This document shows, piece by piece, positions 1 through 64,000 of a stretch of DNA of 64,000 nucleotides. Position 1 is the first letter of the stretch. The number at the start of each line of letters is the position of its first letter. A program made the position numbers and the translations under genes. The DNA is taken from positions 23,392-87,391 of the forward strand of contig CALWLN010000126.1 of NCBI GenBank assembly GCA_944381535.1, written 5' to 3'. The DNA comes from an uncultured Lachnospiraceae bacterium (GTDB lineage: Bacteria > Bacillota > Clostridia > Lachnospirales > Lachnospiraceae). The notes under the pieces were generated by a model. That model had not been told where the DNA came from, did not search any database, and worked only from the letters and a program-made list of their open reading frames with translations.

Positions 1-73
1 ACTCTTGTGTAAAATCTATGCCGGCATTTTGATGCCACCATCCAGGATGAAAAGTAATATCATATTTTAACAT
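1..73 (-). CDS. partial CDS, N-terminus only; possibly uroporphyrinogen-decarboxylase-like
   Basis: The ATG at 73-71 opens a frame that runs off the left edge, giving 24 residues that begin MLKYDITFHPGWWHQNAG. It overlaps the 3' end of the GH2 fusion gene by 14 bases. A GGTGAT-type ribosome-binding site lies just upstream, so it looks like the next gene of the same operon. The FHPGWWH opening resembles, from memory, the start of some proteins of the uroporphyrinogen decarboxylase/methyltransferase superfamily. A member of that superfamily is already present in this operon at 8801-9913. With only 24 residues visible the family call is a guess. The reading frame itself is credible because of the tight overlap and natural amino-acid composition. 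Confidence 0.5.
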   Translation of the reverse strand, partial: MLKYDITFHPGWWHQNAGIDFTQE

Positions 74-3000
74 TCTTATCACCATCCCTTGATCCAGAAC
101 CATCAATAATCTCTCTGTCTGACAGCAGCTGAGTTGACGGAAAAGGAATTGGTAATGCAATTTTTATTACCGAGTTCGTGTCCTCTGGATTCATTCTGGC
201 ATAGTAGAACGCTCCCTGTCCTTCCTTATTGCCGCTACGGTTTCCATACCAGACCTGATTACCACTCTGATTATTAAAGTGTCCTTCTATCCAGTTTCCA
301 AAAACTTCAAAGTATGCCGTTCCTTCATCTGTATATATATCGCGCTTTCCGAAGGCAGGTCCATCATTGATATAGTTATAGGCAATGATAGAATCTTCCT
401 GCTGTCCTAACGTATACAGAGGTCCGCCATCCCTCGGAAGTTCCCGGTTTGTTCTTTGAAAATTGTTATAAACAACGGTATTTCTTCTTGCCGTAGTTGA
501 CGGTTTTCCTGGGTTTGAAGAAGATTTTCTACCATCCTGGTTTCCCCAGCCCCAGCCAAGGCACAGTGCGGTATATGGCACATTATATACAGTATTATGG
601 GATATTTCACAATTATCAACAAAAAAAGCAGTAATTGCATCTCCCTGAATAAACTGTGTACAGACATTTTCGATATAGTTATTACTGAAAAAAATATTCT
701 TGCAAATTCCTTCCACACCTGGCTGAAATCGATTATTTTCTACATCTGGATCATTCGGATCATCTCCGATGTAAACATGCTGAGGATAGCCCATAATAAC
801 CGCATTTCCTGCATTATTCATAAATTTGTTTCCTATAAGCCACGTATCTGTTACATCGTTCAGGCAACTGATAGCCGTCGTACCGGACAAATTGGTAAAC
901 AAATTTCCTTCAAAAGCAATATTCTTTGCATTCATGACATCAATACTACCCGCCGGTATATCCGTATTATTATAAAAAGAATCATGCCAACGGCCATGAC
1001 TGGTATACTTTGTATACGGTACCAGATTCTGCACACTTGCAAAGCCAGCAGAATCCTTCACATGCATCAAATCTCTATCATCTGCGGTAAATTTGATTCC
1101 ACGAAACTCTAATCCTACAACTCTTTTGTCATCTACCTCAGAGCCTTCCCCGCAAATACGAATCAAACCTTCACTAACCGGTACAATAACCTCTGCAGTA
1201 TAAATATCTTCTTTTTCTAACGGATAGTAATAAAGCTTATGTCCGGTTTTGTCAAAATAAAATTCCCCAGGATTTCTCAACAGTTCCAACGAATTCCGTA
1301 TCGTCACATTATGCTTGCCAGAGGTATCTTCGATTTGATTTCTAGTCAATTGCGCCAGATAAGGGTCTAAATTGCAACGCCATGCCAAAGATGACGCAAC
1401 TGCGCCATAAGGCTGTGCAAATATCACAGCGCAGTCCGCTTCCTTCATAATATTCCGAACCGCTTCACTCTCATATACTTTCCTATAATCCGCCTCATTG
1501 GCGCTGGCATCTTTACCCATTCCACTATAATAGGGATCATAATAGAGCGGCAATCCTAAACGTTTACCGTATTTGTCATCACCAAACTGCTCAGCATTAA
1601 TCGCTATCACATCCGCAATAGATACCGTAACACTATTCCATACCTTCTTCTGCTCAATCTCAATATCATCTGGATTAGTAAGGTTCTCTATAGTGGTTCC
1701 TTCCACAAAATTCAAATCCGCCCATCTAAGCCGCATGCCTGCTGGAACAGTCCCTCCTTCAAGAGCCCAGTTTTCGGAATCATCAAACGCATAGCTTCCA
1801 TATTCACCACGCGATTGGATACCTGTAGTCTGTGTCATTCTGGCATTCTTTCCATTTACAATTAGATTTCTTAATTTGGTGTCACGTTTCAAATTAGCCA
1901 CATACACATTTGGGTTTTTATCCCATGTCATCCAGCCCGTAACATACGTTCCGCCTGTCAGTTCCGGTAACTTCTTCCCGGGAATTCCCTGATAAATTAT
2001 GGAGTATCCATTACTTCCGGAATCAACTGTTCCGAATATAATCGGTTCAGTAATATGGTACGTTCCTTCCCCAATCCAAACCAGAATATCACCTGTCATA
2101 TCAGCATTATAACCTTTTTTCACTATTTCTTCTTTCGCCGTTTGAATGCTGTCAAACGGTCGCTCCTTAGAACCATCTCCACCTGGCGTTGCGGAATCTG
2201 CCACATAAAGTTCATGGGATACGTTACGTACAGTGACTTCTATGGTTGCCTTAACATTGTTTGGATTCGAAATCGGTTTCGGCGTAAAATCGGAAACCGT
2301 CGTTTTCAATAGTGTAGGATTTAAAACTCCCTTCAGTATTTGTGCTTCTCCTACTAGCTCAGGCTGAAAAGAACCGATATCCCAAACAACAGGTACTTTT
2401 GTGTATTTTGAAGCTGTCGGTTGCGTCCAGGTAGAAAACGCTTCGTCCAACTCCACCTCAATACTATAAGGAAGAACCAATTCTTCCGCACTAGTTCCCT
2501 TTCGCACACTAATTGCGGGTGCCTTTGCCGATACAATGGTAATGGATTCTTTCTTCATAATTCTTATTGCGCTGATAACTGCCTGATTACTGACCGCATT
2601 TGGAAAAGAAATTTTAAGAACTTCGTTTTCCGCCTTTACTTCAAACCTCTTTCTCAATGGCTTCATAGCACCATGCGCCTCCGTCCAGATATCTACCCCT
2701 GTCAGATATATTTCATCGTTCACAGCCACATCAAAAATTCTCCACTTTGCAGCATATTCTCCTGCCAAACCATACCATGGCTCTATGAAATATAATTCCA
2801 CCACATATTCTCCGTTCTTAACAGGAAAAGTATAAGCAAGTCTGTCTCTTCCATAGCGGAACTGCTGTAACAGAAGCTGCTCTTTACATCCCTTCACATC
2901 ATCCCATGTCCTGGATACGCATCCAATCTCGTCTTCTACATTATCATAATCCATTCCCCAAGAGGTATAGCCCCAGCTTCCAGTTACAAACTTTTGATCC

Positions 3001-5666
3001 GCAGACCAGCATCTTCCTTGACAATCTATATAATCTTCTCCACCACAGTTGACTCTGTATACATCATTCTCGGAAGAATATACCTGGAACTCCTCCATGT
3101 CTCCCTCCCCTTGGATTTCCTTTTGAATTGGCATAGGAAGTTCCGGAAACTTTATCTGATCCGTAACCACACACTTACCACAACAATATCCTTTTGCCGT
3201 CAATACGCCATATTTAATCGCAACATCCTGAAATGTAAAATGTTCCCCTTTATTACCCTTATACAAGCGGCCTATTGGAATCTCTCCATAATCATTATAC
3301 AGTTCCACTTCCTCACAGTTAGAATAAGCGACAATATTAGTCTGGCATGGGCTGGTAAACCGCTCAGGCCAGGTATGTGATACCAGATACAATATCGGTG
3401 TATCTTCTGCCGGAATATAATTGGAACGGTACATATAATATGCATCTGTCGGTTCTCCCCAGCTGGTAAAGATTCCTTTATTATTAACAACACCGACTCC
3501 ATTAGTGCCTGATCCATCCAGACAATACTGTATCTCTCTGCCTGGATTCGCATGGGATACCATAAGCCATTGGAAATGTCCGTAGAAACGATCCCGTACC
3601 TTTTCAGCTTCGCGAACCTTTGTTTCCAGACTATAGGCGAATAGTTCCTCACTGACATTTCCACCGGCATTCTGCCTCTGTTCCATGTTGCCTTCTTCGT
3701 GTTTTCCTTTAACGCGATACTGTCCATATTCTCCAATCAAGCGCATCTTCACAGCTTCATCCGCATAATTTTCCACGCTGCCGCCATAGGTGCCAGACCA
3801 GTTCTGGGGAATATTCCAGTCACTTCCTGCACCACCATTACATGTGACAACCTTCCGTTGTTCAGGGGATGTAACATCCAGTTTACGAATCAATGCCGTA
3901 ATCTGTCTGGTAAAATCAACAGACAGCATGGACTCATTTTGAACGCCCCACAGAAATACAGCCGGTGAATTTCTTCGCTCCTTTACCCATTCCGTTGTCA
4001 ATGTAATAAAATTCTCTTTAAATTCTTCTGTATCAAAGTAAATATGTGCTCCCATCTGTGCCCAGTACATGATTCCACACTGCTCGCAGATTTCCAGATA
4101 TCGCAGATTATGAGGACAATGGGCTTCCCGAAAGGCATTAAAACCAGCTGACCGAAACATTTTCATCCTGGTGCGGATCATTTCCTCATCAAAGGCATGA
4201 TCGTGCCCCAATTCATGCTCATATTCGCAGCTTCCATTTAAAAAATAATGCTTCCCATTCACCAGGAAACGTCTCTTCATCGTGCTTTCTGCCTTTTCAT
4301 CCGTAATCCATGCATTTCCTTTATTTACAACATCTGCACAATCAAAAATACCAAAGGATGTGCTGGTCTGGCAATACTCCTTCAGGCGGTCATCCATCCC
4401 TCTGATCGTACTTATGACATTATGTAGATACGGATTCTCTTTTGACCAGAGATCCGGAAATATCAGGGGATTACAATTCTGCGTGACTGTTCGTTGTTCC
4501 CCAGGTTGGAGAGAAACCTCTGTTACCAAATTTGCAATGGACTTTGTCCGGTTGAAAGTCTGCACAAAGGATTCCAATTGAACGGTATGCTCACGAGTAT
4601 CCTGGTTCAGCAACATAGTATCAATAGAAACCACGACTCTATCTTTCGAAAATTCTGGAAGTCGGACTCTTACACCACCTGGGATAATTGTTACTGCAGA
4701 TTTTTTTCCGCCTCTGGTATAAGTGACAAAATACTGATTTTCCTCTCCCGGCTCCTCCACCAGCTTATCCGGATTAATTACTTCTGTTTTACTGGTATCA
4801 AAGTTCTCCCAGGTAATTTCCCGAAATCCAAAGCTGTTCTCTACCACATCCACAATCTGTTCCTCTACCAGAATAGTAGTACGAATCCTGTATAATGAGG
4901 GATGATCCGGATACCAAAGGGAAGGATATTCTATTCCTTGCATTTCCTGTATAATACAATTTTCTTTTTTACCATCCAAGCGAAAATCTGATTCTACGGT
5001 CCGAATCACATTCCCCTTTGGGGAAATAAGTTGTTGACGTAATTTGCCTGCCACAATGTTTTCCGCATAATTCATTATCTCGCTCGCAATTCTTATATCA
5101 GAGCTGTCCCGCGTCAGATTGGGTGTTGTAATATATATACCAAAAGGCTGAATTCGAATAGCCCCGGTCACTACAATATGCACCGGCCGAAATATACCCA
5201 TCGGCTGTGAGCCTTCGGAATTTGGTGTACCATAGCACCCCCCACAGACCCACGGGAGATCATCTATTTTTTCCGGGTGACTTGCCCGGACCACAATCAT
5301 ATTCTTTTTTTTCGTTTCCAGATATTCAGTAACTTCCAGACTAAAGCAGGTCCTTCCCCCTTTGTGTCCGCCGACATATCTCTGATTAATCCATACATCC
5401 GCATAAGAACCTACCCCTTCAAAGAAAAGGAAAACGTTTTTGTTATTCCAGCTTTCATCATATTCCAATTCTCTTCTGTACCATGCAGTTCCATGAAGAT
5501 TTCCATGGGAAACTCTATGGTATCCATGATAATCTTCCCAGTTATGTGGAATTGTCACCTTCTTCCAGTCTTTATGCTCCACATCGCAATAATGCTCCTG
5601 CTTACCATCATCTGCCATTATGGTTTCCCATTTATCGTTTATATATGTTGTATTACGATATTCCAT
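60..5666 (-). CDS. giant cytoplasmic glycosidase: GH2 + malectin + right-handed beta-helix (GH141-like)
   Basis: This 1868-residue protein has no signal peptide. Residues 1-830 are a GH2 beta-glycosidase: sugar-binding jelly roll (about 35-165), immunoglobulin-like region, then a TIM barrel. The acid/base Glu is about residue 578 (WGVQNES) and the nucleophile is probably Glu646 (LIGEYGQ). Residues about 868-1037 (YRVNCGGEDYID) look like a malectin carbohydrate-binding domain. A linker with a Big-like stretch follows. From about 1152 (ELYVADSATPGGDGS...PFDSIQTA) to the end is a right-handed parallel beta-helix like GH141 and pectate-lyase-fold glycosidases. Family knowledge: GH2 enzymes remove beta-linked galactose, glucuronate or galacturonate, and GH141 includes an RG-II alpha-L-fucosidase. 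Inference: two catalytic sites acting one after the other on a single imported side chain. The start is 9 bases after the upstream esterase gene. Confidence 0.85.
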   Translation of the reverse strand: MEYRNTTYINDKWETIMADDGKQEHYCDVEHKDWKKVTIPHNWEDYHGYHRVSHGNLHGTAWYRRELEYDESWNNKNVFLFFEGVGSYADVWINQRYVGGHKGGRTCFSLEVTEYLETKKKNMIVVRASHPEKIDDLPWVCGGCYGTPNSEGSQPMGIFRPVHIVVTGAIRIQPFGIYITTPNLTRDSSDIRIASEIMNYAENIVAGKLRQQLISPKGNVIRTVESDFRLDGKKENCIIQEMQGIEYPSLWYPDHPSLYRIRTTILVEEQIVDVVENSFGFREITWENFDTSKTEVINPDKLVEEPGEENQYFVTYTRGGKKSAVTIIPGGVRVRLPEFSKDRVVVSIDTMLLNQDTREHTVQLESFVQTFNRTKSIANLVTEVSLQPGEQRTVTQNCNPLIFPDLWSKENPYLHNVISTIRGMDDRLKEYCQTSTSFGIFDCADVVNKGNAWITDEKAESTMKRRFLVNGKHYFLNGSCEYEHELGHDHAFDEEMIRTRMKMFRSAGFNAFREAHCPHNLRYLEICEQCGIMYWAQMGAHIYFDTEEFKENFITLTTEWVKERRNSPAVFLWGVQNESMLSVDFTRQITALIRKLDVTSPEQRKVVTCNGGAGSDWNIPQNWSGTYGGSVENYADEAVKMRLIGEYGQYRVKGKHEEGNMEQRQNAGGNVSEELFAYSLETKVREAEKVRDRFYGHFQWLMVSHANPGREIQYCLDGSGTNGVGVVNNKGIFTSWGEPTDAYYMYRSNYIPAEDTPILYLVSHTWPERFTSPCQTNIVAYSNCEEVELYNDYGEIPIGRLYKGNKGEHFTFQDVAIKYGVLTAKGYCCGKCVVTDQIKFPELPMPIQKEIQGEGDMEEFQVYSSENDVYRVNCGGEDYIDCQGRCWSADQKFVTGSWGYTSWGMDYDNVEDEIGCVSRTWDDVKGCKEQLLLQQFRYGRDRLAYTFPVKNGEYVVELYFIEPWYGLAGEYAAKWRIFDVAVNDEIYLTGVDIWTEAHGAMKPLRKRFEVKAENEVLKISFPNAVSNQAVISAIRIMKKESITIVSAKAPAISVRKGTSAEELVLPYSIEVELDEAFSTWTQPTASKYTKVPVVWDIGSFQPELVGEAQILKGVLNPTLLKTTVSDFTPKPISNPNNVKATIEVTVRNVSHELYVADSATPGGDGSKERPFDSIQTAKEEIVKKGYNADMTGDILVWIGEGTYHITEPIIFGTVDSGSNGYSIIYQGIPGKKLPELTGGTYVTGWMTWDKNPNVYVANLKRDTKLRNLIVNGKNARMTQTTGIQSRGEYGSYAFDDSENWALEGGTVPAGMRLRWADLNFVEGTTIENLTNPDDIEIEQKKVWNSVTVSIADVIAINAEQFGDDKYGKRLGLPLYYDPYYSGMGKDASANEADYRKVYESEAVRNIMKEADCAVIFAQPYGAVASSLAWRCNLDPYLAQLTRNQIEDTSGKHNVTIRNSLELLRNPGEFYFDKTGHKLYYYPLEKEDIYTAEVIVPVSEGLIRICGEGSEVDDKRVVGLEFRGIKFTADDRDLMHVKDSAGFASVQNLVPYTKYTSHGRWHDSFYNNTDIPAGSIDVMNAKNIAFEGNLFTNLSGTTAISCLNDVTDTWLIGNKFMNNAGNAVIMGYPQHVYIGDDPNDPDVENNRFQPGVEGICKNIFFSNNYIENVCTQFIQGDAITAFFVDNCEISHNTVYNVPYTALCLGWGWGNQDGRKSSSNPGKPSTTARRNTVVYNNFQRTNRELPRDGGPLYTLGQQEDSIIAYNYINDGPAFGKRDIYTDEGTAYFEVFGNWIEGHFNNQSGNQVWYGNRSGNKEGQGAFYYARMNPEDTNSVIKIALPIPFPSTQLLSDREIIDGSGSRDGDKNVKI

Positions 5667-5675
5667 ATCTGTTAC

Positions 5676-6806
5676 TCATCCTTCCATTTCCTTCCGGCTC
5701 GATGTTACTAAATTGCTCTTTTTCTCTTTGCCGAAAAAAATCATATCGCAAAAATCTGCTAATACCAGCCAGTCACTTCCCATATATTCATGACCACCTT
5801 CACGAATATGAAGAGCATTCCTACCTCCTGCGCCGAGAAAATGATATACTTCGTCGGCAGCCATCCAGGTAATCTGCGTTCCATACGGATTAGCCCATGT
5901 ATCTCCAAGCCCATCCGTTGTAATCAAAGCACGTGGGGCAATGAGTGCTTTTAAAAAGTGAAGATCAAAAGGAATACAATCCGCATTTTCCTTCTTGCCA
6001 TATTCACAAAATTTTTTATTCCACCAATATGGAAAACTTTTGGTAATATGGCTTACCGTCTCACAACGTCCTGTCCCTTCTCCCAATCGCCCCCCCAGAT
6101 ACCGAAAGCATCCTGCCCCGCCACATCCCGAGCCATTGGCACCACACAAGGCAATTCTCTCGTCATAGATAGCAGCGCAAATGGCTACTTTTCCGCCTCT
6201 TGAATGTCCGGTAGCCACAATCTTGTCCATATCCGCATAGGATGTAGTTGCCAGATAATCAATGACACGGCTGTGTCCCCAACTCCACATTGCAATCGCT
6301 CCCCAGTCATAATCAGGATAAGCGTGCGCTAATGGACCATCCGCAGCTTTTGCTGAATCCGGTGCCAACTGTTCTTTATCAAACTCCACTATCGCATATC
6401 CTTGCTCGCATACCAGATATTCCTCTTCTGGGCAGCCATAGCTCCCCTTAAATTGATTCCATGTGATTACCGGTACTTTTCCTTCACCGGATGGGCGAGT
6501 CATATGAACTATCATTGCCACCTGATGCTCTGACAAATCATCAGGCCCAAAAGTAATACGGATCGTCTCTGCGACAGCCCGTCCCTGGTAAATACTGCGG
6601 GAATATAGAAGCTCACCCTTTGTATTGGCAGGCGCAGGCGGCATATGACCATACATACAATGTCTCAGCATATCTTTTAAATACTCTCTCTGTGCCGACC
6701 ATTCCTCCGGTGTCCGAACCCTGCTCCCATCCGCCTTCCGAAATGGATCCGGCCACTCATGAACGGGTACAGGCTGCTTCCTTGATGAAAAATCTGCCAT
6801 ATTCAT
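5676..6806 (-). CDS. CE15-like glucuronoyl/acyl esterase (alpha/beta hydrolase)
   Basis: The protein has 376 residues and no signal peptide. The nucleophile elbow GHSRGGK (Ser202) matches the CE15 pattern G-x-S-R-x-G-K. It is followed by a glycine-rich segment (NGSGCGGAG) and a late His339 in REGGHE, which would complete the triad. Family knowledge: CE15 enzymes hydrolyse esters of 4-O-methyl-glucuronate, and relatives hydrolyse other uronate esters. In this locus the substrate is probably an esterified uronate on a pectic oligosaccharide, but the sequence does not show which. ATG at 6806 has GGGAG ten bases upstream. The gene sits 14 bases after the oxidoreductase gene and 9 bases before the GH2 fusion, so it is co-transcribed. 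An acetylxylan-esterase-type activity is the main alternative. Confidence 0.75.
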   Translation of the reverse strand: MNMADFSSRKQPVPVHEWPDPFRKADGSRVRTPEEWSAQREYLKDMLRHCMYGHMPPAPANTKGELLYSRSIYQGRAVAETIRITFGPDDLSEHQVAMIVHMTRPSGEGKVPVITWNQFKGSYGCPEEEYLVCEQGYAIVEFDKEQLAPDSAKAADGPLAHAYPDYDWGAIAMWSWGHSRVIDYLATTSYADMDKIVATGHSRGGKVAICAAIYDERIALCGANGSGCGGAGCFRYLGGRLGEGTGRCETVSHITKSFPYWWNKKFCEYGKKENADCIPFDLHFLKALIAPRALITTDGLGDTWANPYGTQITWMAADEVYHFLGAGGRNALHIREGGHEYMGSDWLVLADFCDMIFFGKEKKSNLVTSSRKEMEG

Positions 6807-6820
6807 GTTACAAATGCTCC

Positions 6821-8008
6821 CTACATTAAAATATCATGGGGTTTTTGTGCCCATCCAAGTTTTTCTTCATAGGGCAAGGTCCCCTCTCGCCAGCAATGTT
6901 CCAGATCCTCTGCCAGTCCTTTGCATATATATTGGTGCTCCGCTTTACTAAAATGAATATACTTTTCCGGAAAACGAGGTGTTTCCAGAAAACTTTCAGC
7001 TAACCTGCAGATACACTTCAGATGTGGCAACGTTGTTTCCGGTATACAAGGAAGAGATTCATTTTCCCGAATGGCTTTTCCCATACAATAAATCTTTCTA
7101 GCCAAATCCGAACTAGGTGCTTCATAATTTATAACGTGACCGTCATTCAAACAGCCAATCATAACTTCCTTTCCATTCACTTGCCGCAGTGTAACAGTTC
7201 CTTCTTCACCTTCAATTATAAACTCTGGCCGTCTTGCATGTTCCTTGCTTATCGCATGGGTCGCATAAAACAGCAGCTCTATATCGTTCATGGTACGAAT
7301 ACACAATGCACAGGTGTCAAACATTTCAATAGGGTTTGCCCGATATATCTCAGCGCTCATCTCTGCTGGTTCCGCACTTCGATCCATTCGAACACCTGTC
7401 AAAAACAGCATATTATGAAGATAATGGGCCGTTGCATTAGATGCCACGCTGTCCAGCAGCCATTCCCCAGAAGCAAGACGGCGTTTCCCTGCCCATCCCG
7501 TTCCCCGATGATAATAATCCAGGTTTCTCGGGAAAAATGCAAGCGTCCGAATTCGACAAATATTGCCATATAATCCGCTCATAATATCCCGCTTCAGTTG
7601 CAAAATTGATTCGCTGAAAGACCATTGGAAGCCAATAGCCAGTTTGCGCCCTGTGCGATTCCGCGCTGTAATCATGGCTGTTGCGTCCTCCACTGTGACA
7701 CAGGCAGGCTTTTCACACAAAACATCGCTGCCATGCTCCATACAATATATTGCCTGATGCGCATGCAAATGAATTGGCGTTGCAATAATCGCCATCTCTG
7801 CGGTCTTCATTTGATAAAATTCTTCTAATGTATTGTAAATTGGTATCCCACGTCTCTGCAGTGTCTCTTTGTATTCACTTTTTTCTGTATACGGATCTAC
7901 TGCCCCCACAATCTGAAACTGCTTCGCACGCGGTACATTCAGTAATTCTCGCAAATAAAAACTACCATAACCACCAATTCCTACCATCAGTACAGATATC
8001 TTCTGCAT
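6821..8008 (-). CDS. Gfo/Idh/MocA family NAD(P)-dependent oxidoreductase
   Basis: The N-terminal Rossmann fold shows MQKISVLMVGIGGYG, and the family lysine motif reads CEKPA around residue 95. A C-terminal alpha/beta domain completes a usual length of 395 residues. The family oxidises or reduces sugar carbons. Here it would process a released sugar or acid, but the substrate cannot be read from sequence. Start choice: a TTG four codons earlier directly abuts GGAGG, so the ATG at 8008, with GGAGG 12 bases upstream, is preferred. A decayed close relative of this gene lies at 62567-63060, so an earlier duplication or a repeated cassette is likely. It is part of the operon between the amidohydrolase and the CE15-like esterase. 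Confidence 0.88.
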   Translation of the reverse strand: MQKISVLMVGIGGYGSFYLRELLNVPRAKQFQIVGAVDPYTEKSEYKETLQRRGIPIYNTLEEFYQMKTAEMAIIATPIHLHAHQAIYCMEHGSDVLCEKPACVTVEDATAMITARNRTGRKLAIGFQWSFSESILQLKRDIMSGLYGNICRIRTLAFFPRNLDYYHRGTGWAGKRRLASGEWLLDSVASNATAHYLHNMLFLTGVRMDRSAEPAEMSAEIYRANPIEMFDTCALCIRTMNDIELLFYATHAISKEHARRPEFIIEGEEGTVTLRQVNGKEVMIGCLNDGHVINYEAPSSDLARKIYCMGKAIRENESLPCIPETTLPHLKCICRLAESFLETPRFPEKYIHFSKAEHQYICKGLAEDLEHCWREGTLPYEEKLGWAQKPHDILM

Positions 8009-8027
8009 AATTCCAAACAACCTCCGG

Positions 8028-8798
8028 TTATAACTTCAATATGCTTTTTGCATTCCTAAAAAATATCTGTTCACGTTCAAAATCCGAAATTTCTTCACAA
8101 CAGACAGCTTGCACATACATGCCAGGATTACAGATAGGATAATCGGTTCCAAATAAAATTCGTTCCGCTCCTACTTTATCCACCAGACATTTTAACATTC
8201 CGAATCGAAACAATCCTGTGCCCGACAAATCCAAAAACATATTGTCATATCTTCTCATCATTTCAATGTGCTCAAGAATACGTTTTTTATCCCCCGGATG
8301 AGCTGCAACGAAGGTAACACCAGGGTGACTTGAAATTATCTCACTCATATCAAAATCAGATGGCGTATGAAGGCAGCACACCATTCCGTATTGGCCGGCA
8401 GCATCTAAAATGGTATGCCATGCGTCCATGTCAAACTCGCCCCAGTCATGCATATAGGGGACCAGCTCGCCGATCAGATGTACGCCCCTTTCGCTCATAG
8501 CCTCAATCTCCCTACAGGACTCCTCTACAAATCCCGGATGGATATGAAATCCCGGCGTGTAAAAATCCTTCAGCAGCTCCTTTAGCTTCAGGGCCTTCTC
8601 ATTTAAAACTCTTATGTAGTCAAAGCTCTCTATCCTGCGTCGCCCTTCAATGACGCTCCCGCATATATGGGTAATCCCTGCATTCAGTAGCTGCTGCTTA
8701 TAGCCCTCCACAGTAAGATCATAGTATTCCTTGTAATGGCACATATTCTGCCCAAAATCCAGATACGGATGTGTATGGAAATCAATGATTTCCCTCAT
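8028..8798 (-). CDS. amidohydrolase-superfamily TIM-barrel metal hydrolase
   Basis: The product has 256 residues. It begins MREIIDFHTHPY, with the HxH metal site of the amidohydrolase superfamily. Further metal or active-site motifs follow: GFHIHPGF, CLHTPSDF, VAAHPGDK and FGTDYPI, the last with the late Asp. The superfamily includes lactonases, uronate-linked hydrolases and decarboxylases. In a sugar operon next to an oxidoreductase, a sugar lactonase role is attractive but unproven. The ATG at 8798 follows the stop of the upstream gene by two bases and has GGGAGG at good spacing inside that gene's end. An in-frame ATG at 8834 lies within the upstream gene and is less likely. Translational coupling with the upstream uroporphyrinogen-decarboxylase-like gene is probable. 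Confidence 0.82.
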   Translation of the reverse strand: MREIIDFHTHPYLDFGQNMCHYKEYYDLTVEGYKQQLLNAGITHICGSVIEGRRRIESFDYIRVLNEKALKLKELLKDFYTPGFHIHPGFVEESCREIEAMSERGVHLIGELVPYMHDWGEFDMDAWHTILDAAGQYGMVCCLHTPSDFDMSEIISSHPGVTFVAAHPGDKKRILEHIEMMRRYDNMFLDLSGTGLFRFGMLKCLVDKVGAERILFGTDYPICNPGMYVQAVCCEEISDFEREQIFFRNAKSILKL

Positions 8799-8800
8799 GA

Positions 8801-9913
8801 CTACCTCCCGAACGTTCCCGGCACATCGCTCCAATGTTCTTCTGCATATGTCATGAGTTTTTCCGCTTGATCTATGGACATATCAGGGAAGAAAAGGTAA
8901 AGGCTGTGTGAACCATATTTCTGCACGATACGGTCTGTATTTCTGATCCAATCCTCAAAAGGACCGGTATACACCTTCACCCATAGGGATTTTCCAGCCT
9001 TTCTTACCTTATCATAGATAACATCCCATTCCTCCAGCGTTCCATCCGGTCCATAATCCCCACTTGTCCATTGCAACGCATCAATTTCCTCTATCTCCAT
9101 CAGGGCATCCACATGGCGGATAGCATCCGGTCCGTCCAGATGATACAAGACATGATTCAGCTTTTTGCCCTGCTGCCTTAAAGATTCCTGCACAAACTGG
9201 CGGAAATTATCCGGGGATAACATAGCAGAAAAATCACACTGTAGCTTTACCGTCTTACCGCTTCCATATATCTGAAAACAAGTATACGCACTGCCACCTT
9301 CATACTCCACGATATGATAAAAATCATCATAATACCGCTGATACGCCTCTGTGACCTCCTGCACCCTCATTTTGATTTTCTCCGGTTCATCCATCATATC
9401 AAAAATCAAATCCTGCGCACCTCTTAAGGAGGCAAGCACATCCACATTTTCCATCAGATCCGGAATACAGATAGGAAAATCATCACCAACCAGTTTCCGG
9501 CATTTTTGCACCAGCGCAATATGCCTCTGATACCATTCGTTCTTACGGTCATACTTTAAAACAGGCGTCTTATCCCAATCCTCCACGCATTTATTAAACC
9601 ATACAGTTTTCTCACCAAACACAATATCCGACCCCAAATAACCGGCAACCGAGCCGGGTCCAAAATCCACACTCAGATTCGGGAAGCTCTCTGCCAGAAA
9701 CTCATGCGTTTCACAATAATGGCGATACCTTGCCACAATCCGTTCCGCATCCAGATACCTATCTGTGATATTTCTGCTTTTTAATTCTTCCGGAAGAGGA
9801 GTACCGTCCGGTTTCTTTGCCACAATCCGCATCAATGGGGTTCCAGTATTCTTATGCTTCCAGTAATTTTCAAATTTCTGTTTTGTTTCTTCCCAGTTCT
9901 TTTTATATTTCAT
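8801..9913 (-). CDS. uroporphyrinogen decarboxylase-like (URO-D superfamily) protein
   Basis: The protein has 370 residues and begins MKYKKNWEETKQKFENYWKH, the usual opening of a URO-D-like family common in Clostridia sugar loci. It has a TIM-barrel length and motifs such as VDFGPGSVAGYLGSD and YHLDGPDAIRHVD. Family knowledge: the superfamily contains true HemE and corrinoid-dependent methyltransferases (MtaA, MtbA, CmuA). Members in sugar operons are uncharacterised as far as I know. Inference: a methyl transfer from O-methylated sugars is conceivable, because RG-II carries 2-O-methyl sugars, but no corrinoid protein is seen here. GAGG lies upstream of the ATG. The gene is coupled to the amidohydrolase by a 2-base gap. 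HemE itself is unlikely given the context. Confidence 0.75.
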   Translation of the reverse strand: MKYKKNWEETKQKFENYWKHKNTGTPLMRIVAKKPDGTPLPEELKSRNITDRYLDAERIVARYRHYCETHEFLAESFPNLSVDFGPGSVAGYLGSDIVFGEKTVWFNKCVEDWDKTPVLKYDRKNEWYQRHIALVQKCRKLVGDDFPICIPDLMENVDVLASLRGAQDLIFDMMDEPEKIKMRVQEVTEAYQRYYDDFYHIVEYEGGSAYTCFQIYGSGKTVKLQCDFSAMLSPDNFRQFVQESLRQQGKKLNHVLYHLDGPDAIRHVDALMEIEEIDALQWTSGDYGPDGTLEEWDVIYDKVRKAGKSLWVKVYTGPFEDWIRNTDRIVQKYGSHSLYLFFPDMSIDQAEKLMTYAEEHWSDVPGTFGR

Positions 9914-9937
9914 TTTCTCTTTCCTCGTTCCTTCCGC

Positions 9938-12667
9938 TTAGTCTTCATACATCCAATCTAATGTTTCCAGAAGTTCTCCTACCAGTCCCACCTGTCTTGG
10001 TATCAGTTTCTGCGTACTTTCCACAACGCCAACTACCGTAAAGGAACCTCTTCCAAAAAATATCTTATGCTTACCTCTTTCATATCGAAAGGCGTGAATA
10101 TCCACTACCGGCGCATTTTCTACCTTCATTGCCTCCCCATATACAACGGCCAGCCCTCCTCTGTCATCCGCATGGGTATCTGTTTCCAACTCCGGTACCT
10201 GAAGCCAGCGGGAATTTTTGTGCTTCGTATTCTCCCGGAAATATCCAATCAGCAGATATACATCCTGATCAAATTCTATCTCAAACTTGGCTCCATCCGC
10301 ACTTTCCGCCACTGTCATTGGAATCTGAATGCCGGTAAGTCCCTCTATTTCAGGTGCGCACGCCAAAATCAGACGGTCGTTATCAGTAAATATCTGCCCC
10401 CCTTTCTGCACCTTGTATGTAAAATACCCCTCGGTAAATACCCGAAAAGCCGCTTCTTTCAATGGTTCTCTGCCCGCTGGTTCCTCCACTCCATCAGAAG
10501 GAAATATACCGTTCTTCATTTCTTTCAAATGCTTCACAAAGCACTCATATTCGTGCTCATATACGGGCAAACACTGCTCCCAATGCCTGAATGCATTTCC
10601 ATCGGGAAAAGGAATCTTTCGCTGCGGGGTCTGCATACTGTTGGCATAAAAATATGTCTTTTTCGTAAGTTCTGTAAGCAATCTATATTGTTCCAGGCTC
10701 TCTCTTAGATATCTTTCCGCTTCTTCCAGAAGTGACAATTCTCCTTCAAGTTTATCATTCATCCCGGAGCGGTAACGCATTACAGCCACCGCCGCTAGCA
10801 CTTTATTGCCATAAAACATGGTCATATGATAAATTGCCTGTATATCAGTTATAAACCTCTCATATTCCTCTTTCCGCTCTGTAACATATGGCGCCGCATG
10901 CTTAATCATGGATAGCGCTTTCTCTGCATAAAAAAAAGTTTCCTTTACCATATCTACAGGTGTCTCACCGAAATGCGGTTTATGCGATTTTTCTTTTTCT
11001 ATATATTCGTCAAGTGTTTCGCCCGGTGTGGAAACAGATTTATAGAGTTCCATATTCGGCCGGTACTTCCGCGCATGTGTAAACTGTGCCATCGTCTGTC
11101 CAAGACTCATAGTCTCCCTGTTTCCCTCAGTAATACCAACTCTCCTTAATATTCGGGGTGCACACTCTCCTGCAGCTTCCATGGCATCTAATACAGCTTC
11201 CCCCGCATTGAGGCCACAGCCGAAATGCCTCGCAAACACATCCACCCAATACAAGCGCTCATCCTGCTCATCTCTGTATGGATTCCATGCATATCGCATC
11301 CACATCTGATACCACATCCAATCACGCTCCACAGCCTTCAGCCTGGGGGTTGACTTATCCGGCGCATACGGCCAATCCCAAAAGAACATGGGATACAAAT
11401 GCAGTCCGTTTCCTCCCAAGCGGGCAATTCCGGCCTGAACGCTTTTCTGAATAAAAGCAGGCGAACCATATCGAAAAGGTTCCAGATCCGCAAGAACATG
11501 CACATTAAGAATATGCGGCTGCCCATGCGAACTTAACTCTTTATGAATCTTCTGCCATTTACCTGTCGGTAAATATGTCGTTAAACCTTCGCCATTATAC
11601 TTCCACATAGTATAAAGATTCGAATACTGTTTCATCCCCTCTACTAATATAGGATGTGCGTCAACAGCATGCGCTCGGAGAATAATCGGTGGTTCTTTTT
11701 CCAGCCCCGCCTGCTCCACTCCTTCTTTGACCGCCGGCAAAATTGTCTTAAGAAACCAATCCGACTTATTCTGCTGCCCTTGAAGCGCCTCACCCAGGCA
11801 AACCATCAGTCCCACATTTGGGAACACCTTGATAAATTCTACAATGCATTCAAATGTATAATCCCTTACAATTGGCTCAATGTCCTTCTGAAGCAACTCC
11901 AGATTATGCTTGACCGCAAATGGATAAGGAATATGAATATTGTAAAACTTAAGGACTGTCCATATGCCCCTTTTATCACATTCGGCGGTAAGCCATTGAA
12001 AGATTTCACAATTTCGCTTATATTCTTCCTCCGTAACCTCTAGTGCTTCCGGATAATGTTCCAGCTTGATAAGGGACGAAAAAGGATGACCGCTCCAGAT
12101 ATAAAGTACGTTACATCGCTGGGACACCATCATATCCAGATACTCCTCCCACAATTCCTTATCATAGAACCAGGGAAATCTGTCGGGTGTTATTGGATAT
12201 TCATAAGTTTTTCTAGGGGGCTCGATCTTTGTAAGCTGTAGACCAAGTACAGGTCCCCTCAATTTCATAACCGGTGCATCACCATAATATAATTCGTGTG
12301 GGAGTTCTTTTTTTCGATCCACACGTTCTTCCATTTCTAGACATCCATAAAGCGCTCCTGTATCACTACCTCCGACAATCAAGAATCTTCTTCCGGACAG
12401 GGTTGCAATATAGAATCCTTCCCCTTCTGGTGCTTTTGTGTGATAAATTAGTTCTTCCTCTGCTTCTCTTGTACGAATCCACTCTGAAGCATTCCTGTCT
12501 GCCACAAAGATAGAAACCGCATCCGGTCTTACCACTTGCTGATACTCTGCTTCATCCATATGCATCACTTGGTAGCCATTTCTGGTTAAAGCTCCTTCCA
12601 GGCGGCTCAGACCATATTCAATTCTGTTATTACAATTTTTAGGTTGTACCAGATATACTTTACTCAC
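9938..12667 (-). CDS. putative glycoside hydrolase with GH67/GH115/GH20-like N-terminal and TIM-barrel domains
   Basis: The protein has 909 residues and no signal peptide. Residues 1-130 look like the alpha/beta domain that precedes the barrel in alpha-glucuronidases and hexosaminidases (GGSDTGALYGCLEMEERV). A TIM barrel follows, with the strand-like stretches NVLYIWSGHPF, GIWTVLKFYNIHIPYP, GLMVCLGEAL and LYTMWKYNGEG. A helical region and a C-terminal beta domain complete it. I do not recognise the exact family. An exo-uronidase acting on pectic side chains fits the fold and the locus. The start is GTG at 12667 with AAGGAG ten bases upstream, located inside the end of the preceding gene (8-base overlap), so translation is coupled. 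The acidic residues Glu and Asp in CLGEAL and nearby are candidates for catalysis only. Confidence 0.6.
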   Translation of the reverse strand: MSKVYLVQPKNCNNRIEYGLSRLEGALTRNGYQVMHMDEAEYQQVVRPDAVSIFVADRNASEWIRTREAEEELIYHTKAPEGEGFYIATLSGRRFLIVGGSDTGALYGCLEMEERVDRKKELPHELYYGDAPVMKLRGPVLGLQLTKIEPPRKTYEYPITPDRFPWFYDKELWEEYLDMMVSQRCNVLYIWSGHPFSSLIKLEHYPEALEVTEEEYKRNCEIFQWLTAECDKRGIWTVLKFYNIHIPYPFAVKHNLELLQKDIEPIVRDYTFECIVEFIKVFPNVGLMVCLGEALQGQQNKSDWFLKTILPAVKEGVEQAGLEKEPPIILRAHAVDAHPILVEGMKQYSNLYTMWKYNGEGLTTYLPTGKWQKIHKELSSHGQPHILNVHVLADLEPFRYGSPAFIQKSVQAGIARLGGNGLHLYPMFFWDWPYAPDKSTPRLKAVERDWMWYQMWMRYAWNPYRDEQDERLYWVDVFARHFGCGLNAGEAVLDAMEAAGECAPRILRRVGITEGNRETMSLGQTMAQFTHARKYRPNMELYKSVSTPGETLDEYIEKEKSHKPHFGETPVDMVKETFFYAEKALSMIKHAAPYVTERKEEYERFITDIQAIYHMTMFYGNKVLAAVAVMRYRSGMNDKLEGELSLLEEAERYLRESLEQYRLLTELTKKTYFYANSMQTPQRKIPFPDGNAFRHWEQCLPVYEHEYECFVKHLKEMKNGIFPSDGVEEPAGREPLKEAAFRVFTEGYFTYKVQKGGQIFTDNDRLILACAPEIEGLTGIQIPMTVAESADGAKFEIEFDQDVYLLIGYFRENTKHKNSRWLQVPELETDTHADDRGGLAVVYGEAMKVENAPVVDIHAFRYERGKHKIFFGRGSFTVVGVVESTQKLIPRQVGLVGELLETLDWMYED

Positions 12668-14975
12668 TGCACACGTTCTCCTTATCTTCTAATAAGCTCC
12701 ACTCTTTTTGATATGTAAGGCTCAAGGTATGATCTTCATGAAACTGAATCGGCAGCCAGATATAAGAGCAACGCTCAAAATTCTCTGTATTATGCCTCTC
12801 TGCCATGTGAATATAAAATTCTTCTCTATCCTCTACCTTGAAAATATAAGTACTCTGGGAACGGAACGTCAAATGCTCCTCATCCCCGATACAAGGATCT
12901 CCCATATCTTCCCAAGGACCAAACAGATTTGTCGCTCTGAAATACTTAGCCTGATTGAATGCCCAGGATGTCAGATCCGAAGTAATCATAAAATAATACC
13001 CGTCATGGTAGACTACTGTAGCAGCCTCCCTCCAGAAAGCCACATCCACTCTACGATATTCCGAAGTAAATGACAAATAATCATCACTCAGCTTCACAAT
13101 GTATTGACAGCGATCCTTTCCAACCTGTCTGTCATAGATAAAGTAGGCACTTCCGTCTCTGTCCTGGTAAACGGTACAATCTCTGACCAATCCATTGTCA
13201 TCAACAGGTCTGGAGTACCCCAGCCACCGATAGTTACCATTCACCGTTTCACATACAGCAACACCTGCTTCCGCAGTTCCGAGAGTATCTCCATGGTCTC
13301 CAGGATATTTCACATAATGGCACCATAACACATATTGCTTCGTATTCTTGTTATAAATAATTTTCGGACGTTCAAAACGCATCGGTGCGTAAAGCTGACT
13401 CTCAGGATCATAAGAGCAACACAAAATGGTTCCTTCATATTCCCAGTTATATAAATCCGTGGACGCATACATCACCACCCCCTGTGTTGTGGTCTGCCCG
13501 CCTTTCCCGTTCTTAGCAACTGGCAGAGGGCGCAAAGCCATGCCATACCAGTGGTACACACCATCCACATAGAGAATACCTCCGTCACTAGCATTGATAA
13601 TATTCCCATCCGTATCCCGCCACGTTACGAATTCCGTTAGTTCACCGTTGATAAAGCTATGTCTTTCCGCGTTTGCCCTCTTCAGTACCAATACCCAGTC
13701 GTTTGCCTCCCCTTTTCTGGCTGCCGGACTGGCCATCCATTTATCAATTCCTTTCAATGTGGTAATATAGCTGTATGTACCATCCTGCGGATTCATCCAC
13801 CATGCGTCCATAGGAATGTCACGATATCTTGACAAATTTAATTTGAATTCATCTCCACTATAATCATAACAAAACACGTAATCTTTCCCTGTAAAAACAG
13901 CGATTCTATGATAGCGTTCCTTCTGCCCAAAACAAAGGATGGAATCATCCGGTCTTCCGTTCATAAAATCCACGCTCTCCATTAATTCCTTCAGATATTT
14001 GAGCTGAGCGGAACCCGGATGATGAATCGCATCTTTCCAGGTCTCACGAACTCCATATGCACCACCTTCCCTGTTATCATGAAATTGCATAATACTATTG
14101 TTTCCATAAGTATGCCCGGCAGCACCTGCAAAAACAGACCAGTATGCGTAGCGGCGGATATCCCATTCTTCCCAATAAGGATTACGTGGGTTATGCAGTC
14201 CCTGTGGAATCCCTTCATAAGAAGGCTCTCCATCTAATGTAGGTTTCTGCCGTATATAGCCATGATCACGTTCTACATATTTCCAGTTATCCTCTCCGAA
14301 ATAAATTTCTTTCGCTTCGTTATCATCCCATTCTCCAAGATGTTCCTGATCATATCTCCGATGTCCGGACTGAAACATATTAATGTCCAGCCAATCCATT
14401 TCATGAAACCAGCGGGATGATGAGGTCCTTCCGAATGGATGGTATGCGATCAACCGCTCCGGATTATAAGATTTCAAGATTTCCGCCTCCCGGCAAAAAA
14501 CATCAAAGGCAACATCTCCTCGAACATCTCCCCCTAGAATCCAGATTAGATTCTTCCGCTTCTGAAAACGTTCCCCCAGAAACCTGGCATAAGTCTCTAT
14601 ATTGTCCATATTCAAAATACCACTTTTCACTAGAGAACCCCATGCCGGCAAAAGCCCAATGTATAATCCCATCTCTTCCGCAATCTGCAACACTTTATCT
14701 ACAAAGTACCAATATTCTTTCTTTGTAACATCCTTGATCTCGGTGTCCTGAGAAGGCTCTGCTTTTTTGTCCGGCAATTTGTGAACCAGAACCGTTAGGA
14801 TAATATTATATCCTTTTTCCTTCCGGTTTCTAAAATATATCCTTATATCCTTCTCATTCAATTTCTGCAACATCAGCCATGCAGTATCTCCAAGCCAGAA
14901 GAATGGCCTATCACCTTCCATGAGATATCTTCCATTTTCGCTCACATGCAAGTGATTCTTTTTCCAGTCTATCAT
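12660..14975 (-). CDS. GH140-like (apiosidase-type) and GH43-like bifunctional hydrolase
   Basis: The protein has 771 residues and no signal peptide. Residues about 1-345 are a DUF4038/GH140-type TIM barrel (RPFFWLGDTAWLM; LIWILGGDVRGD; LDINMFQSGHRRYD; TLDGEPSYE). Candidate catalytic residues are Asp197 and Glu250. A small beta domain (about 350-430) follows, as in that family. Residues about 440-765 are a GH43-type five-bladed propeller (NASDGGILYVDGVYHWYG; APMRFERPKIIYN). Family knowledge: the Bacteroides GH140 apiosidase cuts the apiose linkage that holds RG-II side chains to the backbone. Joining it with a GH43 suggests two linked cleavage steps. ATG at 14975 has GGAGG at six bases. It is the first gene after the regulatory element at 15084-15132, so it probably heads the left operon. 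Confidence 0.8.
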   Translation of the reverse strand: MIDWKKNHLHVSENGRYLMEGDRPFFWLGDTAWLMLQKLNEKDIRIYFRNRKEKGYNIILTVLVHKLPDKKAEPSQDTEIKDVTKKEYWYFVDKVLQIAEEMGLYIGLLPAWGSLVKSGILNMDNIETYARFLGERFQKRKNLIWILGGDVRGDVAFDVFCREAEILKSYNPERLIAYHPFGRTSSSRWFHEMDWLDINMFQSGHRRYDQEHLGEWDDNEAKEIYFGEDNWKYVERDHGYIRQKPTLDGEPSYEGIPQGLHNPRNPYWEEWDIRRYAYWSVFAGAAGHTYGNNSIMQFHDNREGGAYGVRETWKDAIHHPGSAQLKYLKELMESVDFMNGRPDDSILCFGQKERYHRIAVFTGKDYVFCYDYSGDEFKLNLSRYRDIPMDAWWMNPQDGTYSYITTLKGIDKWMASPAARKGEANDWVLVLKRANAERHSFINGELTEFVTWRDTDGNIINASDGGILYVDGVYHWYGMALRPLPVAKNGKGGQTTTQGVVMYASTDLYNWEYEGTILCCSYDPESQLYAPMRFERPKIIYNKNTKQYVLWCHYVKYPGDHGDTLGTAEAGVAVCETVNGNYRWLGYSRPVDDNGLVRDCTVYQDRDGSAYFIYDRQVGKDRCQYIVKLSDDYLSFTSEYRRVDVAFWREAATVVYHDGYYFMITSDLTSWAFNQAKYFRATNLFGPWEDMGDPCIGDEEHLTFRSQSTYIFKVEDREEFYIHMAERHNTENFERCSYIWLPIQFHEDHTLSLTYQKEWSLLEDKENVCSE

Positions 14976-15083
14976 ATGACTCCTCCATTTTCTCTAGACC
15001 GTTCCTTATAAGACAATCAAACTCTAGCCTTTTGTTCATTATTTTAATATATGCTTGTTTCTTTTTATAATAATGCATTTTTT

Positions 15084-15132
15084 GAAACATTACATCCTCT
15101 TTTGGGACTATTTTATGTTTTATTTTTAAACA
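15084..15132 (-). promoter_or_regulatory. copy A of the 49-bp composite operator/promoter element
   Basis: Read on the minus strand the element is TGTTTAAAAATAAAAC, 19 bases, then GGATGTAATGTTTC, followed by an A-run. The same two blocks with the same 19-base spacing occur at 36905-36953 and 50508-50556. TGTTT..AAAA recurs as a direct repeat 43 bp apart, close to four helical turns, as in paired operator sites. The distal block overlaps the stop codon of the GH95 gene. The proximal block lies about 100 bases before the GH140-GH43 start, and a TATAAA-like sequence is downstream. The likely binder is the PrpR-like regulator at 50618. Confidence 0.7.
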
Positions 15133-17297
15133 CTTAATGTAAAAGCTTGTCCTTTCTTTATCTTAACGCTATAACATTTTCGCTGGTAATATATTTTTCC
15201 TTCGTAATCCTGATAAGCCTTCAACTCACAGTGCTCCAATGTATGATTAGACCATTTCAGACTGATTTCTGCATTCCGGGGAAGTCTCAGTCCATTTACA
15301 CTTCCAGACTCCCATTTTTGAGGCAGTGCCGGCAACAACAACACCCGGTCTTCATCCGCCTGAACCAGCATTTCAGCCATGGCTGCAACAGCTCCCATAT
15401 TACCATCTATCTGAAATACATGCCCATTCCTTATAGGATGTGTGTCCATCCGATTCGGAAATGTGGATTTTTCCCACAGCTTCTCCAAGTTTTTCAGTGC
15501 CTTTTCACTTTCACCCAGTCTTGCATAAAAATTTACAATCCATGCGCAGCTCCATCCGGTATGTCCGCCTCCGTAATAGAGCCGTCTTTCCAATGTCTGT
15601 AAAGCTGCTTTGGCAAGTTCGGGGGTCTTGTCAACCGTAATCTGATGAGCCGGGCAAAGCGCATACAAGTGGGAAATATGCCTGTGTCCCGGATCCCCTT
15701 CCTTATAGTCCTTCCGCCATTCCATGATCTGACCATATTTCCCAACCTTATCCTTAGGAATTCTGGTAAGAATATTGGATGATTTATCTACTATCTCATC
15801 CTGGATACCAAGTTCCTTCGATGCTTTCAGATACCCTTCAATCAACTCTCTTAGTATCTGATGATCCATTGCAGCCCCGGCACATACGCTACATTTTACG
15901 CCGTTTTCTAGGTAATATGTATTCTCGGGAGACACCGAAGGGCATACGATTAGTTCCCCCTGATCCTCTATCAGAAAATCATGAAAAAACAATACTGCTT
16001 CTTTTAATATCGGATACATATCCTGCAAAAATCCCTTATCCTGCGTGTAAAGATAATGATTCCAGATATGGGTACAAAGCCACGCTGCTCCCATAACCCA
16101 ATAGCTTCCGGATCTGTTAATATCCTGTGGCGCACAGTCTCCCCAAATATCCGTATTATGATGGGCGACCAACCCCCTACAGCCATACATTCTCTCTGCC
16201 ACGTCATTTCCTCGTGGTACCATCCGTTTTAAATGCTCAAGCAAAGGGGCATGGCACTCTGAAAGATTACAGATTTCTGCTGGCCAATAATTCATTTCCG
16301 TATTGATATTAATCGTAAACTTCGAGTCCCACGGAGGAGTCATACTGTCATTCCAGATTCCCTGAAGGTTCAGTGGCAGACTTCCGGGTCTGCTACCGGA
16401 TATCATAAGATAACGCCCAAACTGAAAGTAATCCTCAGCAAACGTGTTTTCTTCCCCCTCCAGATGAAATGTCGTACGTTCAAACAGGCTTGTGTAATCC
16501 ATCACATGCTGCTTTCTAATTTCATCATATTCCATTTCCCGGGCTGCGCAAAGTTTCTTCCTTACCTCCTCTTCGGGGTTCTCACAATAAAAAGTCGTCT
16601 CACAACTGATATAAATCGTAACCTCCGTTGCGTCTTTCACCAAAAGATGCTCTCCCATAACACTTACTGTTCCATCCTTGACCTTCGCCCCCATTCCTAA
16701 CAGGAACCGGACACCTCCTTCTCCCAGGGCTCCGTCAATAAATGTCGTGACTTCATCCAGCTTTCCCGCATGATCATAAAATCGTTCCCTTCGAAGCAAA
16801 GCTTCAAAAGATATCTGTGGTCCGGAGGTCTTCATATGGATTACCAGCACACCCGCCGGAAAGGAAGATAGATATTCTTTGTGCATAGGATATCTCTGAT
16901 TCTCAAATTCAAATGTAAAGTTCTCTTCTATGATGCCTTCTTTAAGATGTAAACTTCTCTGGTAATCTGATACTTTCTCTCCAATGTTCCTGAATACCAG
17001 TTTTGCGTCAGCTAGCATTTGAAAGGGTCGTTCACTTTGCGGTAAGCCGGAAAAAGTATACCGCATCAAATCCTGGGCCTCCGGTATATGACCGGATAAA
17101 ATCAGTTCTCTTACCCTGTCAAGATTTTCTCTGGCTTCCGGATTTATCCGGTCAACAGGTGCTCCATACCATATACTATCTTGATTTAATAAAATCGTTT
17201 CTTTTTCCGTTCCTCCATATATCATGGCCCCCAGCCTTCCGTTTCCGATTGGAAGCGCTTCGCCAAAGCCATCTGCAGCTTTATAAAATGTAATCAT
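15126..17297 (-). CDS. GH95 family alpha-L-fucosidase / alpha-L-galactosidase
   Basis: The protein has 723 residues and no signal peptide, so it is cytoplasmic. The GH95 N-terminal domain is recognisable (GEALPIGNGRLGAMIYGG ... LNQDSIWYG). The alpha/alpha-barrel signatures NLQGIWNDSMTPPWDSKFT, NYWPAE and HHNTDIWGD follow, then GHTGWSCAW and FQIDGNMGA. Length is normal for the family. GH95 enzymes remove alpha-1,2-linked L-fucose or L-galactose. The Bacteroides RG-II system uses a GH95 for L-galactose, which would suit this locus, but the sequence does not separate the two. The start ATG overlaps the stop of the ABC exporter gene by four bases (ATGA) with GGAGG at five bases. It is the last gene of the central operon, and its stop codon lies within regulatory element A. 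Confidence 0.93.
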   Translation of the reverse strand: MITFYKAADGFGEALPIGNGRLGAMIYGGTEKETILLNQDSIWYGAPVDRINPEARENLDRVRELILSGHIPEAQDLMRYTFSGLPQSERPFQMLADAKLVFRNIGEKVSDYQRSLHLKEGIIEENFTFEFENQRYPMHKEYLSSFPAGVLVIHMKTSGPQISFEALLRRERFYDHAGKLDEVTTFIDGALGEGGVRFLLGMGAKVKDGTVSVMGEHLLVKDATEVTIYISCETTFYCENPEEEVRKKLCAAREMEYDEIRKQHVMDYTSLFERTTFHLEGEENTFAEDYFQFGRYLMISGSRPGSLPLNLQGIWNDSMTPPWDSKFTININTEMNYWPAEICNLSECHAPLLEHLKRMVPRGNDVAERMYGCRGLVAHHNTDIWGDCAPQDINRSGSYWVMGAAWLCTHIWNHYLYTQDKGFLQDMYPILKEAVLFFHDFLIEDQGELIVCPSVSPENTYYLENGVKCSVCAGAAMDHQILRELIEGYLKASKELGIQDEIVDKSSNILTRIPKDKVGKYGQIMEWRKDYKEGDPGHRHISHLYALCPAHQITVDKTPELAKAALQTLERRLYYGGGHTGWSCAWIVNFYARLGESEKALKNLEKLWEKSTFPNRMDTHPIRNGHVFQIDGNMGAVAAMAEMLVQADEDRVLLLPALPQKWESGSVNGLRLPRNAEISLKWSNHTLEHCELKAYQDYEGKIYYQRKCYSVKIKKGQAFTLSV

Positions 17298-19489
17298 TTC
17301 GTCCTCCTCATATCATTCATCATCAATTGAGCCATCACCAGCCGATAATATATTCCTTTCCTCTCAATCAGCTCATCATGGGTTCCGACTTCCGCAATAC
17401 GATGTTTATCCAGAACCACCAGGCGGTCTGCGCCCTTCAACGTTGAAAGCCTGTGCGCAATCGCTATCGTAGTCCTCCCGGCCGTAAGCCTGTGCAGCGC
17501 CTGTTGAATCAGATATTCACTCTCGGTATCCAGGCTGGCAGTGGCTTCATCCAGTATCAGGAGCTTTGGATTGCTTAAAATCGCCCGTGCGATTGCAATC
17601 CTCTGACGTTCCCCCCCTGATAGGTTGTATCCATGTTCACCCACATAAGTCTCATAACCATCCGGCGTCCTACAGATAAAGTCATGAGCATTCGCCATTT
17701 TTGCTGCTTGAATCACATCTTCATAGGAAGCATCCGGTTTTGCAAATCGTATATTATTTAAGATAGTTCCTGCAAACAGAAAATTCTCCTGTAGTACAAC
17801 TCCAATCTGGGAATGGAATTTTTTCAGCCGGATATTCCTGATATCGTTATCATCTATCCATAAAATTCCATCATCTGCTTCATATAAATGCATAATCAGA
17901 TTGATGATTGTAGATTTGCCGGCACCTGAAGCGCCTACCAGGCCAATCATCTCGCCCGGCCGGATGGTAAGATTAATATCCTTTAATACGGGTTGATATA
18001 CTTTATACCCAAAGAATACATTTGCAAAGGTTATTTTCCCCGCAATATCCACTTCTCGGGAAGTATCACTATCTGCAATCGCAGGCTCGTGGCTCATAAC
18101 GTCTCCAATTCGTTCTACGCTGGTCATCATATCCAACAGCTTCTTCGGCAAATTACTGATCCATCCCGCGTAACCGTACAGAAGCGTTGCATAATTTAAA
18201 AACTGCACAAGTTCTCCCGTTGTCATATGTCCCGACAATGTATTTCTACCGCCAAAATAGACAACAAGATATGTTCCCATTCCAAGCACGAATGTCAGGC
18301 ACGGATAAACCACCGCCAGAAGAACCTCATTGCTGCGCTGGATACGCGCAAGATCATCTGTCATCTTTCCAAAATAGTCGGCTTCCCGCTGTTCCTGTCC
18401 ATAAGACTTCACAACCTCCATGCCACTAATCACATCATGCAGCTTATTGTTAACCGCATCACTTTTCTTTGCCTGCATACGAAACCGCAGTCTCACCGTG
18501 TTCCGCATGATATAGGACATCCAGACAACAGCGGGGACAAACAGGATAGCCACAAATGCCAGTTTCCAGTCCAAAATAAACATATAGATACCCACACACG
18601 GAAATAGCAGCGTAATGGAAAACATATTGGAAAAAGTATCATTCATAAAATTCCTGATTCTTCCGGTATCCCTTGAAACCCGGTTCATCAGTTCTCCCGG
18701 ACTCCGGTCTCCAATGTAAGCCAGAGAAAGCAGCTGAATCTTCCGAAACAGCTTTATCCTCTGGTCGCTGCTAATCTTTGAACCCAGTTTCGCACACCAA
18801 TAGCTTTTCGATACATTAAGAATCACTCCTCCAGCCCCTAATAGAAGCATTAATCCAAGACAGCATACAACCATTCCGAAGTTCCTCTCCCTTGAAACCA
18901 GCACATCATCTACCAGCACCCTTTGTACTGCCGGACCTGCCATTGTTGCAAAGGAGGACAGCAACATCAACACCATGATGACAGCCAGATGCTTCCAATT
19001 GTCCCGGCATATCTCTTTAAAAAAAGGTAACATTCCTTCCTTTTTTCCGGCACATCTTGGACATATCCTCGTCCTTGGCAGCGCCCTTCCACATGCAGGA
19101 CATGACTTCTCATATTCTTGGCTGACAACTTTTATAGCACTTCCCTGCTTTAACAATCGCACTCCCCTCGACATATAAGCATAGCGCACATAATGCTTTG
19201 CTGAAAACCTTCCAATCAGCTCCTCTTCTCCGTCCCTCACAGCAATAAACCATCCGCAGGAAATCTGCGGTTCGCTGATCACATAATCACATTCCGCAAG
19301 CGGAATATCGTGGGAGATGTTCCCTTTCTCCAAGGTCAGAATCCGCCTGCTCGTAATCACGGTATATCCATCACTTTGATAATTACCCTGTATATCCATA
19401 TCCAAAGGAATACAATAATAGATTTCTTCTCCCTCCTGAAGCATACATAACTGTAAGCTATCCATAGATAATGAAAATTGTAAATTCAA
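17294..19489 (-). CDS. ABC exporter half-transporter with N-terminal PH-like domain and zinc ribbon
   Basis: The protein has 731 residues. Residues about 1-125 form a beta-rich PH-like region. A zinc ribbon follows with Cys130, Cys133, Cys143 and Cys146 (CPACGRALPRTRICPRC). Residues about 160-450 hold six membrane segments of a type IV exporter. The nucleotide-binding domain has Walker A GASGAGKS (519-526), signature LSGGERQR (about 623) and Walker B LLILDEAT. It shares this layout with the neighbour at 20087, so the two probably form a heterodimer. The start is TTG at 19489, decided by GGAGG six bases upstream; the first ATG is too far from it. The location between GH43 and GH95 genes argues for moving a sugar or sugar-derived product out of the cell. 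Substrate unknown. Confidence 0.88.
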   Translation of the reverse strand: MNLQFSLSMDSLQLCMLQEGEEIYYCIPLDMDIQGNYQSDGYTVITSRRILTLEKGNISHDIPLAECDYVISEPQISCGWFIAVRDGEEELIGRFSAKHYVRYAYMSRGVRLLKQGSAIKVVSQEYEKSCPACGRALPRTRICPRCAGKKEGMLPFFKEICRDNWKHLAVIMVLMLLSSFATMAGPAVQRVLVDDVLVSRERNFGMVVCCLGLMLLLGAGGVILNVSKSYWCAKLGSKISSDQRIKLFRKIQLLSLAYIGDRSPGELMNRVSRDTGRIRNFMNDTFSNMFSITLLFPCVGIYMFILDWKLAFVAILFVPAVVWMSYIMRNTVRLRFRMQAKKSDAVNNKLHDVISGMEVVKSYGQEQREADYFGKMTDDLARIQRSNEVLLAVVYPCLTFVLGMGTYLVVYFGGRNTLSGHMTTGELVQFLNYATLLYGYAGWISNLPKKLLDMMTSVERIGDVMSHEPAIADSDTSREVDIAGKITFANVFFGYKVYQPVLKDINLTIRPGEMIGLVGASGAGKSTIINLIMHLYEADDGILWIDDNDIRNIRLKKFHSQIGVVLQENFLFAGTILNNIRFAKPDASYEDVIQAAKMANAHDFICRTPDGYETYVGEHGYNLSGGERQRIAIARAILSNPKLLILDEATASLDTESEYLIQQALHRLTAGRTTIAIAHRLSTLKGADRLVVLDKHRIAEVGTHDELIERKGIYYRLVMAQLMMNDMRRTK

Positions 19490-19500
19490 ATCAGTCCTCC

Positions 19501-20085
19501 CTACAAAAACAAATCCAGTTTTCTTCGCTCCGATGCAGTCAGTTTTTCCACATCAGATATTTCAAACCTGTTCTCATCAATATCCATAATCAGAATACGC
19601 GTCTCTGACAAATGTAGAATGGCATTGCCGCCCATACGCACGGTAAAGCGGCATGCTCCCTGGTTGGTCACAACCTCCCAATAGGAATAACCAAATTCAC
19701 TCTTTATACTGATCACTTTTGTAATAACAGGCGTGAAATATCTGAGTTTTAGCTGCTCCCGCAACATGTTTCGGGTCTCGGAATCCACATCCCAGATATC
19801 CTTTACCACACCGATTTCCTTCGACCGCTCGTCCGCTGTTCGGATTGACAGATAGCGTTCCATTTCCCGAAACGGAAACATTCTAACCACATTTACACGG
19901 GGATAGAACTGCTCTTCCAGTTTCAGGCTTAAAAACCCGCCTTTTGTTCTGGAAAATTCCGCATTCTTTTTATTCAAGTAAAAGGTTTTCAGCATTTCCT
20001 CTGTTTCCTTTTCCATTTGCTCCAAGTCGAATTCACCCGGCTCTCCTATAGGCTTACCCTTACCGGGGACTTCCCTTCTTCGCAT
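19501..20085 (-). CDS. DUF1854 family protein, exporter partner
   Basis: The protein has 194 residues, is soluble and has no signal peptide. It contains the DUF1854 pattern (YPRVNVVRMFPF; KEIGVVKDI; LREQLKLRYFTPVITKV; WEVVTNQGACRFTVR). Family knowledge: DUF1854 proteins are typically encoded beside ABC exporters of this kind and their role is not established. The gene lies exactly between the two half-transporters. Its ribosome-binding site GGAGG is inside the end of the upstream exporter gene, so the three are tightly coupled. The first 40 residues are basic and charged and may be disordered. A role as cytosolic regulator or adaptor of the exporter is inference from position. Confidence 0.8.
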   Translation of the reverse strand: MRRREVPGKGKPIGEPGEFDLEQMEKETEEMLKTFYLNKKNAEFSRTKGGFLSLKLEEQFYPRVNVVRMFPFREMERYLSIRTADERSKEIGVVKDIWDVDSETRNMLREQLKLRYFTPVITKVISIKSEFGYSYWEVVTNQGACRFTVRMGGNAILHLSETRILIMDIDENRFEISDVEKLTASERRKLDLFL

Positions 20086-20086
20086 A

Positions 20087-22408
20087 TTAATCCTCCAATC
20101 CCTTCATCGCCAGTGCCTTTTCCTGTAATTCCAACAGTTTATAGAAAATACCATGCTTCTTCACCAGTTCCTCATAGGTTCCCTGTTCCGCGATTCTTCC
20201 ATTATCAACCACGAAAAGATAATCTGCCTCCCTTAAAGTAGAGAGCCGATGCGCAATGGAAATGGTTGTCCTTCCCTGCACCAGGTAATTCAACGAATGC
20301 TGAATCAGTCTTTCCGTTTCAGTATCTACCGAAGCGGTGGCCTCATCAAGAATTAAAATTCTGGGATTGGCAAGAATTGCGCGCGCAATAGAAATCCGCT
20401 GCTTTTCGCCGCCGGACAGTCCCTTGCCGGAGGCTCCTATCATTGTCTCATAGCCATCTTGCATCCGCATGATAAACTCATGAGCGCCTGCCAGTTTTGC
20501 CGCATTTATAATATCTTGCAAAGGTGCTTCCGGATTCGAATAAGCAATATTTTCCGCAATTGTCCCTTGAAAAACAAAGGTTTCCTGAGAGACTAACGCA
20601 ACATTTCTGCGGAGTTCTCCAAAAGAAAGCCGCTTTATATCAACACCATCCAACAGAATTACCCCTTCCTGGGTATCATACATTCTGGAAATCAAATTTA
20701 CCAGTGTGGATTTTCCCACACCAGATTTTCCCACAATACCAATAACGCTTCCCGCTGGAATATGTAGATTAATATCCTTTAATACCGCCCGGTTCACCTC
20801 ATATCCGAAAGTCACATGCCTCAGCGTAAGTTCACCTTTTGGTACTGGCAGCGATATGGACTGTGACGGTTCTTGCACTTCCGGCACCGCATCCATGATT
20901 TCAAACATGCGCTCAGCACTGTTCATACTGTCCGCCCACTTTTGTGAAATCTGGGAAAAAGCCCTCATGGGCCCCTGCAACTGACCTACATAACCTGCAA
21001 AAGTGATCAAGGTACCGAGATTCATCCCTTCTGCGCCACGTAATATCAGTATCGCGCCGAGACCCCATACACCCACCAGAGCAAGCTCCTGCGCTCCGTT
21101 AAAGAATAAATGAAAAAAATTCTGCCAGTAAGAAATTACTTCCTCTGTTCTCCTAAGCCGATTGCTGCATTTGAAAAACCGTTCAATCTCCTCTTCCTCT
21201 TGCCCAAAAGCCTTCACCACACGCGCACCTGAGAGACTGTCATGCACACAATGATTCAGCGAGCTTTCCGCACGATGCCTTTTTCCAAACGCAACCCATA
21301 TCCTGGGTCTAAGCAGGATATTGAAGATCAATAAAAACGGGAACAGTGCGACTGCCAGCAGCGCCATTTGCCAATTTATAAGCAGCATTACAATAACAGA
21401 GCACACAACCGTACTAACATGGACCAAAATATACGGCGCATCATCAACAAAAAAGCCAGTTACCCTGTCAGCGTCACTCATGACCCTCGTCATCAGATTG
21501 CCCGTCTGTCGATTCCGGTAGAAGCTAATGGAAAGCTCCCCCATCTTACGAAAAATATCCTTCTTCATGTCCCGCACTACGTTTATTACCATCTGTGCCG
21601 ATACGATTCCCTGGATAATCTGCGCACCCAGCAGCACCAGCTTTGATAGAAACATCGCCAATACAACCAGAAAAAGAGCCACCAGATACTTCCCGTCATT
21701 GATACCAACCTTTTCCAGAAAAGCATCATCCTTTTTTAGGACATAATCATACAAAATCGTTCCATTTAAGTAAGGCCAGACCAGGTTTAAGGCAGCAGAG
21801 GCAAGGATGCAGAGCATCATGACAGCCATTTTCATTCGGTATGGTCTGAAATATCCGATAATCCGATAAAATACGGACTTATGACTCACACAATGAGGAC
21901 ATAGCTTATTATGGGGATTCGGGTACATTCTCCCACATTTCGGACAGTATTCCTCCGTTTCCACCTCCTCTGCGCGGAAGGTTCCGGAATGGAGATATTC
22001 ACCAAGGTTTCTTGCCAGATAAGTCATCCTGCGTTTATGGAAATTAGAAAAGACAGCCCATGTATGCTCCTCCTCCGCTGCTTTTACTACCAGCAGATTA
22101 CATCCGATACAGTCCTCCACATGGATTTCTTCAATCTCATTCAGTGGTAGAGAACGATATGCCCAATGCATATCTTCCGCCTGGACTTGTTTTCTATAAC
22201 CTTTAAAAATCTGTACTTTCGTTTTATCCGGCGGCTGCAATGCCGCAATCAGTCGCTTTTCAGTGACAATGACATAACCGTCCGCATATTCTCCCCCTGT
22301 ATTCATATCTGTTGGAACTACATACCGAATCTTACCATCCAGAATTCCCTGCTCCCGTAACACTTTTTTCAGAGAGACCGACAATCTCTGTTCTATTTCT
22401 CCCTCCAT
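20087..22408 (-). CDS. ABC exporter half-transporter with N-terminal PH-like domain and zinc ribbon
   Basis: The protein has 773 residues from the chosen start. It has a PH-like N-terminal domain and a zinc ribbon (CPKCG...CPHC) near residues 155-173. Six membrane segments and a nucleotide-binding domain follow, with Walker A GKSGVGKS, signature LSGGEKQR and Walker B ILILDEAT. It parallels the gene at 17294 in architecture, so it probably forms the other half of a heterodimer. Start options: ATG at 22423 overlaps the GH43 stop (ATGA), and ATG at 22408 has GAGG nine bases upstream. The latter is preferred because 22423 lacks a clear ribosome-binding site. An earlier ATG at 22471 lies inside GH43. 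The zinc ribbon and PH-like module are unusual additions for an exporter. Confidence 0.88.
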   Translation of the reverse strand: MEGEIEQRLSVSLKKVLREQGILDGKIRYVVPTDMNTGGEYADGYVIVTEKRLIAALQPPDKTKVQIFKGYRKQVQAEDMHWAYRSLPLNEIEEIHVEDCIGCNLLVVKAAEEEHTWAVFSNFHKRRMTYLARNLGEYLHSGTFRAEEVETEEYCPKCGRMYPNPHNKLCPHCVSHKSVFYRIIGYFRPYRMKMAVMMLCILASAALNLVWPYLNGTILYDYVLKKDDAFLEKVGINDGKYLVALFLVVLAMFLSKLVLLGAQIIQGIVSAQMVINVVRDMKKDIFRKMGELSISFYRNRQTGNLMTRVMSDADRVTGFFVDDAPYILVHVSTVVCSVIVMLLINWQMALLAVALFPFLLIFNILLRPRIWVAFGKRHRAESSLNHCVHDSLSGARVVKAFGQEEEEIERFFKCSNRLRRTEEVISYWQNFFHLFFNGAQELALVGVWGLGAILILRGAEGMNLGTLITFAGYVGQLQGPMRAFSQISQKWADSMNSAERMFEIMDAVPEVQEPSQSISLPVPKGELTLRHVTFGYEVNRAVLKDINLHIPAGSVIGIVGKSGVGKSTLVNLISRMYDTQEGVILLDGVDIKRLSFGELRRNVALVSQETFVFQGTIAENIAYSNPEAPLQDIINAAKLAGAHEFIMRMQDGYETMIGASGKGLSGGEKQRISIARAILANPRILILDEATASVDTETERLIQHSLNYLVQGRTTISIAHRLSTLREADYLFVVDNGRIAEQGTYEELVKKHGIFYKLLELQEKALAMKGLED

Positions 22409-22419
22409 ATCCCTTATCC

Positions 22420-23979
22420 TCATGTAATCCGCGGTTGGAATGCAAAAAATGGAATCCTTGCCACTCCGCACTCAGTCCCGTTCTCATTAACAGCAACCAA
22501 TCCAGCTTTTACACCTACCCATATGCCAGCCCTGGCCTCTGTAGCCCTCCCTACTTCATGATATTTTTCTTCTTTTGAAGCGATTGCCAAGGAAATTCTT
22601 TCCGCGCGCTCCACCGTCATTCTTATATAAAGCTTGTCATCTCCAAATTCTTCCAGCCAGGTACAGATTTCATCTTCTTTTGCGATGCTGCCGGTACGCT
22701 GCTGCAGAAATCTGCGTCCGTTCCGTTGACAAATAAGCAAACTGTCGTATCTCCCGCCAAGGGATATGAGGCCATACGCATCGCCCTCCTTCATATCTTC
22801 CAGACCGATGCAGGTTGTAATCGTAAACTCCGGCGCCGGCCACTTCTGCAGCAGCAGGTTACTTACGTTACAGAGCTGACATTCTCCCGCTTTCCTCTGA
22901 GCCTTTAATCTCAGACAGTCATTTCCAAGTTCGTACCAGTCTTCTCTCCAATTGGCATTCCACTGCCACTGGCATCCCAGTTTCGTCCCTTCAAAGAAGT
23001 CACTGTCCTCCAGAGCGTCAATCGGATATTCCGCACCGACCGTTGGTTTTTTGTAAACAGAAACCGGCTCCCCGCAACCATTTTCATCCGTGTTAATACC
23101 AATTACCGGCCAGTCATCCACCCAGTGTATGGGCTGTAAATGAACAATTCTTCCAGCCGTCCCCACATCTTGAAAATGTATAAACCAGTCCTCTCCACAC
23201 GGCGTATCGACCCAAGCACCCTGGTGCGGTCCGTTTATACTGCTATTCCCCTGGCGGAGTACAATCTTTTCCTCATAAGGTCCAAGAATATTCCGCGAGC
23301 GAAGCACTGTCTGCCAGCCAGTTTTGACACCTCCCGCCGGAGCAAAGATATAATAGTACCCGTTTCTTTTATAAAGCTTCGGCCCCTCGATGGTAGGCTG
23401 TGTCGCATGTCCGTCATATACGAATCCCCCTTCATCCGAATCGGCCACCAGCTGTTTTCCCTTCCAGCGCAGTGCGGAGATGTAAAGAGCACTTTTAAAT
23501 CCGATTCTGCTTTTCGCAAATCCATTCACCATGTAGATTTTCCCATCCTCATCCCAGAACGGGCATGGATCTATCCAGCCTGCGCCTTGCAGCACAAAGT
23601 ATGGCTCCTCCCATTTCCCCCAGGGGTCGCTGGTGGTACTGACCATGATTCCTTCATCCGGAAATGGCACAAATACATAATAGATTCCGTCACGATACCG
23701 TATCGCTGGAGCCCAGGCACCACAGCCATGCGCAGGGTTATTATATCTTTCAAAAGGCAACCGTTCCATCACATACTGAATCACCTTCCAGTTGACCAGA
23801 TCCTTCGAATGCAAAAGCGGTACTGAAGGCGCATTACTGAAGCTGGAGGCAACCATAAAATAATCTTCTTCTACCCGGATCACATCTGGATCGGAATAAT
23901 CTGTATATAGAATCGGATTGCGATAAGTTCCATCTCCCAAATCCGCAATCCACATTTTAAGTGCACTCTCTTTTTCCAT
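22420..23979 (-). CDS. GH43 family exo-glycosidase (beta-xylosidase/alpha-L-arabinofuranosidase type)
   Basis: The protein has 519 residues and no signal peptide. The five-bladed propeller shows the three GH43 acids: Asp30 (YSDPDVI), Asp137 (GWIDPCPF) and Glu198 (PTIEGPKLY). A C-terminal beta-sandwich (about 330-515, GAEYPIDALEDSDFF onward) is typical of the larger GH43 enzymes. The family removes beta-xylose, alpha-L-arabinofuranose or galactose from oligosaccharides. In pectin, arabinose or galactose side chains are the natural targets. ATG at 23979 has AAGGGGA upstream. The gene follows the binding-protein gene and an intervening strong stem-loop, and its stop codon overlaps a possible start of the exporter gene. 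Confidence 0.9.
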   Translation of the reverse strand: MEKESALKMWIADLGDGTYRNPILYTDYSDPDVIRVEEDYFMVASSFSNAPSVPLLHSKDLVNWKVIQYVMERLPFERYNNPAHGCGAWAPAIRYRDGIYYVFVPFPDEGIMVSTTSDPWGKWEEPYFVLQGAGWIDPCPFWDEDGKIYMVNGFAKSRIGFKSALYISALRWKGKQLVADSDEGGFVYDGHATQPTIEGPKLYKRNGYYYIFAPAGGVKTGWQTVLRSRNILGPYEEKIVLRQGNSSINGPHQGAWVDTPCGEDWFIHFQDVGTAGRIVHLQPIHWVDDWPVIGINTDENGCGEPVSVYKKPTVGAEYPIDALEDSDFFEGTKLGCQWQWNANWREDWYELGNDCLRLKAQRKAGECQLCNVSNLLLQKWPAPEFTITTCIGLEDMKEGDAYGLISLGGRYDSLLICQRNGRRFLQQRTGSIAKEDEICTWLEEFGDDKLYIRMTVERAERISLAIASKEEKYHEVGRATEARAGIWVGVKAGLVAVNENGTECGVARIPFFAFQPRIT

Positions 23980-24008
23980 CTTTCCCCTTGTCCAATTTCT
24001 TTTATGAA

Positions 24009-24039
24009 GAAATGTGCACTAATAAATAGTGCACATTTC
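24009..24039 (-). other. perfect 13-bp inverted repeat between binding-protein and GH43 genes
   Basis: GAAATGTGCACTA (24009-24021) and its exact complement TAGTGCACATTTC (24027-24039) enclose a 5-base loop. The structure sits 28 bases after the stop of the lipoprotein gene. No run of T follows on the transcribed strand, so it is a weak candidate for a true terminator. A stem-loop placed just after a binding-protein gene commonly protects the upstream mRNA and gives more binding protein than downstream enzymes. That reading is inference. Confidence 0.75.
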
Positions 24040-24066
24040 CCGTTTCAGTTTTTTATACATTAATTT

Positions 24067-25803
24067 TTAGTTTCCCATATAAGCATCATAAATTTCCTGA
24101 TACGTATTTACAATATCCGAGATACCCATTCTCTCCAGATTGGATACGAAAGCATCAAAGTTGGAAAGCGGTTCCTCTCCCGTGATAAATTTAAATATCA
24201 TATCCTCGGCATATGTTGCTAATTCAGAGTTATCACTGCTAACTTTATCATTCTGCTCCGCTGTCAGAATAATATCTTTCGGGAAAGTCAGTGTTATATC
24301 TGCATTTCCCCATACTCCTGATGCGTATTTAGGATATTCATTGGCCTGTGCCGAACCAAGATCAAAGCAACCGATGGTTGGGAATATCGTTGTATCGCCA
24401 CCGCCATACATCTTAAAATATCTTGTTAATTCGCCATTTTCCATCGTATACTCGCTTAGACCCTGCTCTGTTAAATACTTGTTACCATTCTCATCAACTT
24501 CATAAGTCACTCCTTCTTCGCCCCAAGTCAAAAGCGTAGTTCCTTCTTCGCTAAGCATGTAATCTAATACGGTGGCAACTGCGTCAATACAATCACAATC
24601 CGTAGTAACAATCGTTTGCTGTCCGGTACCTCTTCCCAATCTGCGAGAACAGTAAATTGTTCCGTCATCAGTCATCGGATTTGATAAAGCAGTAAAGCTA
24701 GCCGCCGGATTCTTTTGCTGAAGTAAAGTGACAAGGCTATCCTCCAGCGTTGTATCTCCGGCATCCCCATTACCCTTAAAAGCTCCTACAAGATTTCCGG
24801 TAATTGCATCTTCCATAGCATTACCACTAAATCCAGGATTGCCTTCCTCGTCAACCAATCCTCCAAGAAGTCCTTCATTGTACCATTTGTTCATTTCCTC
24901 AAGAAATTCCTTGAACTCTTGGGTTCTGGGACCATACTCTACCGTAGTAGTCCCCGGCACAATGAATAAGGACTCCTCGATATTTTCAAACTGGTTCGGG
25001 AATACGGTTTCATAGGCAACTGCCAAATAGCAAAGCGCCCAGGAACCGGCATCAAAAGGAATCTCGTCCTGCTGCCCGTTTCCGTTCGGATCCATTGTCT
25101 TAAAAGCAGTAAGAACATCATACCACTCTTCAATCGTTGTAGGCGCTTCCTTACCCACAGCATCCAACCAATCCTGTCTGATGAGCAGTCCCATGCCATT
25201 ACCGGTAGTTGCCATCTCCTCCGTAGTTTTTTGTCTTGCCACAAACAGATACTTCCCGTCCTGAGTTCTTAAGTCTCTCGCCAAATCGGGATCCTCTTCC
25301 AGAATCTTCTTATAATTCGGCATCTTTGTCTCAATTATCTCAGTTAAATCCATAGCAATACCGTCATCATACAATTTCTGATAGCCGTAGTAATCTCTGT
25401 TCTTCCCAAAAATAAGATCCGGCATATCCTCGCTGGAAACAGTTAATAGATATTGTGCTTCTCTTGTCTCTGTATCTCCCGCGAAAGGAACGAATTGAAG
25501 ATCAACATTGAACTTTTCTTCAATCATTTTGACTCCGATGTACTCATCATTAACAGATACTCCGTCCATGGCATTTTTTTCTTCCACCATGATAGTGATC
25601 ACCTGACCATCCGGCCATGTCTGTTCCCATGTAAAACTATCCTCGTTATCCGTATCACCTCCAACTTCATTTCCAGCATTTTCTTCTGTCTCATCTTCAC
25701 TTTCGTTGCCAGGATTATCAGTGGAAGAACCATCCCCGCACCCCGCTAACAAAGAAGCGCACATTGCAACCGCCAAAAGTAATGCTACCAGTTTTTGTTT
25801 CAT
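24067..25803 (-). CDS. sugar ABC transporter substrate-binding lipoprotein
   Basis: The protein has 578 residues with a lipoprotein signal: charged start MKQK, hydrophobic core and lipobox LLAGC (Cys22). An acidic, low-complexity linker (about 25-55, rich in E, D, N) follows, then a solute-binding fold (ITIMVEEKNAMDGVSVND; GMGLLIRQDWLDAVGKEAPTTIEEW). This is typical of the large LplA-type binding proteins of Firmicutes. It would capture oligosaccharides at the outer face of the membrane for the permeases at 25865 and 26835. ATG at 25803 has AAAGGAGG eight bases upstream, one of the strongest ribosome-binding sites in the window. The stem-loop at 24009-24039 separates it from GH43. Confidence 0.93.
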   Translation of the reverse strand: MKQKLVALLLAVAMCASLLAGCGDGSSTDNPGNESEDETEENAGNEVGGDTDNEDSFTWEQTWPDGQVITIMVEEKNAMDGVSVNDEYIGVKMIEEKFNVDLQFVPFAGDTETREAQYLLTVSSEDMPDLIFGKNRDYYGYQKLYDDGIAMDLTEIIETKMPNYKKILEEDPDLARDLRTQDGKYLFVARQKTTEEMATTGNGMGLLIRQDWLDAVGKEAPTTIEEWYDVLTAFKTMDPNGNGQQDEIPFDAGSWALCYLAVAYETVFPNQFENIEESLFIVPGTTTVEYGPRTQEFKEFLEEMNKWYNEGLLGGLVDEEGNPGFSGNAMEDAITGNLVGAFKGNGDAGDTTLEDSLVTLLQQKNPAASFTALSNPMTDDGTIYCSRRLGRGTGQQTIVTTDCDCIDAVATVLDYMLSEEGTTLLTWGEEGVTYEVDENGNKYLTEQGLSEYTMENGELTRYFKMYGGGDTTIFPTIGCFDLGSAQANEYPKYASGVWGNADITLTFPKDIILTAEQNDKVSSDNSELATYAEDMIFKFITGEEPLSNFDAFVSNLERMGISDIVNTYQEIYDAYMGN

Positions 25804-25864
25804 AAGTCTTTCCTCCTTTAGAAAATTTTTTTTATTCTATAAGTGTTCATACACCTATATTCTT

Positions 25865-26830
25865 TTACATACCGGTCAGACCGGAACGCTCTACCCCTTC
25901 CATAAATTGCTTCTGGAGGAAGGCATATACAATCAGCAACGGCAAAATTACCAATACCGTAGCCGCCATGATGATTGCTTCATTAATCGTAAATGCTCCC
26001 ATTTCTTCCACCAGTTCCATTGCTTCCTCAGTATTTACAAGTTCGTATAACGCCGGAAGCTTACTTGGCAGCAGTTGTTTATGTACACTTCTTACGTAAA
26101 TACTGGGCTCAAAATAATCGTTCCAGTGCCATACAAAGGAGAGTACCGTTCCCACTAAAATTGTTGATTTTGACATGGGAAGCATAATGCGGAAGAAAGT
26201 TCTCAGCGGTCCGCAACCATCGATTCGTGCCGCTTCTTCCATCTCCTTTGGCAGCCCCGAAAAGAACTGCCGGAACAGAAAGATAAAGAACGCTCCATTT
26301 AGTCCATATCCGAAAAAGGTCGGAACCAGCAACGGAAGATAACTATCTGTCCATCCCCAATTGGCGAACTGCATATATAGTGGAAAAATGATTGTCTGTA
26401 TCGGTACCAGCATAGACAAAATAACCAATGCGAACAGAGGCCCCTTCAAGCGAAAGTTATATCGCGCAAAGCCATAGCCAACAAATGAACACGACAGGAG
26501 ATGTCCAACTGTTGCCACTCCGGACACCAGCAGGGAATTTTTCAGATATCTCAAATAATCCAGCTGTTCAAAAGCTACTTCGTAATTCTCCCACCGCAGT
26601 CCTTCGGGAATCCATTTTACCACGATATTAATCAGATCCGCATCAGACATGAACGAAGTCACGATCATCTTGATAAATGGATACAGAAACACAAAGGACA
26701 GGCTGCACAGTACCAGATAGTAAAATATCCGTACTATTATGTGCTTCGTCTTTGTAGCGGCCACCAAGGACAAATTCTTTTTGTCTTTTGGTATCGCTTG
26801 TATTTTCGCTATTTTTTCTGTAAACTTCAT
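25865..26830 (-). CDS. carbohydrate ABC transporter permease (MalG/LplC type)
   Basis: The protein has 321 residues with about six membrane segments. The cytoplasmic EAA loop (EEAARIDGCGPLRTFFRIMLP) contacts the ATPase. It ends SGLTGM, as is typical of LplC-like permeases. It pairs with the permease at 26835 and the lipoprotein at 24067. ATG at 26830 has GGGAG seven bases upstream. The decayed permease relic at 60851-61020 matches both the first membrane segment and the last codons of this gene, and the 60 bases after its stop, so a second transporter set of this kind once existed near the right end. Confidence 0.93.
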   Translation of the reverse strand: MKFTEKIAKIQAIPKDKKNLSLVAATKTKHIIVRIFYYLVLCSLSFVFLYPFIKMIVTSFMSDADLINIVVKWIPEGLRWENYEVAFEQLDYLRYLKNSLLVSGVATVGHLLSCSFVGYGFARYNFRLKGPLFALVILSMLVPIQTIIFPLYMQFANWGWTDSYLPLLVPTFFGYGLNGAFFIFLFRQFFSGLPKEMEEAARIDGCGPLRTFFRIMLPMSKSTILVGTVLSFVWHWNDYFEPSIYVRSVHKQLLPSKLPALYELVNTEEAMELVEEMGAFTINEAIIMAATVLVILPLLIVYAFLQKQFMEGVERSGLTGM

Positions 26831-26834
26831 ATCA

Positions 26835-27716
26835 TCACTCCCTTTCTGATTTTGAAGAAATCACACGTGCCATGAGGAACACGAACCCACATAGAAGAAA
26901 AACAAACGCAAAATATACCCAGCCCATGGCAGCACCGCGTCCAAACTGTGTTTCTGTGAACACCTCGTCAATAATATATTGCACCAACTCATTATCAGAA
27001 GACGCAAAATATGTCACAAGCGAATAAACGAAATTCAACAATACAATCGGTGCTATAGACGGCAACGTTATCTTCCAAAACATTTCCCACTGCGTTGCGC
27101 CATCACACTTGGCAGCCTCGTACAACGAAGACGAAATCCCCTGCAAGCCAGCCAGGAACAGCAGAATCTGCACTCCGGACTTCCATAAAACCACTGTGAT
27201 CCTATCCAAAAACGCTTGTACAAATGACACAATGGAACTTCCCAGCAACTCCTGCAACAATGGCGGAACCTCAATTCCAACGCCCACGCTTCCCGTTGCG
27301 CCGATACTCAGTAGCTGAGCCATTACATATCCGCTTCCCAGCAAAACAGGGAGAAAGAAACAGCTCCGGAAGAAACCGCGCCCGAACACCGGTCTGTTAA
27401 TCAGCATTGCAATCACCATGGAAAACACCAGCGTCAGCGGAGTATTAATCAACGTATCCTTTACAACTTCCAGAAAAGTTGGCATAAAGTTGATATCATA
27501 GGCAAATATATATTCATAATTCTCCAGACCGACCCATTCCATAACAAAGCCTCTAAGCCTTACAATCTCACTGAAGCTCAGCTTAACAGAAGAAAAGATT
27601 GGATAAATAAACAGTACGCAGGTTCCTATTAACCATGGCGATAAAAACATCAAGGCCTCCAGCCCTCTTCTTCTTCGCATGGTCATTATCTTTTTTCTTT
27701 TCTTTTCAGTCTTCAT
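26835..27716 (-). CDS. sugar ABC transporter permease (MalF/LplB type)
   Basis: The protein has 293 residues. A basic N-terminus (KTEKKRKKIMTMRRRRG) is followed by about six membrane segments and the EAA loop (YEAAKCDGATQWEMFWKITLP). It is the partner of the MalG-type permease four bases downstream. Its start overlaps the stop of the DUF5696 gene by four bases (ATGA), with GGGAGG just upstream, so the DUF5696 gene and the transporter are translationally coupled. No gene for the ATP-hydrolysing subunit is present in the window. These importers often share one MsmK-type ATPase encoded elsewhere. Confidence 0.93.
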   Translation of the reverse strand: MKTEKKRKKIMTMRRRRGLEALMFLSPWLIGTCVLFIYPIFSSVKLSFSEIVRLRGFVMEWVGLENYEYIFAYDINFMPTFLEVVKDTLINTPLTLVFSMVIAMLINRPVFGRGFFRSCFFLPVLLGSGYVMAQLLSIGATGSVGVGIEVPPLLQELLGSSIVSFVQAFLDRITVVLWKSGVQILLFLAGLQGISSSLYEAAKCDGATQWEMFWKITLPSIAPIVLLNFVYSLVTYFASSDNELVQYIIDEVFTETQFGRGAAMGWVYFAFVFLLCGFVFLMARVISSKSERE

Positions 27717-29914
27717 TTACTACCTCCCGTAACCTTGTAGTCCAGAGCTCCTATCATAATTCCATCGATATCCACTGCACTCTCATTATAATTCACATAA
27801 ATTTTCACTCCATTCTCATACCCGGTGCAAAAAACATCCTGCTGAACTTCTTCATGGGAAATAATAGCTACATTCTGTACATCCTGTAATGCATCCTGCA
27901 TAATTTGGTAGGTATTCAGTATTTCATCCTTCCAATCATCATATTGAGAGGTAAATAACTGATTGTATTCCGTCTTGATTAGCTTTTCCGAAGATTCATA
28001 TGTTATCTCAAAATAAGGTGTATAACCATATTCAATCCACTTCAACCGCAAAACATCCGCGTCACTGGATAGATTCATTGCCTCTCCGGTGTAATCAACA
28101 TAGCCATGTACAAGTATCTGGTAGAAAGGAACTTCATCCGTGGTCATTCGGTACCCGTAATGATTTTTTGGTATCTCCGTTACCTTATCCGAAACTGCCA
28201 GCGCATAAAGATTTCCACCTTCACATGTCACAGAGCCAAAGGTATCCTTAGCATCCTGTAATATCTGCTGCCAATACTCTTTGCATTCGGATGTAGAAAC
28301 TGTATTTCTATCACCATAATTGTAATACAGCATCACTCCAATATTCTCAAACGAAAGTCCTCCTAAGGAATACTTCTCCGCATCGCTTAAAAAGTCCTCA
28401 AAATTCTCCGCCACAACATTAGGACTGATCAATCGAATCGAACTGAACACGTCTGTTATCAACTGATAATTTCCCAGATACGAAACATCATTACGCTTGT
28501 TATACCCGGAAGCGTCCGCGGCAACAGTTATAAAATCAGCGGCAAGTGAAAGATTAATCTCGTTCTTTTCCGCATATTCTACCAACTCTTCCATCCCGCT
28601 ACTGCCACCCAGATTTCGGTTAACTGGAAAATATTGAGGCTCTGTTCCGTATCCGTTTTTCGTCCATCCCAGCAACGTCGCATCGATTTCCCCGTCTATG
28701 GCTTCTTTCAGTTCATCCAGAATCTCCTGCGCCTGCTGAAAACTAGTCAAACTCTGGAAAGTATCAAAAATCAACCCATCCTCCTTGATTCCCATAAACA
28801 AATCCAGCGCAAGATGTAAGGAATCACTATCATCCTTTTTCAAAAGTTGTTCATTTTCAATGAGATATTCCCGATAAGCGGTTGCCATATCCGCATACTC
28901 TGCATGTTCCTGCGGCAAAATCTCATATCGAATCTCGTAATTCGTGTCCAGCATGATATCATCATATTGCAGGATTTGACTGGACGTAATCCGCAAATCA
29001 TCAAACCCGCGCCGATAAGTAAAACTTGGATAGATATAATTTACCGGAATAATGCTGTTCGATGGGGTAACTGTAATCTTAGAGTTCTCCTCACCTTCTG
29101 TCACATAAGAAACGAAGCCATCAGCACCGTAATTTGCTCCAAACACCGGAAGCATCACAAGTGGTTCACTCTCATCAAAATACTGCTTCAGACGACTATT
29201 GTTTACTATATCGCCATATACACTATACGTGACATAAGATTCTCCCCAATGGTCACTATCATCAAATCTCATAATTGCACCACTGCCGTCCGGATAGAAC
29301 AGATAACCATCCCTTCCGTCTACCGCTCCTCCAAAAAAAGGCATCAAATCAAGGGAAACCAGACCAAAACCTCCGGATTCCTCAATTCTTTCGTTTGGAA
29401 TACGGATACTTACTCCAGAATCCGTCAATGCAAATTCTATGCATATTACGATTCCTGCACCTGTTATGTCATATCGTATGCCAATTCCATCCTCCGTCTC
29501 ATAGGGTACGGCGTTGTAAGATGTACCAGCAAGATTATAAGAAGTGATAACGCCTGTCCCCTCTCCCAAGTGAGTTGTACTTATTGAGAACAAAGACTGC
29601 ATTCTCTGCTGCCAATTTACATTGACAGAGGATAAGTCAAAACCGGAATCACTCATGGAAGATGACCACACAGTACCTGTATTCTTATCAATCAGATGGA
29701 TTTCTGAAAAACCATTAGCAAATTCCAGCCGTATATTATCATTTTCCAAGAAATCCGGAACATCAATGTTTGCAGAATCATCCCCCTCTATTGGTTGATT
29801 AGCTTCATTGCTTGAAGAACCGTTGTTATCCTCCACATTATCCTGACAACCAAAACAAAACAATATACAAAGCGAAAACAATAACAAATATAGTATTTTC
29901 TTTCTCATTTTCAC
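27713..29914 (-). CDS. DUF5696 domain lipoprotein
   Basis: The protein has 733 residues. The signal peptide ends in a lipobox-like CFGC (Cys23), followed by an acidic and Asn/Ser-rich linker to about residue 55. The rest matches the DUF5696 family by features I recall (NIRLEFANGFSEIHLIDKNTG; LFYPDGSGAIMRF; VFGANYGADGFVSYVTEGEEN) and may contain a beta-sandwich plus TIM-barrel glycosidase-like fold. Its function is not established. It always travels, in my recollection, with Yip1 and NHL proteins and sugar importers in Clostridia. Surface location suggests it handles polysaccharide before uptake. The start is GTG at 29914, set by AAAGGAG six bases upstream. Confidence 0.8.
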   Translation of the reverse strand: MKMRKKILYLLLFSLCILFCFGCQDNVEDNNGSSSNEANQPIEGDDSANIDVPDFLENDNIRLEFANGFSEIHLIDKNTGTVWSSSMSDSGFDLSSVNVNWQQRMQSLFSISTTHLGEGTGVITSYNLAGTSYNAVPYETEDGIGIRYDITGAGIVICIEFALTDSGVSIRIPNERIEESGGFGLVSLDLMPFFGGAVDGRDGYLFYPDGSGAIMRFDDSDHWGESYVTYSVYGDIVNNSRLKQYFDESEPLVMLPVFGANYGADGFVSYVTEGEENSKITVTPSNSIIPVNYIYPSFTYRRGFDDLRITSSQILQYDDIMLDTNYEIRYEILPQEHAEYADMATAYREYLIENEQLLKKDDSDSLHLALDLFMGIKEDGLIFDTFQSLTSFQQAQEILDELKEAIDGEIDATLLGWTKNGYGTEPQYFPVNRNLGGSSGMEELVEYAEKNEINLSLAADFITVAADASGYNKRNDVSYLGNYQLITDVFSSIRLISPNVVAENFEDFLSDAEKYSLGGLSFENIGVMLYYNYGDRNTVSTSECKEYWQQILQDAKDTFGSVTCEGGNLYALAVSDKVTEIPKNHYGYRMTTDEVPFYQILVHGYVDYTGEAMNLSSDADVLRLKWIEYGYTPYFEITYESSEKLIKTEYNQLFTSQYDDWKDEILNTYQIMQDALQDVQNVAIISHEEVQQDVFCTGYENGVKIYVNYNESAVDIDGIMIGALDYKVTGGSK

Positions 29915-29928
29915 TGTTTGCTCCTTTA

Positions 29929-30543
29929 CTAAAACTTATATCTAATCTCTGTCAGGACTTCTCTCACAAAATCCATGAACTGTGTACAGATAGAATACAA
30001 CAGTGCCACCGCCACCCAAAGCATTGCAACTGTAAATACGGATAAAATAATAACCGCAATTGTCTTACCCATTTTAAAATGGTTCATCTCTTTCAAACTT
30101 ATAATAATTAGCAGAACCACCCAACCTAAAATCACTGCCTGAATGCCATAATACAGACCGGCCTGATTCGCGTCAAGAATTCTGGAAAGCAGAGTTAGGG
30201 GTACCATAAATACAATATATGGGACCATCGCATAGGAAACCGCCAGCATAGACTCCCGAAAAAAGATCTCTCCATCCATAATCGTTGTCATAAGATAGGC
30301 GGCTATTCCCCATGAAATCAAAGGAACAAACAACTTTGCGCACTCCAAAATAAGATTCGTATACCTTGTAATGCTCGACAAAGGATAATGGGTAAACTGC
30401 AAGTCAAATAACCGGACCAAAAATGCAAGCAACAGTAATACCGCAATGGGATATACCTTTAAATTTTTTCTTTCCCTCTGAATATAGGTAAAAGCCACGA
30501 TAGGATGAAATATCACCAGCAGCGACATTTTAATAATTTTCAC
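29929..30543 (-). CDS. Yip1-family multi-pass membrane protein
   Basis: The protein has 204 residues with about five hydrophobic segments. The N-terminal FHPIVAFTYIQRERK motif is typical of Yip1-domain proteins in Firmicutes sugar operons. It has no catalytic motif. The start is GTG at 30543, overlapping the stop of the NHL-repeat gene by four bases, with GGGAGG nine bases upstream. Together with the neighbouring NHL and DUF5696 genes it forms a trio that lies between two importers. A role in assembling or anchoring a surface complex is inference from context only. Confidence 0.8.
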   Translation of the reverse strand: MKIIKMSLLVIFHPIVAFTYIQRERKNLKVYPIAVLLLLAFLVRLFDLQFTHYPLSSITRYTNLILECAKLFVPLISWGIAAYLMTTIMDGEIFFRESMLAVSYAMVPYIVFMVPLTLLSRILDANQAGLYYGIQAVILGWVVLLIIISLKEMNHFKMGKTIAVIILSVFTVAMLWVAVALLYSICTQFMDFVREVLTEIRYKF

Positions 30544-31973
30544 GACAACCAGCCTCCCATCTCCAGCTTATTCGCAAGCTCATCCACTTTATTTTTCAAC
30601 TTTTTAAAACCTATCCAAGCCAAACTAAGAATAACAATTACAGCCAAAACCACCCATCCGAAATATTCTCGAAACAACTCATGGCGATATTCGGAAAAGC
30701 TTTGAGAATATCCAACCGGATCATTTCCTAGATAATATTCGTCCATGGCTTCCTTAAATTTGTCTTCCTTATATAATATCCTGGCATAGCCCTGATGCGC
30801 CAATTCATAGTTTGAATTAATTTCCAGCACCTGTTCCCAATACTCTTTTGACGCATCATAATTTCCCGCATCATATGCTGTGATGGCACTGTGAACCAGT
30901 TGGATAAATCTAGTAGGAGCCAGCACTGTAATTGTGTTGGAGGAAAAATCCAATACATAAAGCTTTCCATCACTATCAGAAACCAGACTGATCGGATTCT
31001 GATAAGTTCCTTCCGCATTACCATATCCACCAAATGCCGCCAGCAGCATACCATCTTGATCATACTGGTACAATAAGCCGGTAGTCTGATCACACAATGT
31101 GACAATCCCATTATCCATTACATTAATATCAGAAAATCCCGGGCGTTGCACTGTTGTTCCGTTATATATTGTTATTCCATATGCCTCCTCCGGATATGTA
31201 TTTGTTCCTACGGAATTCAGTTTTCGTATCTGCCCGGAAGTAACATTTGCCAGAACCCCATATGTCATCCCATCTGAGGCTATCATAAAATTTGTATAAG
31301 AGGCCGGCTCCTGCCTTAAGGTTCTTTCAGCCTGTGACTGCGTACCAAAGGTTCTAATTAGCCATCGCTGCAGACTAAAAGGAACTGCAGTTGTGCCAAC
31401 ATAACCACGAAATTCATTGTTTGCATCCATCAGCATCAAATTACTACCTCTTAACACGTAGATATAACCAGTTGCCGACACATAAATTTTTTCAGGCGAA
31501 AAGGTAAAACTATCCTCCAAAAGCGAACTTTCCGGTTTATAATATACCTCAAGATCATTGCCATCCGAATCCAACCTCACAATTCGATAGTTGCCAGAAT
31601 CAGCCACCCAGATACTTCCATCCGTATGAACATACACTCCCTTGGGATTCCTAAATTCTACTCCATATCCTTGCGTATATTCCGCCAGCACCTCCCCGGA
31701 AGCAGCCATCTTCAATACCCGGTTATTTCCGGTATCCACCACGTAGAGTTGATTATTCTCATCCATAAACAAATCCTCTGCATGGTTCAGCATTCCATAC
31801 TCCCCCAGGTTCTTCCATGTTGCTTCAACCTCATACACGGAGGGCATCTGCGTAATAATATACCCATCCGTATTGAACGATCTGCCTCCCTCCGATGCCT
31901 CTGCTTTACTGCCGAAGGAAACACTAAGCATAATCACTAGTATAGGCATTATTAATTTTCTCAATCGTTTCAT
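30540..31973 (-). CDS. secreted, membrane-anchored NHL-repeat beta-propeller with TPR-like segment
   Basis: The protein has 477 residues with a signal peptide (1 to about 26, ending near SKAEASE). NHL blades follow from about residue 60 to 350 (LFMDENNQLYVVDTGNNRVLKM; VYVHTDGSIWVADSGNYRIV; LVSDSDGKLYVLDFSSNTITVL). A TPR-like stretch lies at about 355-420 (YDASKEYWEQVLEINSNYELAHQGYARIL). A C-terminal membrane segment lies near 438-457. The propeller is therefore exposed outside and tethered at its C-terminus. NHL propellers bind proteins or glycans. ATG at 31973 has GGAGG upstream. It is part of the conserved trio with Yip1 and DUF5696. Confidence 0.85.
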   Translation of the reverse strand: MKRLRKLIMPILVIMLSVSFGSKAEASEGGRSFNTDGYIITQMPSVYEVEATWKNLGEYGMLNHAEDLFMDENNQLYVVDTGNNRVLKMAASGEVLAEYTQGYGVEFRNPKGVYVHTDGSIWVADSGNYRIVRLDSDGNDLEVYYKPESSLLEDSFTFSPEKIYVSATGYIYVLRGSNLMLMDANNEFRGYVGTTAVPFSLQRWLIRTFGTQSQAERTLRQEPASYTNFMIASDGMTYGVLANVTSGQIRKLNSVGTNTYPEEAYGITIYNGTTVQRPGFSDINVMDNGIVTLCDQTTGLLYQYDQDGMLLAAFGGYGNAEGTYQNPISLVSDSDGKLYVLDFSSNTITVLAPTRFIQLVHSAITAYDAGNYDASKEYWEQVLEINSNYELAHQGYARILYKEDKFKEAMDEYYLGNDPVGYSQSFSEYRHELFREYFGWVVLAVIVILSLAWIGFKKLKNKVDELANKLEMGGWLS

Positions 31974-31987
31974 ACTTGTCCTCCGTC

Positions 31988-32866
31988 TTAACTCTTGATA
32001 CCAGAATATGTCATTGTCTGCATTACACGACCACGCATGATACAGTAAACAATAATGGTAGGCAATGTTGTTAGAAGCGTTGCTGCTCCAACAGAGCCAC
32101 TTCTTGCGACAACTCCCGCACCACCTGCCATCGTCTGCAAGGCCAACGGCAATGTCTTTAAGGCATCTGTATTTATAAACACAAGTGCAGAAAAATAATC
32201 ATTCCAGTTGCTTACGAAGGAGAATACCGCAAGAGTACTCCAGGCTGGCTTCAATAGCGGCATTGCTATATGCCAGAAAGTATGCAGTTCATTGGAACCA
32301 TCGATTCTCGCCGCCTCCAATATGGAATCTGGCAATTGCTCTGCAAACTGTTTCACAAGAAAGAAATTATAGGCAACGGCAACCTTTGGCAGAATCAACG
32401 CCCAATAACTATTCACCAATCCTAATTCCGTAACTATCAAATAGTTAGGTATCTGTGTGACATAGGTAGAAAACATCAGCGCAGCAACGATTATTGCAAA
32501 AATCGTCTTCGAACCGCGGGGTTTAAATTTCGCAAGACCATATGCGCCAAAACAGCATATAAATATGGTGAGAAATACCGTTGCCCCCGCTGTAAAAAGA
32601 CTATTAAAAATATATCTTGTAAATGGCACTTCTGATGCGTTCAAGGAGGTCAGTAAATCCGAAAAGTTCGACAATGTCGGTTTTCTCACAAAAATCCTGG
32701 GCGGATACAGATATAACTCATCCAGAGGCATAAACGCTCGGCAAATCATTGCAACCATCGGCAATGCAGTAAAGCATACCAAAGCAAGCATTCCTATCAC
32801 CAGCATCACTTTGGAAAATTTTACTTTCTTTATTCGAAACTTTTTTCTTTTTGTTATTGCCTCCAT
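31988..32866 (-). CDS. carbohydrate ABC transporter permease (MalG type)
   Basis: The protein has 292 residues with a basic N-terminus and about six membrane segments. The EAA loop reads LEAARIDGSNELHTFWHIAMP. It is the second MalG-type permease of the locus and pairs with the permease at 32869 and the large binding protein at 33786. ATG at 32866 has AGGAGG upstream, only two bases after the preceding stop. It lacks the SGLTGM ending of the other MalG-type permease and ends MTYSGIKS, so the two importers are different subtypes and probably take different oligosaccharides. Confidence 0.93.
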   Translation of the reverse strand: MEAITKRKKFRIKKVKFSKVMLVIGMLALVCFTALPMVAMICRAFMPLDELYLYPPRIFVRKPTLSNFSDLLTSLNASEVPFTRYIFNSLFTAGATVFLTIFICCFGAYGLAKFKPRGSKTIFAIIVAALMFSTYVTQIPNYLIVTELGLVNSYWALILPKVAVAYNFFLVKQFAEQLPDSILEAARIDGSNELHTFWHIAMPLLKPAWSTLAVFSFVSNWNDYFSALVFINTDALKTLPLALQTMAGGAGVVARSGSVGAATLLTTLPTIIVYCIMRGRVMQTMTYSGIKS

Positions 32867-32868
32867 AT

Positions 32869-33789
32869 CTAATCCTCCTCTGATCTAAATACATAGAAAC
32901 ATACTCGTCCCAAAACAAATGTAATTATAAACAATATCATGGCAACAGAAGAGGCATAACCCATATTCATTCTAATAAAGGCATAATCATATAGATGCGC
33001 AACAATGGTGTGAGCTGAATAATTCGGACTGGGCATACCCGCAACTGCAGTTGCCACATCAAATATACCAAAGGCACCAACCACGGAATTAACAGCGCCA
33101 AACAATAATTGAGGTTTCATTAGGGGCAATGTTATGTAACGGAGTTCCTGAAACTTACTCTTCATCCCATCCACGCGTGCCGCCTCATATAGGGCCGGAT
33201 CAATATTCTGCAGACCTGCAAGAAATACTAAAAAGCCAGTACCCATACTCATCCATACAGAAATTAGCACAATTACCCATTTCAAATACGATGCGTCCCT
33301 TGTCCATAAAATCGGTTCTGTTATCACCCCTAAATTCAACAAGAAACTATTAAGGTATCCATTTCTGTCCCCAGAAAAGATAATCAACCAGATTGTGGAC
33401 ATAGCCACACCGCTGGTAAGGGAGGGGGCGTAAAAAGCCAATGCAAAGGCACCTCTTCCCCTTTTGAATAATGTAATCACCCAAGCCATTAGGAATGATG
33501 CTATGTATCCGGTGGGACCTGTCAGCAATGCAAACAGCAATGTATTTTTAAGAGATGTCAAAAATACATCATCATCCAGAATCAGGTTCATATAATTCGT
33601 AAGCCCAATAAAATCTGGAGACTGTATCAGATTATAGTTGGTAAGACTCAGTCCCATGGCAGTAAAAATCGGTATCAATGTAAATGTGGTAAACAGGATC
33701 AAAAAGGGAGTCATAAAAAGCCAACCAGTAATATTCTTACGAGTAGCCATCTTACTTTTTACTTTCTGTACGCTGTGTCTCGTTTTCAT
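32869..33789 (-). CDS. sugar ABC transporter permease (MalF type)
   Basis: The protein has 306 residues with about six membrane segments and the EAA loop YEAARVDGMKSKFQELRYITLP. The loop is slightly longer than in the other MalF-type permease. The start overlaps the stop of the large binding-protein gene by four bases (ATGA), with AGGAGG just upstream. It forms the membrane channel of the first importer together with the permease at 31988. The ATPase must come from elsewhere in the genome. Confidence 0.93.
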   Translation of the reverse strand: MKTRHSVQKVKSKMATRKNITGWLFMTPFLILFTTFTLIPIFTAMGLSLTNYNLIQSPDFIGLTNYMNLILDDDVFLTSLKNTLLFALLTGPTGYIASFLMAWVITLFKRGRGAFALAFYAPSLTSGVAMSTIWLIIFSGDRNGYLNSFLLNLGVITEPILWTRDASYLKWVIVLISVWMSMGTGFLVFLAGLQNIDPALYEAARVDGMKSKFQELRYITLPLMKPQLLFGAVNSVVGAFGIFDVATAVAGMPSPNYSAHTIVAHLYDYAFIRMNMGYASSVAMILFIITFVLGRVCFYVFRSEED

Positions 33790-36788
33790 TTTTCTCCTCC
33801 TGATATTACATCCACATCCTGCAGACCGAATTCGTTCAGTTTGGCATCCAATTCTTTATTAATATCCTTGACAGCTTCCTCCAGTGCGTCTCTTGGCTTG
33901 TCGCCATTAATAACCACCTTGTTCCAGGCATTTATCAAATGCCGGCTTGTAAAATAACCACCCGGTACAATATACTGCTCTCTTGCACTTTCCAATTGCT
34001 CCTGTATCACTGCTTTATCCTCCGTATTCCAGGGCAAGCCAAAGAATGCGTCCACATTCGCAGTGTTCCAACGGGCCGATTCACCGATAACCGCCTCCAG
34101 TTGTCTGCCAAATTTCACCTGTGTCTCTTCAGACATCCACCATTTCAAGAATTCCCACGCTTCTTCTTGTTTATCAGATTGTGACAGGATCATATTTGCA
34201 GTATTGGAAATAGAACCCGTATCACGAATGATGGTACCATCTTCACTTTCCGTACCAGGTACGAGAGCAATTCCCCAACGGCCATACAATTCAGGTGCAG
34301 TTGTTAAAAATTGAATATATTCCGTGTATCCTCCAATTCCCAACGGGGTTGCGCCACTTCTCATACGGGTAAATAAATTCGATTCTTCATCCACCTCATA
34401 CTGGCTATACCAATCCGTCCATGTCTTAAATGCCTGATATGCCTCTCCGGTATCTAATGCACTGGCCTTTCCATCCTCCGTATAATAAGCCCCGTTATTT
34501 TGCAGCAGCATCATGGTAAATCCTCTTAGAGCTGCAGGCGAACTTGTTGAAACAGCCGTATCTACCGGAAGATTAAATGACATGCCATTCTCATATAATA
34601 CAGGCAAAACATCCTGATATAATTCTGTCCAAGTGTCCGGCAATTCCATCTCCAGATCTTCCAATATATCCTTGCGGTAAAACATAACCGTGAAGTCCAT
34701 GGTTTCCGGCAATGCATACACACCATCCATAAATTTGTAAGGCACAAGGCTCTCATCATAGAACCATGACGCCACCTCGTCATAATCTTCAAATTGCGTT
34801 AAGTCAACCGCTGCCCCACGGAAAGCAAACTCGGAAGGAAGTGTATAATCAGTAGAGATTGCCACATCCGGTGCCGTACCGGAATTAATAGACAGCATCA
34901 ACACATTTACCCCTCCGGTCGATAACTGGCCGCTGGGCATTACGTTCAGATTTACATAAATTCCTGTGTCTGGCGTAAATTCTTCATCAATCATTTCCTT
35001 AAGAATTTCCCCCCACTCACTGCCCCGTCCAATCCATACATCTATTACAACGTTTTCCTCGTCCTCCGATGTTGTGCCAATCGCATCATAATCCTTCACA
35101 AAAGACATAAAGAAATTCACAGCAGAAACATAGAACCGTTCAAGGAAATTAGATTGCTCTACAGTAAATTCATCTTCGGGAGACTTTATTTCTAAATAAT
35201 CAATAGCCAGCTTAGATTCTTTCAAATCAGTAATATATGTTCCAAGATTCGTTTGCACATTCTCAAACTCTCCTAACGCTCTCGGAATAGAATCTACATC
35301 AGCCGAAAAATCCCGCAAAGTATCTACAATCGTTCGATAACTACTCTCTGTAGAAGAGGAAGCATTCGTAATATTGTCCAAAATATCTACGCAAATCTGT
35401 ATACTGTCAGCCAGTTCCTCTAAATCCCCAGACAGCTCTGGCATAACTCTATATAAATCATACTCATAATTGCTGTCAGGTTCCGTACCAGTAACCTTGG
35501 TAATATCCCTATATAACTCAGATAAAACAGCAATATCATTTTCTGTTCTTTCTATTATAGAAGAAATCGCCCCCATCTGGGCTGTTAGGGTAATCTCATG
35601 AGTTCCTTTTTCCAGATAAATCAAATAAGGTTCTCCGTTCTCATCGGACAGCACTTCTCCATACCAATTTTTATTATATGAGAATTCGTATTCTAGCAAT
35701 TCCTGAAAAGGTACATCTCCATCAATTTCTATTTTTCGGTAAGAAGGCATTTCTTCATTTTCATTTTGAGCCACTTTTAAGGCTATTTCATACAATCCAT
35801 CTTCTGCTACTTCAAATGTCCAGCTTATACTCTGTTCTCCCTGCCCCCAACGGTCTCCACCAATAGTGTTCAACACTCGGTGAGTCGCAGAAAATGGTAC
35901 TGTTTTGGGGTCATTATCGTTCTCCCTTCGGATGATGGAATCGTTTCTCCAGGAGGACTCTTCCCCTTCCATATAATCACCTGAGCCTGAAGCTGCCATC
36001 TGATATCCTTTTTCCTCATAAATTTCTTTCAACTGGCTATATGTGGGAATCTCCTGCTTTCCTTCTAATCTTACTTCCCTGATTGCAAGGGGCTGATCTA
36101 CATATTCAAACGCCAGAGTATGGGTTCCAGGCTCAAGATAAAAATACATCGGTTCCGGGTCATATCCATTGCCATCGTATGCCGCCTGGGTTTGCCAAAG
36201 AAGTACTTCCTCCTGTTCCGGCCACACTTCATCTCCGATTTCATTTACTTTAACCTCACCACTCTCTACAAAATAACGATAGAAACAGATATTTGTCGCC
36301 TCTTTGCAGGGAACCTCTCCATCAATCAAAAGCTGCCTTTGTATCTTTGCTCCATTACCATCCGGTCCAGCATAATCAAGAACCACACAATATAGTCCCG
36401 CATGTTCTACCTCAAAACTCCATTCGGCGCTGACTCCTTCATCCAGAAAAAGTGCTTCTCCTTCATAATCCGCAATCCCCTCTTCTAAAACACCTTGACT
36501 ATTCGTATCCGCATCCTGCGGCAGCAACACAATAGTTGCGTCCGTCCCGACATATCCTGCTTCTTCATATTCAGAAGCTAATACAGCATAGGCTTTCTGT
36601 TCTGTTCCATAAGAATCATATGATATGTAATCTGTATTGCGCAAAGTCTCCAAAACTTCCCTATCAGCCTTTGAGCGGTTATCGCTACTATTTTCAGCAG
36701 ACCTTACACCCACGATAACGACTACTATTACAAGAACAGCTATCCATACAAGGTACTTTAACTTTATTTTTTGCCTTATCCTTTTCAT
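33786..36788 (-). CDS. membrane-anchored 1000-residue substrate-binding protein with two carbohydrate-binding-like modules
   Basis: An N-terminal membrane anchor (about residues 11-29) has no lipobox cysteine, so the protein is probably held by an uncleaved signal anchor. Two similar beta-rich modules follow at about 105-240 and 300-405. Each has an AEWSFEVEHAGLY / SWTFEVAEDGLY strand and an LEPGTHTLAFEY / LEKGTHEITLTA strand, as in carbohydrate-binding modules. A helical, possibly coiled region spans about 405-570. A normal solute-binding domain occupies about 578-985 (IDVWIGRGSEWGEILKEMI; GTAPDVAIS; FLKWWMSEETQVKF). Standard binding proteins have 400-550 residues, so this is about twice the usual size. 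It is the first gene after regulatory element C and is coupled to its permeases. Confidence 0.88.
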   Translation of the reverse strand: MKRIRQKIKLKYLVWIAVLVIVVVIVGVRSAENSSDNRSKADREVLETLRNTDYISYDSYGTEQKAYAVLASEYEEAGYVGTDATIVLLPQDADTNSQGVLEEGIADYEGEALFLDEGVSAEWSFEVEHAGLYCVVLDYAGPDGNGAKIQRQLLIDGEVPCKEATNICFYRYFVESGEVKVNEIGDEVWPEQEEVLLWQTQAAYDGNGYDPEPMYFYLEPGTHTLAFEYVDQPLAIREVRLEGKQEIPTYSQLKEIYEEKGYQMAASGSGDYMEGEESSWRNDSIIRRENDNDPKTVPFSATHRVLNTIGGDRWGQGEQSISWTFEVAEDGLYEIALKVAQNENEEMPSYRKIEIDGDVPFQELLEYEFSYNKNWYGEVLSDENGEPYLIYLEKGTHEITLTAQMGAISSIIERTENDIAVLSELYRDITKVTGTEPDSNYEYDLYRVMPELSGDLEELADSIQICVDILDNITNASSSTESSYRTIVDTLRDFSADVDSIPRALGEFENVQTNLGTYITDLKESKLAIDYLEIKSPEDEFTVEQSNFLERFYVSAVNFFMSFVKDYDAIGTTSEDEENVVIDVWIGRGSEWGEILKEMIDEEFTPDTGIYVNLNVMPSGQLSTGGVNVLMLSINSGTAPDVAISTDYTLPSEFAFRGAAVDLTQFEDYDEVASWFYDESLVPYKFMDGVYALPETMDFTVMFYRKDILEDLEMELPDTWTELYQDVLPVLYENGMSFNLPVDTAVSTSSPAALRGFTMMLLQNNGAYYTEDGKASALDTGEAYQAFKTWTDWYSQYEVDEESNLFTRMRSGATPLGIGGYTEYIQFLTTAPELYGRWGIALVPGTESEDGTIIRDTGSISNTANMILSQSDKQEEAWEFLKWWMSEETQVKFGRQLEAVIGESARWNTANVDAFFGLPWNTEDKAVIQEQLESAREQYIVPGGYFTSRHLINAWNKVVINGDKPRDALEEAVKDINKELDAKLNEFGLQDVDVISGGEK

Positions 36789-36904
36789 TCTAACCTCTCC
36801 ATATCTAGTCTTCTGTTAAGTAATCTTTTGTTTGATCGGCTTCAAATACACCTGTTCATTATTGAAAAACTTCTTACTTACTTTTCTATTTTAAAACATT
36901 TTTC

Positions 36905-36953
36905 GAAACTTTTCACCCCCGTTTTTGAGAAATATATGTTTCAATTTTAAACG
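36905..36953 (-). promoter_or_regulatory. copy C of the 49-bp composite operator/promoter element
   Basis: The minus-strand blocks read CGTTTAAAATTGAAAC, 19 bases, then GGGTGAAAAGTTTC followed by GAAAAATG. Spacing is identical to copies A and B. The distal block is an imperfect palindrome (GTTT...AAAC). The element is centred in the 200-base gap between the GH28 stop and the large binding-protein gene, about 115 bases upstream of that gene's ATG. A TAAAAT sequence just downstream could serve as a -10 box. This copy differs most from the other two, which may mean weaker binding. Confidence 0.65.
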
Positions 36954-36988
36954 TTTTTTGTATTTAACTTTTTATATGTTACTATTTT

Positions 36989-38257
36989 CTACTGTTCATC
37001 GTATTCCACCGTCTCATCCACATTCCATGGCCCCTCCTGACGGGATTGATTCCGGCAATTCTGTACATGAACATTGCGGAACCTTACATTTTTTGCATTG
37101 CGCATATAGATACCTTCCTGTGACATGACAGGAATATCCTCCATCATGCCAGGATATCCTCCTTTCGCTCCCTCTTCCATACGAATGGTGCAATCAGATA
37201 TTGAGACATTTTCCACCGGCATTTCCGGAAGTCCATAGAAAAATCCTGCAGCTGCCCTTGCATCCGTTACCATGCAGTTTTGAATCTGAATATTACGGAT
37301 AACCGGCGTAGTTTCATCTATATCATGCGCAAATTTATCCTTATAATTGCCCCCATTCATCCCGCATCTGTAATACATATTAAATACGAAAGGACACATT
37401 ACCCGGTCCATAATAACATTGGATACCAAAATACTTTCCATGGAGCCTCCTCTGCCTCGTCTTGTTTTTACCCGTATGCCCCTGTCAGTATCCTGAAATA
37501 CACAGTTGGTAATCACTACATTACGTACTCCACCGCTCATCTCACTTCCAATAACGACTCCACCGTGCCCATGAACCATATTACAGTTGGTAATCGTTAT
37601 GTTTTCACAAGGCATTTTAACCGGAGTATCCTCAGTGCCGGATTTCAATGTAATACAATCATCCCCAACATCCACAAGGCAATCTGCTATTCTTACATTT
37701 CGGCAGCCGTCCGGATTAATCCCGTCTGTATTGGGCGAATTCCATGGATTACGTATAGTGACGCCTCTTATTTCCACGTCCTCACAATATAACGGGTGAA
37801 CAGTCCATACAGGAGAATTAATCAGTTTTATATCCAGCACCTTTACATGACTACAATGTTCAAAACAGACGAGATATGGACGCCCATAAGGCAACTTTCC
37901 TTGATTTTTCCACCAATATTCTCCCTGTCCATTCAACGTTCCCTGACCACAAATTGTTACATTTTCCGCCATCCGCGCATAGATGCAGGGCATGAACAGG
38001 TCTTCCTCTCTGCCCTCAAATTCGGACCGAACGACTTTATACCCCCGCCAATCCTGCAAAAATCGAATCTCCACTCCAGATTCTAAGTATAGCGTCATAT
38101 TGCTTTTCAATTCAATGGAAAATGTTTCATAGATGCCGGCAGGCACAACAAGTGTTCCACCTCCCTCTTGTTCCATCTTACGGATCGCCTGTTCAAAAGC
38201 ACCTGTCCAGCCTCGGCCTTCATTATAATACATTTCAAATTCTTTAATGCTTGTCAT
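36989..38257 (-). CDS. GH28 polygalacturonase-type exo-hydrolase, cytoplasmic
   Basis: The protein has 422 residues and no signal peptide. The right-handed beta-helix carries the complete GH28 active site: NTDG (Asp178), GDDC (Asp199 and Asp200), GHGG (His231) and the substrate-binding RGIRVK. Family knowledge: GH28 hydrolyses alpha-1,4-galacturonic links in homogalacturonan or GalA-Rha links in rhamnogalacturonan. An intracellular enzyme most likely acts on imported oligogalacturonides from the chain end. ATG at 38257 has GGAG about eight bases upstream; an earlier in-frame ATG at 38293 is not supported. It follows the methylesterase gene closely and is the last gene before regulatory element C. 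Confidence 0.94.
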   Translation of the reverse strand: MTSIKEFEMYYNEGRGWTGAFEQAIRKMEQEGGGTLVVPAGIYETFSIELKSNMTLYLESGVEIRFLQDWRGYKVVRSEFEGREEDLFMPCIYARMAENVTICGQGTLNGQGEYWWKNQGKLPYGRPYLVCFEHCSHVKVLDIKLINSPVWTVHPLYCEDVEIRGVTIRNPWNSPNTDGINPDGCRNVRIADCLVDVGDDCITLKSGTEDTPVKMPCENITITNCNMVHGHGGVVIGSEMSGGVRNVVITNCVFQDTDRGIRVKTRRGRGGSMESILVSNVIMDRVMCPFVFNMYYRCGMNGGNYKDKFAHDIDETTPVIRNIQIQNCMVTDARAAAGFFYGLPEMPVENVSISDCTIRMEEGAKGGYPGMMEDIPVMSQEGIYMRNAKNVRFRNVHVQNCRNQSRQEGPWNVDETVEYDEQ

Positions 38258-38273
38258 ACGTTCTCTCCTCTCA

Positions 38274-39266
38274 TCATTCCGGATTCCATCCATCTGTCCC
38301 CCCCAAAACCTTATGCTTTGTATACTCCTCTGCTTCCTGTCTAGTCATCTGACTGGAAAACACTGCTCTCCCCTTCCCTCCTATGGCAGCGCCTTCCCCG
38401 CCGGAGCAATATTCCGCAGAGAATATAGTCTGGTGAACTTCCGGCTTATTCCAATCGCTCCACCCCTCAACAGCAATATGTCTATCCATTTCGCAGCAAA
38501 GGAACACCGTTTTTGCATATTCTCTCCAGGGCCTTCCCAGAAAAACGCTCCCATTCTCACAACAAGGTTTTCCATCCTCCCCCACCTCACTTCTCAAATG
38601 ACAGCCAGAGAACACATAACCATATTTCTGTCCCTCTGGAGTAGATGCCGCAGTGATATATCCCCGTTTTCTCGATACAATCTCGCATTCTTCAAAGTAA
38701 GCCGTTGCGCTTCCGAATATGAAATCCACGCTGCCGCTGATATAGCATCGTCGAAAATAGTGCCTACCGTTAATGCGCGGCGCAAATTCCTTCGGGCCAC
38801 GAAAACCTCCAGGAATCCCCTCCTTTGGTGGAAGGGGGCCGGTAAAAATCGTATCCTGATATCCCAGAAATGCGCATTGATCAAATATCATGCGGTCACC
38901 ATCCGCATACAGGGCAAGTGCCTGTCCAACCGGTCCCGCCGAATTCTCAAACACAATATTTCTGGCCGTAAAATCATTTGCATCCACAAACACCGTATAA
39001 GAGCGAAATGTTCCATATGTCTCCCCGTTCTCCATAAGCTTTCCGGCATAATCGTCCCAAGTAATAACAACCCGGCCCAATCCTATGATTGTCAGATGCG
39101 AGTGCTTAATCTCAAGTTTTTCCCGGTAAACGCCTTCCCGCACCACAATCGTAATCGGTTCTTCCGTCTGATTCCGTATCGATTGTAGAGCCTCTGAGAT
39201 TGACCGATATTCCACATCGCCATGTATCCCTTTTTTCAATTTTGAAACATATAATGTCATTCCCAT
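38274..39266 (-). CDS. CE8 pectin methylesterase, cytoplasmic
   Basis: The protein has 330 residues. The beta-helix shows the CE8 catalytic set: Gln115 (GPVGQALAL), Gln137-Asp138 (YQDTIF), Asp181 (DFIFG) and Arg245 (GRPWR). It removes methyl groups from galacturonate, yielding methanol. There is no signal peptide, so it would act on imported methylated oligogalacturonides ahead of the GH28 enzyme. The start is ATG at 39266 with AAGGAG ten bases upstream; the open frame extends further but without support. The tandem arrangement with GH28 is a clear functional pair. Confidence 0.94.
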   Translation of the reverse strand: MGMTLYVSKLKKGIHGDVEYRSISEALQSIRNQTEEPITIVVREGVYREKLEIKHSHLTIIGLGRVVITWDDYAGKLMENGETYGTFRSYTVFVDANDFTARNIVFENSAGPVGQALALYADGDRMIFDQCAFLGYQDTIFTGPLPPKEGIPGGFRGPKEFAPRINGRHYFRRCYISGSVDFIFGSATAYFEECEIVSRKRGYITAASTPEGQKYGYVFSGCHLRSEVGEDGKPCCENGSVFLGRPWREYAKTVFLCCEMDRHIAVEGWSDWNKPEVHQTIFSAEYCSGGEGAAIGGKGRAVFSSQMTRQEAEEYTKHKVLGGTDGWNPE

Positions 39267-39298
39267 ACGCTTAGGACTCCTTTTCAAACAGTTATTAT

Positions 39299-41386
39299 TT
39301 ATCGAAGCTCCTCCCAATAATAAAATTTCAGGGCGCTGCTCATTACCTGGGCTGTAATCCAAGAAGGGTTCCACACTTGCATGCCGCCTCTATACCGATC
39401 CAGATATTTAAGAATCGTTGGATACCGGGTCTGAAAATAGTTCGTATGATAATAATGCTCTCCCTGTTCTCCGGTTACCGTATAGCCCCATTCTCCTTTT
39501 TGAGTTGCCAATCCGTAAGTCAATGCATTACTCACATGACGTGCCATTTCCATCAATCTTTCATTTCCACAGATTTTTCCAAAATGATACAGTTCATAAG
39601 TAGGAAAAAACACATCCAGATGATGATTTTGCACGCTGACTCCCGGCCAACCGGTAGTTTGGAAATGATGTTCCGCGCAGATAGTACCAGGACGAAAACC
39701 GGTATTCCAGTGAAACACAAAAGTAAGAATCCAGTCTGCCGCCAGTTCAGCCCATTCCCGATAACATTTCGAACCTGTCATTTCATAGAGTTTGGCTGCT
39801 GTTGTAAAGAAAAAAATCCCCGCTTCCTTGTCCTCACATCTGGCATCCATAGTAGCGTGCGCAAAGGGGATTTCAAACGTATCCATATGATACGCTGCAT
39901 AAAGCCGATATTTTTCCTCCGCATATTCCAGATACCTTTTTTCCTCAAAATATTCTGCTGCTTTTACCAATGCCAGCACGCAAGGCATCCCTCCAGCATT
40001 TATCTCCATGCTATCTGCAATCCCATCCAATGTCCAGGCTAACGGATAAATACCGGCATTCGTCTGCCGCAAAGAATCCATTAAAAAGGCGCAGGCTCTT
40101 CTCACCGTATTCTCCCATGCCTCCGGCACCTGTATTCCATTTTCCTTCAGCAACAGCATAACCTCCAGGCAATCAGTAATGCTTTCTCCCTGTATTCTAG
40201 ATGAAAGAGTTGCATTGGCATCACTCCACGCTCCCCGAAATTCATCCGCCTCAATCATGTAATAACCTCTCATCAGCCCACTGACTTCACTCTCTGCATG
40301 TTGCAAAAAGAAGTCTGTAACCTGTATTCCCTGTGTCAAACGGTATTTATCCGACGTCTTAAGCCCCAACATACAGCTGCACCATGCGAGCCGGATAGCC
40401 TGTCCCGTCCAACCATACAGGAAATATTCGGGACGTCCGGAAATATTTCCAAAGGGATTGCAAGCGCCAAAGGTTAGATATCCTGCACACTTCTCATTCT
40501 TGAAAAAACGGCTATCCAACACTCTTTTTTTATAGTCAATCATTTCTTCTAAGGAATGCAAGGCTTTTGTCTGCGGTTTCAAGAGCCGATATCCCATATC
40601 CGTCAAATTTCGAAAACCTCTGCCCTCCTGCTTACAGCAATCCCAGCTCAGATAAAAAGTTTTTTTCAGGCAGTCCTTCGTTCTCAGGGTTCGATACCCT
40701 TTCATATAGGGGAGAGGCGTACATCTACCTCCATAGAATACATCCTTCATCCCATTAAACATCAACACTCCACTGGCAGATACTATCCGATATCCCACAT
40801 CTTTCAGTACTCCAAGTGACCAGTAGTCCTCATCCTCCCCATTAATTATATGGGGCATCGACAACAATGTCAGACTTTGATATTCCTCTCCCTTTTGCCA
40901 CTCAATGTTGACTGCAGGAATAGGCAATCTATGTTCCTCAACAATAATTCCTTCTCCTGGCACAGAACCAATATGCGGAACAATTCTCTCGGGATCTGCG
41001 GAAGGATTATCGTTGTAAATCATATGCGGTATTGTAACCTTCTGCTTCTGATGTTCGCAGCCAGGCAGTGTTATCCCCCCTGCAAATACCTCCAATTCTT
41101 CTCCAATATTTACAAAACATACGGAAATCTTCAACTCTGACAGGCAGATAGAGAAACACACTTTTAAACGAACTTGTTTGTCTGTAAGAATCATTTCACA
41201 CCTATCTGATGCGTCGTTCATTTCTATTTTATCATTGAAATCCATAGTCCATTTATGGGATTCCAGCCTCCAAGGGCTCCCCGTACTGTACCAGAACAGT
41301 TTCCTTACATCCAATTCATAGACTGGTCTATCGCCTAATAATAATATTATCCGGCTCCCATCAATTCTTACAACATGCTTCTGCAT
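39299..41386 (-). CDS. uncharacterised alpha/alpha-barrel protein, probable glycosidase
   Basis: The protein has 695 residues and no signal peptide. Residues about 1-260 are beta-rich, and about 270-690 are a series of paired helices with many aromatic residues (FLYGWTGQAIRLAW; MRGYYMIEADEFRGAW; MDARCEDKEAGIFFFTTAAKLYEMTG; HHFQTTGWPGVSVQNHHLDVF). This resembles six-hairpin glycosidases. I do not recognise the family. Its position between PdxA2 and the methylesterase points to a pectic substrate. ATG at 41386 with GGAGG six bases upstream is preferred. That start lies inside the end of the pdxA2-like gene (26-base overlap). An uncleaved-uronyl hydrolase function cannot be excluded. Confidence 0.65.
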   Translation of the reverse strand: MQKHVVRIDGSRIILLLGDRPVYELDVRKLFWYSTGSPWRLESHKWTMDFNDKIEMNDASDRCEMILTDKQVRLKVCFSICLSELKISVCFVNIGEELEVFAGGITLPGCEHQKQKVTIPHMIYNDNPSADPERIVPHIGSVPGEGIIVEEHRLPIPAVNIEWQKGEEYQSLTLLSMPHIINGEDEDYWSLGVLKDVGYRIVSASGVLMFNGMKDVFYGGRCTPLPYMKGYRTLRTKDCLKKTFYLSWDCCKQEGRGFRNLTDMGYRLLKPQTKALHSLEEMIDYKKRVLDSRFFKNEKCAGYLTFGACNPFGNISGRPEYFLYGWTGQAIRLAWCSCMLGLKTSDKYRLTQGIQVTDFFLQHAESEVSGLMRGYYMIEADEFRGAWSDANATLSSRIQGESITDCLEVMLLLKENGIQVPEAWENTVRRACAFLMDSLRQTNAGIYPLAWTLDGIADSMEINAGGMPCVLALVKAAEYFEEKRYLEYAEEKYRLYAAYHMDTFEIPFAHATMDARCEDKEAGIFFFTTAAKLYEMTGSKCYREWAELAADWILTFVFHWNTGFRPGTICAEHHFQTTGWPGVSVQNHHLDVFFPTYELYHFGKICGNERLMEMARHVSNALTYGLATQKGEWGYTVTGEQGEHYYHTNYFQTRYPTILKYLDRYRGGMQVWNPSWITAQVMSSALKFYYWEELR

Positions 41387-42431
41387 TCTCTTCCTCCACG
41401 CAATTTTTTTTGCTTCCCCTGGCAAAGCGGATGGCATAGTCTATGGCATTCATCAAGCTGCATTCGCTGGCGGTGCCTTTTCCCGCCTGATCGTATGCGG
41501 TTCCGTGATCGACTGAAGTGCGGATAATCGGCAACCCCAGAGTGATGTTCACACCTTCAACGGCATCCCATTTTCCTTCCTTCTGATTATACACGAAGCC
41601 CACCAACTTCAGGGGAATATGGCCTTGATCATGATACATCGCTACTACAATATCATACATTCCACCTCTTGCTTTAGAAAAAATACTGTCTGGCGGAATA
41701 GGACCCTCCACCAGAATACCCGCTGCCTTAGCTTCTGCAACTGCAGGCATAATTTCATCCAGTTCTTCCCTGCCAAACAATCCGTTCTCCCCGCAGTGGG
41801 GGTTCAGCCCGGCCACACCAATCCGCGGTCTTTGGATCCCCATATCCAGGCACGCCCGATCCGCAATGCGGATGACCTCCAGGATCCGTTCCTTCTTCAC
41901 GCGTTCACAGGCTTCCCGTAAGGATACGTGAGTCGATACATGCACCACCCTCAGATTCTGGTGGACCAACATCATCGTATACTTCTGCGTTCCCGTGAGG
42001 CGGGCATAGATCTCAGTATGCCCGGCGTAACAATGTCCCGCCAGATTCATGGCTTCCTTATTCAGGGCATTAGTTACCGTGGCATGCACCTTCCCTGCCA
42101 TGGCGAGAGCGATCACCTTCTCTACATACCGGAAGGCAGCCTCGCCGCCGACAACGCTCACCTCGCCGATCGGTAGCGTCTTAGCATCCGCGATATGCAT
42201 GTCCAGAACATCAACAACCCCGGGCGCGTAGATTCCCTCCCGAGGTTCCTTCACCACATGAAATTCCGGCACCACACCCACTGCTTTCACGGCAGCTTCC
42301 AAAATGTTCATATCTCCCACCACCAGGGGCCTGCACCGGTCATAAATCTCAGAGTGCGCCAGGGCTTTCAGTGTAATCTCCGGTCCGATGCCGGCAGGGT
42401 CTCCCATAGTGATTCCAAGTATCGGCCTCAT
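41361..42431 (-). CDS. pdxA2: PdxA2-type 4-phospho-D-threonate (tetronate) dehydrogenase
   Basis: The protein has 356 residues. It begins PILGITMGDPAGIGPEI, the PdxA family signature. Metal ligands are visible at His138 (GHTE), His212 (NPHCGENG) and His267 (MYHDQGHIPLK). Family knowledge: PdxA makes vitamin B6 precursors, while the PdxA2 branch oxidises and decarboxylates 4-phospho-D-threonate or 4-phospho-D-erythronate to DHAP. The four-carbon acid kinase at 49160 in the same operon supports the PdxA2 role. The start overlaps the stop of the aldolase gene by four bases. Base composition by eye is more GC-rich than the flanking hydrolase genes, shared with the next two genes. Confidence 0.87.
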   Translation of the reverse strand: MRPILGITMGDPAGIGPEITLKALAHSEIYDRCRPLVVGDMNILEAAVKAVGVVPEFHVVKEPREGIYAPGVVDVLDMHIADAKTLPIGEVSVVGGEAAFRYVEKVIALAMAGKVHATVTNALNKEAMNLAGHCYAGHTEIYARLTGTQKYTMMLVHQNLRVVHVSTHVSLREACERVKKERILEVIRIADRACLDMGIQRPRIGVAGLNPHCGENGLFGREELDEIMPAVAEAKAAGILVEGPIPPDSIFSKARGGMYDIVVAMYHDQGHIPLKLVGFVYNQKEGKWDAVEGVNITLGLPIIRTSVDHGTAYDQAGKGTASECSLMNAIDYAIRFARGSKKNCVEEENAEACCKN

Positions 42432-43327
42432 CGCATCCCCAACCTTTCATTTTCCTCAAGCACTTTCGAAATCGCGCGGATTCCTTCCTCCGGCAAGTAA
42501 TCAAAGGGCTTTCTGCACGCTCCAACCGGATATCCCATAAGTCTCACCGCTGTTTTGACCACCGTCTGGGAATTGCCATACTTCATGCAGCCCCTGAGGG
42601 AGCGGATCGCGTCCTGGCATCTTCTGGCCTCCTCCAATCTGCCCTCTACAAAATACCCATAGATATTCCTCAGGTTTTCCGGATATACATTGGCGCATCC
42701 CGCAACGGCCCCCGTGCCACCCGCCAGCAGGTTCCACAATATCAGCGAATCATTTCCCGATAGGACCGCAAAATCCCTGTCCCTAGTCCGCTCAATATAT
42801 TGAAGCATATTATCAAAATTTCCGCTGGAATCCTTTACTCCCGCAATCCCCTCCAATTCCGAAAGCCTTTCGACAGTCTCCGGTGCCAGGGCATTCCCCG
42901 TTCTTGCCGGGATATTGTACAGTACAATGGGAATTTCCGCCGCCGCGGCCACCGCTTTGTAATGTTCGTATAACTCCTGCTGGGACGCCTGTGCAAAGGA
43001 CGGGGTGATGATACTCAGAACGTCCGCCCCCATGTCCTGGGCCCGCTTTGAGAGGCGGATCGTATCCTTCGTGCTGATACAGCCCGTGCCGGCATAGACA
43101 GGAACCTTCCCCTTGGCCTCCTCGATCACCACAGACAGCACCCGCTCCTTCTCCTCTTCCCCAAGGATATAGCCCTCTCCGGTGGTCCCAAAGGGGAAGA
43201 CCCCATGCACTCCGGCGGCGATCTGGCGTTTCACACAGTTTCGCAGTTCCTCCTCATTCACCGATTCGTCCTCTCTCATGGGGGTGATGATCGGCGTAAT
43301 GATTCCTCTGATCTTCTCTTTATACAT
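42428..43327 (-). CDS. DapA/NanA-superfamily pyruvate aldolase
   Basis: The protein has 299 residues. The class I aldolase core is complete: GTTGE (47-51), Tyr137 (LYNIPART) and the Schiff-base Lys165 (GVKDSSG). The superfamily includes dihydrodipicolinate synthase, N-acetylneuraminate lyase and 2-keto-3-deoxy sugar-acid aldolases. In a pectin locus next to an iron alcohol dehydrogenase and PdxA2, cleavage of a 2-keto-3-deoxy acid to pyruvate plus an aldehyde is the likely reaction. Lysine synthesis is unlikely here. ATG at 43327 has GGAG seven bases upstream. The frame remains open further upstream without a ribosome-binding site. GC-rich by eye compared with neighbours. Confidence 0.87.
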   Translation of the reverse strand: MYKEKIRGIITPIITPMREDESVNEEELRNCVKRQIAAGVHGVFPFGTTGEGYILGEEEKERVLSVVIEEAKGKVPVYAGTGCISTKDTIRLSKRAQDMGADVLSIITPSFAQASQQELYEHYKAVAAAAEIPIVLYNIPARTGNALAPETVERLSELEGIAGVKDSSGNFDNMLQYIERTRDRDFAVLSGNDSLILWNLLAGGTGAVAGCANVYPENLRNIYGYFVEGRLEEARRCQDAIRSLRGCMKYGNSQTVVKTAVRLMGYPVGACRKPFDYLPEEGIRAISKVLEENERLGMR

Positions 43328-43418
43328 TCTACATCTCCATTCTGCAGGCAGGTTCTTTCTCTTCCCGGATATCCGCCCCGCCTGCCCCTTCGGACATCCG
43401 GTCTTTCGGGCCAGGCTC

Positions 43419-44582
43419 CTACGACAGAAGTCCCTTATAGATACCGGCAATTTCTTCTTTTGTGAGGGGGCGGGGATTCTGGTCCAGCAGCCGCCGCACC
43501 TGCATGGCATTCTCCGTCAGCACATCCACATCCTCTTCCCTGAGGCCATATGGCCTTAGGCTTGTGGGAATCCCCAGACGTTTGCACAGGTCTGCTATGT
43601 ATTCCACAAAGCGCTCCGGCTTCTCCTCTTCTCCCAAGTTCCCCTCCGGCAGCATAATATCCGCCAGCTTCCTGTATTCTTCTCTGCAGGAGGGCAGATT
43701 GGTCTCCAGCACCCTCGGAAGCAGAATCGCATTGGATACCCCATGAGGAATATGATACTTTCCTCCCAAGTGATAGGACAACGCATGCACAGCAACCGTC
43801 GTGGAGGAAGCGAGGCACACGCCCGCCAGGAAGGAACCAAGCAGCATATTCTCCCTTGCCCCCATATCCGACCCATCCACATATGCATTCTCAATATTCG
43901 CGGCAATCAGCGCTGCGGCACTACAGGAAAATATCCTGCTGACAGGATTCGCCTTCTTGGACAAAAAAGACTCTACCGCATGACACAACGCATCCAAACC
44001 CGTAGAAGCCGTCAGAGTTGCAGGAAGGCCTTTTGTCAGAACAGGGTCTAAAATCACATAATTAGCCACAAATTGCGGTGAAATCACCCCCACTTTTAAT
44101 TCTTGTTCCGGAACCAAAAATATTGCGTTCGGTGTAGCTTCCGCGCCCGTTCCGGCAGTTGTCGGAATCATGACCGTAGGAAGAGACGCTTTCTTTATCA
44201 GAGAAGTTTCCCAGAAGCCACTCTCTGCAAATTCGTTGTTCGTAATTGCTGCCGCCACCACTTTTGCCATGTCCATGATACTGCCTCCGCCTATGGCTAT
44301 CAGAAGATTCCCATTTTTTTCAGCAACGTTTTTATAAACATCACGTATGCTGTCGCGTGTGGGTTCTATCGGTAAATCTGCGATTATACCAGCCAGCTTC
44401 GTACCGAGCCATCGCAGAAGCTGTTGTATTTCCTCAGCCTCGCCCAAGGCACCGTCCAGCAATACTACCACCTTGTCAGCATCTTTTTCCAGTAATATGT
44501 CTTTCACCTTGCCAAGGCTTCCCTGACCCGCAAACAGTGTACCAGGAAAACCCGCCATATAATTGTTTACAAGCTCATTCAC
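43419..44582 (-). CDS. iron-containing (group III) alcohol dehydrogenase
   Basis: The protein has 387 residues. The NAD-binding motif is GGGSIMD (98-104), and the metal ligands are Asp197, His201 (GLDALCHAVES), His266 and His280 (IPHGVSNAILLP). The family reduces aldehydes or oxidises alcohols with NAD(P). Just upstream of the aldolase gene, it could reduce the aldehyde that the aldolase releases. The start is GTG at 44582, with AGAAGGA about six bases upstream. The last codons of the gene lie 91 bases before the aldolase start, and that gap holds only GC-rich sequence with a weak GGCAGG/CCTGCC pairing. 1,3-propanediol or lactaldehyde reductase roles remain possible. Confidence 0.87.
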   Translation of the reverse strand: MNELVNNYMAGFPGTLFAGQGSLGKVKDILLEKDADKVVVLLDGALGEAEEIQQLLRWLGTKLAGIIADLPIEPTRDSIRDVYKNVAEKNGNLLIAIGGGSIMDMAKVVAAAITNNEFAESGFWETSLIKKASLPTVMIPTTAGTGAEATPNAIFLVPEQELKVGVISPQFVANYVILDPVLTKGLPATLTASTGLDALCHAVESFLSKKANPVSRIFSCSAAALIAANIENAYVDGSDMGARENMLLGSFLAGVCLASSTTVAVHALSYHLGGKYHIPHGVSNAILLPRVLETNLPSCREEYRKLADIMLPEGNLGEEEKPERFVEYIADLCKRLGIPTSLRPYGLREEDVDVLTENAMQVRRLLDQNPRPLTKEEIAGIYKGLLS

Positions 44583-44625
44583 AATACATCCTTCTTTCTA
44601 AATAATTAAAAATCCAATACGCGAA

Positions 44626-46806
44626 TTACAGCTTAATGTACAATACATCCCCAAAATTAGTCTCATATTCCCTCTCATCGTCAACACAGACATGTAGTCT
44701 CTTTCCATTCTCAGCTTGCTCTGAACAAGTAATATCCAGCTTATGTCCTCGAATCTGAAGCTGCGTCAGCCTCCACCAACTCAAATGGGTTGCAAGAGGT
44801 TCTATTTTCACACACTCTTCCTCAACTGTAACCCCGGCCACAAAACGCACCACAATATCCAGCCAAAAAGAATGATTATAGTCCACTTCATCACTAAGCC
44901 GCTCTCCGCTAATAGGATTATAATGCTCTACCAGATAGGGTCTTCGCCAATCTTTATCCCTAAAATGTTCCCCGGTATATTCCGTAAGCAGTTCATCAAA
45001 GTGACTATCAAATATGTGCCCCCGTTTTTGGCTTTCCAGGCCCAACGCTTCCAACGCAATTCCTGTTGTATAAGGCCAGGAAGGGCCACACCAGACACAT
45101 CCGTTCCTTCCTTTAAAATAATTCCCTTTCCAGCCTCCATCTGGCGAAAATACCGGACAATCCTTTGAAACAGTGGAAAAACCTGATCCTGTATGAAACG
45201 CTTCCCTATCTATCAATGGCAAAATACCGTCATTGTGCTCTTCTTGCGTCATCTGCGCCCAAAACGGATAGATTCCCACAATATTACGCACCATAGCTTT
45301 TTCATCCGTCTCATAATGAAGATCATAAAAATATCCGGTCTCTGAATCCCACATTTTTTCAAGAATATCTTTCTTCACTCGTTGCGCCTTATCTAGGTAA
45401 ATCTTTTCCTTCTCTTTTCCCAATACACGCATAATATTTGATAACGCCATAAGATTCAAATAATGATATGCACTGCGATCCACCCTTTTTAGCGGAGTAA
45501 AGTATGTTTTATCCTTTGGATTATCCGGATAACGCCCCAATTCCAGAAAACCTTTGAAATACCAGTAGCTGGGCTGATACTCTTTGCCAGTCAGTGCATG
45601 CGTTCTTTCAATCAACAAGCCATCCTTGTCATTTCCATAGCATTTTTCATGACCAGAAATATAACGTTCCATGGCAGGCAACAGTCCTTCCAAAAAATGT
45701 TTATCTCCCTCTACCAGATAATGCTGCCAGATTGCATATATCATATAATTGGCATAAGACTTTTGTTCTCCTTCCACATAAGCGCTTAATATCAGGCCAT
45801 CCTCATCCTGCGCAGCAAATGCAGACTGAATAATCTCTTTTGTTATTTTATGAAAAGGATGCCAGCGCAAATCTGTCACCTGCAATGGTGTAGACAGAGG
45901 AATCAGCTTACTGAATTCCCAACCATAGGGCGAAAGAGGTGTCTTCCGCATACGATGATCCCTGCCCTCATACATTACGGTTCCCTGAAATCTCCCCATT
46001 TGAGGACGGCACATGCTGTTCTTCAGAATATACCAGCGATATTTCCAGCACGCATTCATTGCACGGTCGTCACATATAAACCGGGGAGCTGCTTCATAAA
46101 ATTTCCGGTTATCCGCAAGCAATTCTTCGAATGCAGCTTGCGCGCCTCTCTTCTGGGCATTTTCAAGAAAGTATACGGTTCTGCTTGATAATTCGTCTAT
46201 GTTTTCGCTCATATCACCCATAAGATTTCCGACTGCACTTGCTACATATAATGTCACACATTCTTTTGGCCGCACAATAAGTTCTTGTACAGACCAGTTC
46301 CAGTATGTGGCAATTCCTATGCGTATCCCAAACCGCAGTTCTCCACTCTCTTTTAAAATTCCTGCATACGTCTCTGAACTGCCTATTGTCTGAGCATCAA
46401 AAATTGCATTCTCTGAATCCGTAAACCCCTCCGGCTGGGAACGCAGCGCCAGTCTAAGATTCTTATCCGATTTATTTTCCCAGCACATAAGACTAACCGC
46501 AATATCCTGCGCCACAATAGTCTTACGTTCCCGAAAGCTTATTTTCTCCGATTCGTATGACATCGTCATATAAGTCGGATACCACATTACATCCATCTCA
46601 TCCCATAATAGTCTTTCGCTACATTCCACTGTAAAAAGTTCTGTAATGTTCATTTTATGAATAAAATCGATACATCCCCTGAATCCTGGTTGCGGATCCA
46701 ATATATCCACTGCCAGGCGGTCCCCACAAGGGCCAAACAGTAACTTCCCTTCTCTCGTCCTCAAACAACGTTTATCATAAAAAAGCTCTTCATTCCAACT
46801 ATTCAC
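44626..46806 (-). CDS. MGH1/GH63-like alpha/alpha-barrel glycoside hydrolase
   Basis: The protein has 726 residues and no signal peptide. Residues about 1-240 form an N-terminal beta-sandwich, and about 250-650 a six-hairpin barrel. Stretches such as RVDRSAYHYLNLMALSNIM, KMWDSETGYFYDLHY and WCGPSWPYTTGIALEAL are typical of MGH1-like and GH63 enzymes. A short C-terminal beta domain ends the protein. The related enzymes remove alpha-linked glucose or mannosyl groups; the substrate here is open. The start is GTG at 46806 with AGGAGG five bases upstream. It follows the FGE/BNR/MORN fusion gene by nine bases, so they are co-transcribed. Confidence 0.75.
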   Translation of the reverse strand: MNSWNEELFYDKRCLRTREGKLLFGPCGDRLAVDILDPQPGFRGCIDFIHKMNITELFTVECSERLLWDEMDVMWYPTYMTMSYESEKISFRERKTIVAQDIAVSLMCWENKSDKNLRLALRSQPEGFTDSENAIFDAQTIGSSETYAGILKESGELRFGIRIGIATYWNWSVQELIVRPKECVTLYVASAVGNLMGDMSENIDELSSRTVYFLENAQKRGAQAAFEELLADNRKFYEAAPRFICDDRAMNACWKYRWYILKNSMCRPQMGRFQGTVMYEGRDHRMRKTPLSPYGWEFSKLIPLSTPLQVTDLRWHPFHKITKEIIQSAFAAQDEDGLILSAYVEGEQKSYANYMIYAIWQHYLVEGDKHFLEGLLPAMERYISGHEKCYGNDKDGLLIERTHALTGKEYQPSYWYFKGFLELGRYPDNPKDKTYFTPLKRVDRSAYHYLNLMALSNIMRVLGKEKEKIYLDKAQRVKKDILEKMWDSETGYFYDLHYETDEKAMVRNIVGIYPFWAQMTQEEHNDGILPLIDREAFHTGSGFSTVSKDCPVFSPDGGWKGNYFKGRNGCVWCGPSWPYTTGIALEALGLESQKRGHIFDSHFDELLTEYTGEHFRDKDWRRPYLVEHYNPISGERLSDEVDYNHSFWLDIVVRFVAGVTVEEECVKIEPLATHLSWWRLTQLQIRGHKLDITCSEQAENGKRLHVCVDDEREYETNFGDVLYIKL

Positions 46807-46815
46807 TTGAACCTC

Positions 46816-49131
46816 CTATCTTTCCAGTAAAGAAACATCTTCATTTATCTTGCCATGGCGGAAAATATTCCTTGCTGTCACTTTCCCTTCTCTGTCATAG
46901 CAAATTGCCTCGCCATCCACATGACGATTGTAAAAGGTTGCACATGTTTTCACACAGTCTGTACCCGGCCAAAAAGTCTCATATTTTTCCACCAGATCAC
47001 CATTTTCTCCTTCCGAACATGTAAATCGCTTCAGCAGCGTACCATCCGGATGATAATAAACATAATTGCCAATCTTTTTGCCTAAAGAATACTCTGCCTG
47101 CCAACATACCTTGCCATCGGGATACCAGAATGTTTCCGGTCCATCCAAAAGAAATCGTCCGTCATCAGCTATCCCTCCATAATATCGGCATTTTAAACTT
47201 CCATCCTTATAATATTCCCGATATTCCTTTCTTGGAGTCACCAGTCTGGACGCCTTTGAACACATTAATTCCGCTTCTGAAGGCTCCTCGTCCTCCTCAT
47301 CCAACAGCCATGCCTCATTGAAGGCAAGATGTAAAAGCGGATGCACATTGCTACACACCACATGAATCAGTCCATCCGGGCCCTGTTTCATGACACTGTA
47401 TCCGATGGTTCCACCTCCGTTGAATACCTCCGGCGCTTTCTTGCGTGGCTGTGTACCCCAGAGTTTTTTAAAGTGCCAGCTTGCACCTTCATCCTCCGAC
47501 CATGCAACATAACTGCCCAATTTATTCTTCATTTCTGCAGGCGTTCTATTCTTCTTATTCTGATAGTCTCCACACATTACAAGTCTTCCTGACGCAAGTC
47601 TGAGAACGCTTGGTCTTTGGCCCGAATTCAAGGCTGGAAAGCATGTTTTGAAAACATGATAAGTATCTCCTCCATCCGCAGTCACTGCCGCAGGCATATA
47701 ACCATCAATATCCGTATTCTTACCTCCCAATGCTAAAATACGTCCATCTTTCAGTTCCACAGCAGTCGTATGTCTACCAGCAGTCTTTCCTGCCGGATTT
47801 TCCCAAGTTTTTTTGCCGTCTCTGCTCCTCCATAATACGGAGCAGGAGCCAAGTACCTGAATGCCCGTATCATCGGTTTTAGGATTCACATTAGAATCCG
47901 ATACCAGATAAAAGGTCCCATCTGAAGCATCTATGCAACTATTGACGGGTTGTGGACATACCTCGTCCACGTGGTTGGTAAATAACGGAAACTGTACTTC
48001 GCTCCATGTCTCTCCATTATCATGAGATTCCACATATTGAAATGGATAAGTATCATCTAACTGTGGCCATCCCCAGAAGTGATATATCGTTCCATCTTTT
48101 CCTGTGTGAAACATCGGTGCATGGTCATTGACCCCGACCGGATTTAAAAACACATCCGGGAATCCCCATTGATCCTCTCCTACGCGGAACCTACAGCCTA
48201 CCAGCCCTGATTGCGCATCATATTCATGATATGTGGAATAAACAGAATATAATAAATCTCCATTGGGTGCTACCGTAAATCCAGGGGAATGATGATGGTG
48301 CCGGAAAAGATCCGGAAATCCTACGGAACGGATTTCCAGAGCCGTACAATTGTCTGGCGGAACCGGAAACAGGTACCTCTTCCTAAAATAAGGCTTATCC
48401 TGTAATGGTGCTTCTTTTTTATATTCCTCCGTCTGTTGGCGTACGCCCTCACTCAGAAAATACGGGAGGGTATAACCTTCTGGTCTTGGTTCCGGTCCAT
48501 TGACTACCCGGAAGCCAATAAGATGTCTCCCAAAAGAATTATTTACATCCGCCTTTTTATGACAGTAATTGGAAGGCATCGCGCAACGATACCACGGATC
48601 TGCCGGATATTCATTGTACTTTTCGGGATTATCAAGCCATCCGCCGCGAACACAGCGGAAAACTCCGTTTTTCGGCCCTGCTGGATCGCACACTTCATCA
48701 TCTGTATAAGGGGCATAATAATCGAAGCACCACTCCCGAATATGCGGATCGCACATTCGGTCGATTGGAATTTCCTTTCTGCACCTTGCCGCATACTCCC
48801 ACTGCGCCTCCGTTGGCAAAAAATATGGTTTTTTCTCTTTTTGGGATAACCATCTCGTATACTCTTCTGCTTCCTCCCAGCTAACGCTTTGCAAATAACC
48901 ATTCCATGAATCCAGGTCGTCTACATAATCTATCCCTTTGTATTCTCTGCGGAATATCTTAAACTGTTCCAGTGTGACCGGCTCCTGTGCAATATAATAA
49001 CTCTGCGAAAAAGTCACTTTGTGTACCGGCAATGCATCCGGATTACGCAGAGCACTACCACCTCCCATCCGAAATGTTGTTGCCTCTACTTTTAACATTC
49101 TCATTCCTTGACTGTTTATAAAAGCATCCAT
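46816..49131 (-). CDS. three-part fusion: FGE-sulfatase-modifying-like + BNR/sialidase propeller + MORN/YwqK-like repeats
   Basis: The protein has 771 residues and no signal peptide. Residues about 10-212 are a formylglycine-generating-enzyme-like domain (LPTEAQWEYAARCR; RCVRGGWLDNPEKY; GRHLIGFRVV). Residues about 265-640 carry sialidase/BNR-type blades (ESHDNGETWSEVQF; WRSRDGKKTWENPAG; AWSEDEGASWHFKKLWG). Residues about 655-765 hold MORN-like repeats (YKDGSLKCRYYGG; WYPDGKVCWQAEYSLGKKIG; YHPDGTLLKRFT). The FGE-like part may be a structural or binding domain here, since no sulfatase gene accompanies it. The propeller may release an acidic sugar. I know no characterised protein with this combination. 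ATG at 49131 has GAGG upstream. Confidence 0.8.
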   Translation of the reverse strand: MDAFINSQGMRMLKVEATTFRMGGGSALRNPDALPVHKVTFSQSYYIAQEPVTLEQFKIFRREYKGIDYVDDLDSWNGYLQSVSWEEAEEYTRWLSQKEKKPYFLPTEAQWEYAARCRKEIPIDRMCDPHIREWCFDYYAPYTDDEVCDPAGPKNGVFRCVRGGWLDNPEKYNEYPADPWYRCAMPSNYCHKKADVNNSFGRHLIGFRVVNGPEPRPEGYTLPYFLSEGVRQQTEEYKKEAPLQDKPYFRKRYLFPVPPDNCTALEIRSVGFPDLFRHHHHSPGFTVAPNGDLLYSVYSTYHEYDAQSGLVGCRFRVGEDQWGFPDVFLNPVGVNDHAPMFHTGKDGTIYHFWGWPQLDDTYPFQYVESHDNGETWSEVQFPLFTNHVDEVCPQPVNSCIDASDGTFYLVSDSNVNPKTDDTGIQVLGSCSVLWRSRDGKKTWENPAGKTAGRHTTAVELKDGRILALGGKNTDIDGYMPAAVTADGGDTYHVFKTCFPALNSGQRPSVLRLASGRLVMCGDYQNKKNRTPAEMKNKLGSYVAWSEDEGASWHFKKLWGTQPRKKAPEVFNGGGTIGYSVMKQGPDGLIHVVCSNVHPLLHLAFNEAWLLDEEDEEPSEAELMCSKASRLVTPRKEYREYYKDGSLKCRYYGGIADDGRFLLDGPETFWYPDGKVCWQAEYSLGKKIGNYVYYHPDGTLLKRFTCSEGENGDLVEKYETFWPGTDCVKTCATFYNRHVDGEAICYDREGKVTARNIFRHGKINEDVSLLER

Positions 49132-49159
49132 AATTTTTCCTCACTTTCGCTAAATTCCT

Positions 49160-50440
49160 TTACAGTAACATATCAGCCAAATCCACCAAGAGTGTCTCTT
49201 TACCAAATCCCCCGGATTTTGATAACAATTTTACCGTTTTTCCATCCTTTATAAATTCAGAACACACAACCCCGCTCAGAACCTCACATACTGGCGCAAG
49301 TTCCTGTACATTTAATTTTCTAAGGAGACCTTTAACGGTGTCGCCACCGACTACTAACAACGTTGTCTGCTCCATATTATGTAACAGCTCGCATACTAGC
49401 ATACCTAGGATATCCACAATACTGTTCCTTATGTAATCCTTATTTCTACCATTTTCTTTCGCATACTCCATAATGCTTTTTTCTTCCGGAACATCATTGG
49501 CATCCAAAATTACCTTATGATTATCCATAAAAACCTTTTTCCATTCCTTTAAAACGTTAAGGCCTTTTTCAGATTTCCAGTAATTTCTATGCATCTGTTC
49601 TTTTTTAATCTGCAATCGCACAAACCCATTCTGTATTGCGTAATCCAGTTGCTGTCCTGTGATAGGATTAATACTTCCTATCACAGCCAAAAAGTGCTTT
49701 TTCTTCTGCATTTTCATATCCTGCCCCGTGTGAATCTTTGATACCTGACACTGTAATGCCTGCGATAAAGCTGCCGCAAATCCGGCACATCCTGCTAGTA
49801 AAGTCACACAGTCTTTATTCTTCTGCGCAACAATTGTTGTTGCTATCCTGTCAAGTTCCTCTTCACTGGAAGCATCATACAGTCGAATCCGTTTTTCATT
49901 ATCCAGATCGGACTCCGTATCCGTTCCTTCCATCAAGCCGCCATCTCTTTCCACCAGAACCTTGCTTTGCTCGTGAATAATATCCGGGATGTAAGAGCAT
50001 CTGACCGGCTCATATGGTTCTGAACCAAATACGCTATTCGCTACTGGTACGTTATCAACATAATGGATACCTAATTTTGTAATTCTTCCCATCTGTGGAA
50101 AAGCCGGGGCATAATGAATCACATCCTGCCCTGCTCCATCCAGTACCGCCTGCAGTTCAAAGCCGATATTTCCTCGTTGAGCCGAATCTGTCTTTTTATA
50201 TATGTAGTCTATACCACTTTTACAGGCATCAAGTACGATGTTTTTCACGGTTTCATATGCATTCTCACCGCTCATTCTTCTAGTCTCAGCGTCCAAAATC
50301 AGCACCTGATTATCACCACACATATATTCCTTCCATTTTTGTCCATTAACAATCACTCTTGACGGCATACCTTTCGCAACAAATTGCACTCCCGTATCCA
50401 ACCCTCCGGTTAAGTCATCCGCTATTACTAACAATTTCAT
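49160..50440 (-). CDS. four-carbon acid sugar kinase (DUF1537; DtnK/OtnK/DenK type)
   Basis: The protein has 426 residues. The N-terminal domain starts MKLLVIADDLTGGLDTGVQF with paired Asp residues. The C-terminal nucleotide-binding domain shows VVGGDTVKGLL and SGGFGKETLL. Family knowledge: these kinases phosphorylate D-threonate, L-threonate, D-erythronate or 3-keto-acids at C4. Coupled with PdxA2 (rather than LtnD/OtnI/OtnC), D-threonate or D-erythronate is the expected substrate. It is the first gene downstream of regulatory element B, 68 bases from that element's proximal block, and divergent from the regulator gene. It is AT-rich, unlike its metabolic partners at 41.4-44.6 kb. Confidence 0.87.
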   Translation of the reverse strand: MKLLVIADDLTGGLDTGVQFVAKGMPSRVIVNGQKWKEYMCGDNQVLILDAETRRMSGENAYETVKNIVLDACKSGIDYIYKKTDSAQRGNIGFELQAVLDGAGQDVIHYAPAFPQMGRITKLGIHYVDNVPVANSVFGSEPYEPVRCSYIPDIIHEQSKVLVERDGGLMEGTDTESDLDNEKRIRLYDASSEEELDRIATTIVAQKNKDCVTLLAGCAGFAAALSQALQCQVSKIHTGQDMKMQKKKHFLAVIGSINPITGQQLDYAIQNGFVRLQIKKEQMHRNYWKSEKGLNVLKEWKKVFMDNHKVILDANDVPEEKSIMEYAKENGRNKDYIRNSIVDILGMLVCELLHNMEQTTLLVVGGDTVKGLLRKLNVQELAPVCEVLSGVVCSEFIKDGKTVKLLSKSGGFGKETLLVDLADMLL

Positions 50441-50507
50441 TTCTTCATCTCTCTTTGTTCATTTTTGCAATATTATTTGTCTGCATTTATATGATATACT
50501 ATTTTTC

Positions 50508-50556
50508 GAAACATTACATCCCATGTTTTTATATTTTTGTGTTTTATTTCTGAACA
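50508..50556 (-). promoter_or_regulatory. copy B of the 49-bp composite operator/promoter element
   Basis: The minus-strand blocks read TGTTCAGAAATAAAAC, 19 bases, then GGATGTAATGTTTC followed by GAAAAATAG. The proximal block is identical to copy A over 14 bases. The element lies in the divergent gap between the kinase (leftward) and the regulator (rightward). A TATAAA sequence downstream on the minus strand could be the kinase -10 box. The distal block ends six bases before the regulator's -35 box, so a bound protein would also affect the regulator gene. Confidence 0.72.
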
Positions 50557-50561
50557 TTTTA

Positions 50562-50589
50562 TTGACTTTTAACTATGTTGTGTTAAAAT
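50562..50589 (+). promoter_or_regulatory. sigma-70-type promoter of the PrpR-like regulator
   Basis: TTGACT (50562-50567) and TAAAAT (50584-50589) are spaced by 16 bases. This gives a short 5' leader ahead of the ribosome-binding site CGGAGG and the ATG at 50618. The ATG at 50588 overlaps the -10 box, which is a further reason to reject that earlier start. Operator copy B abuts the -35 box, which suggests autoregulation. Confidence 0.65.
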
Positions 50590-50617
50590 GATAATAAAAA
50601 AACGGAGGGCTTTATTC

Positions 50618-52411
50618 ATGGGCATTAGAAAAACTCGTATTTTGGGCATTGTTCCTTATAAAACCATGAAGCCAGCCATGGAAAAACTGGCGGAAAAACG
50701 AGACGATATTACGCTAGAAATATATGTAGGTGACTTAAAGGAAGGCGTTGACATTGTTAGAAATTTGCGAATTGAGAACTATGATGTCATTATTTCCAGA
50801 GGTGGTACCGCCCAACTTATTGAACAGAATACGACTATCCCGGTAATTGAAATCAATATCTCTGTTTATGATATTATGCGCGCCATCAAACTTGCAGATA
50901 ATTATCGTGGCAAGTATGCTATTGTTGGTTTCAAAAGCATAACAAAAAGCGCAAGTCTTCTTTGTGATTTATTACAATATCACGTTCCGATTTACACAAT
51001 TCAAAATTCAGAAGAGGCACAATCCCTGCTAAAAAAACTAAAAGAGGAGGGTTTCCAACTCGTACTGTGTGATATGGTCACAAACAACACTGCCAGAAAT
51101 CTGGAGATGAATGCCATCCTGATCACCTCCGGTTCCGAGAGTATTCAGGACGCTTTTGCACAAGCAGTCAAAACCCACAGAATGATATTTCAATTAGAAG
51201 AGAAGCAAATGTTACTGGACAGTCTGTTGCAGCATCCCAGAGTGCATACAGCGGTATTTCAGTTAGATGGCACACTTTCATACTGCTCTGCGGATATCCA
51301 TTACAATACGGAACTGTTGGATATCCTATCCAACGAGTGTCCTTCTGCCGCCAGCTGTGATGATTATAAGTTTTTTACAAGCCACAATGACATGCTCTAC
51401 TCCGTGGAAAGTAAAAAGCTTCACATTAATCACCAGCAATACATTGCCTTCTACCTGACCGGTAATCATATCTCTGCCCTTAAAACCAAACATGGAATCT
51501 CTTTCCGTAATCTAAAGGATGTGGAAACCACTTTATTTGATAGCTTTTATGGCATAATCCCGCTTTCAAAGGAATTGGAATCTCTCATTTCCTCCTACGC
51601 GGAAAGCTCCTATCCGGTTATGATACTGGGCGAACATGGCACACGAAAGAAGTTTTTTGCCGGCTTGATTTATACTCAAAGCATTATGAGTAACCATCCT
51701 TATGTTCTGATTGACTGTGCTAGAATTAATGACAAGGAATGGAACTTCCTCATCAATCATTATAATTCACCGCTGAACGATAAGGAAAATACTTTATTCT
51801 TTAATAACATTAATAATCTGCCTGAAGAAAACCTTCAGAAGCTGCTGTCCATTATTTTGGAGCAAAAGCTGCACAAAAACAACAGATTGATTTTTTCCTG
51901 TTCTACTACTCCACGTACAGCTCTGCCCTACATAATTAACAAATTTACTAACGATTTATCCTGTCTGGTATTGAATACGCCCCCGCTTCGCGAGAATATA
52001 GCTGATATTCCTACATTTTCCTGCCTATATCTTAACTCGCTGAATGTGGCATTATCCAAACAGATCATTGGTTTTCAGCCGGATGCAATGGACCTGCTAC
52101 AGCAATATCCATGGCCAAACAATTACACTCAATTTAAACGGGTGCTCCGGGAACTTGCCGTCCTCACTGAAACACCTTATATTCAAGCCAGTCAGGTAGA
52201 ACAGATTCTCTCCATTGAAGTCTACTGCAATACAATAGAACCTCCGGTTTCCTCACCTGCGTTCTCTCCCAGCGGTTCTCTTGAGGAGATTACGCAGAGC
52301 ATAATCCGCAGGACCGTTGACGAAATGGGTGGTAATCAAAGCGCAGCAGCAAAAAAGCTACAAATCAGTCGTACCACACTTTGGCGATATTTAAAGCAGC
52401 CCCCGGAATGA
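50618..52411 (+). CDS. PrpR-N sensor regulator with degenerate sigma-54-activator AAA+ domain and Fis-type HTH
   Basis: The protein has 597 residues. Residues about 1-195 are a PrpR N-terminal sensor domain (TRILGIVPYKTM; IISRGGTAQLIE; VPVIEI-like strand). A PAS-like middle (about 210-300) follows. Residues about 315-545 keep the outline of a sigma-54 activator (PPLRENIADIP; YPWPNNYTQFKRVLREL). However, Walker A is altered (GEHGTRKK), Walker B reads LFFNNI with Asn in place of Asp/Glu, and no GAFTGA loop is visible. A C-terminal Fis-type helix-turn-helix is intact (GGNQSAAAKKLQISRTTLWRYL). It probably works as an ordinary DNA-binding switch rather than a sigma-54 activator. ATG at 50618 has GGAGG nine bases upstream. 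It is divergent from the enzyme operon. Confidence 0.85.
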   Translation: MGIRKTRILGIVPYKTMKPAMEKLAEKRDDITLEIYVGDLKEGVDIVRNLRIENYDVIISRGGTAQLIEQNTTIPVIEINISVYDIMRAIKLADNYRGKYAIVGFKSITKSASLLCDLLQYHVPIYTIQNSEEAQSLLKKLKEEGFQLVLCDMVTNNTARNLEMNAILITSGSESIQDAFAQAVKTHRMIFQLEEKQMLLDSLLQHPRVHTAVFQLDGTLSYCSADIHYNTELLDILSNECPSAASCDDYKFFTSHNDMLYSVESKKLHINHQQYIAFYLTGNHISALKTKHGISFRNLKDVETTLFDSFYGIIPLSKELESLISSYAESSYPVMILGEHGTRKKFFAGLIYTQSIMSNHPYVLIDCARINDKEWNFLINHYNSPLNDKENTLFFNNINNLPEENLQKLLSIILEQKLHKNNRLIFSCSTTPRTALPYIINKFTNDLSCLVLNTPPLRENIADIPTFSCLYLNSLNVALSKQIIGFQPDAMDLLQQYPWPNNYTQFKRVLRELAVLTETPYIQASQVEQILSIEVYCNTIEPPVSSPAFSPSGSLEEITQSIIRRTVDEMGGNQSAAAKKLQISRTTLWRYLKQPPE

Positions 52412-52511
52412 ATATTGGGATTAAAAGTAAAATGATTGATAAGCAAGAAATCATATGAAAGGTTCCTAGCAATCATGATGAAAGCTTTAATGATCAAAGG
52501 GAGATTTGAAA

Positions 52512-54644
52512 ATGAAGCAAAATTCAAAACAAATGCAGTGGCTTACGATTGCGGAGTTTGAAAACAGAAAAATATATAATCTGTATCACAGGGAAAAGCA
52601 GACCGTGGAAATTCCAGAAGAGACAATACAGAACCTCCATGTTCTTACCAGAACGGTTTTTGATAAACCCAAAGAGAAACAGAGATATATTTTGCGCCTA
52701 ACAGCAGACGATTATTATAAACTTTATGTTAACGGTAGGTTTTGCGGGCAGGGACCCGCACCCGCCTATGCTTTTCATTATTTCTTCAACGAAATAGATA
52801 TTACGCCCTATTTGCAGGAGGGACCGAACGTAATCGGGATCCATCTATATTACCAGGGACTGATTAACAGAGTTTGGAACAGTGGAGATGGACGCTTTGG
52901 CATGGCGGCGGAATTGGAGAGTGACAGGGTTGTGGAGGAGTTAAAGTGGAGATACCAGAAATCCTGCGCGTATTCCGGAAAAATCATTGGCTATCACACA
53001 CAGTTTTTAGAAAATTTTGATAGCCGTCTGTGGGCACGGGACTGGCTACAGACGGATTATGATGACAGTGAATGGAAACCCATGGTCCCTGCGAAGTGGG
53101 CTGATTATCGTTTGTTCCCACAACCAACGAAAATGTTAGACGTTTATTTTCAAAAGCCGAAATATGTGGAAACGAGAGAATACGGGCTGTTTGTGGACAT
53201 GGGCCAGGAGATAACGGGCGGACTCTGCGTGACCGCAAAGGGAATAAAAGGCGGTGTTATCCGAATCCAATGTGGAGAAGAATTGGACGATAATGGGAAT
53301 GTGAGATATGAAATGAGGTGCAACTGTGTATATGACGAAACGTTTATTATGAATGGAGAGGAGGTTAGGTTCATTCCGTACGATTACAAAGCGTTTCGTT
53401 ACGCGAACCTTATTTTTGATGAAGAAACGACAATAATTAAGGTGGAAGCACAGATTCGACATTATCCGCTAAACGAGGCGCTTTGCGCTCTGTACAGCAG
53501 TGATTCCATATTGAATCATATTTTTAGCATTTGTAAAAATGGCGTAAAATACGGAACACAGGAAGGATATCTGGATTGTCCCAGTCGGGAAAAGGGACAG
53601 TATATGGGAGATGCTGTTATTACAGCAAGGTCTCATATCTGGATGACGGGAAGTACGGAAATGCTGAGAAAGTATATACAGCAATCCGCAATGTCGGTTT
53701 TTGTCAGTCCCGCGCTCCTGGCTGTCACTCCCTGCGGGCTAATGCAGGAGGTGGCGGATTTTTCGCTCCTGTGGTCCCAGCTGCTTCTGCTGGATTATGA
53801 GTTTACAGGAGACTTACGGTTTCTGTCCGAGTATTATCCAACTGCGAAAAATATCATTGCCTATTTTGAACAGTTTCAACGAGAAGACGGTTTGCTTTCA
53901 GAAGTCGATACCTGGAATCTTGTGGACTGGCCGGATAACCTAAGAGATGATTATGATTTTGGTATGGACATAAAAAAAGGTGCGCAGGGAAAGCATAACG
54001 TAATCAACGCATTGTATGTTGGCGCTATGAAGACGCTTTCAGAGATAGAAGCTATACTGAGTATTCCGGTCACTTACGACTGGGAAACGGCAAGGGAGGC
54101 TTATTATTGTTCCTTTTTCAGGGAAGAAATAGGACTCTTTGTGGATCTGGAGGATGCGGAGCATGCGGCGGTTCACTCTAATATTTATCCGTTATATTTT
54201 GGCCTGGTAAAGCCGGAAGATCAGGACGCTGTCGCAGGATATTTAGTAGACAAGGGAATGTGTTGCGGCGTGTTTGTAAGCTATTTCCTTTTAAAGGGGT
54301 TGGAAAAGGCAGGATATTACAAGGATATTTATCGGATAATGATGAACAAGACCGAACATGGCTGGATTAACATGATCAAGGAAGGCGCAACAACTTGTTG
54401 GGAGGTATGGGGCAAGGAGCAGAAAATGAATACCAGTTTGTGTCATCCGTGGGCAAGCGCGCCAATTCCGATTTTGATCGAGAGTCTGGCGGGATTTCAT
54501 CCTGACCCATCTAAAAAGGAAGGGTACAGATGGGAGCCTCATATACCGGATGAGATTTTGTGTTTCAGATTACGGATACCTTTTCGAAATAAAGTATTTG
54601 AGATTGTGAAGAACGAGGAAACGATTGTTTGTAATAAACTCTGA
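52512..54644 (+). CDS. GH78 family alpha-L-rhamnosidase
   Basis: The protein has 710 residues and no signal peptide. The N-terminal beta domains include the rhamnosidase strand YKLYVNGRFCGQGPAPAY. The helical barrel shows GTQEGYLDCPSREKGQYMGDA, the usual GH78 acid motif, and TCWEVWGKEQ. It removes terminal L-rhamnose from rhamnogalacturonan fragments. ATG at 52512 has GGGAG eight bases upstream, and a TTG two codons earlier is not needed. It follows the regulator by 100 bases in the same direction and may be co-transcribed with it. It belongs to the rightward block and shows no obvious copy of the 49-bp element. Confidence 0.9.
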   Translation: MKQNSKQMQWLTIAEFENRKIYNLYHREKQTVEIPEETIQNLHVLTRTVFDKPKEKQRYILRLTADDYYKLYVNGRFCGQGPAPAYAFHYFFNEIDITPYLQEGPNVIGIHLYYQGLINRVWNSGDGRFGMAAELESDRVVEELKWRYQKSCAYSGKIIGYHTQFLENFDSRLWARDWLQTDYDDSEWKPMVPAKWADYRLFPQPTKMLDVYFQKPKYVETREYGLFVDMGQEITGGLCVTAKGIKGGVIRIQCGEELDDNGNVRYEMRCNCVYDETFIMNGEEVRFIPYDYKAFRYANLIFDEETTIIKVEAQIRHYPLNEALCALYSSDSILNHIFSICKNGVKYGTQEGYLDCPSREKGQYMGDAVITARSHIWMTGSTEMLRKYIQQSAMSVFVSPALLAVTPCGLMQEVADFSLLWSQLLLLDYEFTGDLRFLSEYYPTAKNIIAYFEQFQREDGLLSEVDTWNLVDWPDNLRDDYDFGMDIKKGAQGKHNVINALYVGAMKTLSEIEAILSIPVTYDWETAREAYYCSFFREEIGLFVDLEDAEHAAVHSNIYPLYFGLVKPEDQDAVAGYLVDKGMCCGVFVSYFLLKGLEKAGYYKDIYRIMMNKTEHGWINMIKEGATTCWEVWGKEQKMNTSLCHPWASAPIPILIESLAGFHPDPSKKEGYRWEPHIPDEILCFRLRIPFRNKVFEIVKNEETIVCNKL

Positions 54645-54671
54645 CAAAAGGGCGATAGAACGAGGATATTT

Positions 54672-54755
54672 ATGAATAAAAATGTGCTTACGCCATATTT
54701 GTATCGGATACAGCTATATTTCAATCAGCCAAAAGCGCAGTGTGGACTATGCTGA
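54672..54755 (+). CDS. possible 27-residue small ORF or gene relic
   Basis: The ATG at 54672 has GAGG six bases upstream and opens a 27-codon frame that ends TGA at 54755. The peptide is MNKNVLTPYLYRIQLYFNQ and eight more residues. It has no signal or motif that I recognise. The good ribosome-binding site is the only argument for translation. It fills half of the 169-base gap between the rhamnosidase and the serine hydrolase. It could also be a leader peptide or the remnant of an N-terminus. Confidence 0.25.
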   Translation: MNKNVLTPYLYRIQLYFNQPKAQCGLC

Positions 54756-54813
54756 ACCGATAGAAAGAAGATCCTCTCTTTTTTGCCCAACAGCAGTAGA
54801 AAGGTAGATTACT

Positions 54814-56286
54814 ATGTTAAATATTTTCAATTCAACACCGGAAGAAGTCGGTATTCCTTCTTCTGCCATCCTGCATTTTTTAGACCGATTAAAAATGTAT
54901 CATATACCAATGCATAGTGTCCTTATCATGCGCCATGACAAACTGGCAGCAGAATGCAATTTTGCACCATGCACATCTAATATGCCCCACCGCATGTTTT
55001 CTATCAGCAAGAGTATGACCGCCCTGGCAATTGGCAGACTGGCTGACGAAGGAAAGCTTTCTTTAGATGATCCGATTCTTTCCTTCTTTCCACAATACGC
55101 CACGGAACATACACATCCCTGGATATCCTCCATGACGATTCGCCATCTTCTAATGATGCGAACCTGTCATGCAGATGCCACCTACAAACCAGGGACCACC
55201 AAAGACTGGGTTGGAAGTTTCTTCCTTACCCCTCCCTCCCATAAACCAGGAACCGTATTTCATTATGATACCAGTGCTTCCCATACCTTATGTGCCCTAG
55301 TTGAGAATCTGACCGGTCAGCCTATGCTGGAATACCTAAAAGATACCATGCTTCGCGAACTTGGTTTTTCCGAAAACTCCTATATTATGACGGATCCTAT
55401 GGGCTACTCTATGGGCGGAAGTGGTCTCGTCTGCACCGCGCAGGATCTGCTGCGTCTGGGATATTTACTTTTGCATAAAGGAAATGTAAACGGACGACAA
55501 CTCATCAGCGCCTCTTATCTAGAACAGGCTTTTTCCAATCTGACCCCAACGGCAGCAAAAGCCCCTGTCTATGGGGAAGGTCTGGGATACGGATATTTCT
55601 TCTGGAGAGGTGAACACAACTCCTTCATGGCTTACGGGATGGGCGGCCAGTTTATCTTGTGCTTCCCGGATGCGGATATGATCTGTGTCACCACTGCGGA
55701 TAATCGGACAATTTCCGGCGGGAACCAGCTTATCTTCAACAGTTTCTATGAAGAGATAATACCTTATCTGACCGATAAACCTATTCCTCAGACACCAAAA
55801 TCCTTGTCCGAGCAACATTTACTGCAAAAAAAGCTGAATTCTGCTTCTCTTGTACCAGTAGCAGATTTTTGGCCCTCTATTACCCCACAGTTCTCAGATA
55901 TTGCTGCTTTTAACAGACAAATCTATCTTCTAAAGCCAAACAGAGCCGGATTTACCCACCTATCCGTCCAGTGGGAAGATACTTTGGAAGGAAAACTTAT
56001 CTTTTATAAGAGCAACGAGAGCGATTATACACTTCCTTTCGGATACCGCCACGTGATCCCCTGTCGTTTTCCCGGAAATAACCTGCGCTGTGCCGTAAGC
56101 GGGGCATGGCTTGCAACTGATACATTCTACATTGCAGTACATGTTCTGGATCGATTTATTTGCTCAGTACAAATACAGCTGGTATTCGGCAAAGATGATG
56201 TTACCGTTTTGCTTCGCAATAATGAAAATGAAGTTTTTCATGAATATAATGAGCATCTATATGGAACATCGGTTAGTTTTTGCTAA
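54814..56286 (+). CDS. serine hydrolase of the beta-lactamase / PBP-like esterase family
   Basis: The protein has 490 residues and no signal peptide. The SxxK motif SISK (Ser63, Lys66) and the second motif YDTS (Tyr151) match class C beta-lactamase-like esterases. Gly-rich stretches near residue 190 (GYSMGGSGLVCTAQDLLRLG) are typical of the family. The C-terminal 150 residues form an extra beta domain. As a cytoplasmic protein in a sugar locus it is more likely an esterase or acyl hydrolase than a resistance enzyme. GAAAGG precedes the ATG. Its 3' end overlaps the convergent yhcH-like gene by 30 bases. Confidence 0.85.
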   Translation: MLNIFNSTPEEVGIPSSAILHFLDRLKMYHIPMHSVLIMRHDKLAAECNFAPCTSNMPHRMFSISKSMTALAIGRLADEGKLSLDDPILSFFPQYATEHTHPWISSMTIRHLLMMRTCHADATYKPGTTKDWVGSFFLTPPSHKPGTVFHYDTSASHTLCALVENLTGQPMLEYLKDTMLRELGFSENSYIMTDPMGYSMGGSGLVCTAQDLLRLGYLLLHKGNVNGRQLISASYLEQAFSNLTPTAAKAPVYGEGLGYGYFFWRGEHNSFMAYGMGGQFILCFPDADMICVTTADNRTISGGNQLIFNSFYEEIIPYLTDKPIPQTPKSLSEQHLLQKKLNSASLVPVADFWPSITPQFSDIAAFNRQIYLLKPNRAGFTHLSVQWEDTLEGKLIFYKSNESDYTLPFGYRHVIPCRFPGNNLRCAVSGAWLATDTFYIAVHVLDRFICSVQIQLVFGKDDVTVLLRNNENEVFHEYNEHLYGTSVSFC

Positions 56287-56739
56287 CTTCTCACTGTTAT
56301 ACGGAAGCTTCAGCACAATTTTTTTATAATAATTTTGACCTGCCTGATCGCGGCACGCTTTATGCGCATCATGTGGAAAAGCTACCCAAAACATTCCCTT
56401 TTCAATTTGATATATATGCTTCTCTTCTCCGGTATACATTGCCCTGTCTTTTTCTTCCGCATATTCCACAGATTGTTGCAGATTCTTGATATCTTCCCAA
56501 ACTACACACTCGCTGCCTTCCAGAATAATCTGTACATCGATGTATTTACAATGCGCCTCATAGTCACCATCCTTCACCGGTCGCGTATTTCCTTCCTGAA
56601 CCATAAAATAGCCCCCGTCAAAATCATATCTTCCCAGGGCCGGATTGATTCCTATTCTTCTCACCGCCTCCAATGCTTCCGCAAGATTTGGCACTATCTT
56701 CTCATAAAAAAACAGGTTACATACATCTCCAATAATCAT
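56257..56739 (-). CDS. YhcH/YjgK/YiaL (EbgC-like) family protein
   Basis: The protein has 160 residues and is a small cupin-like protein. Family features are seen in RYDFDGGYFMVQEGNTRP, EAHCKYIDVQIILEGSE and FWVAFPHDAHKAC, where the Glu and His residues are likely metal or sugar ligands. Family members bind or isomerise sugars and accompany sialic-acid, galactoside and uronate operons. It is the last gene of the leftward group that starts near 60.8 kb and lies six bases after the broken GH106-like gene. AGAGG precedes the ATG. Overlap with the convergent serine-hydrolase gene means transcripts meet there. Confidence 0.88.
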   Translation of the reverse strand: MIIGDVCNLFFYEKIVPNLAEALEAVRRIGINPALGRYDFDGGYFMVQEGNTRPVKDGDYEAHCKYIDVQIILEGSECVVWEDIKNLQQSVEYAEEKDRAMYTGEEKHIYQIEKGMFWVAFPHDAHKACRDQAGQNYYKKIVLKLPYNSEKLAKTNRCSI

Positions 56740-56744
56740 GATTC

Positions 56745-59700
56745 TTATCCTCTTTCTTCTATTATAGGTGCTTTAAACAATCCATAAGGAACCACTTGGT
56801 ATTCCGATATATAATCCTTTTCAGCCGGACGAAAGCAGGCAGCCTTTGTATTTTTGGGATAAAGTTCTCTATAATGCAAGGGACCGAGCATATTTCGAGG
56901 ACTCCCCATAACCTCAACTTCAATCAGATTATCCCCTTCTACAAGACCTTCCGTCACGTCAAGTGCTTCCTCCAATCTCCACGGCATCCCATATAGCCGA
57001 TTGCCAATTGTGACAGTAAGACACACTGCAGCATATTCCCCCAGCTTTAGCACTGCCCTTCCTTGACCACTCCACAGATAATGGTACAGATAAGTAACGC
57101 TTCCACAATAGTGATAAAGGCCCTGGCTGGTCCAGTCTCCTATTTTCAGCCTAGCTGGCTTTTTCACAAGTTTCCGATCCACAGTAACACCAAAATCCCC
57201 CAATAGATAGCAATTCTCCAACTCCATATTATTCTGATACTCACACCGGAGCAGCAGCTGACTGATTCCCTTCGGCAGCACTGGAAGCGACACCTTTTCA
57301 AAGGCCCGGTCCAAAAACCATCCTTCCGGCTTAGAATTCACATCCAGACCATTGCAATTGATTCGGAATCTCCAGGGCTGTTCCAGAGCCAAAAAACATC
57401 CTTTCAGTTCTTCCTCTGCCCGGAATACAAAAATCAACTCCACAGGTACGCTACCCTCTCCAAGCTGCTTTCTTATATTTCTCTGTACCTCCCATACTTC
57501 CATAGGCGGTGACCATTCTCCCTGCGCCATTCGATATCTACAGACATCCAGTGTCAGCACATTTGGCGAATTCAAACGGATATCTGCCCATTCCGGCAGT
57601 CTTTTTTCTGTCACCTGCCGCCTCTCCTTCGGAATAAAATACAGATGTGAACCAGCCTTTTCCCAGTGTGCGTGAAAGCTGGCTTTGGCTCTGGGAATTC
57701 CGGCTGTTACACTTCCTTTATCGCAGGAAATCTTCCAAATTTTGCCAGTCAAAGGGTCCCATTCCTGTATCTCTCCTTCATATGGCAAAAATACATCCGC
57801 CTCACAAGATTCCCTGCGATTGTTGTTAACGACAAAAAACACCATTCCTATTCTCTCTCGCAGGTCAATGTCAGTAAATTTTTTTGTTCCTGTCCATTCT
57901 CATCCAAAAGTCTGCATTCCCTGACTCCCATCCCATCCAATAATTCAATCAATTTTTCTTCCGGAATTATATTACACCCGGAATGTTCCAGAACTGCTTC
58001 TAGACAATCCGTTTTTTCACAGCTCCCCTCTACCATATAGGGTACCGGAGCTATTACTATTAACCTTCCTCCCTGTTCCAGAAATTTCAGCAGAAGCCCA
58101 CATGTAGAAGCCAGAAGTGTATCTACCTGTGGGATTACCACCACATCATAGACCGCCTTTGCAATTCCTAATTTTCCATTTTTTGTAAAACCATGGCGCT
58201 GCATCAATATCTCATCCCCCAGGTCACAGTCCATATGTTCTCGGCACAACATTTCAATCAGTCCGTTATAATGATATCCGTAATCATTCACTTTCGGGAT
58301 ATCCCTCTCCTCCCGGCGAATCGGATTTCCATAAGGATTGGTTCCTACCCTGCTCCATGCAGTGCTGGCAGGATGAAGCAACAATATTTTTCTTACTGGA
58401 TTCCCCTGGCTTAATACAGCACCAAGTCTGGCAAAATAGTCCTCCACCAGAGGATTTTTCTCAAACTATGCCGAATTATAGTTAAAACTGGGTGGATAAT
58501 CCCGTTTCCTGCGTCCACGAAGAGAATACAGGGCCGTATGGGTTGTGCGGATGTTAACACCCAGCACATATTGCCAGTCTCCCACCCATTTCTGCCCCTC
58601 AAAGGTAAAATCCCAGCCGGTACAGCCATAGGTTTCTGTCAATACGCGTTTCTTCCCGAACTGATGAGCCACACTGGTACACTGCTTAACAGTCATATAC
58701 TCCTCAGTACACTCCGTTAGTATATCAATTCCAGGTATATCCTGCAACGCATAGTGAGGCATGACAGCACCGGTTACTCTGGTACAAAGCCCCAATTTAT
58801 CCTCTTGCAAAAAATGACCGGTATACGCAATTCCATGATTTTTGCACCATGCGGAAATCGTACCGGAATAGCTTTCACTAAACCGCTCAACAACGGTATA
58901 CCAATAATCATGCCTTGTTTTTCTGCTTAGATTTCCGTTAAAATATTGGTAAGGCAGCACATCCAGGAAGTCATACCCTCTCCTTTTCTGGAAATACTCT
59001 TCCATTCCAGCAGTCCAGGGGATCCACCCCCGATTCGCTATAAAAGAAGCATGTGTATCTGCCAGACTAGGCTCATCCGTAAAGATGCCAGGAACCGTCT
59101 TTCCAAAGTCCTTCCCCAAAACCGCAGCATATTTTTCATGAGTCAGTTCCAGAAATTTCTGTACGGTTTCCGGATTCAAATTATCTGGCGGAGCCTGGCC
59201 ACAGAACCACTCACTCTTCCCTGATATCTCCAGCCTGGCCACAAGAAGCGTCTCTCCGGAGTACAATTCTTGGATATCCTCTGCGGAAAGTCTCCTCATT
59301 CTCTCAATATCCATATCGTGAATGACCGCAGCATACAGAGCCATCAAATTCTCTTCCCGCAAAAACATACGAGTATCCCCCTGCTTACATACCTCCAGTG
59401 TCAATCCTTTACAGCAATATTCCTCTCCCAGCACAGTGACCTGTCCTCCCGCTGTTCCGGACGGCCATCTATTTTCATCATATAACCATGCATATAAGCC
59501 GTTCTCCTCAGCTGTTCTGACAGCCACCTCAACGCATTCCATCCATTCCTGCCCCATATATTCTGTCTCAAGACCATCCCTGGCATGTATGAAAAAGCCA
59601 CCCATTCCAGCTTCTTTCATCCCTAAAATCTGCTCTTTTACCATCTCCGGTTTTATCCTGTCATTCCAAGACCAGAACGGAAAAGAACGAAATTTTGCAC

Positions 59701-59776
59701 TCGGTTTCTGGAACTGTTTCACCATCGTCCTTTTTATCTTCTCCATTGTCTTTTTTCTACCATGCCTATAATTCAT
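56745..59776 (-). pseudogene. GH106-like alpha-L-rhamnosidase gene broken by an amber codon and a frameshift
   Basis: Three consecutive open segments (58466-59776, 57848-58468 region, 56745-57845) together make one protein of about 1000 residues. The N-terminal part has the GH106-like opening FPFWSWNDRIKPEMVKEQ, then GMGGFFIHARDGLETEY and YDENRWPSG. The first break is an in-frame TAG at 58466-58468, where relatives would carry Trp (NSA-stop-FEKNP), a one-base change. The second break is in an 8-base TC/GA run at 57852-57859: removing one GA unit restores the reading through CERIGMVFFVVNN. The C-terminal part has a galactose-binding-like beta domain. The start near 59776 overlaps the BNR gene stop. 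Sequencing error cannot be excluded for either break. Confidence 0.85.
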
Positions 59777-60794
59777 ATTTAATTTTTACAAATACAATCC
59801 GTTCTCTCTTCCATGTATATGTAATAAATATCTCATTTTTATCATTGCAGATAATGGCAGGATAAGAAAATCCTCCCGGCCCATCCTCCAGTGTTACAAA
59901 CTCCTTCCAGCTTTCACCATTATCCTCAGAATATGACACCACCAAGGGTGTTCTTGGTCCCTTATAATAATTCGGCAGGTTATCCGTAGGATTATAAGCC
60001 AGTACCAACACTTCTCCCGGAACCTTCACAAGATCGATTCCGCTGTTATTGTTTGGCAACGAGGTCGCATAAGCCAAATTCCAGGTACGTCCGTTATCAA
60101 CAGAATCACTGCGGAAAATTCTAGAACTGGTGCTGCGAAGAAGCATATGCACATCGCCTTTTTCGTCCTGCCACAGTGTAGGCTGTATGATACCTTTTCC
60201 AAAACAACGGTGCTTGTTATACGGATAATGTACCATTTGAATATTATATCCTGCCCTCCTTACAGGCACAAGCTCACTTTGTTTCCATGTAACTCCATTA
60301 TCTTCTGAAATATCAACAAATGCATCCCATGTTTCACCCTCCAAAGATGCTGGAGCCAGAATATCTCCATTCTTAAGATATATCGGTTTATTCTTAACCG
60401 GTCCTCTGCCGCCGGAGCAATCCCCTTCTACCAGTTCCTTTGGTTCCGACCAGCTTTCAACATTGTCACTCGATGTAATCATCCACGTTTTCCATTCTGA
60501 AATAGCTGCTCCAACTTTATAAAACAGCATGACAGTTCCATCCTTCTTCTGAAATAATACAGGATTCCACATTGCAATATTTCTGGTCTTTACGATACAT
60601 ACCGGATGTCCCCAACCTGTATCCGTTCGTAAGCTTATCCAAATAGCGACATCCGCTCCTTTTTCCCACGACCCGCCAAACCATGCTGCAATAACAGTTC
60701 CATTGGCCAACTCTACTAATGTCGAGGCGTGCGCACTGTCAAAATCTCTCTCTTCTTCAAAAATAAACTCCCTTGTAATATTGATAACTCTCAC
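59766..60794 (-). CDS. BNR-repeat sialidase-fold hydrolase
   Basis: The protein has 342 residues and no signal peptide. It is a six-bladed-propeller-type protein with Asp-box-like repeats (SSDNVESWSEPKE; SEDNGVTWKQSE; SVDNGRTWNLAY; SEDNGESWKEF). FDSAHASTLVELANGTVIAAWFGGSWE is characteristic of the BNR_2 group found in rhamnose/pectin operons rather than true neuraminidases. The exact substrate is open; an acidic or rhamnose-linked sugar is plausible. The start is GTG at 60794 with AGGGAGG five bases upstream. The open frame to 60875 runs into the permease relic and is not real coding. The stop overlaps the GH106-like gene start by 11 bases. Confidence 0.82.
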   Translation of the reverse strand: MRVINITREFIFEEERDFDSAHASTLVELANGTVIAAWFGGSWEKGADVAIWISLRTDTGWGHPVCIVKTRNIAMWNPVLFQKKDGTVMLFYKVGAAISEWKTWMITSSDNVESWSEPKELVEGDCSGGRGPVKNKPIYLKNGDILAPASLEGETWDAFVDISEDNGVTWKQSELVPVRRAGYNIQMVHYPYNKHRCFGKGIIQPTLWQDEKGDVHMLLRSTSSRIFRSDSVDNGRTWNLAYATSLPNNNSGIDLVKVPGEVLVLAYNPTDNLPNYYKGPRTPLVVSYSEDNGESWKEFVTLEDGPGGFSYPAIICNDKNEIFITYTWKRERIVFVKIKYEL

Positions 60795-60850
60795 TTTTTC
60801 CTCCCTTTTGAAATTTATTATATCTATAAGTGCATATACACCTATATTCC

Positions 60851-61020
60851 TTACATACCAGTCAAGCCGGAGCATTCCACCTTAGGGAATTACGAGCACT
60901 TTGATTATAGGACACACGAACATAAAGTGTAAGCCGCACAATACCCAGAGAATAGAAAACCCTTATCACAATACTTCTTATCGTCGCCACTGTAGCCAAG
61001 CAAAAAGTAACGAAAAGTAT
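60851..61020 (-). pseudogene. relic of a MalG-type ABC permease gene with an internal deletion
   Basis: On the minus strand the last codons before TAA at 60851 read ECSGLTGM, matching the VERSGLTGM end of the permease at 25865. The spacer that follows, up to the next gene, also resembles that after the intact permease (CTATAAGTG, then TACACCTATATTC). Upstream, IVIRVFYSLGIVRLTLYV in another frame matches the first membrane segment of the same permease (IIVRIFYYLVLCSLSFVF). About 270 codons between the two pieces are missing. No other gene is seen from 60795 to 61146. Confidence 0.75.
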
Positions 61021-61146
61021 ACCCCTACCAATATATTACAAATATAGTAAATCCTTTTATAAAACTTGTCACCCCTTATAAGTAATTTCCTCTGTTTCAT
61101 TTTTAGTCGAAATTGCGTTTTTCCTTTTTCACATACTACGGTGATA

Positions 61147-61559
61147 TTACTGTATCGTGGCTTCTATGGGCATCTCTACCAAAGCCTCATCCGGTTCCTC
61201 TGCCGCTTCCGGAACATCTGTCCGCGCCTGTTCCTCCGTTTCCAACCCACCAGCGCTTTCAAATCCGCTTTAAGATAACCGTAGTTCTTTTCCCTTTTCG
61301 TTCTGAAAGCCACCCGGACAAGTGCAGGAACAGTTCTTCCACCCTGGAGTTGTCATAGGTCCCGGAATGGATACAGGTCCTGCGCGAAGATATCCTTTGC
61401 CAGGGAAGAACACATCTTGGCCCCCTGTTTGGTAAGGAAACCTTCAATTTCAATAGTGGAATAAGTGATGAGATGTACATGAGGGGGGTGATGGCTCTTA
61501 TTGCAGAAAGCCGCATACCACTTCAGATACTCCATAGGCGTCTTCAGGTATGCAGCCAC
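61147..61559 (-). pseudogene. decayed MobP-type relaxase fragment
   Basis: Minus-strand translation in shifting frames gives three pieces of one relaxase. The first is TPMEYLKWYAAFCNKSHHPP plus HVHLITYSTIEIEGFLTKQG and SSLAKDIFAQDLY. The second is NSRVEELFLHLSGWL. The third is KNYGYLKADLKALV, followed by an acidic tail (EQARTDVPEAAEEPDEALVE) ending TAA at 61147. The HHPPHVHL segment is the histidine triad that binds metal in relaxases. The pieces are in the expected order, but about 25 residues are lost after QDLY and there are at least two frameshifts. It is a relic of a mobilisable or conjugative element, with no other element genes in view. Confidence 0.78.
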
Positions 61560-61583
61560 AAACTATTAATTTCTTCTCCGGAA

Positions 61584-62564
61584 TTAAAAGCATACCGTCA
61601 CCCCACTGTCTGCCGCCCGCTGTGCAAGCAACGCAGCGCGGGTAGAGGAAAAGGTCTCCTCCGCCGAGACGCGACACTTTCCCTTTCCCGCAGCCTGGGC
61701 CAGGAAGTCCGAAAAGAAATCTCCCTCCGGCAAATTCTGCGGATGTTGCACCCCATTACAATCCAGGAGCGTTACGCCGTTATACCGGACCTCCACAACA
61801 CCTTCCGTACCCACCACGCGAATCCTGTCATCTCCATGGAAGGGCGCTGCCGCAGGATTCAGATAATCAACGGTCAGCGAAGCCATCACTCCGTCCTCCA
61901 TTTGAAACTGGGCCAGGGCAGTAGTCTCCGGACAGACACCGTTTGGCGCCTCCGCGGCGGACTGGACCGCCGTAACAGATGTAAAATGACCGCCGCTCAT
62001 CCATAAAATCCAGTCAATCCCGTGAATTCCCACCCAGGGAATGGTGCCGCCATAGGTTTCCCGTCGGTTCATAAAATCCGGGCGGGTTCCAAATTTGTAG
62101 GATTTTTGCGCGTTTAAAAGACACACCTTTCCGATAGCACCCTGCCGGATTAACTGCCAGGCTTTATAAAAGGCTCCGTTGTACCGGTAAGTGAACATCC
62201 CCGCAAAGGAAGTCCCTGCCCTGCGCCAGGCCTCCTGGATCCGCTCCAATTGCTCTGGCTCTACAGCTGCCGGTTTCTCAGCAAACACATGACACCCAGC
62301 TGCGAATGCGTCCAATATCACCGGCCCGTGTTCCCCATAAAAATTATCCACCACCGCCACATCGGGCTTTTCCTTTCGCAACATTTCCTGGTAATCCCCG
62401 TATACGGTTGGCGTGTACCCGATTTCCCGCAGCCTGCGTTCCATCCCTTCCATTAATTCTCCCCGGCTGCCCGGCGCAATCGCCGCAAAGGTCCGATCCT
62501 TGCGGATGGAATCTGGCACGCAGCGACCGCTGTGTCCGCTGGCACCTATCATAACTACTTTCAT
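61584..62564 (-). CDS. Gfo/Idh/MocA family oxidoreductase
   Basis: The protein has 326 residues. The Rossmann motif is VVMIGASGHSG and the family lysine is in FAEKPAAV, with YGGTIPWVGIHGIDW before the likely catalytic His. It is of a different subgroup from the oxidoreductase at 6821. ATG at 62564 has AGAGGA nine bases upstream. The stop of the decayed oxidoreductase relic (62567-62569) lies two bases upstream, so the two once formed a tandem pair. The gene is GC-rich by eye, as is the altronate dehydratase fragment. It is intact although surrounded by relics, so it is either recent or still under selection. Confidence 0.87.
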   Translation of the reverse strand: MKVVMIGASGHSGRCVPDSIRKDRTFAAIAPGSRGELMEGMERRLREIGYTPTVYGDYQEMLRKEKPDVAVVDNFYGEHGPVILDAFAAGCHVFAEKPAAVEPEQLERIQEAWRRAGTSFAGMFTYRYNGAFYKAWQLIRQGAIGKVCLLNAQKSYKFGTRPDFMNRRETYGGTIPWVGIHGIDWILWMSGGHFTSVTAVQSAAEAPNGVCPETTALAQFQMEDGVMASLTVDYLNPAAAPFHGDDRIRVVGTEGVVEVRYNGVTLLDCNGVQHPQNLPEGDFFSDFLAQAAGKGKCRVSAEETFSSTRAALLAQRAADSGVTVCF

Positions 62565-62566
62565 AA

Positions 62567-63060
62567 TTAGTGTTCCTCTTTCCTGTGAACGTCAAATTGA
62601 ATTTCATGAGCCTTTTTTGCCCAGATTACCTGTTTCTCATAGGAAAGATAAATCTCCCCCCAGCAGTCGTCCATCACTTCTCCTAGCCCTCACAGGCATA
62701 CTGACAGGCTTCCTCATTGTAATGGATAAATTACGCTGGAAACACCGGTATTTCCAGAAAACATTCCGCCAGTGCACAGATATACTTCAGATAGGGCAAC
62801 GTAGTCTCCACTGAAAACCAATGGCTAGCTTGCGGCTCGTTCTGTCTCTGGCAGCGATCATAGTTTTTGCATCCTTCATGATAGCGCAGATTGGATTTTC
62901 GCAATGGACATGGCTGCCATGCTCCATGCAATACCGGACCTGGTGGGCGTGCGGGCAAATGGGGTTACTATAATCGCCAGTTCCGCCTCACGCACCTGAT
63001 AGAACCCCTCCACCGTGATTAGCGGTTTCTTCGGTACTATGAACACTCGGACTTCCTACT
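62567..63060 (-). pseudogene. decayed Gfo/Idh/MocA oxidoreductase, paralogue of the gene at 6821
   Basis: Pieces in several minus-strand frames align in order with the gene at 6821-8008. They are FYQVREAELAIIVTP; HAHQVRYCMEHGSHVHCENP; MIAARDRTSRKLAIGFQW; then directly ETTLPYLKYICALAECFLEI; FIHYNEEACQYACEG; and EKQVIWAKKAHEIQFD before TAA at 62567. The segment between GFQW and ETTLP (about 210 residues in the intact gene) and the first 45 or so residues are deleted, and there are at least three frame changes. Confidence 0.82.
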
Positions 63061-63368
63061 ATCCTTTTGACTTTCTCTCTCATTTCTTTGATTGTACATC
63101 ATACCTCACTCATGGAGGGGAATAGTAGGACCTCATCTGTTCCGATAACATACTTCTCATCAACCGAGGACTCGGTGCAGGCGGCTGGCTAGACCTTACC
63201 TGGTAGGATTTTCCTGCTGTATTGTTATCAGTTTACCAATGCTTGCGGAATTTCTTCCTCTTGCCAGGTGAAATCAGCTACGCTGATTTCACAGCTCGCA
63301 CCTCTATCGGGATTATCCCATCTCGGAAGAGTATTTAAAAAGATTGGCTCGATTTCCGTTACTCCCTT
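63061..63368. other. non-coding stretch with a strong hairpin; possible mobile-element or intron remnant
   Basis: No gene is visible on either strand. A perfect 11-bp inverted repeat, GTGAAATCAGC (63268-63278) and GCTGATTTCAC (63282-63292), encloses a 3-base loop. No T-run follows on either strand, so it is not a standard terminator. The compositional texture (GC-rich, several short dyads such as CCGAGGACTCGG near 63164) differs from the flanking relics and resembles structured RNA or the end of an insertion element. I cannot name the family. It separates the altronate dehydratase gene from the oxidoreductase relic. Confidence 0.45.
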
Positions 63369-64000
63369 CTACAAAGTCACCCCCTGCTTAAAAATCGCCA
63401 TATCATGGAAGCCTGCTTCCTCACTGCGCACCTTCCTTCCGGAGGCAACCGCCAGGACATACTGAAAGAATTTCTCCGCAACCGTATCCATCTCCTGATC
63501 CTCCAGCAACACGCCCGCGTCAAAATCAATCCAGTTCCCCTTTCTTCTTGCCAGGCTGCTGTTGCTGGAAATCTTGACGGTAGGTACCGGAGAGGCAAAG
63601 GGCGTTCCTCGCCCGGTGGTAAACAGCACCATGTGCGCACCGCTGGCCGCCAGGGCTGTGGAGGCCACCAGATCATTTCCCGGAGCACTCAAAAGATTCA
63701 GCCCCCGGGCGGCCACCGGCTGCCCATAAGCCAGCACTCCTCTGACCGCTGCACTCCCAGCCTTCTGGGTGCAGCCCAGGGACTTATCCTCCAAAGTGGA
63801 GATTCCCCCCTTCTTATTCCCGGGAGACGGGTTTTCATAGATTGTCTGGTGGTTGTCCTTAAAATACTGCTTGAAATCATTGATCAGCGCCACGGTTTTG
63901 TCAAAAAGTTCCCGGTTCTCACAGCGATTCATGAGCAGGGTCTCCGCCCCGAACATTTCCGGTACCTCCGTCAGAATCGTTGTTCCGCCTTCCGCAATCA
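63369..64000 (-). CDS. uxaA: altronate dehydratase, C-terminal part (truncated by the window edge)
   Basis: The frame is open to the right edge, so 210 residues of the C-terminus are visible; the N-terminus is outside. It begins IAEGGTTILTEVPEMFGAETLLMNR and contains GNKKGGISTLEDKSLGCTQKAG, APGNDLVASTALAASGAHMVLFTTGRGTPF and SSNSSLARRKGNWIDFDAG, all typical of UxaA. The enzyme dehydrates D-altronate to 2-keto-3-deoxy-D-gluconate in the galacturonate pathway. That links the locus to catabolism of galacturonate freed by the GH28 and CE8 enzymes. The internal ATG at 63956 is not the start. Galactarate dehydratase is a related alternative. Confidence 0.9.
   Translation of the reverse strand, partial: IAEGGTTILTEVPEMFGAETLLMNRCENRELFDKTVALINDFKQYFKDNHQTIYENPSPGNKKGGISTLEDKSLGCTQKAGSAAVRGVLAYGQPVAARGLNLLSAPGNDLVASTALAASGAHMVLFTTGRGTPFASPVPTVKISSNSSLARRKGNWIDFDAGVLLEDQEMDTVAEKFFQYVLAVASGRKVRSEEAGFHDMAIFKQGVTL

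Follow-up and report, generated by a model that had tools for sequence, protein, structure and literature searches.

Among the closest described systems is the catabolism of D-threonate by DtnK and PdxA2, reportedly set out by Zhang et al. in 2016. A further precedent is the C6 aldarate route, in which keto-deoxy-glucarate is converted to pyruvate and tartronate semialdehyde, and the latter to glycerate, through the successive action of an aldolase, a reductase and a glycerate kinase. For RG-II pectin our point of reference is BT_1020 of Bacteroides thetaiotaomicron, which we take to be a fusion of GH143 and GH142 and to be the protein of PDB entry 5mqr, an identification with which the Pfam name of the PF24067 matches agrees; we know of no four-gene module of the kind described below in that organism.

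DtnK is also named in a passage of PMC10971088, and an excerpt of a 2025 review (PMC12168206) states that in plants Dha and Kdo are confined to RG-II, and that Dha standards are difficult to obtain. The original prediction for this locus held that no catabolic route was known for Dha (3-deoxy-D-lyxo-heptulosarate), an uncommon acidic sugar of RG-II; among the matches listed from the open-licence literature, no title or abstract opening describes one.

Organisation of the locus

The window, a stretch of 64,000 nucleotides from an uncultured Lachnospiraceae bacterium, contains a single minus-strand gene run (41361-50440) encoding a PdxA-type dehydrogenase, a DapA-type aldolase, an iron alcohol dehydrogenase (iron ADH) and a DUF1537 kinase. 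All four genes that the original prediction placed in one operon with pectin enzymes are found, on one strand and within this interval.

Working from the high-coordinate end downwards, we see a DtnK-like DUF1537 (SBD_N + NBD_C) kinase, the proposed D-threonate 4-kinase (49160..50440; PF07005, PF17042); a protein combining an FGE-like N-terminal domain, a BNR sialidase-fold domain and a weak MORN-like match (46816..49131; hereafter FGE-BNR); a GH142-like glycosidase and proposed beta-L-arabinofuranosidase (44626..46806; profile match to 5mqr_A); the iron ADH, a proposed C4 aldehyde-acid reductase (43419..44582; PF00465/PF25137); the DapA-family aldolase, our proposed Dha aldolase (42428..43327; PF00701, 261 bits); and a PdxA2-like dehydrogenase, proposed to convert D-threonate 4-phosphate to DHAP (41361..42431; PF04166, 350 bits). 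FGE-BNR and the GH142-like gene had no place in the original prediction. The PdxA and aldolase genes overlap by 4 bases; the mechanically called aldolase ORF extends to 43510, into the iron ADH gene, with the Pfam match beginning at its residue 67.

Below the module lies a gene for a 712-aa protein, a candidate glycosidase (39299..41437, minus strand), and the same gene run ends with a pectinesterase gene (38274-39374) and a GH28 gene (36989-38293), both on the minus strand. The same locus also encodes an RG-II marker, a GH140-type apiosidase with a GH43-type domain fused to it (12660..14975, minus strand), and a UxaA-type ORF sits at the edge of the window.

Genome-wide, we find one DUF1537 gene, one PdxA gene and four genes of the DapA family; all four module genes are present in 17 of the 40 stretches, each anchored on a kinase, that were taken from genomes of the family, and on the strength of these counts we do not regard the set as a chance cluster.

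A candidate route for Dha

We propose, with a probability of roughly three in four, that the four neighbouring genes form a catabolic route for the Dha of RG-II pectin, predicted to be a new pathway assembled from known enzyme families. The proposal is built on the observed gene content and order, their recurrence, the linkage to genes resembling both halves of 5mqr, a residue pattern in the aldolase and a stereochemical fit; from these we infer all of the catalytic steps, as follows. The GH142-like enzyme would take off the terminal L-arabinose, uncapping Dha in side chain D, whereupon a sialidase-fold enzyme (probably FGE-BNR in the window, a BT_1020-like propeller in some relatives) would liberate Dha. 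The DapA-type aldolase would then split Dha at C3-C4 to yield pyruvate plus a C4 aldehyde acid, which the iron ADH would reduce to D-threonate; the DUF1537 kinase would turn this into D-threonate 4-phosphate, and PdxA2 would convert the latter to DHAP by oxidation and decarboxylation. The stereochemistry that had been claimed for this scheme is reproduced on recomputation: Dha (4R,5R,6S) gives the (2S,3R) acid, which is D-threonate. Taken with the co-occurrence, physical linkage and aldolase residues described below, this lends support to the earlier Dha reading.

Compared with the catabolism of D-threonate by DtnK and PdxA2, the kinase and dehydrogenase families are shared, and their genes are adjacent or nearby, but the module adds an aldolase and an iron ADH; D-threonate would therefore be made here from a C7 sugar diacid. 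With the C6 aldarate route the module has a common logic, whereby an aldolase generates pyruvate and an aldehyde acid that pass through a reductase and a kinase, yet it is one carbon longer and draws on different enzyme families (DapA-type, iron ADH, and DUF1537 plus PdxA). By analogy, we regard the Dha module as the seven-carbon counterpart of that route.

Active-site residues of the aldolase

Set against DapA (4-hydroxy-tetrahydrodipicolinate synthase), the window aldolase shares its family, residues K161, Y133, T44 and R138, and a presumptive C4 aldehyde-acid partner; it differs in the replacement of Y107 by F and N108 by A, in its pectin-locus context and in the existence of separate canonical DapA genes. 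The pattern is uniform in the 31 module aldolases aligned (window plus 30 others), each of which has the Schiff-base lysine K161, Y133, T44 and R138 together with F107/A108, the proton-relay Y107 of DapA being lost; in module aldolases from other families, position 107 is F in 7 of 11 and Y in 4. Passages of PMC4977564 describe the proton relay through Y107 of DapA, the binding of the C4 aldehyde by Arg138 and the occupation of the pyruvate site by a C7 2-oxo-diacid. The active-site residues of the module aldolase are compatible with a C4 aldehyde-acid product.

These residues bear on three other readings. Housekeeping roles, with DapA serving lysine and PdxA vitamin B6, might be suggested by the window aldolase passing the TIGR00674 cut-off, and by the window PdxA passing that of the general pdxA model TIGR00557 and being the only PdxA of the genome. 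We give this next to no credence, and reject it on the aldolase residues and the gene context: two DapAs with canonical residues are encoded elsewhere in the genome, beside which the window aldolase, without Y107, is an extra paralogue in a pectin locus, and the PdxA gene lies in that locus beside a sugar-acid kinase, a pairing that recurs. The aldolase could instead cleave Kdo to pyruvate and D-arabinose, in the breakdown of RG-II side chain C; Kdo is the other RG-II ulosonic acid (according to an excerpt of PMC12282258) and sialidase-fold genes are present, but D-arabinose would offer no carboxylate to the invariant R138 and would yield no substrate for the kinase or PdxA2, making this very improbable. 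Lastly, the set might comprise two unrelated routes: one for pectin uronates, through an aldolase of the 2-keto-3-deoxy-gluconate/galactonate type and the ADH as glyceraldehyde reductase, and another made up of a D-threonate kinase and dehydrogenase. GH28, the pectinesterase and the UxaA-type ORF would suit such an arrangement, and DapA-family aldolases of this type do exist (YagE); position 138, however, is Leu in both YagE and NanA as against Arg in 31/31 module aldolases, and the joint travel of the four genes in 17 of 40 stretches likewise leads us to judge it improbable.

The kinase, PdxA and iron ADH

The best NCBIfam model for the window kinase is that for D-threonate kinase (NF047819; 202 bits against a cut-off of 450), as it is for all five further module kinases scanned, every one of the six falling under the curated cut-off (140-204 bits against 450). 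With the two-domain architecture of DUF1537 (PF07005 + PF17042), the window kinase is proposed, on sequence grounds, to phosphorylate D-threonate. The window PdxA scores 349 bits on the NCBIfam model for D-threonate 4-phosphate dehydrogenase, below the cut-off of 583; as expected of PdxA2, it belongs to the PdxA family and has a DUF1537 kinase as its partner. The D/H/H/H positions of the iron ADH, which we take to be metal ligands, are conserved in 36/36 aligned rows, some of which are the same gene twice.

Glycosidases and the two halves of 5mqr

The best PDB match of the GH142-like protein is to residues 823-1099 of 5mqr_A (profile search, E 4.9e-23), and the product of 44626..46806 is thus related to the C-terminal half of 5mqr, that is, of GH142 type. 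The halves of BT_1020 match this gene and a propeller gene of relatives, respectively, but as separate genes here, and the window genome is without the propeller half: a search of it for the PF24067 propeller found none, and Dha release there would therefore rest on FGE-BNR. A model of FGE-BNR residues 240-639, built from 21 sequences (pLDDT 81), matches GH33 sialidases and Kdnases in Foldseek, giving a predicted sialidase beta-propeller fold; we propose that FGE-BNR may liberate Dha or another RG-II ulosonic acid. Judged by eye against the sialidase RIP motif, the first arginine of the GH33 triad appears to have given way to His. Profile, fold and Pfam comparisons did not reveal a GH143 identity for FGE-BNR; the protein has no profile match to 5mqr at E 1 and none to PF24067 (BT_1020-like N-terminal propeller), and no GH143 match is among the best 50 of 463 Foldseek matches (E up to 0.001).

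Relatives of FGE-BNR have a module gene in the surrounding stretch in 19 of 24 cases, the remainder being L126, L127, L128, L130 and the 3.3-kb L132; L126 and L164 come from contigs of equal length and agree in one gene start, which places the kinase, PdxA and aldolase ~11-15 kb beyond FGE-BNR of L126. At L164-L166, from another family, the kinase, PdxA and aldolase come after genes related to those for the 712-aa and 370-aa proteins of the window; no iron ADH was found in these stretches.

A gene resembling the propeller half of 5mqr lies near the module in two gene arrangements. At both L037 and L048, all four module genes and then an ABC transporter are followed by a gene with a PF24067 match (E 7.8e-74 and 1.2e-75, respectively), that of L037 also matching 5mqr_A 19-595 (E 5.4e-103), and in the type B loci a relative of this propeller gene is about 13 kb or less away from genes of the module. 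Both halves are thus linked to the module, the GH142-like gene through the window run and the propeller gene through relatives.

Co-occurrence with RG-II genes across genomes

A module-type aldolase lies together with the kinase in 21 or more of the 249 other genomes of the family, a lower bound because the set fetched did not extend to the 8 genomes whose kinase matches were weakest. Co-occurrence with RG-II genes, put forward as a check on the original prediction, is positive for all three markers examined: the pair is found in 6 of the 7 other genomes with GH142-like genes (15/242 without; p 1.2e-6), in 6 of the 11 with a BT_1020-like propeller (15/238 without; p 6.1e-5) and in 10 of the 36 with GH140, called at the Pfam cut-off (11/213 without; p 1.3e-4). 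Four of the 11 propeller genomes are without the module (G008, G114, G199 and G236, with completeness of 70% for G199 and 83% for G236), having no kinase at E 1e-20 and DapA relatives at 30-36% identity only. G220 has the aldolase and iron ADH beside FGE-BNR, its sole kinase match being 25-28% identical and on another contig.

Of the 21 genomes in which the pair occurs, 11 lack all three markers; modules L156-L163 of other families have no relative of the window glycosidases within about 10 kb, and two of these (L158, L160) carry TRAP or dicarboxylate carriers. Such cases would suit some other substrate ending in a C4 acid, be it free D-threonate or a different 3-deoxy-2-heptulosarate, the presence of the module in RG-II loci then being partly hitch-hiking. 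We think this unlikely: free D-threonate requires neither aldolase nor reductase, and the simple route for it would be the kinase and PdxA alone, as seen in 15 of the 40 kinase-anchored stretches; to our knowledge there is no abundant natural heptulosarate other than Dha; and the module has links to genes that correspond to each half of 5mqr. A broader form of the Dha reading, which we hold tentatively and with rather more doubt than conviction, is that Dha might be a shared gut currency, with the four-enzyme module carried by RG-II degraders and by non-degrading scavengers in several Bacillota families, and with Dha itself released by two unassigned sialidase-fold families, FGE-BNR and the 386-aa-type BNR proteins found in type A operons.

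If true, the conversion of Dha to pyruvate and DHAP would fill a gap in the use of pectin by gut microbes and present four enzyme activities open to direct assay; the aldolase might be run in reverse to make scarce Dha, and the module genes would be markers for RG-II users.

Further genes of the locus

The 712-aa protein, with no Pfam or PDB match, is conserved in six RG-II-type loci at 51-67% identity. Upstream of the kinase, and on the opposite strand, is a gene for a divergent PrpR_N / AAA / Fis regulator (50588..52411, plus strand). A sequence check found no GAFTGA motif in this protein, making sigma-54 dependence doubtful, and no sigma-54 promoter was seen by eye between kinase and regulator. 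The regulator likely controls the module; among the 18 type A stretches with the aldolase, 13 carry an annotated relative of it.

Gene run and locus

We judge it probable, at odds of about three in four, that the four-gene module of DUF1537 kinase, iron alcohol dehydrogenase (ADH), DapA-type aldolase and PdxA constitutes a catabolic route for Dha, the activities of its enzymes being predicted. As the original prediction stated, all four genes lie together in one run of the window; it is on the minus strand, within a genome of 4.3 Mb. In transcription order, the kinase (49160-50440) is followed by a 771-aa protein with FGE-like and BNR domains (FGE-BNR; 46816-49131), a 726-aa GH142-like protein (44626-46806), the iron ADH (43419-44582), the aldolase (42428-43327; start chosen in this analysis) and PdxA (41361-42431); with that start, successive genes are separated by 28, 9, 43 and 91 bases, and there is a 4-base overlap between aldolase and PdxA. 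Downstream, also on the minus strand, lies the gene for a 712-aa protein without Pfam or PDB match (39299-41437), the run ending with pectinesterase and then GH28 genes; a PrpR_N-type regulator gene diverges from it on the plus strand, followed by a rhamnosidase-family gene on that strand. An apiosidase-GH43 fusion, GH95, a GH106-like gene, GH2 and transporters are found elsewhere in the locus, whose enzyme repertoire is RG-II-like.

Several further proteins deserve mention. The 712-aa protein recurs at 51-67% identity across RG-II-type loci (G157, G158, G181, G220, G098 and Acetatifactor muris), and represents a candidate new glycosidase family. A 909-aa protein (9938-12667) with no Pfam match adjoins the apiosidase gene, and a 369-aa BNR_2 protein (59766-60875; 251 bits), which may hydrolyse a different RG-II acid, Kdo for example, adjoins a GH106-like gene. 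Two exporter-type ABC transporter proteins stand on either side of a DUF1854 protein (17294-22471); in type B loci (see below) these three are likewise grouped, close to FGE-BNR and the module.

The GH142-like and sialidase-fold proteins

The two genes that matter most are those the original prediction had missed, encoding the GH142-like protein and FGE-BNR. With a five-sequence profile, the top PDB match of the former is to residues 823-1099 of 5mqr_A (E 4.9e-23), near the C terminus of that chain, which is 1108 aa long. We take the chain to be BT_1020, whose two halves are presumably a C-terminal GH142 beta-L-arabinofuranosidase, which uncaps Dha, and an N-terminal GH143 Dha hydrolase. FGE-BNR joins an FGE-like domain to a sialidase-fold domain, the structure model of which (pLDDT 81) resembles GH33 sialidases and Kdnases by Foldseek. 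A GH143 identity for FGE-BNR was dropped, since it has neither a PF24067 match nor a 5mqr match in the PDB profile search, and 5mqr is absent among the best 50 of the Foldseek matches to the domain model; for these reasons we class it, from its modelled domain, as a candidate sialidase-fold protein and no more narrowly. Part of PMC7922503 describes GH142 and GH143 as found together with GH137-139 and ties them to RG-II debranching; according to an excerpt of PMC12282258, side chain D is a disaccharide, Dha with a terminal beta-1,5-Araf.

Proteins of a 386-aa BNR type, homologous to the sialidase domain of FGE-BNR (hhalign 99.6%), recur within type A operons (L032-L035, L039, L042-L047, L049).

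Recurrence and arrangement of the module

A kinase match (E up to 1e-20) occurs in 48 of 250 family genomes, counting the window's own. From 39 of the other 47 we fetched 40 stretches, leaving out eight genomes with weak matches (G005, G038, G057, G091, G123, G128, G145, G163). By an ORF rule under which the kinases of L049 and L060, each read in one long ORF with a neighbour, go uncounted, and with several stretches truncated by contig ends, all four genes are present in 17 of the 40, three in five, kinase and PdxA alone in 15, kinase alone in two and PdxA alone in one; kinase and module-type aldolase occur together in 21 genomes among these stretches.

Two arrangements recur. Type A runs regulator, kinase, iron ADH, aldolase, PdxA, with a carrier also present and a 386-aa-type BNR protein in 11 of the 18 aldolase-bearing stretches; six carriers scanned (L033, L034, L035, L043, L044, L046) are TRAP, CitMHS or 2HCT proteins, with ABC transporters instead in other stretches. 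Type B is 28-31% identical to the window in its more distant kinase, 43-44% in PdxA and 50-53% in the aldolase, and is accompanied by FGE-BNR, ABC/DUF1854 genes, a transporter, GH106, GH142-like, pectinesterase and 712-aa protein genes; the joined stretch of G157 and of G158 also contains an apiosidase.

In a sample of 398 genomes from the phylum, an aldolase match at E up to 1e-75 occurs in 13, the window's own not counted; kinase and PdxA lie beside the aldolase in 11 of the 12 loci fetched, and the iron ADH too in 8. Among 24 loci anchored on FGE-BNR, at least five of them from genomes already in the family count, 19 stretches carry at least one module gene and eight all four; the closest isolate is A. 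muris (L109; FGE-BNR 71% and aldolase 78% identical).

In other families, a fumarate-reductase-like flavoprotein adjoins the four genes in L156 and L158, as does a TRAP-type carrier in L158. A 370-aa window protein with no Pfam match (8801-9913) has relatives (46-49% identical) in L164-L166 directly preceding kinase, PdxA and aldolase, in stretches without the iron ADH, where it may substitute for a pathway step.

Co-occurrence and linkage with RG-II markers

That the module should keep company with RG-II genes elsewhere was borne out: across 249 other family genomes it is enriched with GH140, GH142-like and PF24067 genes, the p-values serving as guides because relatedness, at close to one genome per genus, is uncorrected and the markers overlap in genomes. 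FGE-BNR occurs in five, with a kinase in 5/5 versus 42/244 elsewhere (p 2.0e-4). The GH142-like protein occurs in seven, with a kinase match in 7/7 versus 40/242 (p 5.8e-6) and kinase plus aldolase in one stretch in 6/7 versus 15/242 (p 1.2e-6); in the seventh, G220, aldolase and iron ADH adjoin FGE-BNR, and the kinase match is weak and lies elsewhere. For the 11 genomes with a BT_1020-like propeller (PF24067) above cut-off, the figures are 7/11 versus 40/238 (p 1.0e-3) and 6/11 versus 15/238 (p 6.1e-5). Kinase plus aldolase accompanies GH140 in 10/36 versus 11/213 at the Pfam cut-off (p 1.3e-4), 10/43 versus 11/206 with every match counted (p 7.2e-4) and 8/21 versus 13/228 at 1e-50 (p 6.6e-5), a threshold chosen post hoc with the list already seen. 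Ten of the 21 kinase-plus-aldolase genomes have at least one of GH142-like, PF24067 and strong GH140; the other 11 have none of these three, and may be scavengers of Dha, free or in small glycosides, or use the module for a second substrate.

The linkage to propeller genes is also physical. Two type A stretches, L037 (G194) and L048 (G132), have three ABC-transporter-type genes after the four module genes and then the gene for a PF24067 protein of 619 or 635 aa (E 7.8e-74 in L037 and 1.2e-75 in L048), that of L037 matching 5mqr_A 19-595 at E 5.4e-103. In type B loci a relative of this protein, 42-48% identical, is found no further than about 13 kb from module genes (L117-L123, L129, L131, L055, L064), directly adjoining FGE-BNR in L117, L118 and L122. 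Neighbours of the module, across different genomes, therefore match in sequence both halves of a single known chain, 5mqr. Two observations speak against the link: PF24067 has no match in the window genome, and G008, G114, G199 and G236 have the propeller and no kinase match, their DapA relatives reach only 30-36% identity, and the stretch fetched from them lacks any module gene.

Beside FGE-BNR, L127 (12327-20536) encodes a fucose isomerase C-domain protein, an Asp/Glu racemase family protein, split transketolases and a transaldolase-family protein, a set resembling an apiose route; L126 (12330-20433) has the same gene lengths, domains being scanned in L127.

Chemistry of the proposed route and the aldolase

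In the proposed route, the aldolase would split Dha at C3-C4 and C4 would then be reduced, giving D-threonate, which a DtnK-type kinase and PdxA2-type dehydrogenase would convert to DHAP. The stereochemical claim, that the D-lyxo centres yield D-threonate, held on Fischer-to-CIP recalculation: Dha is 4R,5R,6S, and the calculated product, 2S,3R, corresponds to D-threonate rather than to L-threonate or D-erythronate. Zhang, in 2016, reportedly found that DtnK and PdxA2 take D-threonate to DHAP. Positions that we take to be metal ligands of the iron ADH are kept in 36/36 aligned rows. For five more kinases, from other loci, the top NCBIfam model is D-threonate kinase, each score falling under the cut-off; part of PMC10971088 gives DtnK as D-threonate kinase.

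We aligned 31 distinct module aldolases, the window's included, with E. coli DapA, NanA and YagE and three DapA-family proteins of the genome. K161, Y133, T44 and R138 are retained in 31/31, all of which carry F107 and A108 in place of the Y107 and N108 of DapA; position 138 is Leu in NanA and YagE and Cys in the genome's NanA-like paralogue, and its two other paralogues show the DapA pattern. Module aldolases of other families have R138, Y133 and K161 in 11/11 and F107 in 7/11. In DapA, according to part of PMC4977564, Arg138 binds aspartate semialdehyde, the relay consists of Tyr107, Tyr133 and Thr44, and alpha-ketopimelate occupies the pyruvate site; by our comparison, Dha is a trihydroxy derivative of this same C7 2-oxo-diacid. 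A tree built from 42 module sequences and 13 others, with long branches flagged, requires two label changes versus a mean of 12 over 500 shuffles, a result compatible with one origin of the module aldolases and also with more than one.
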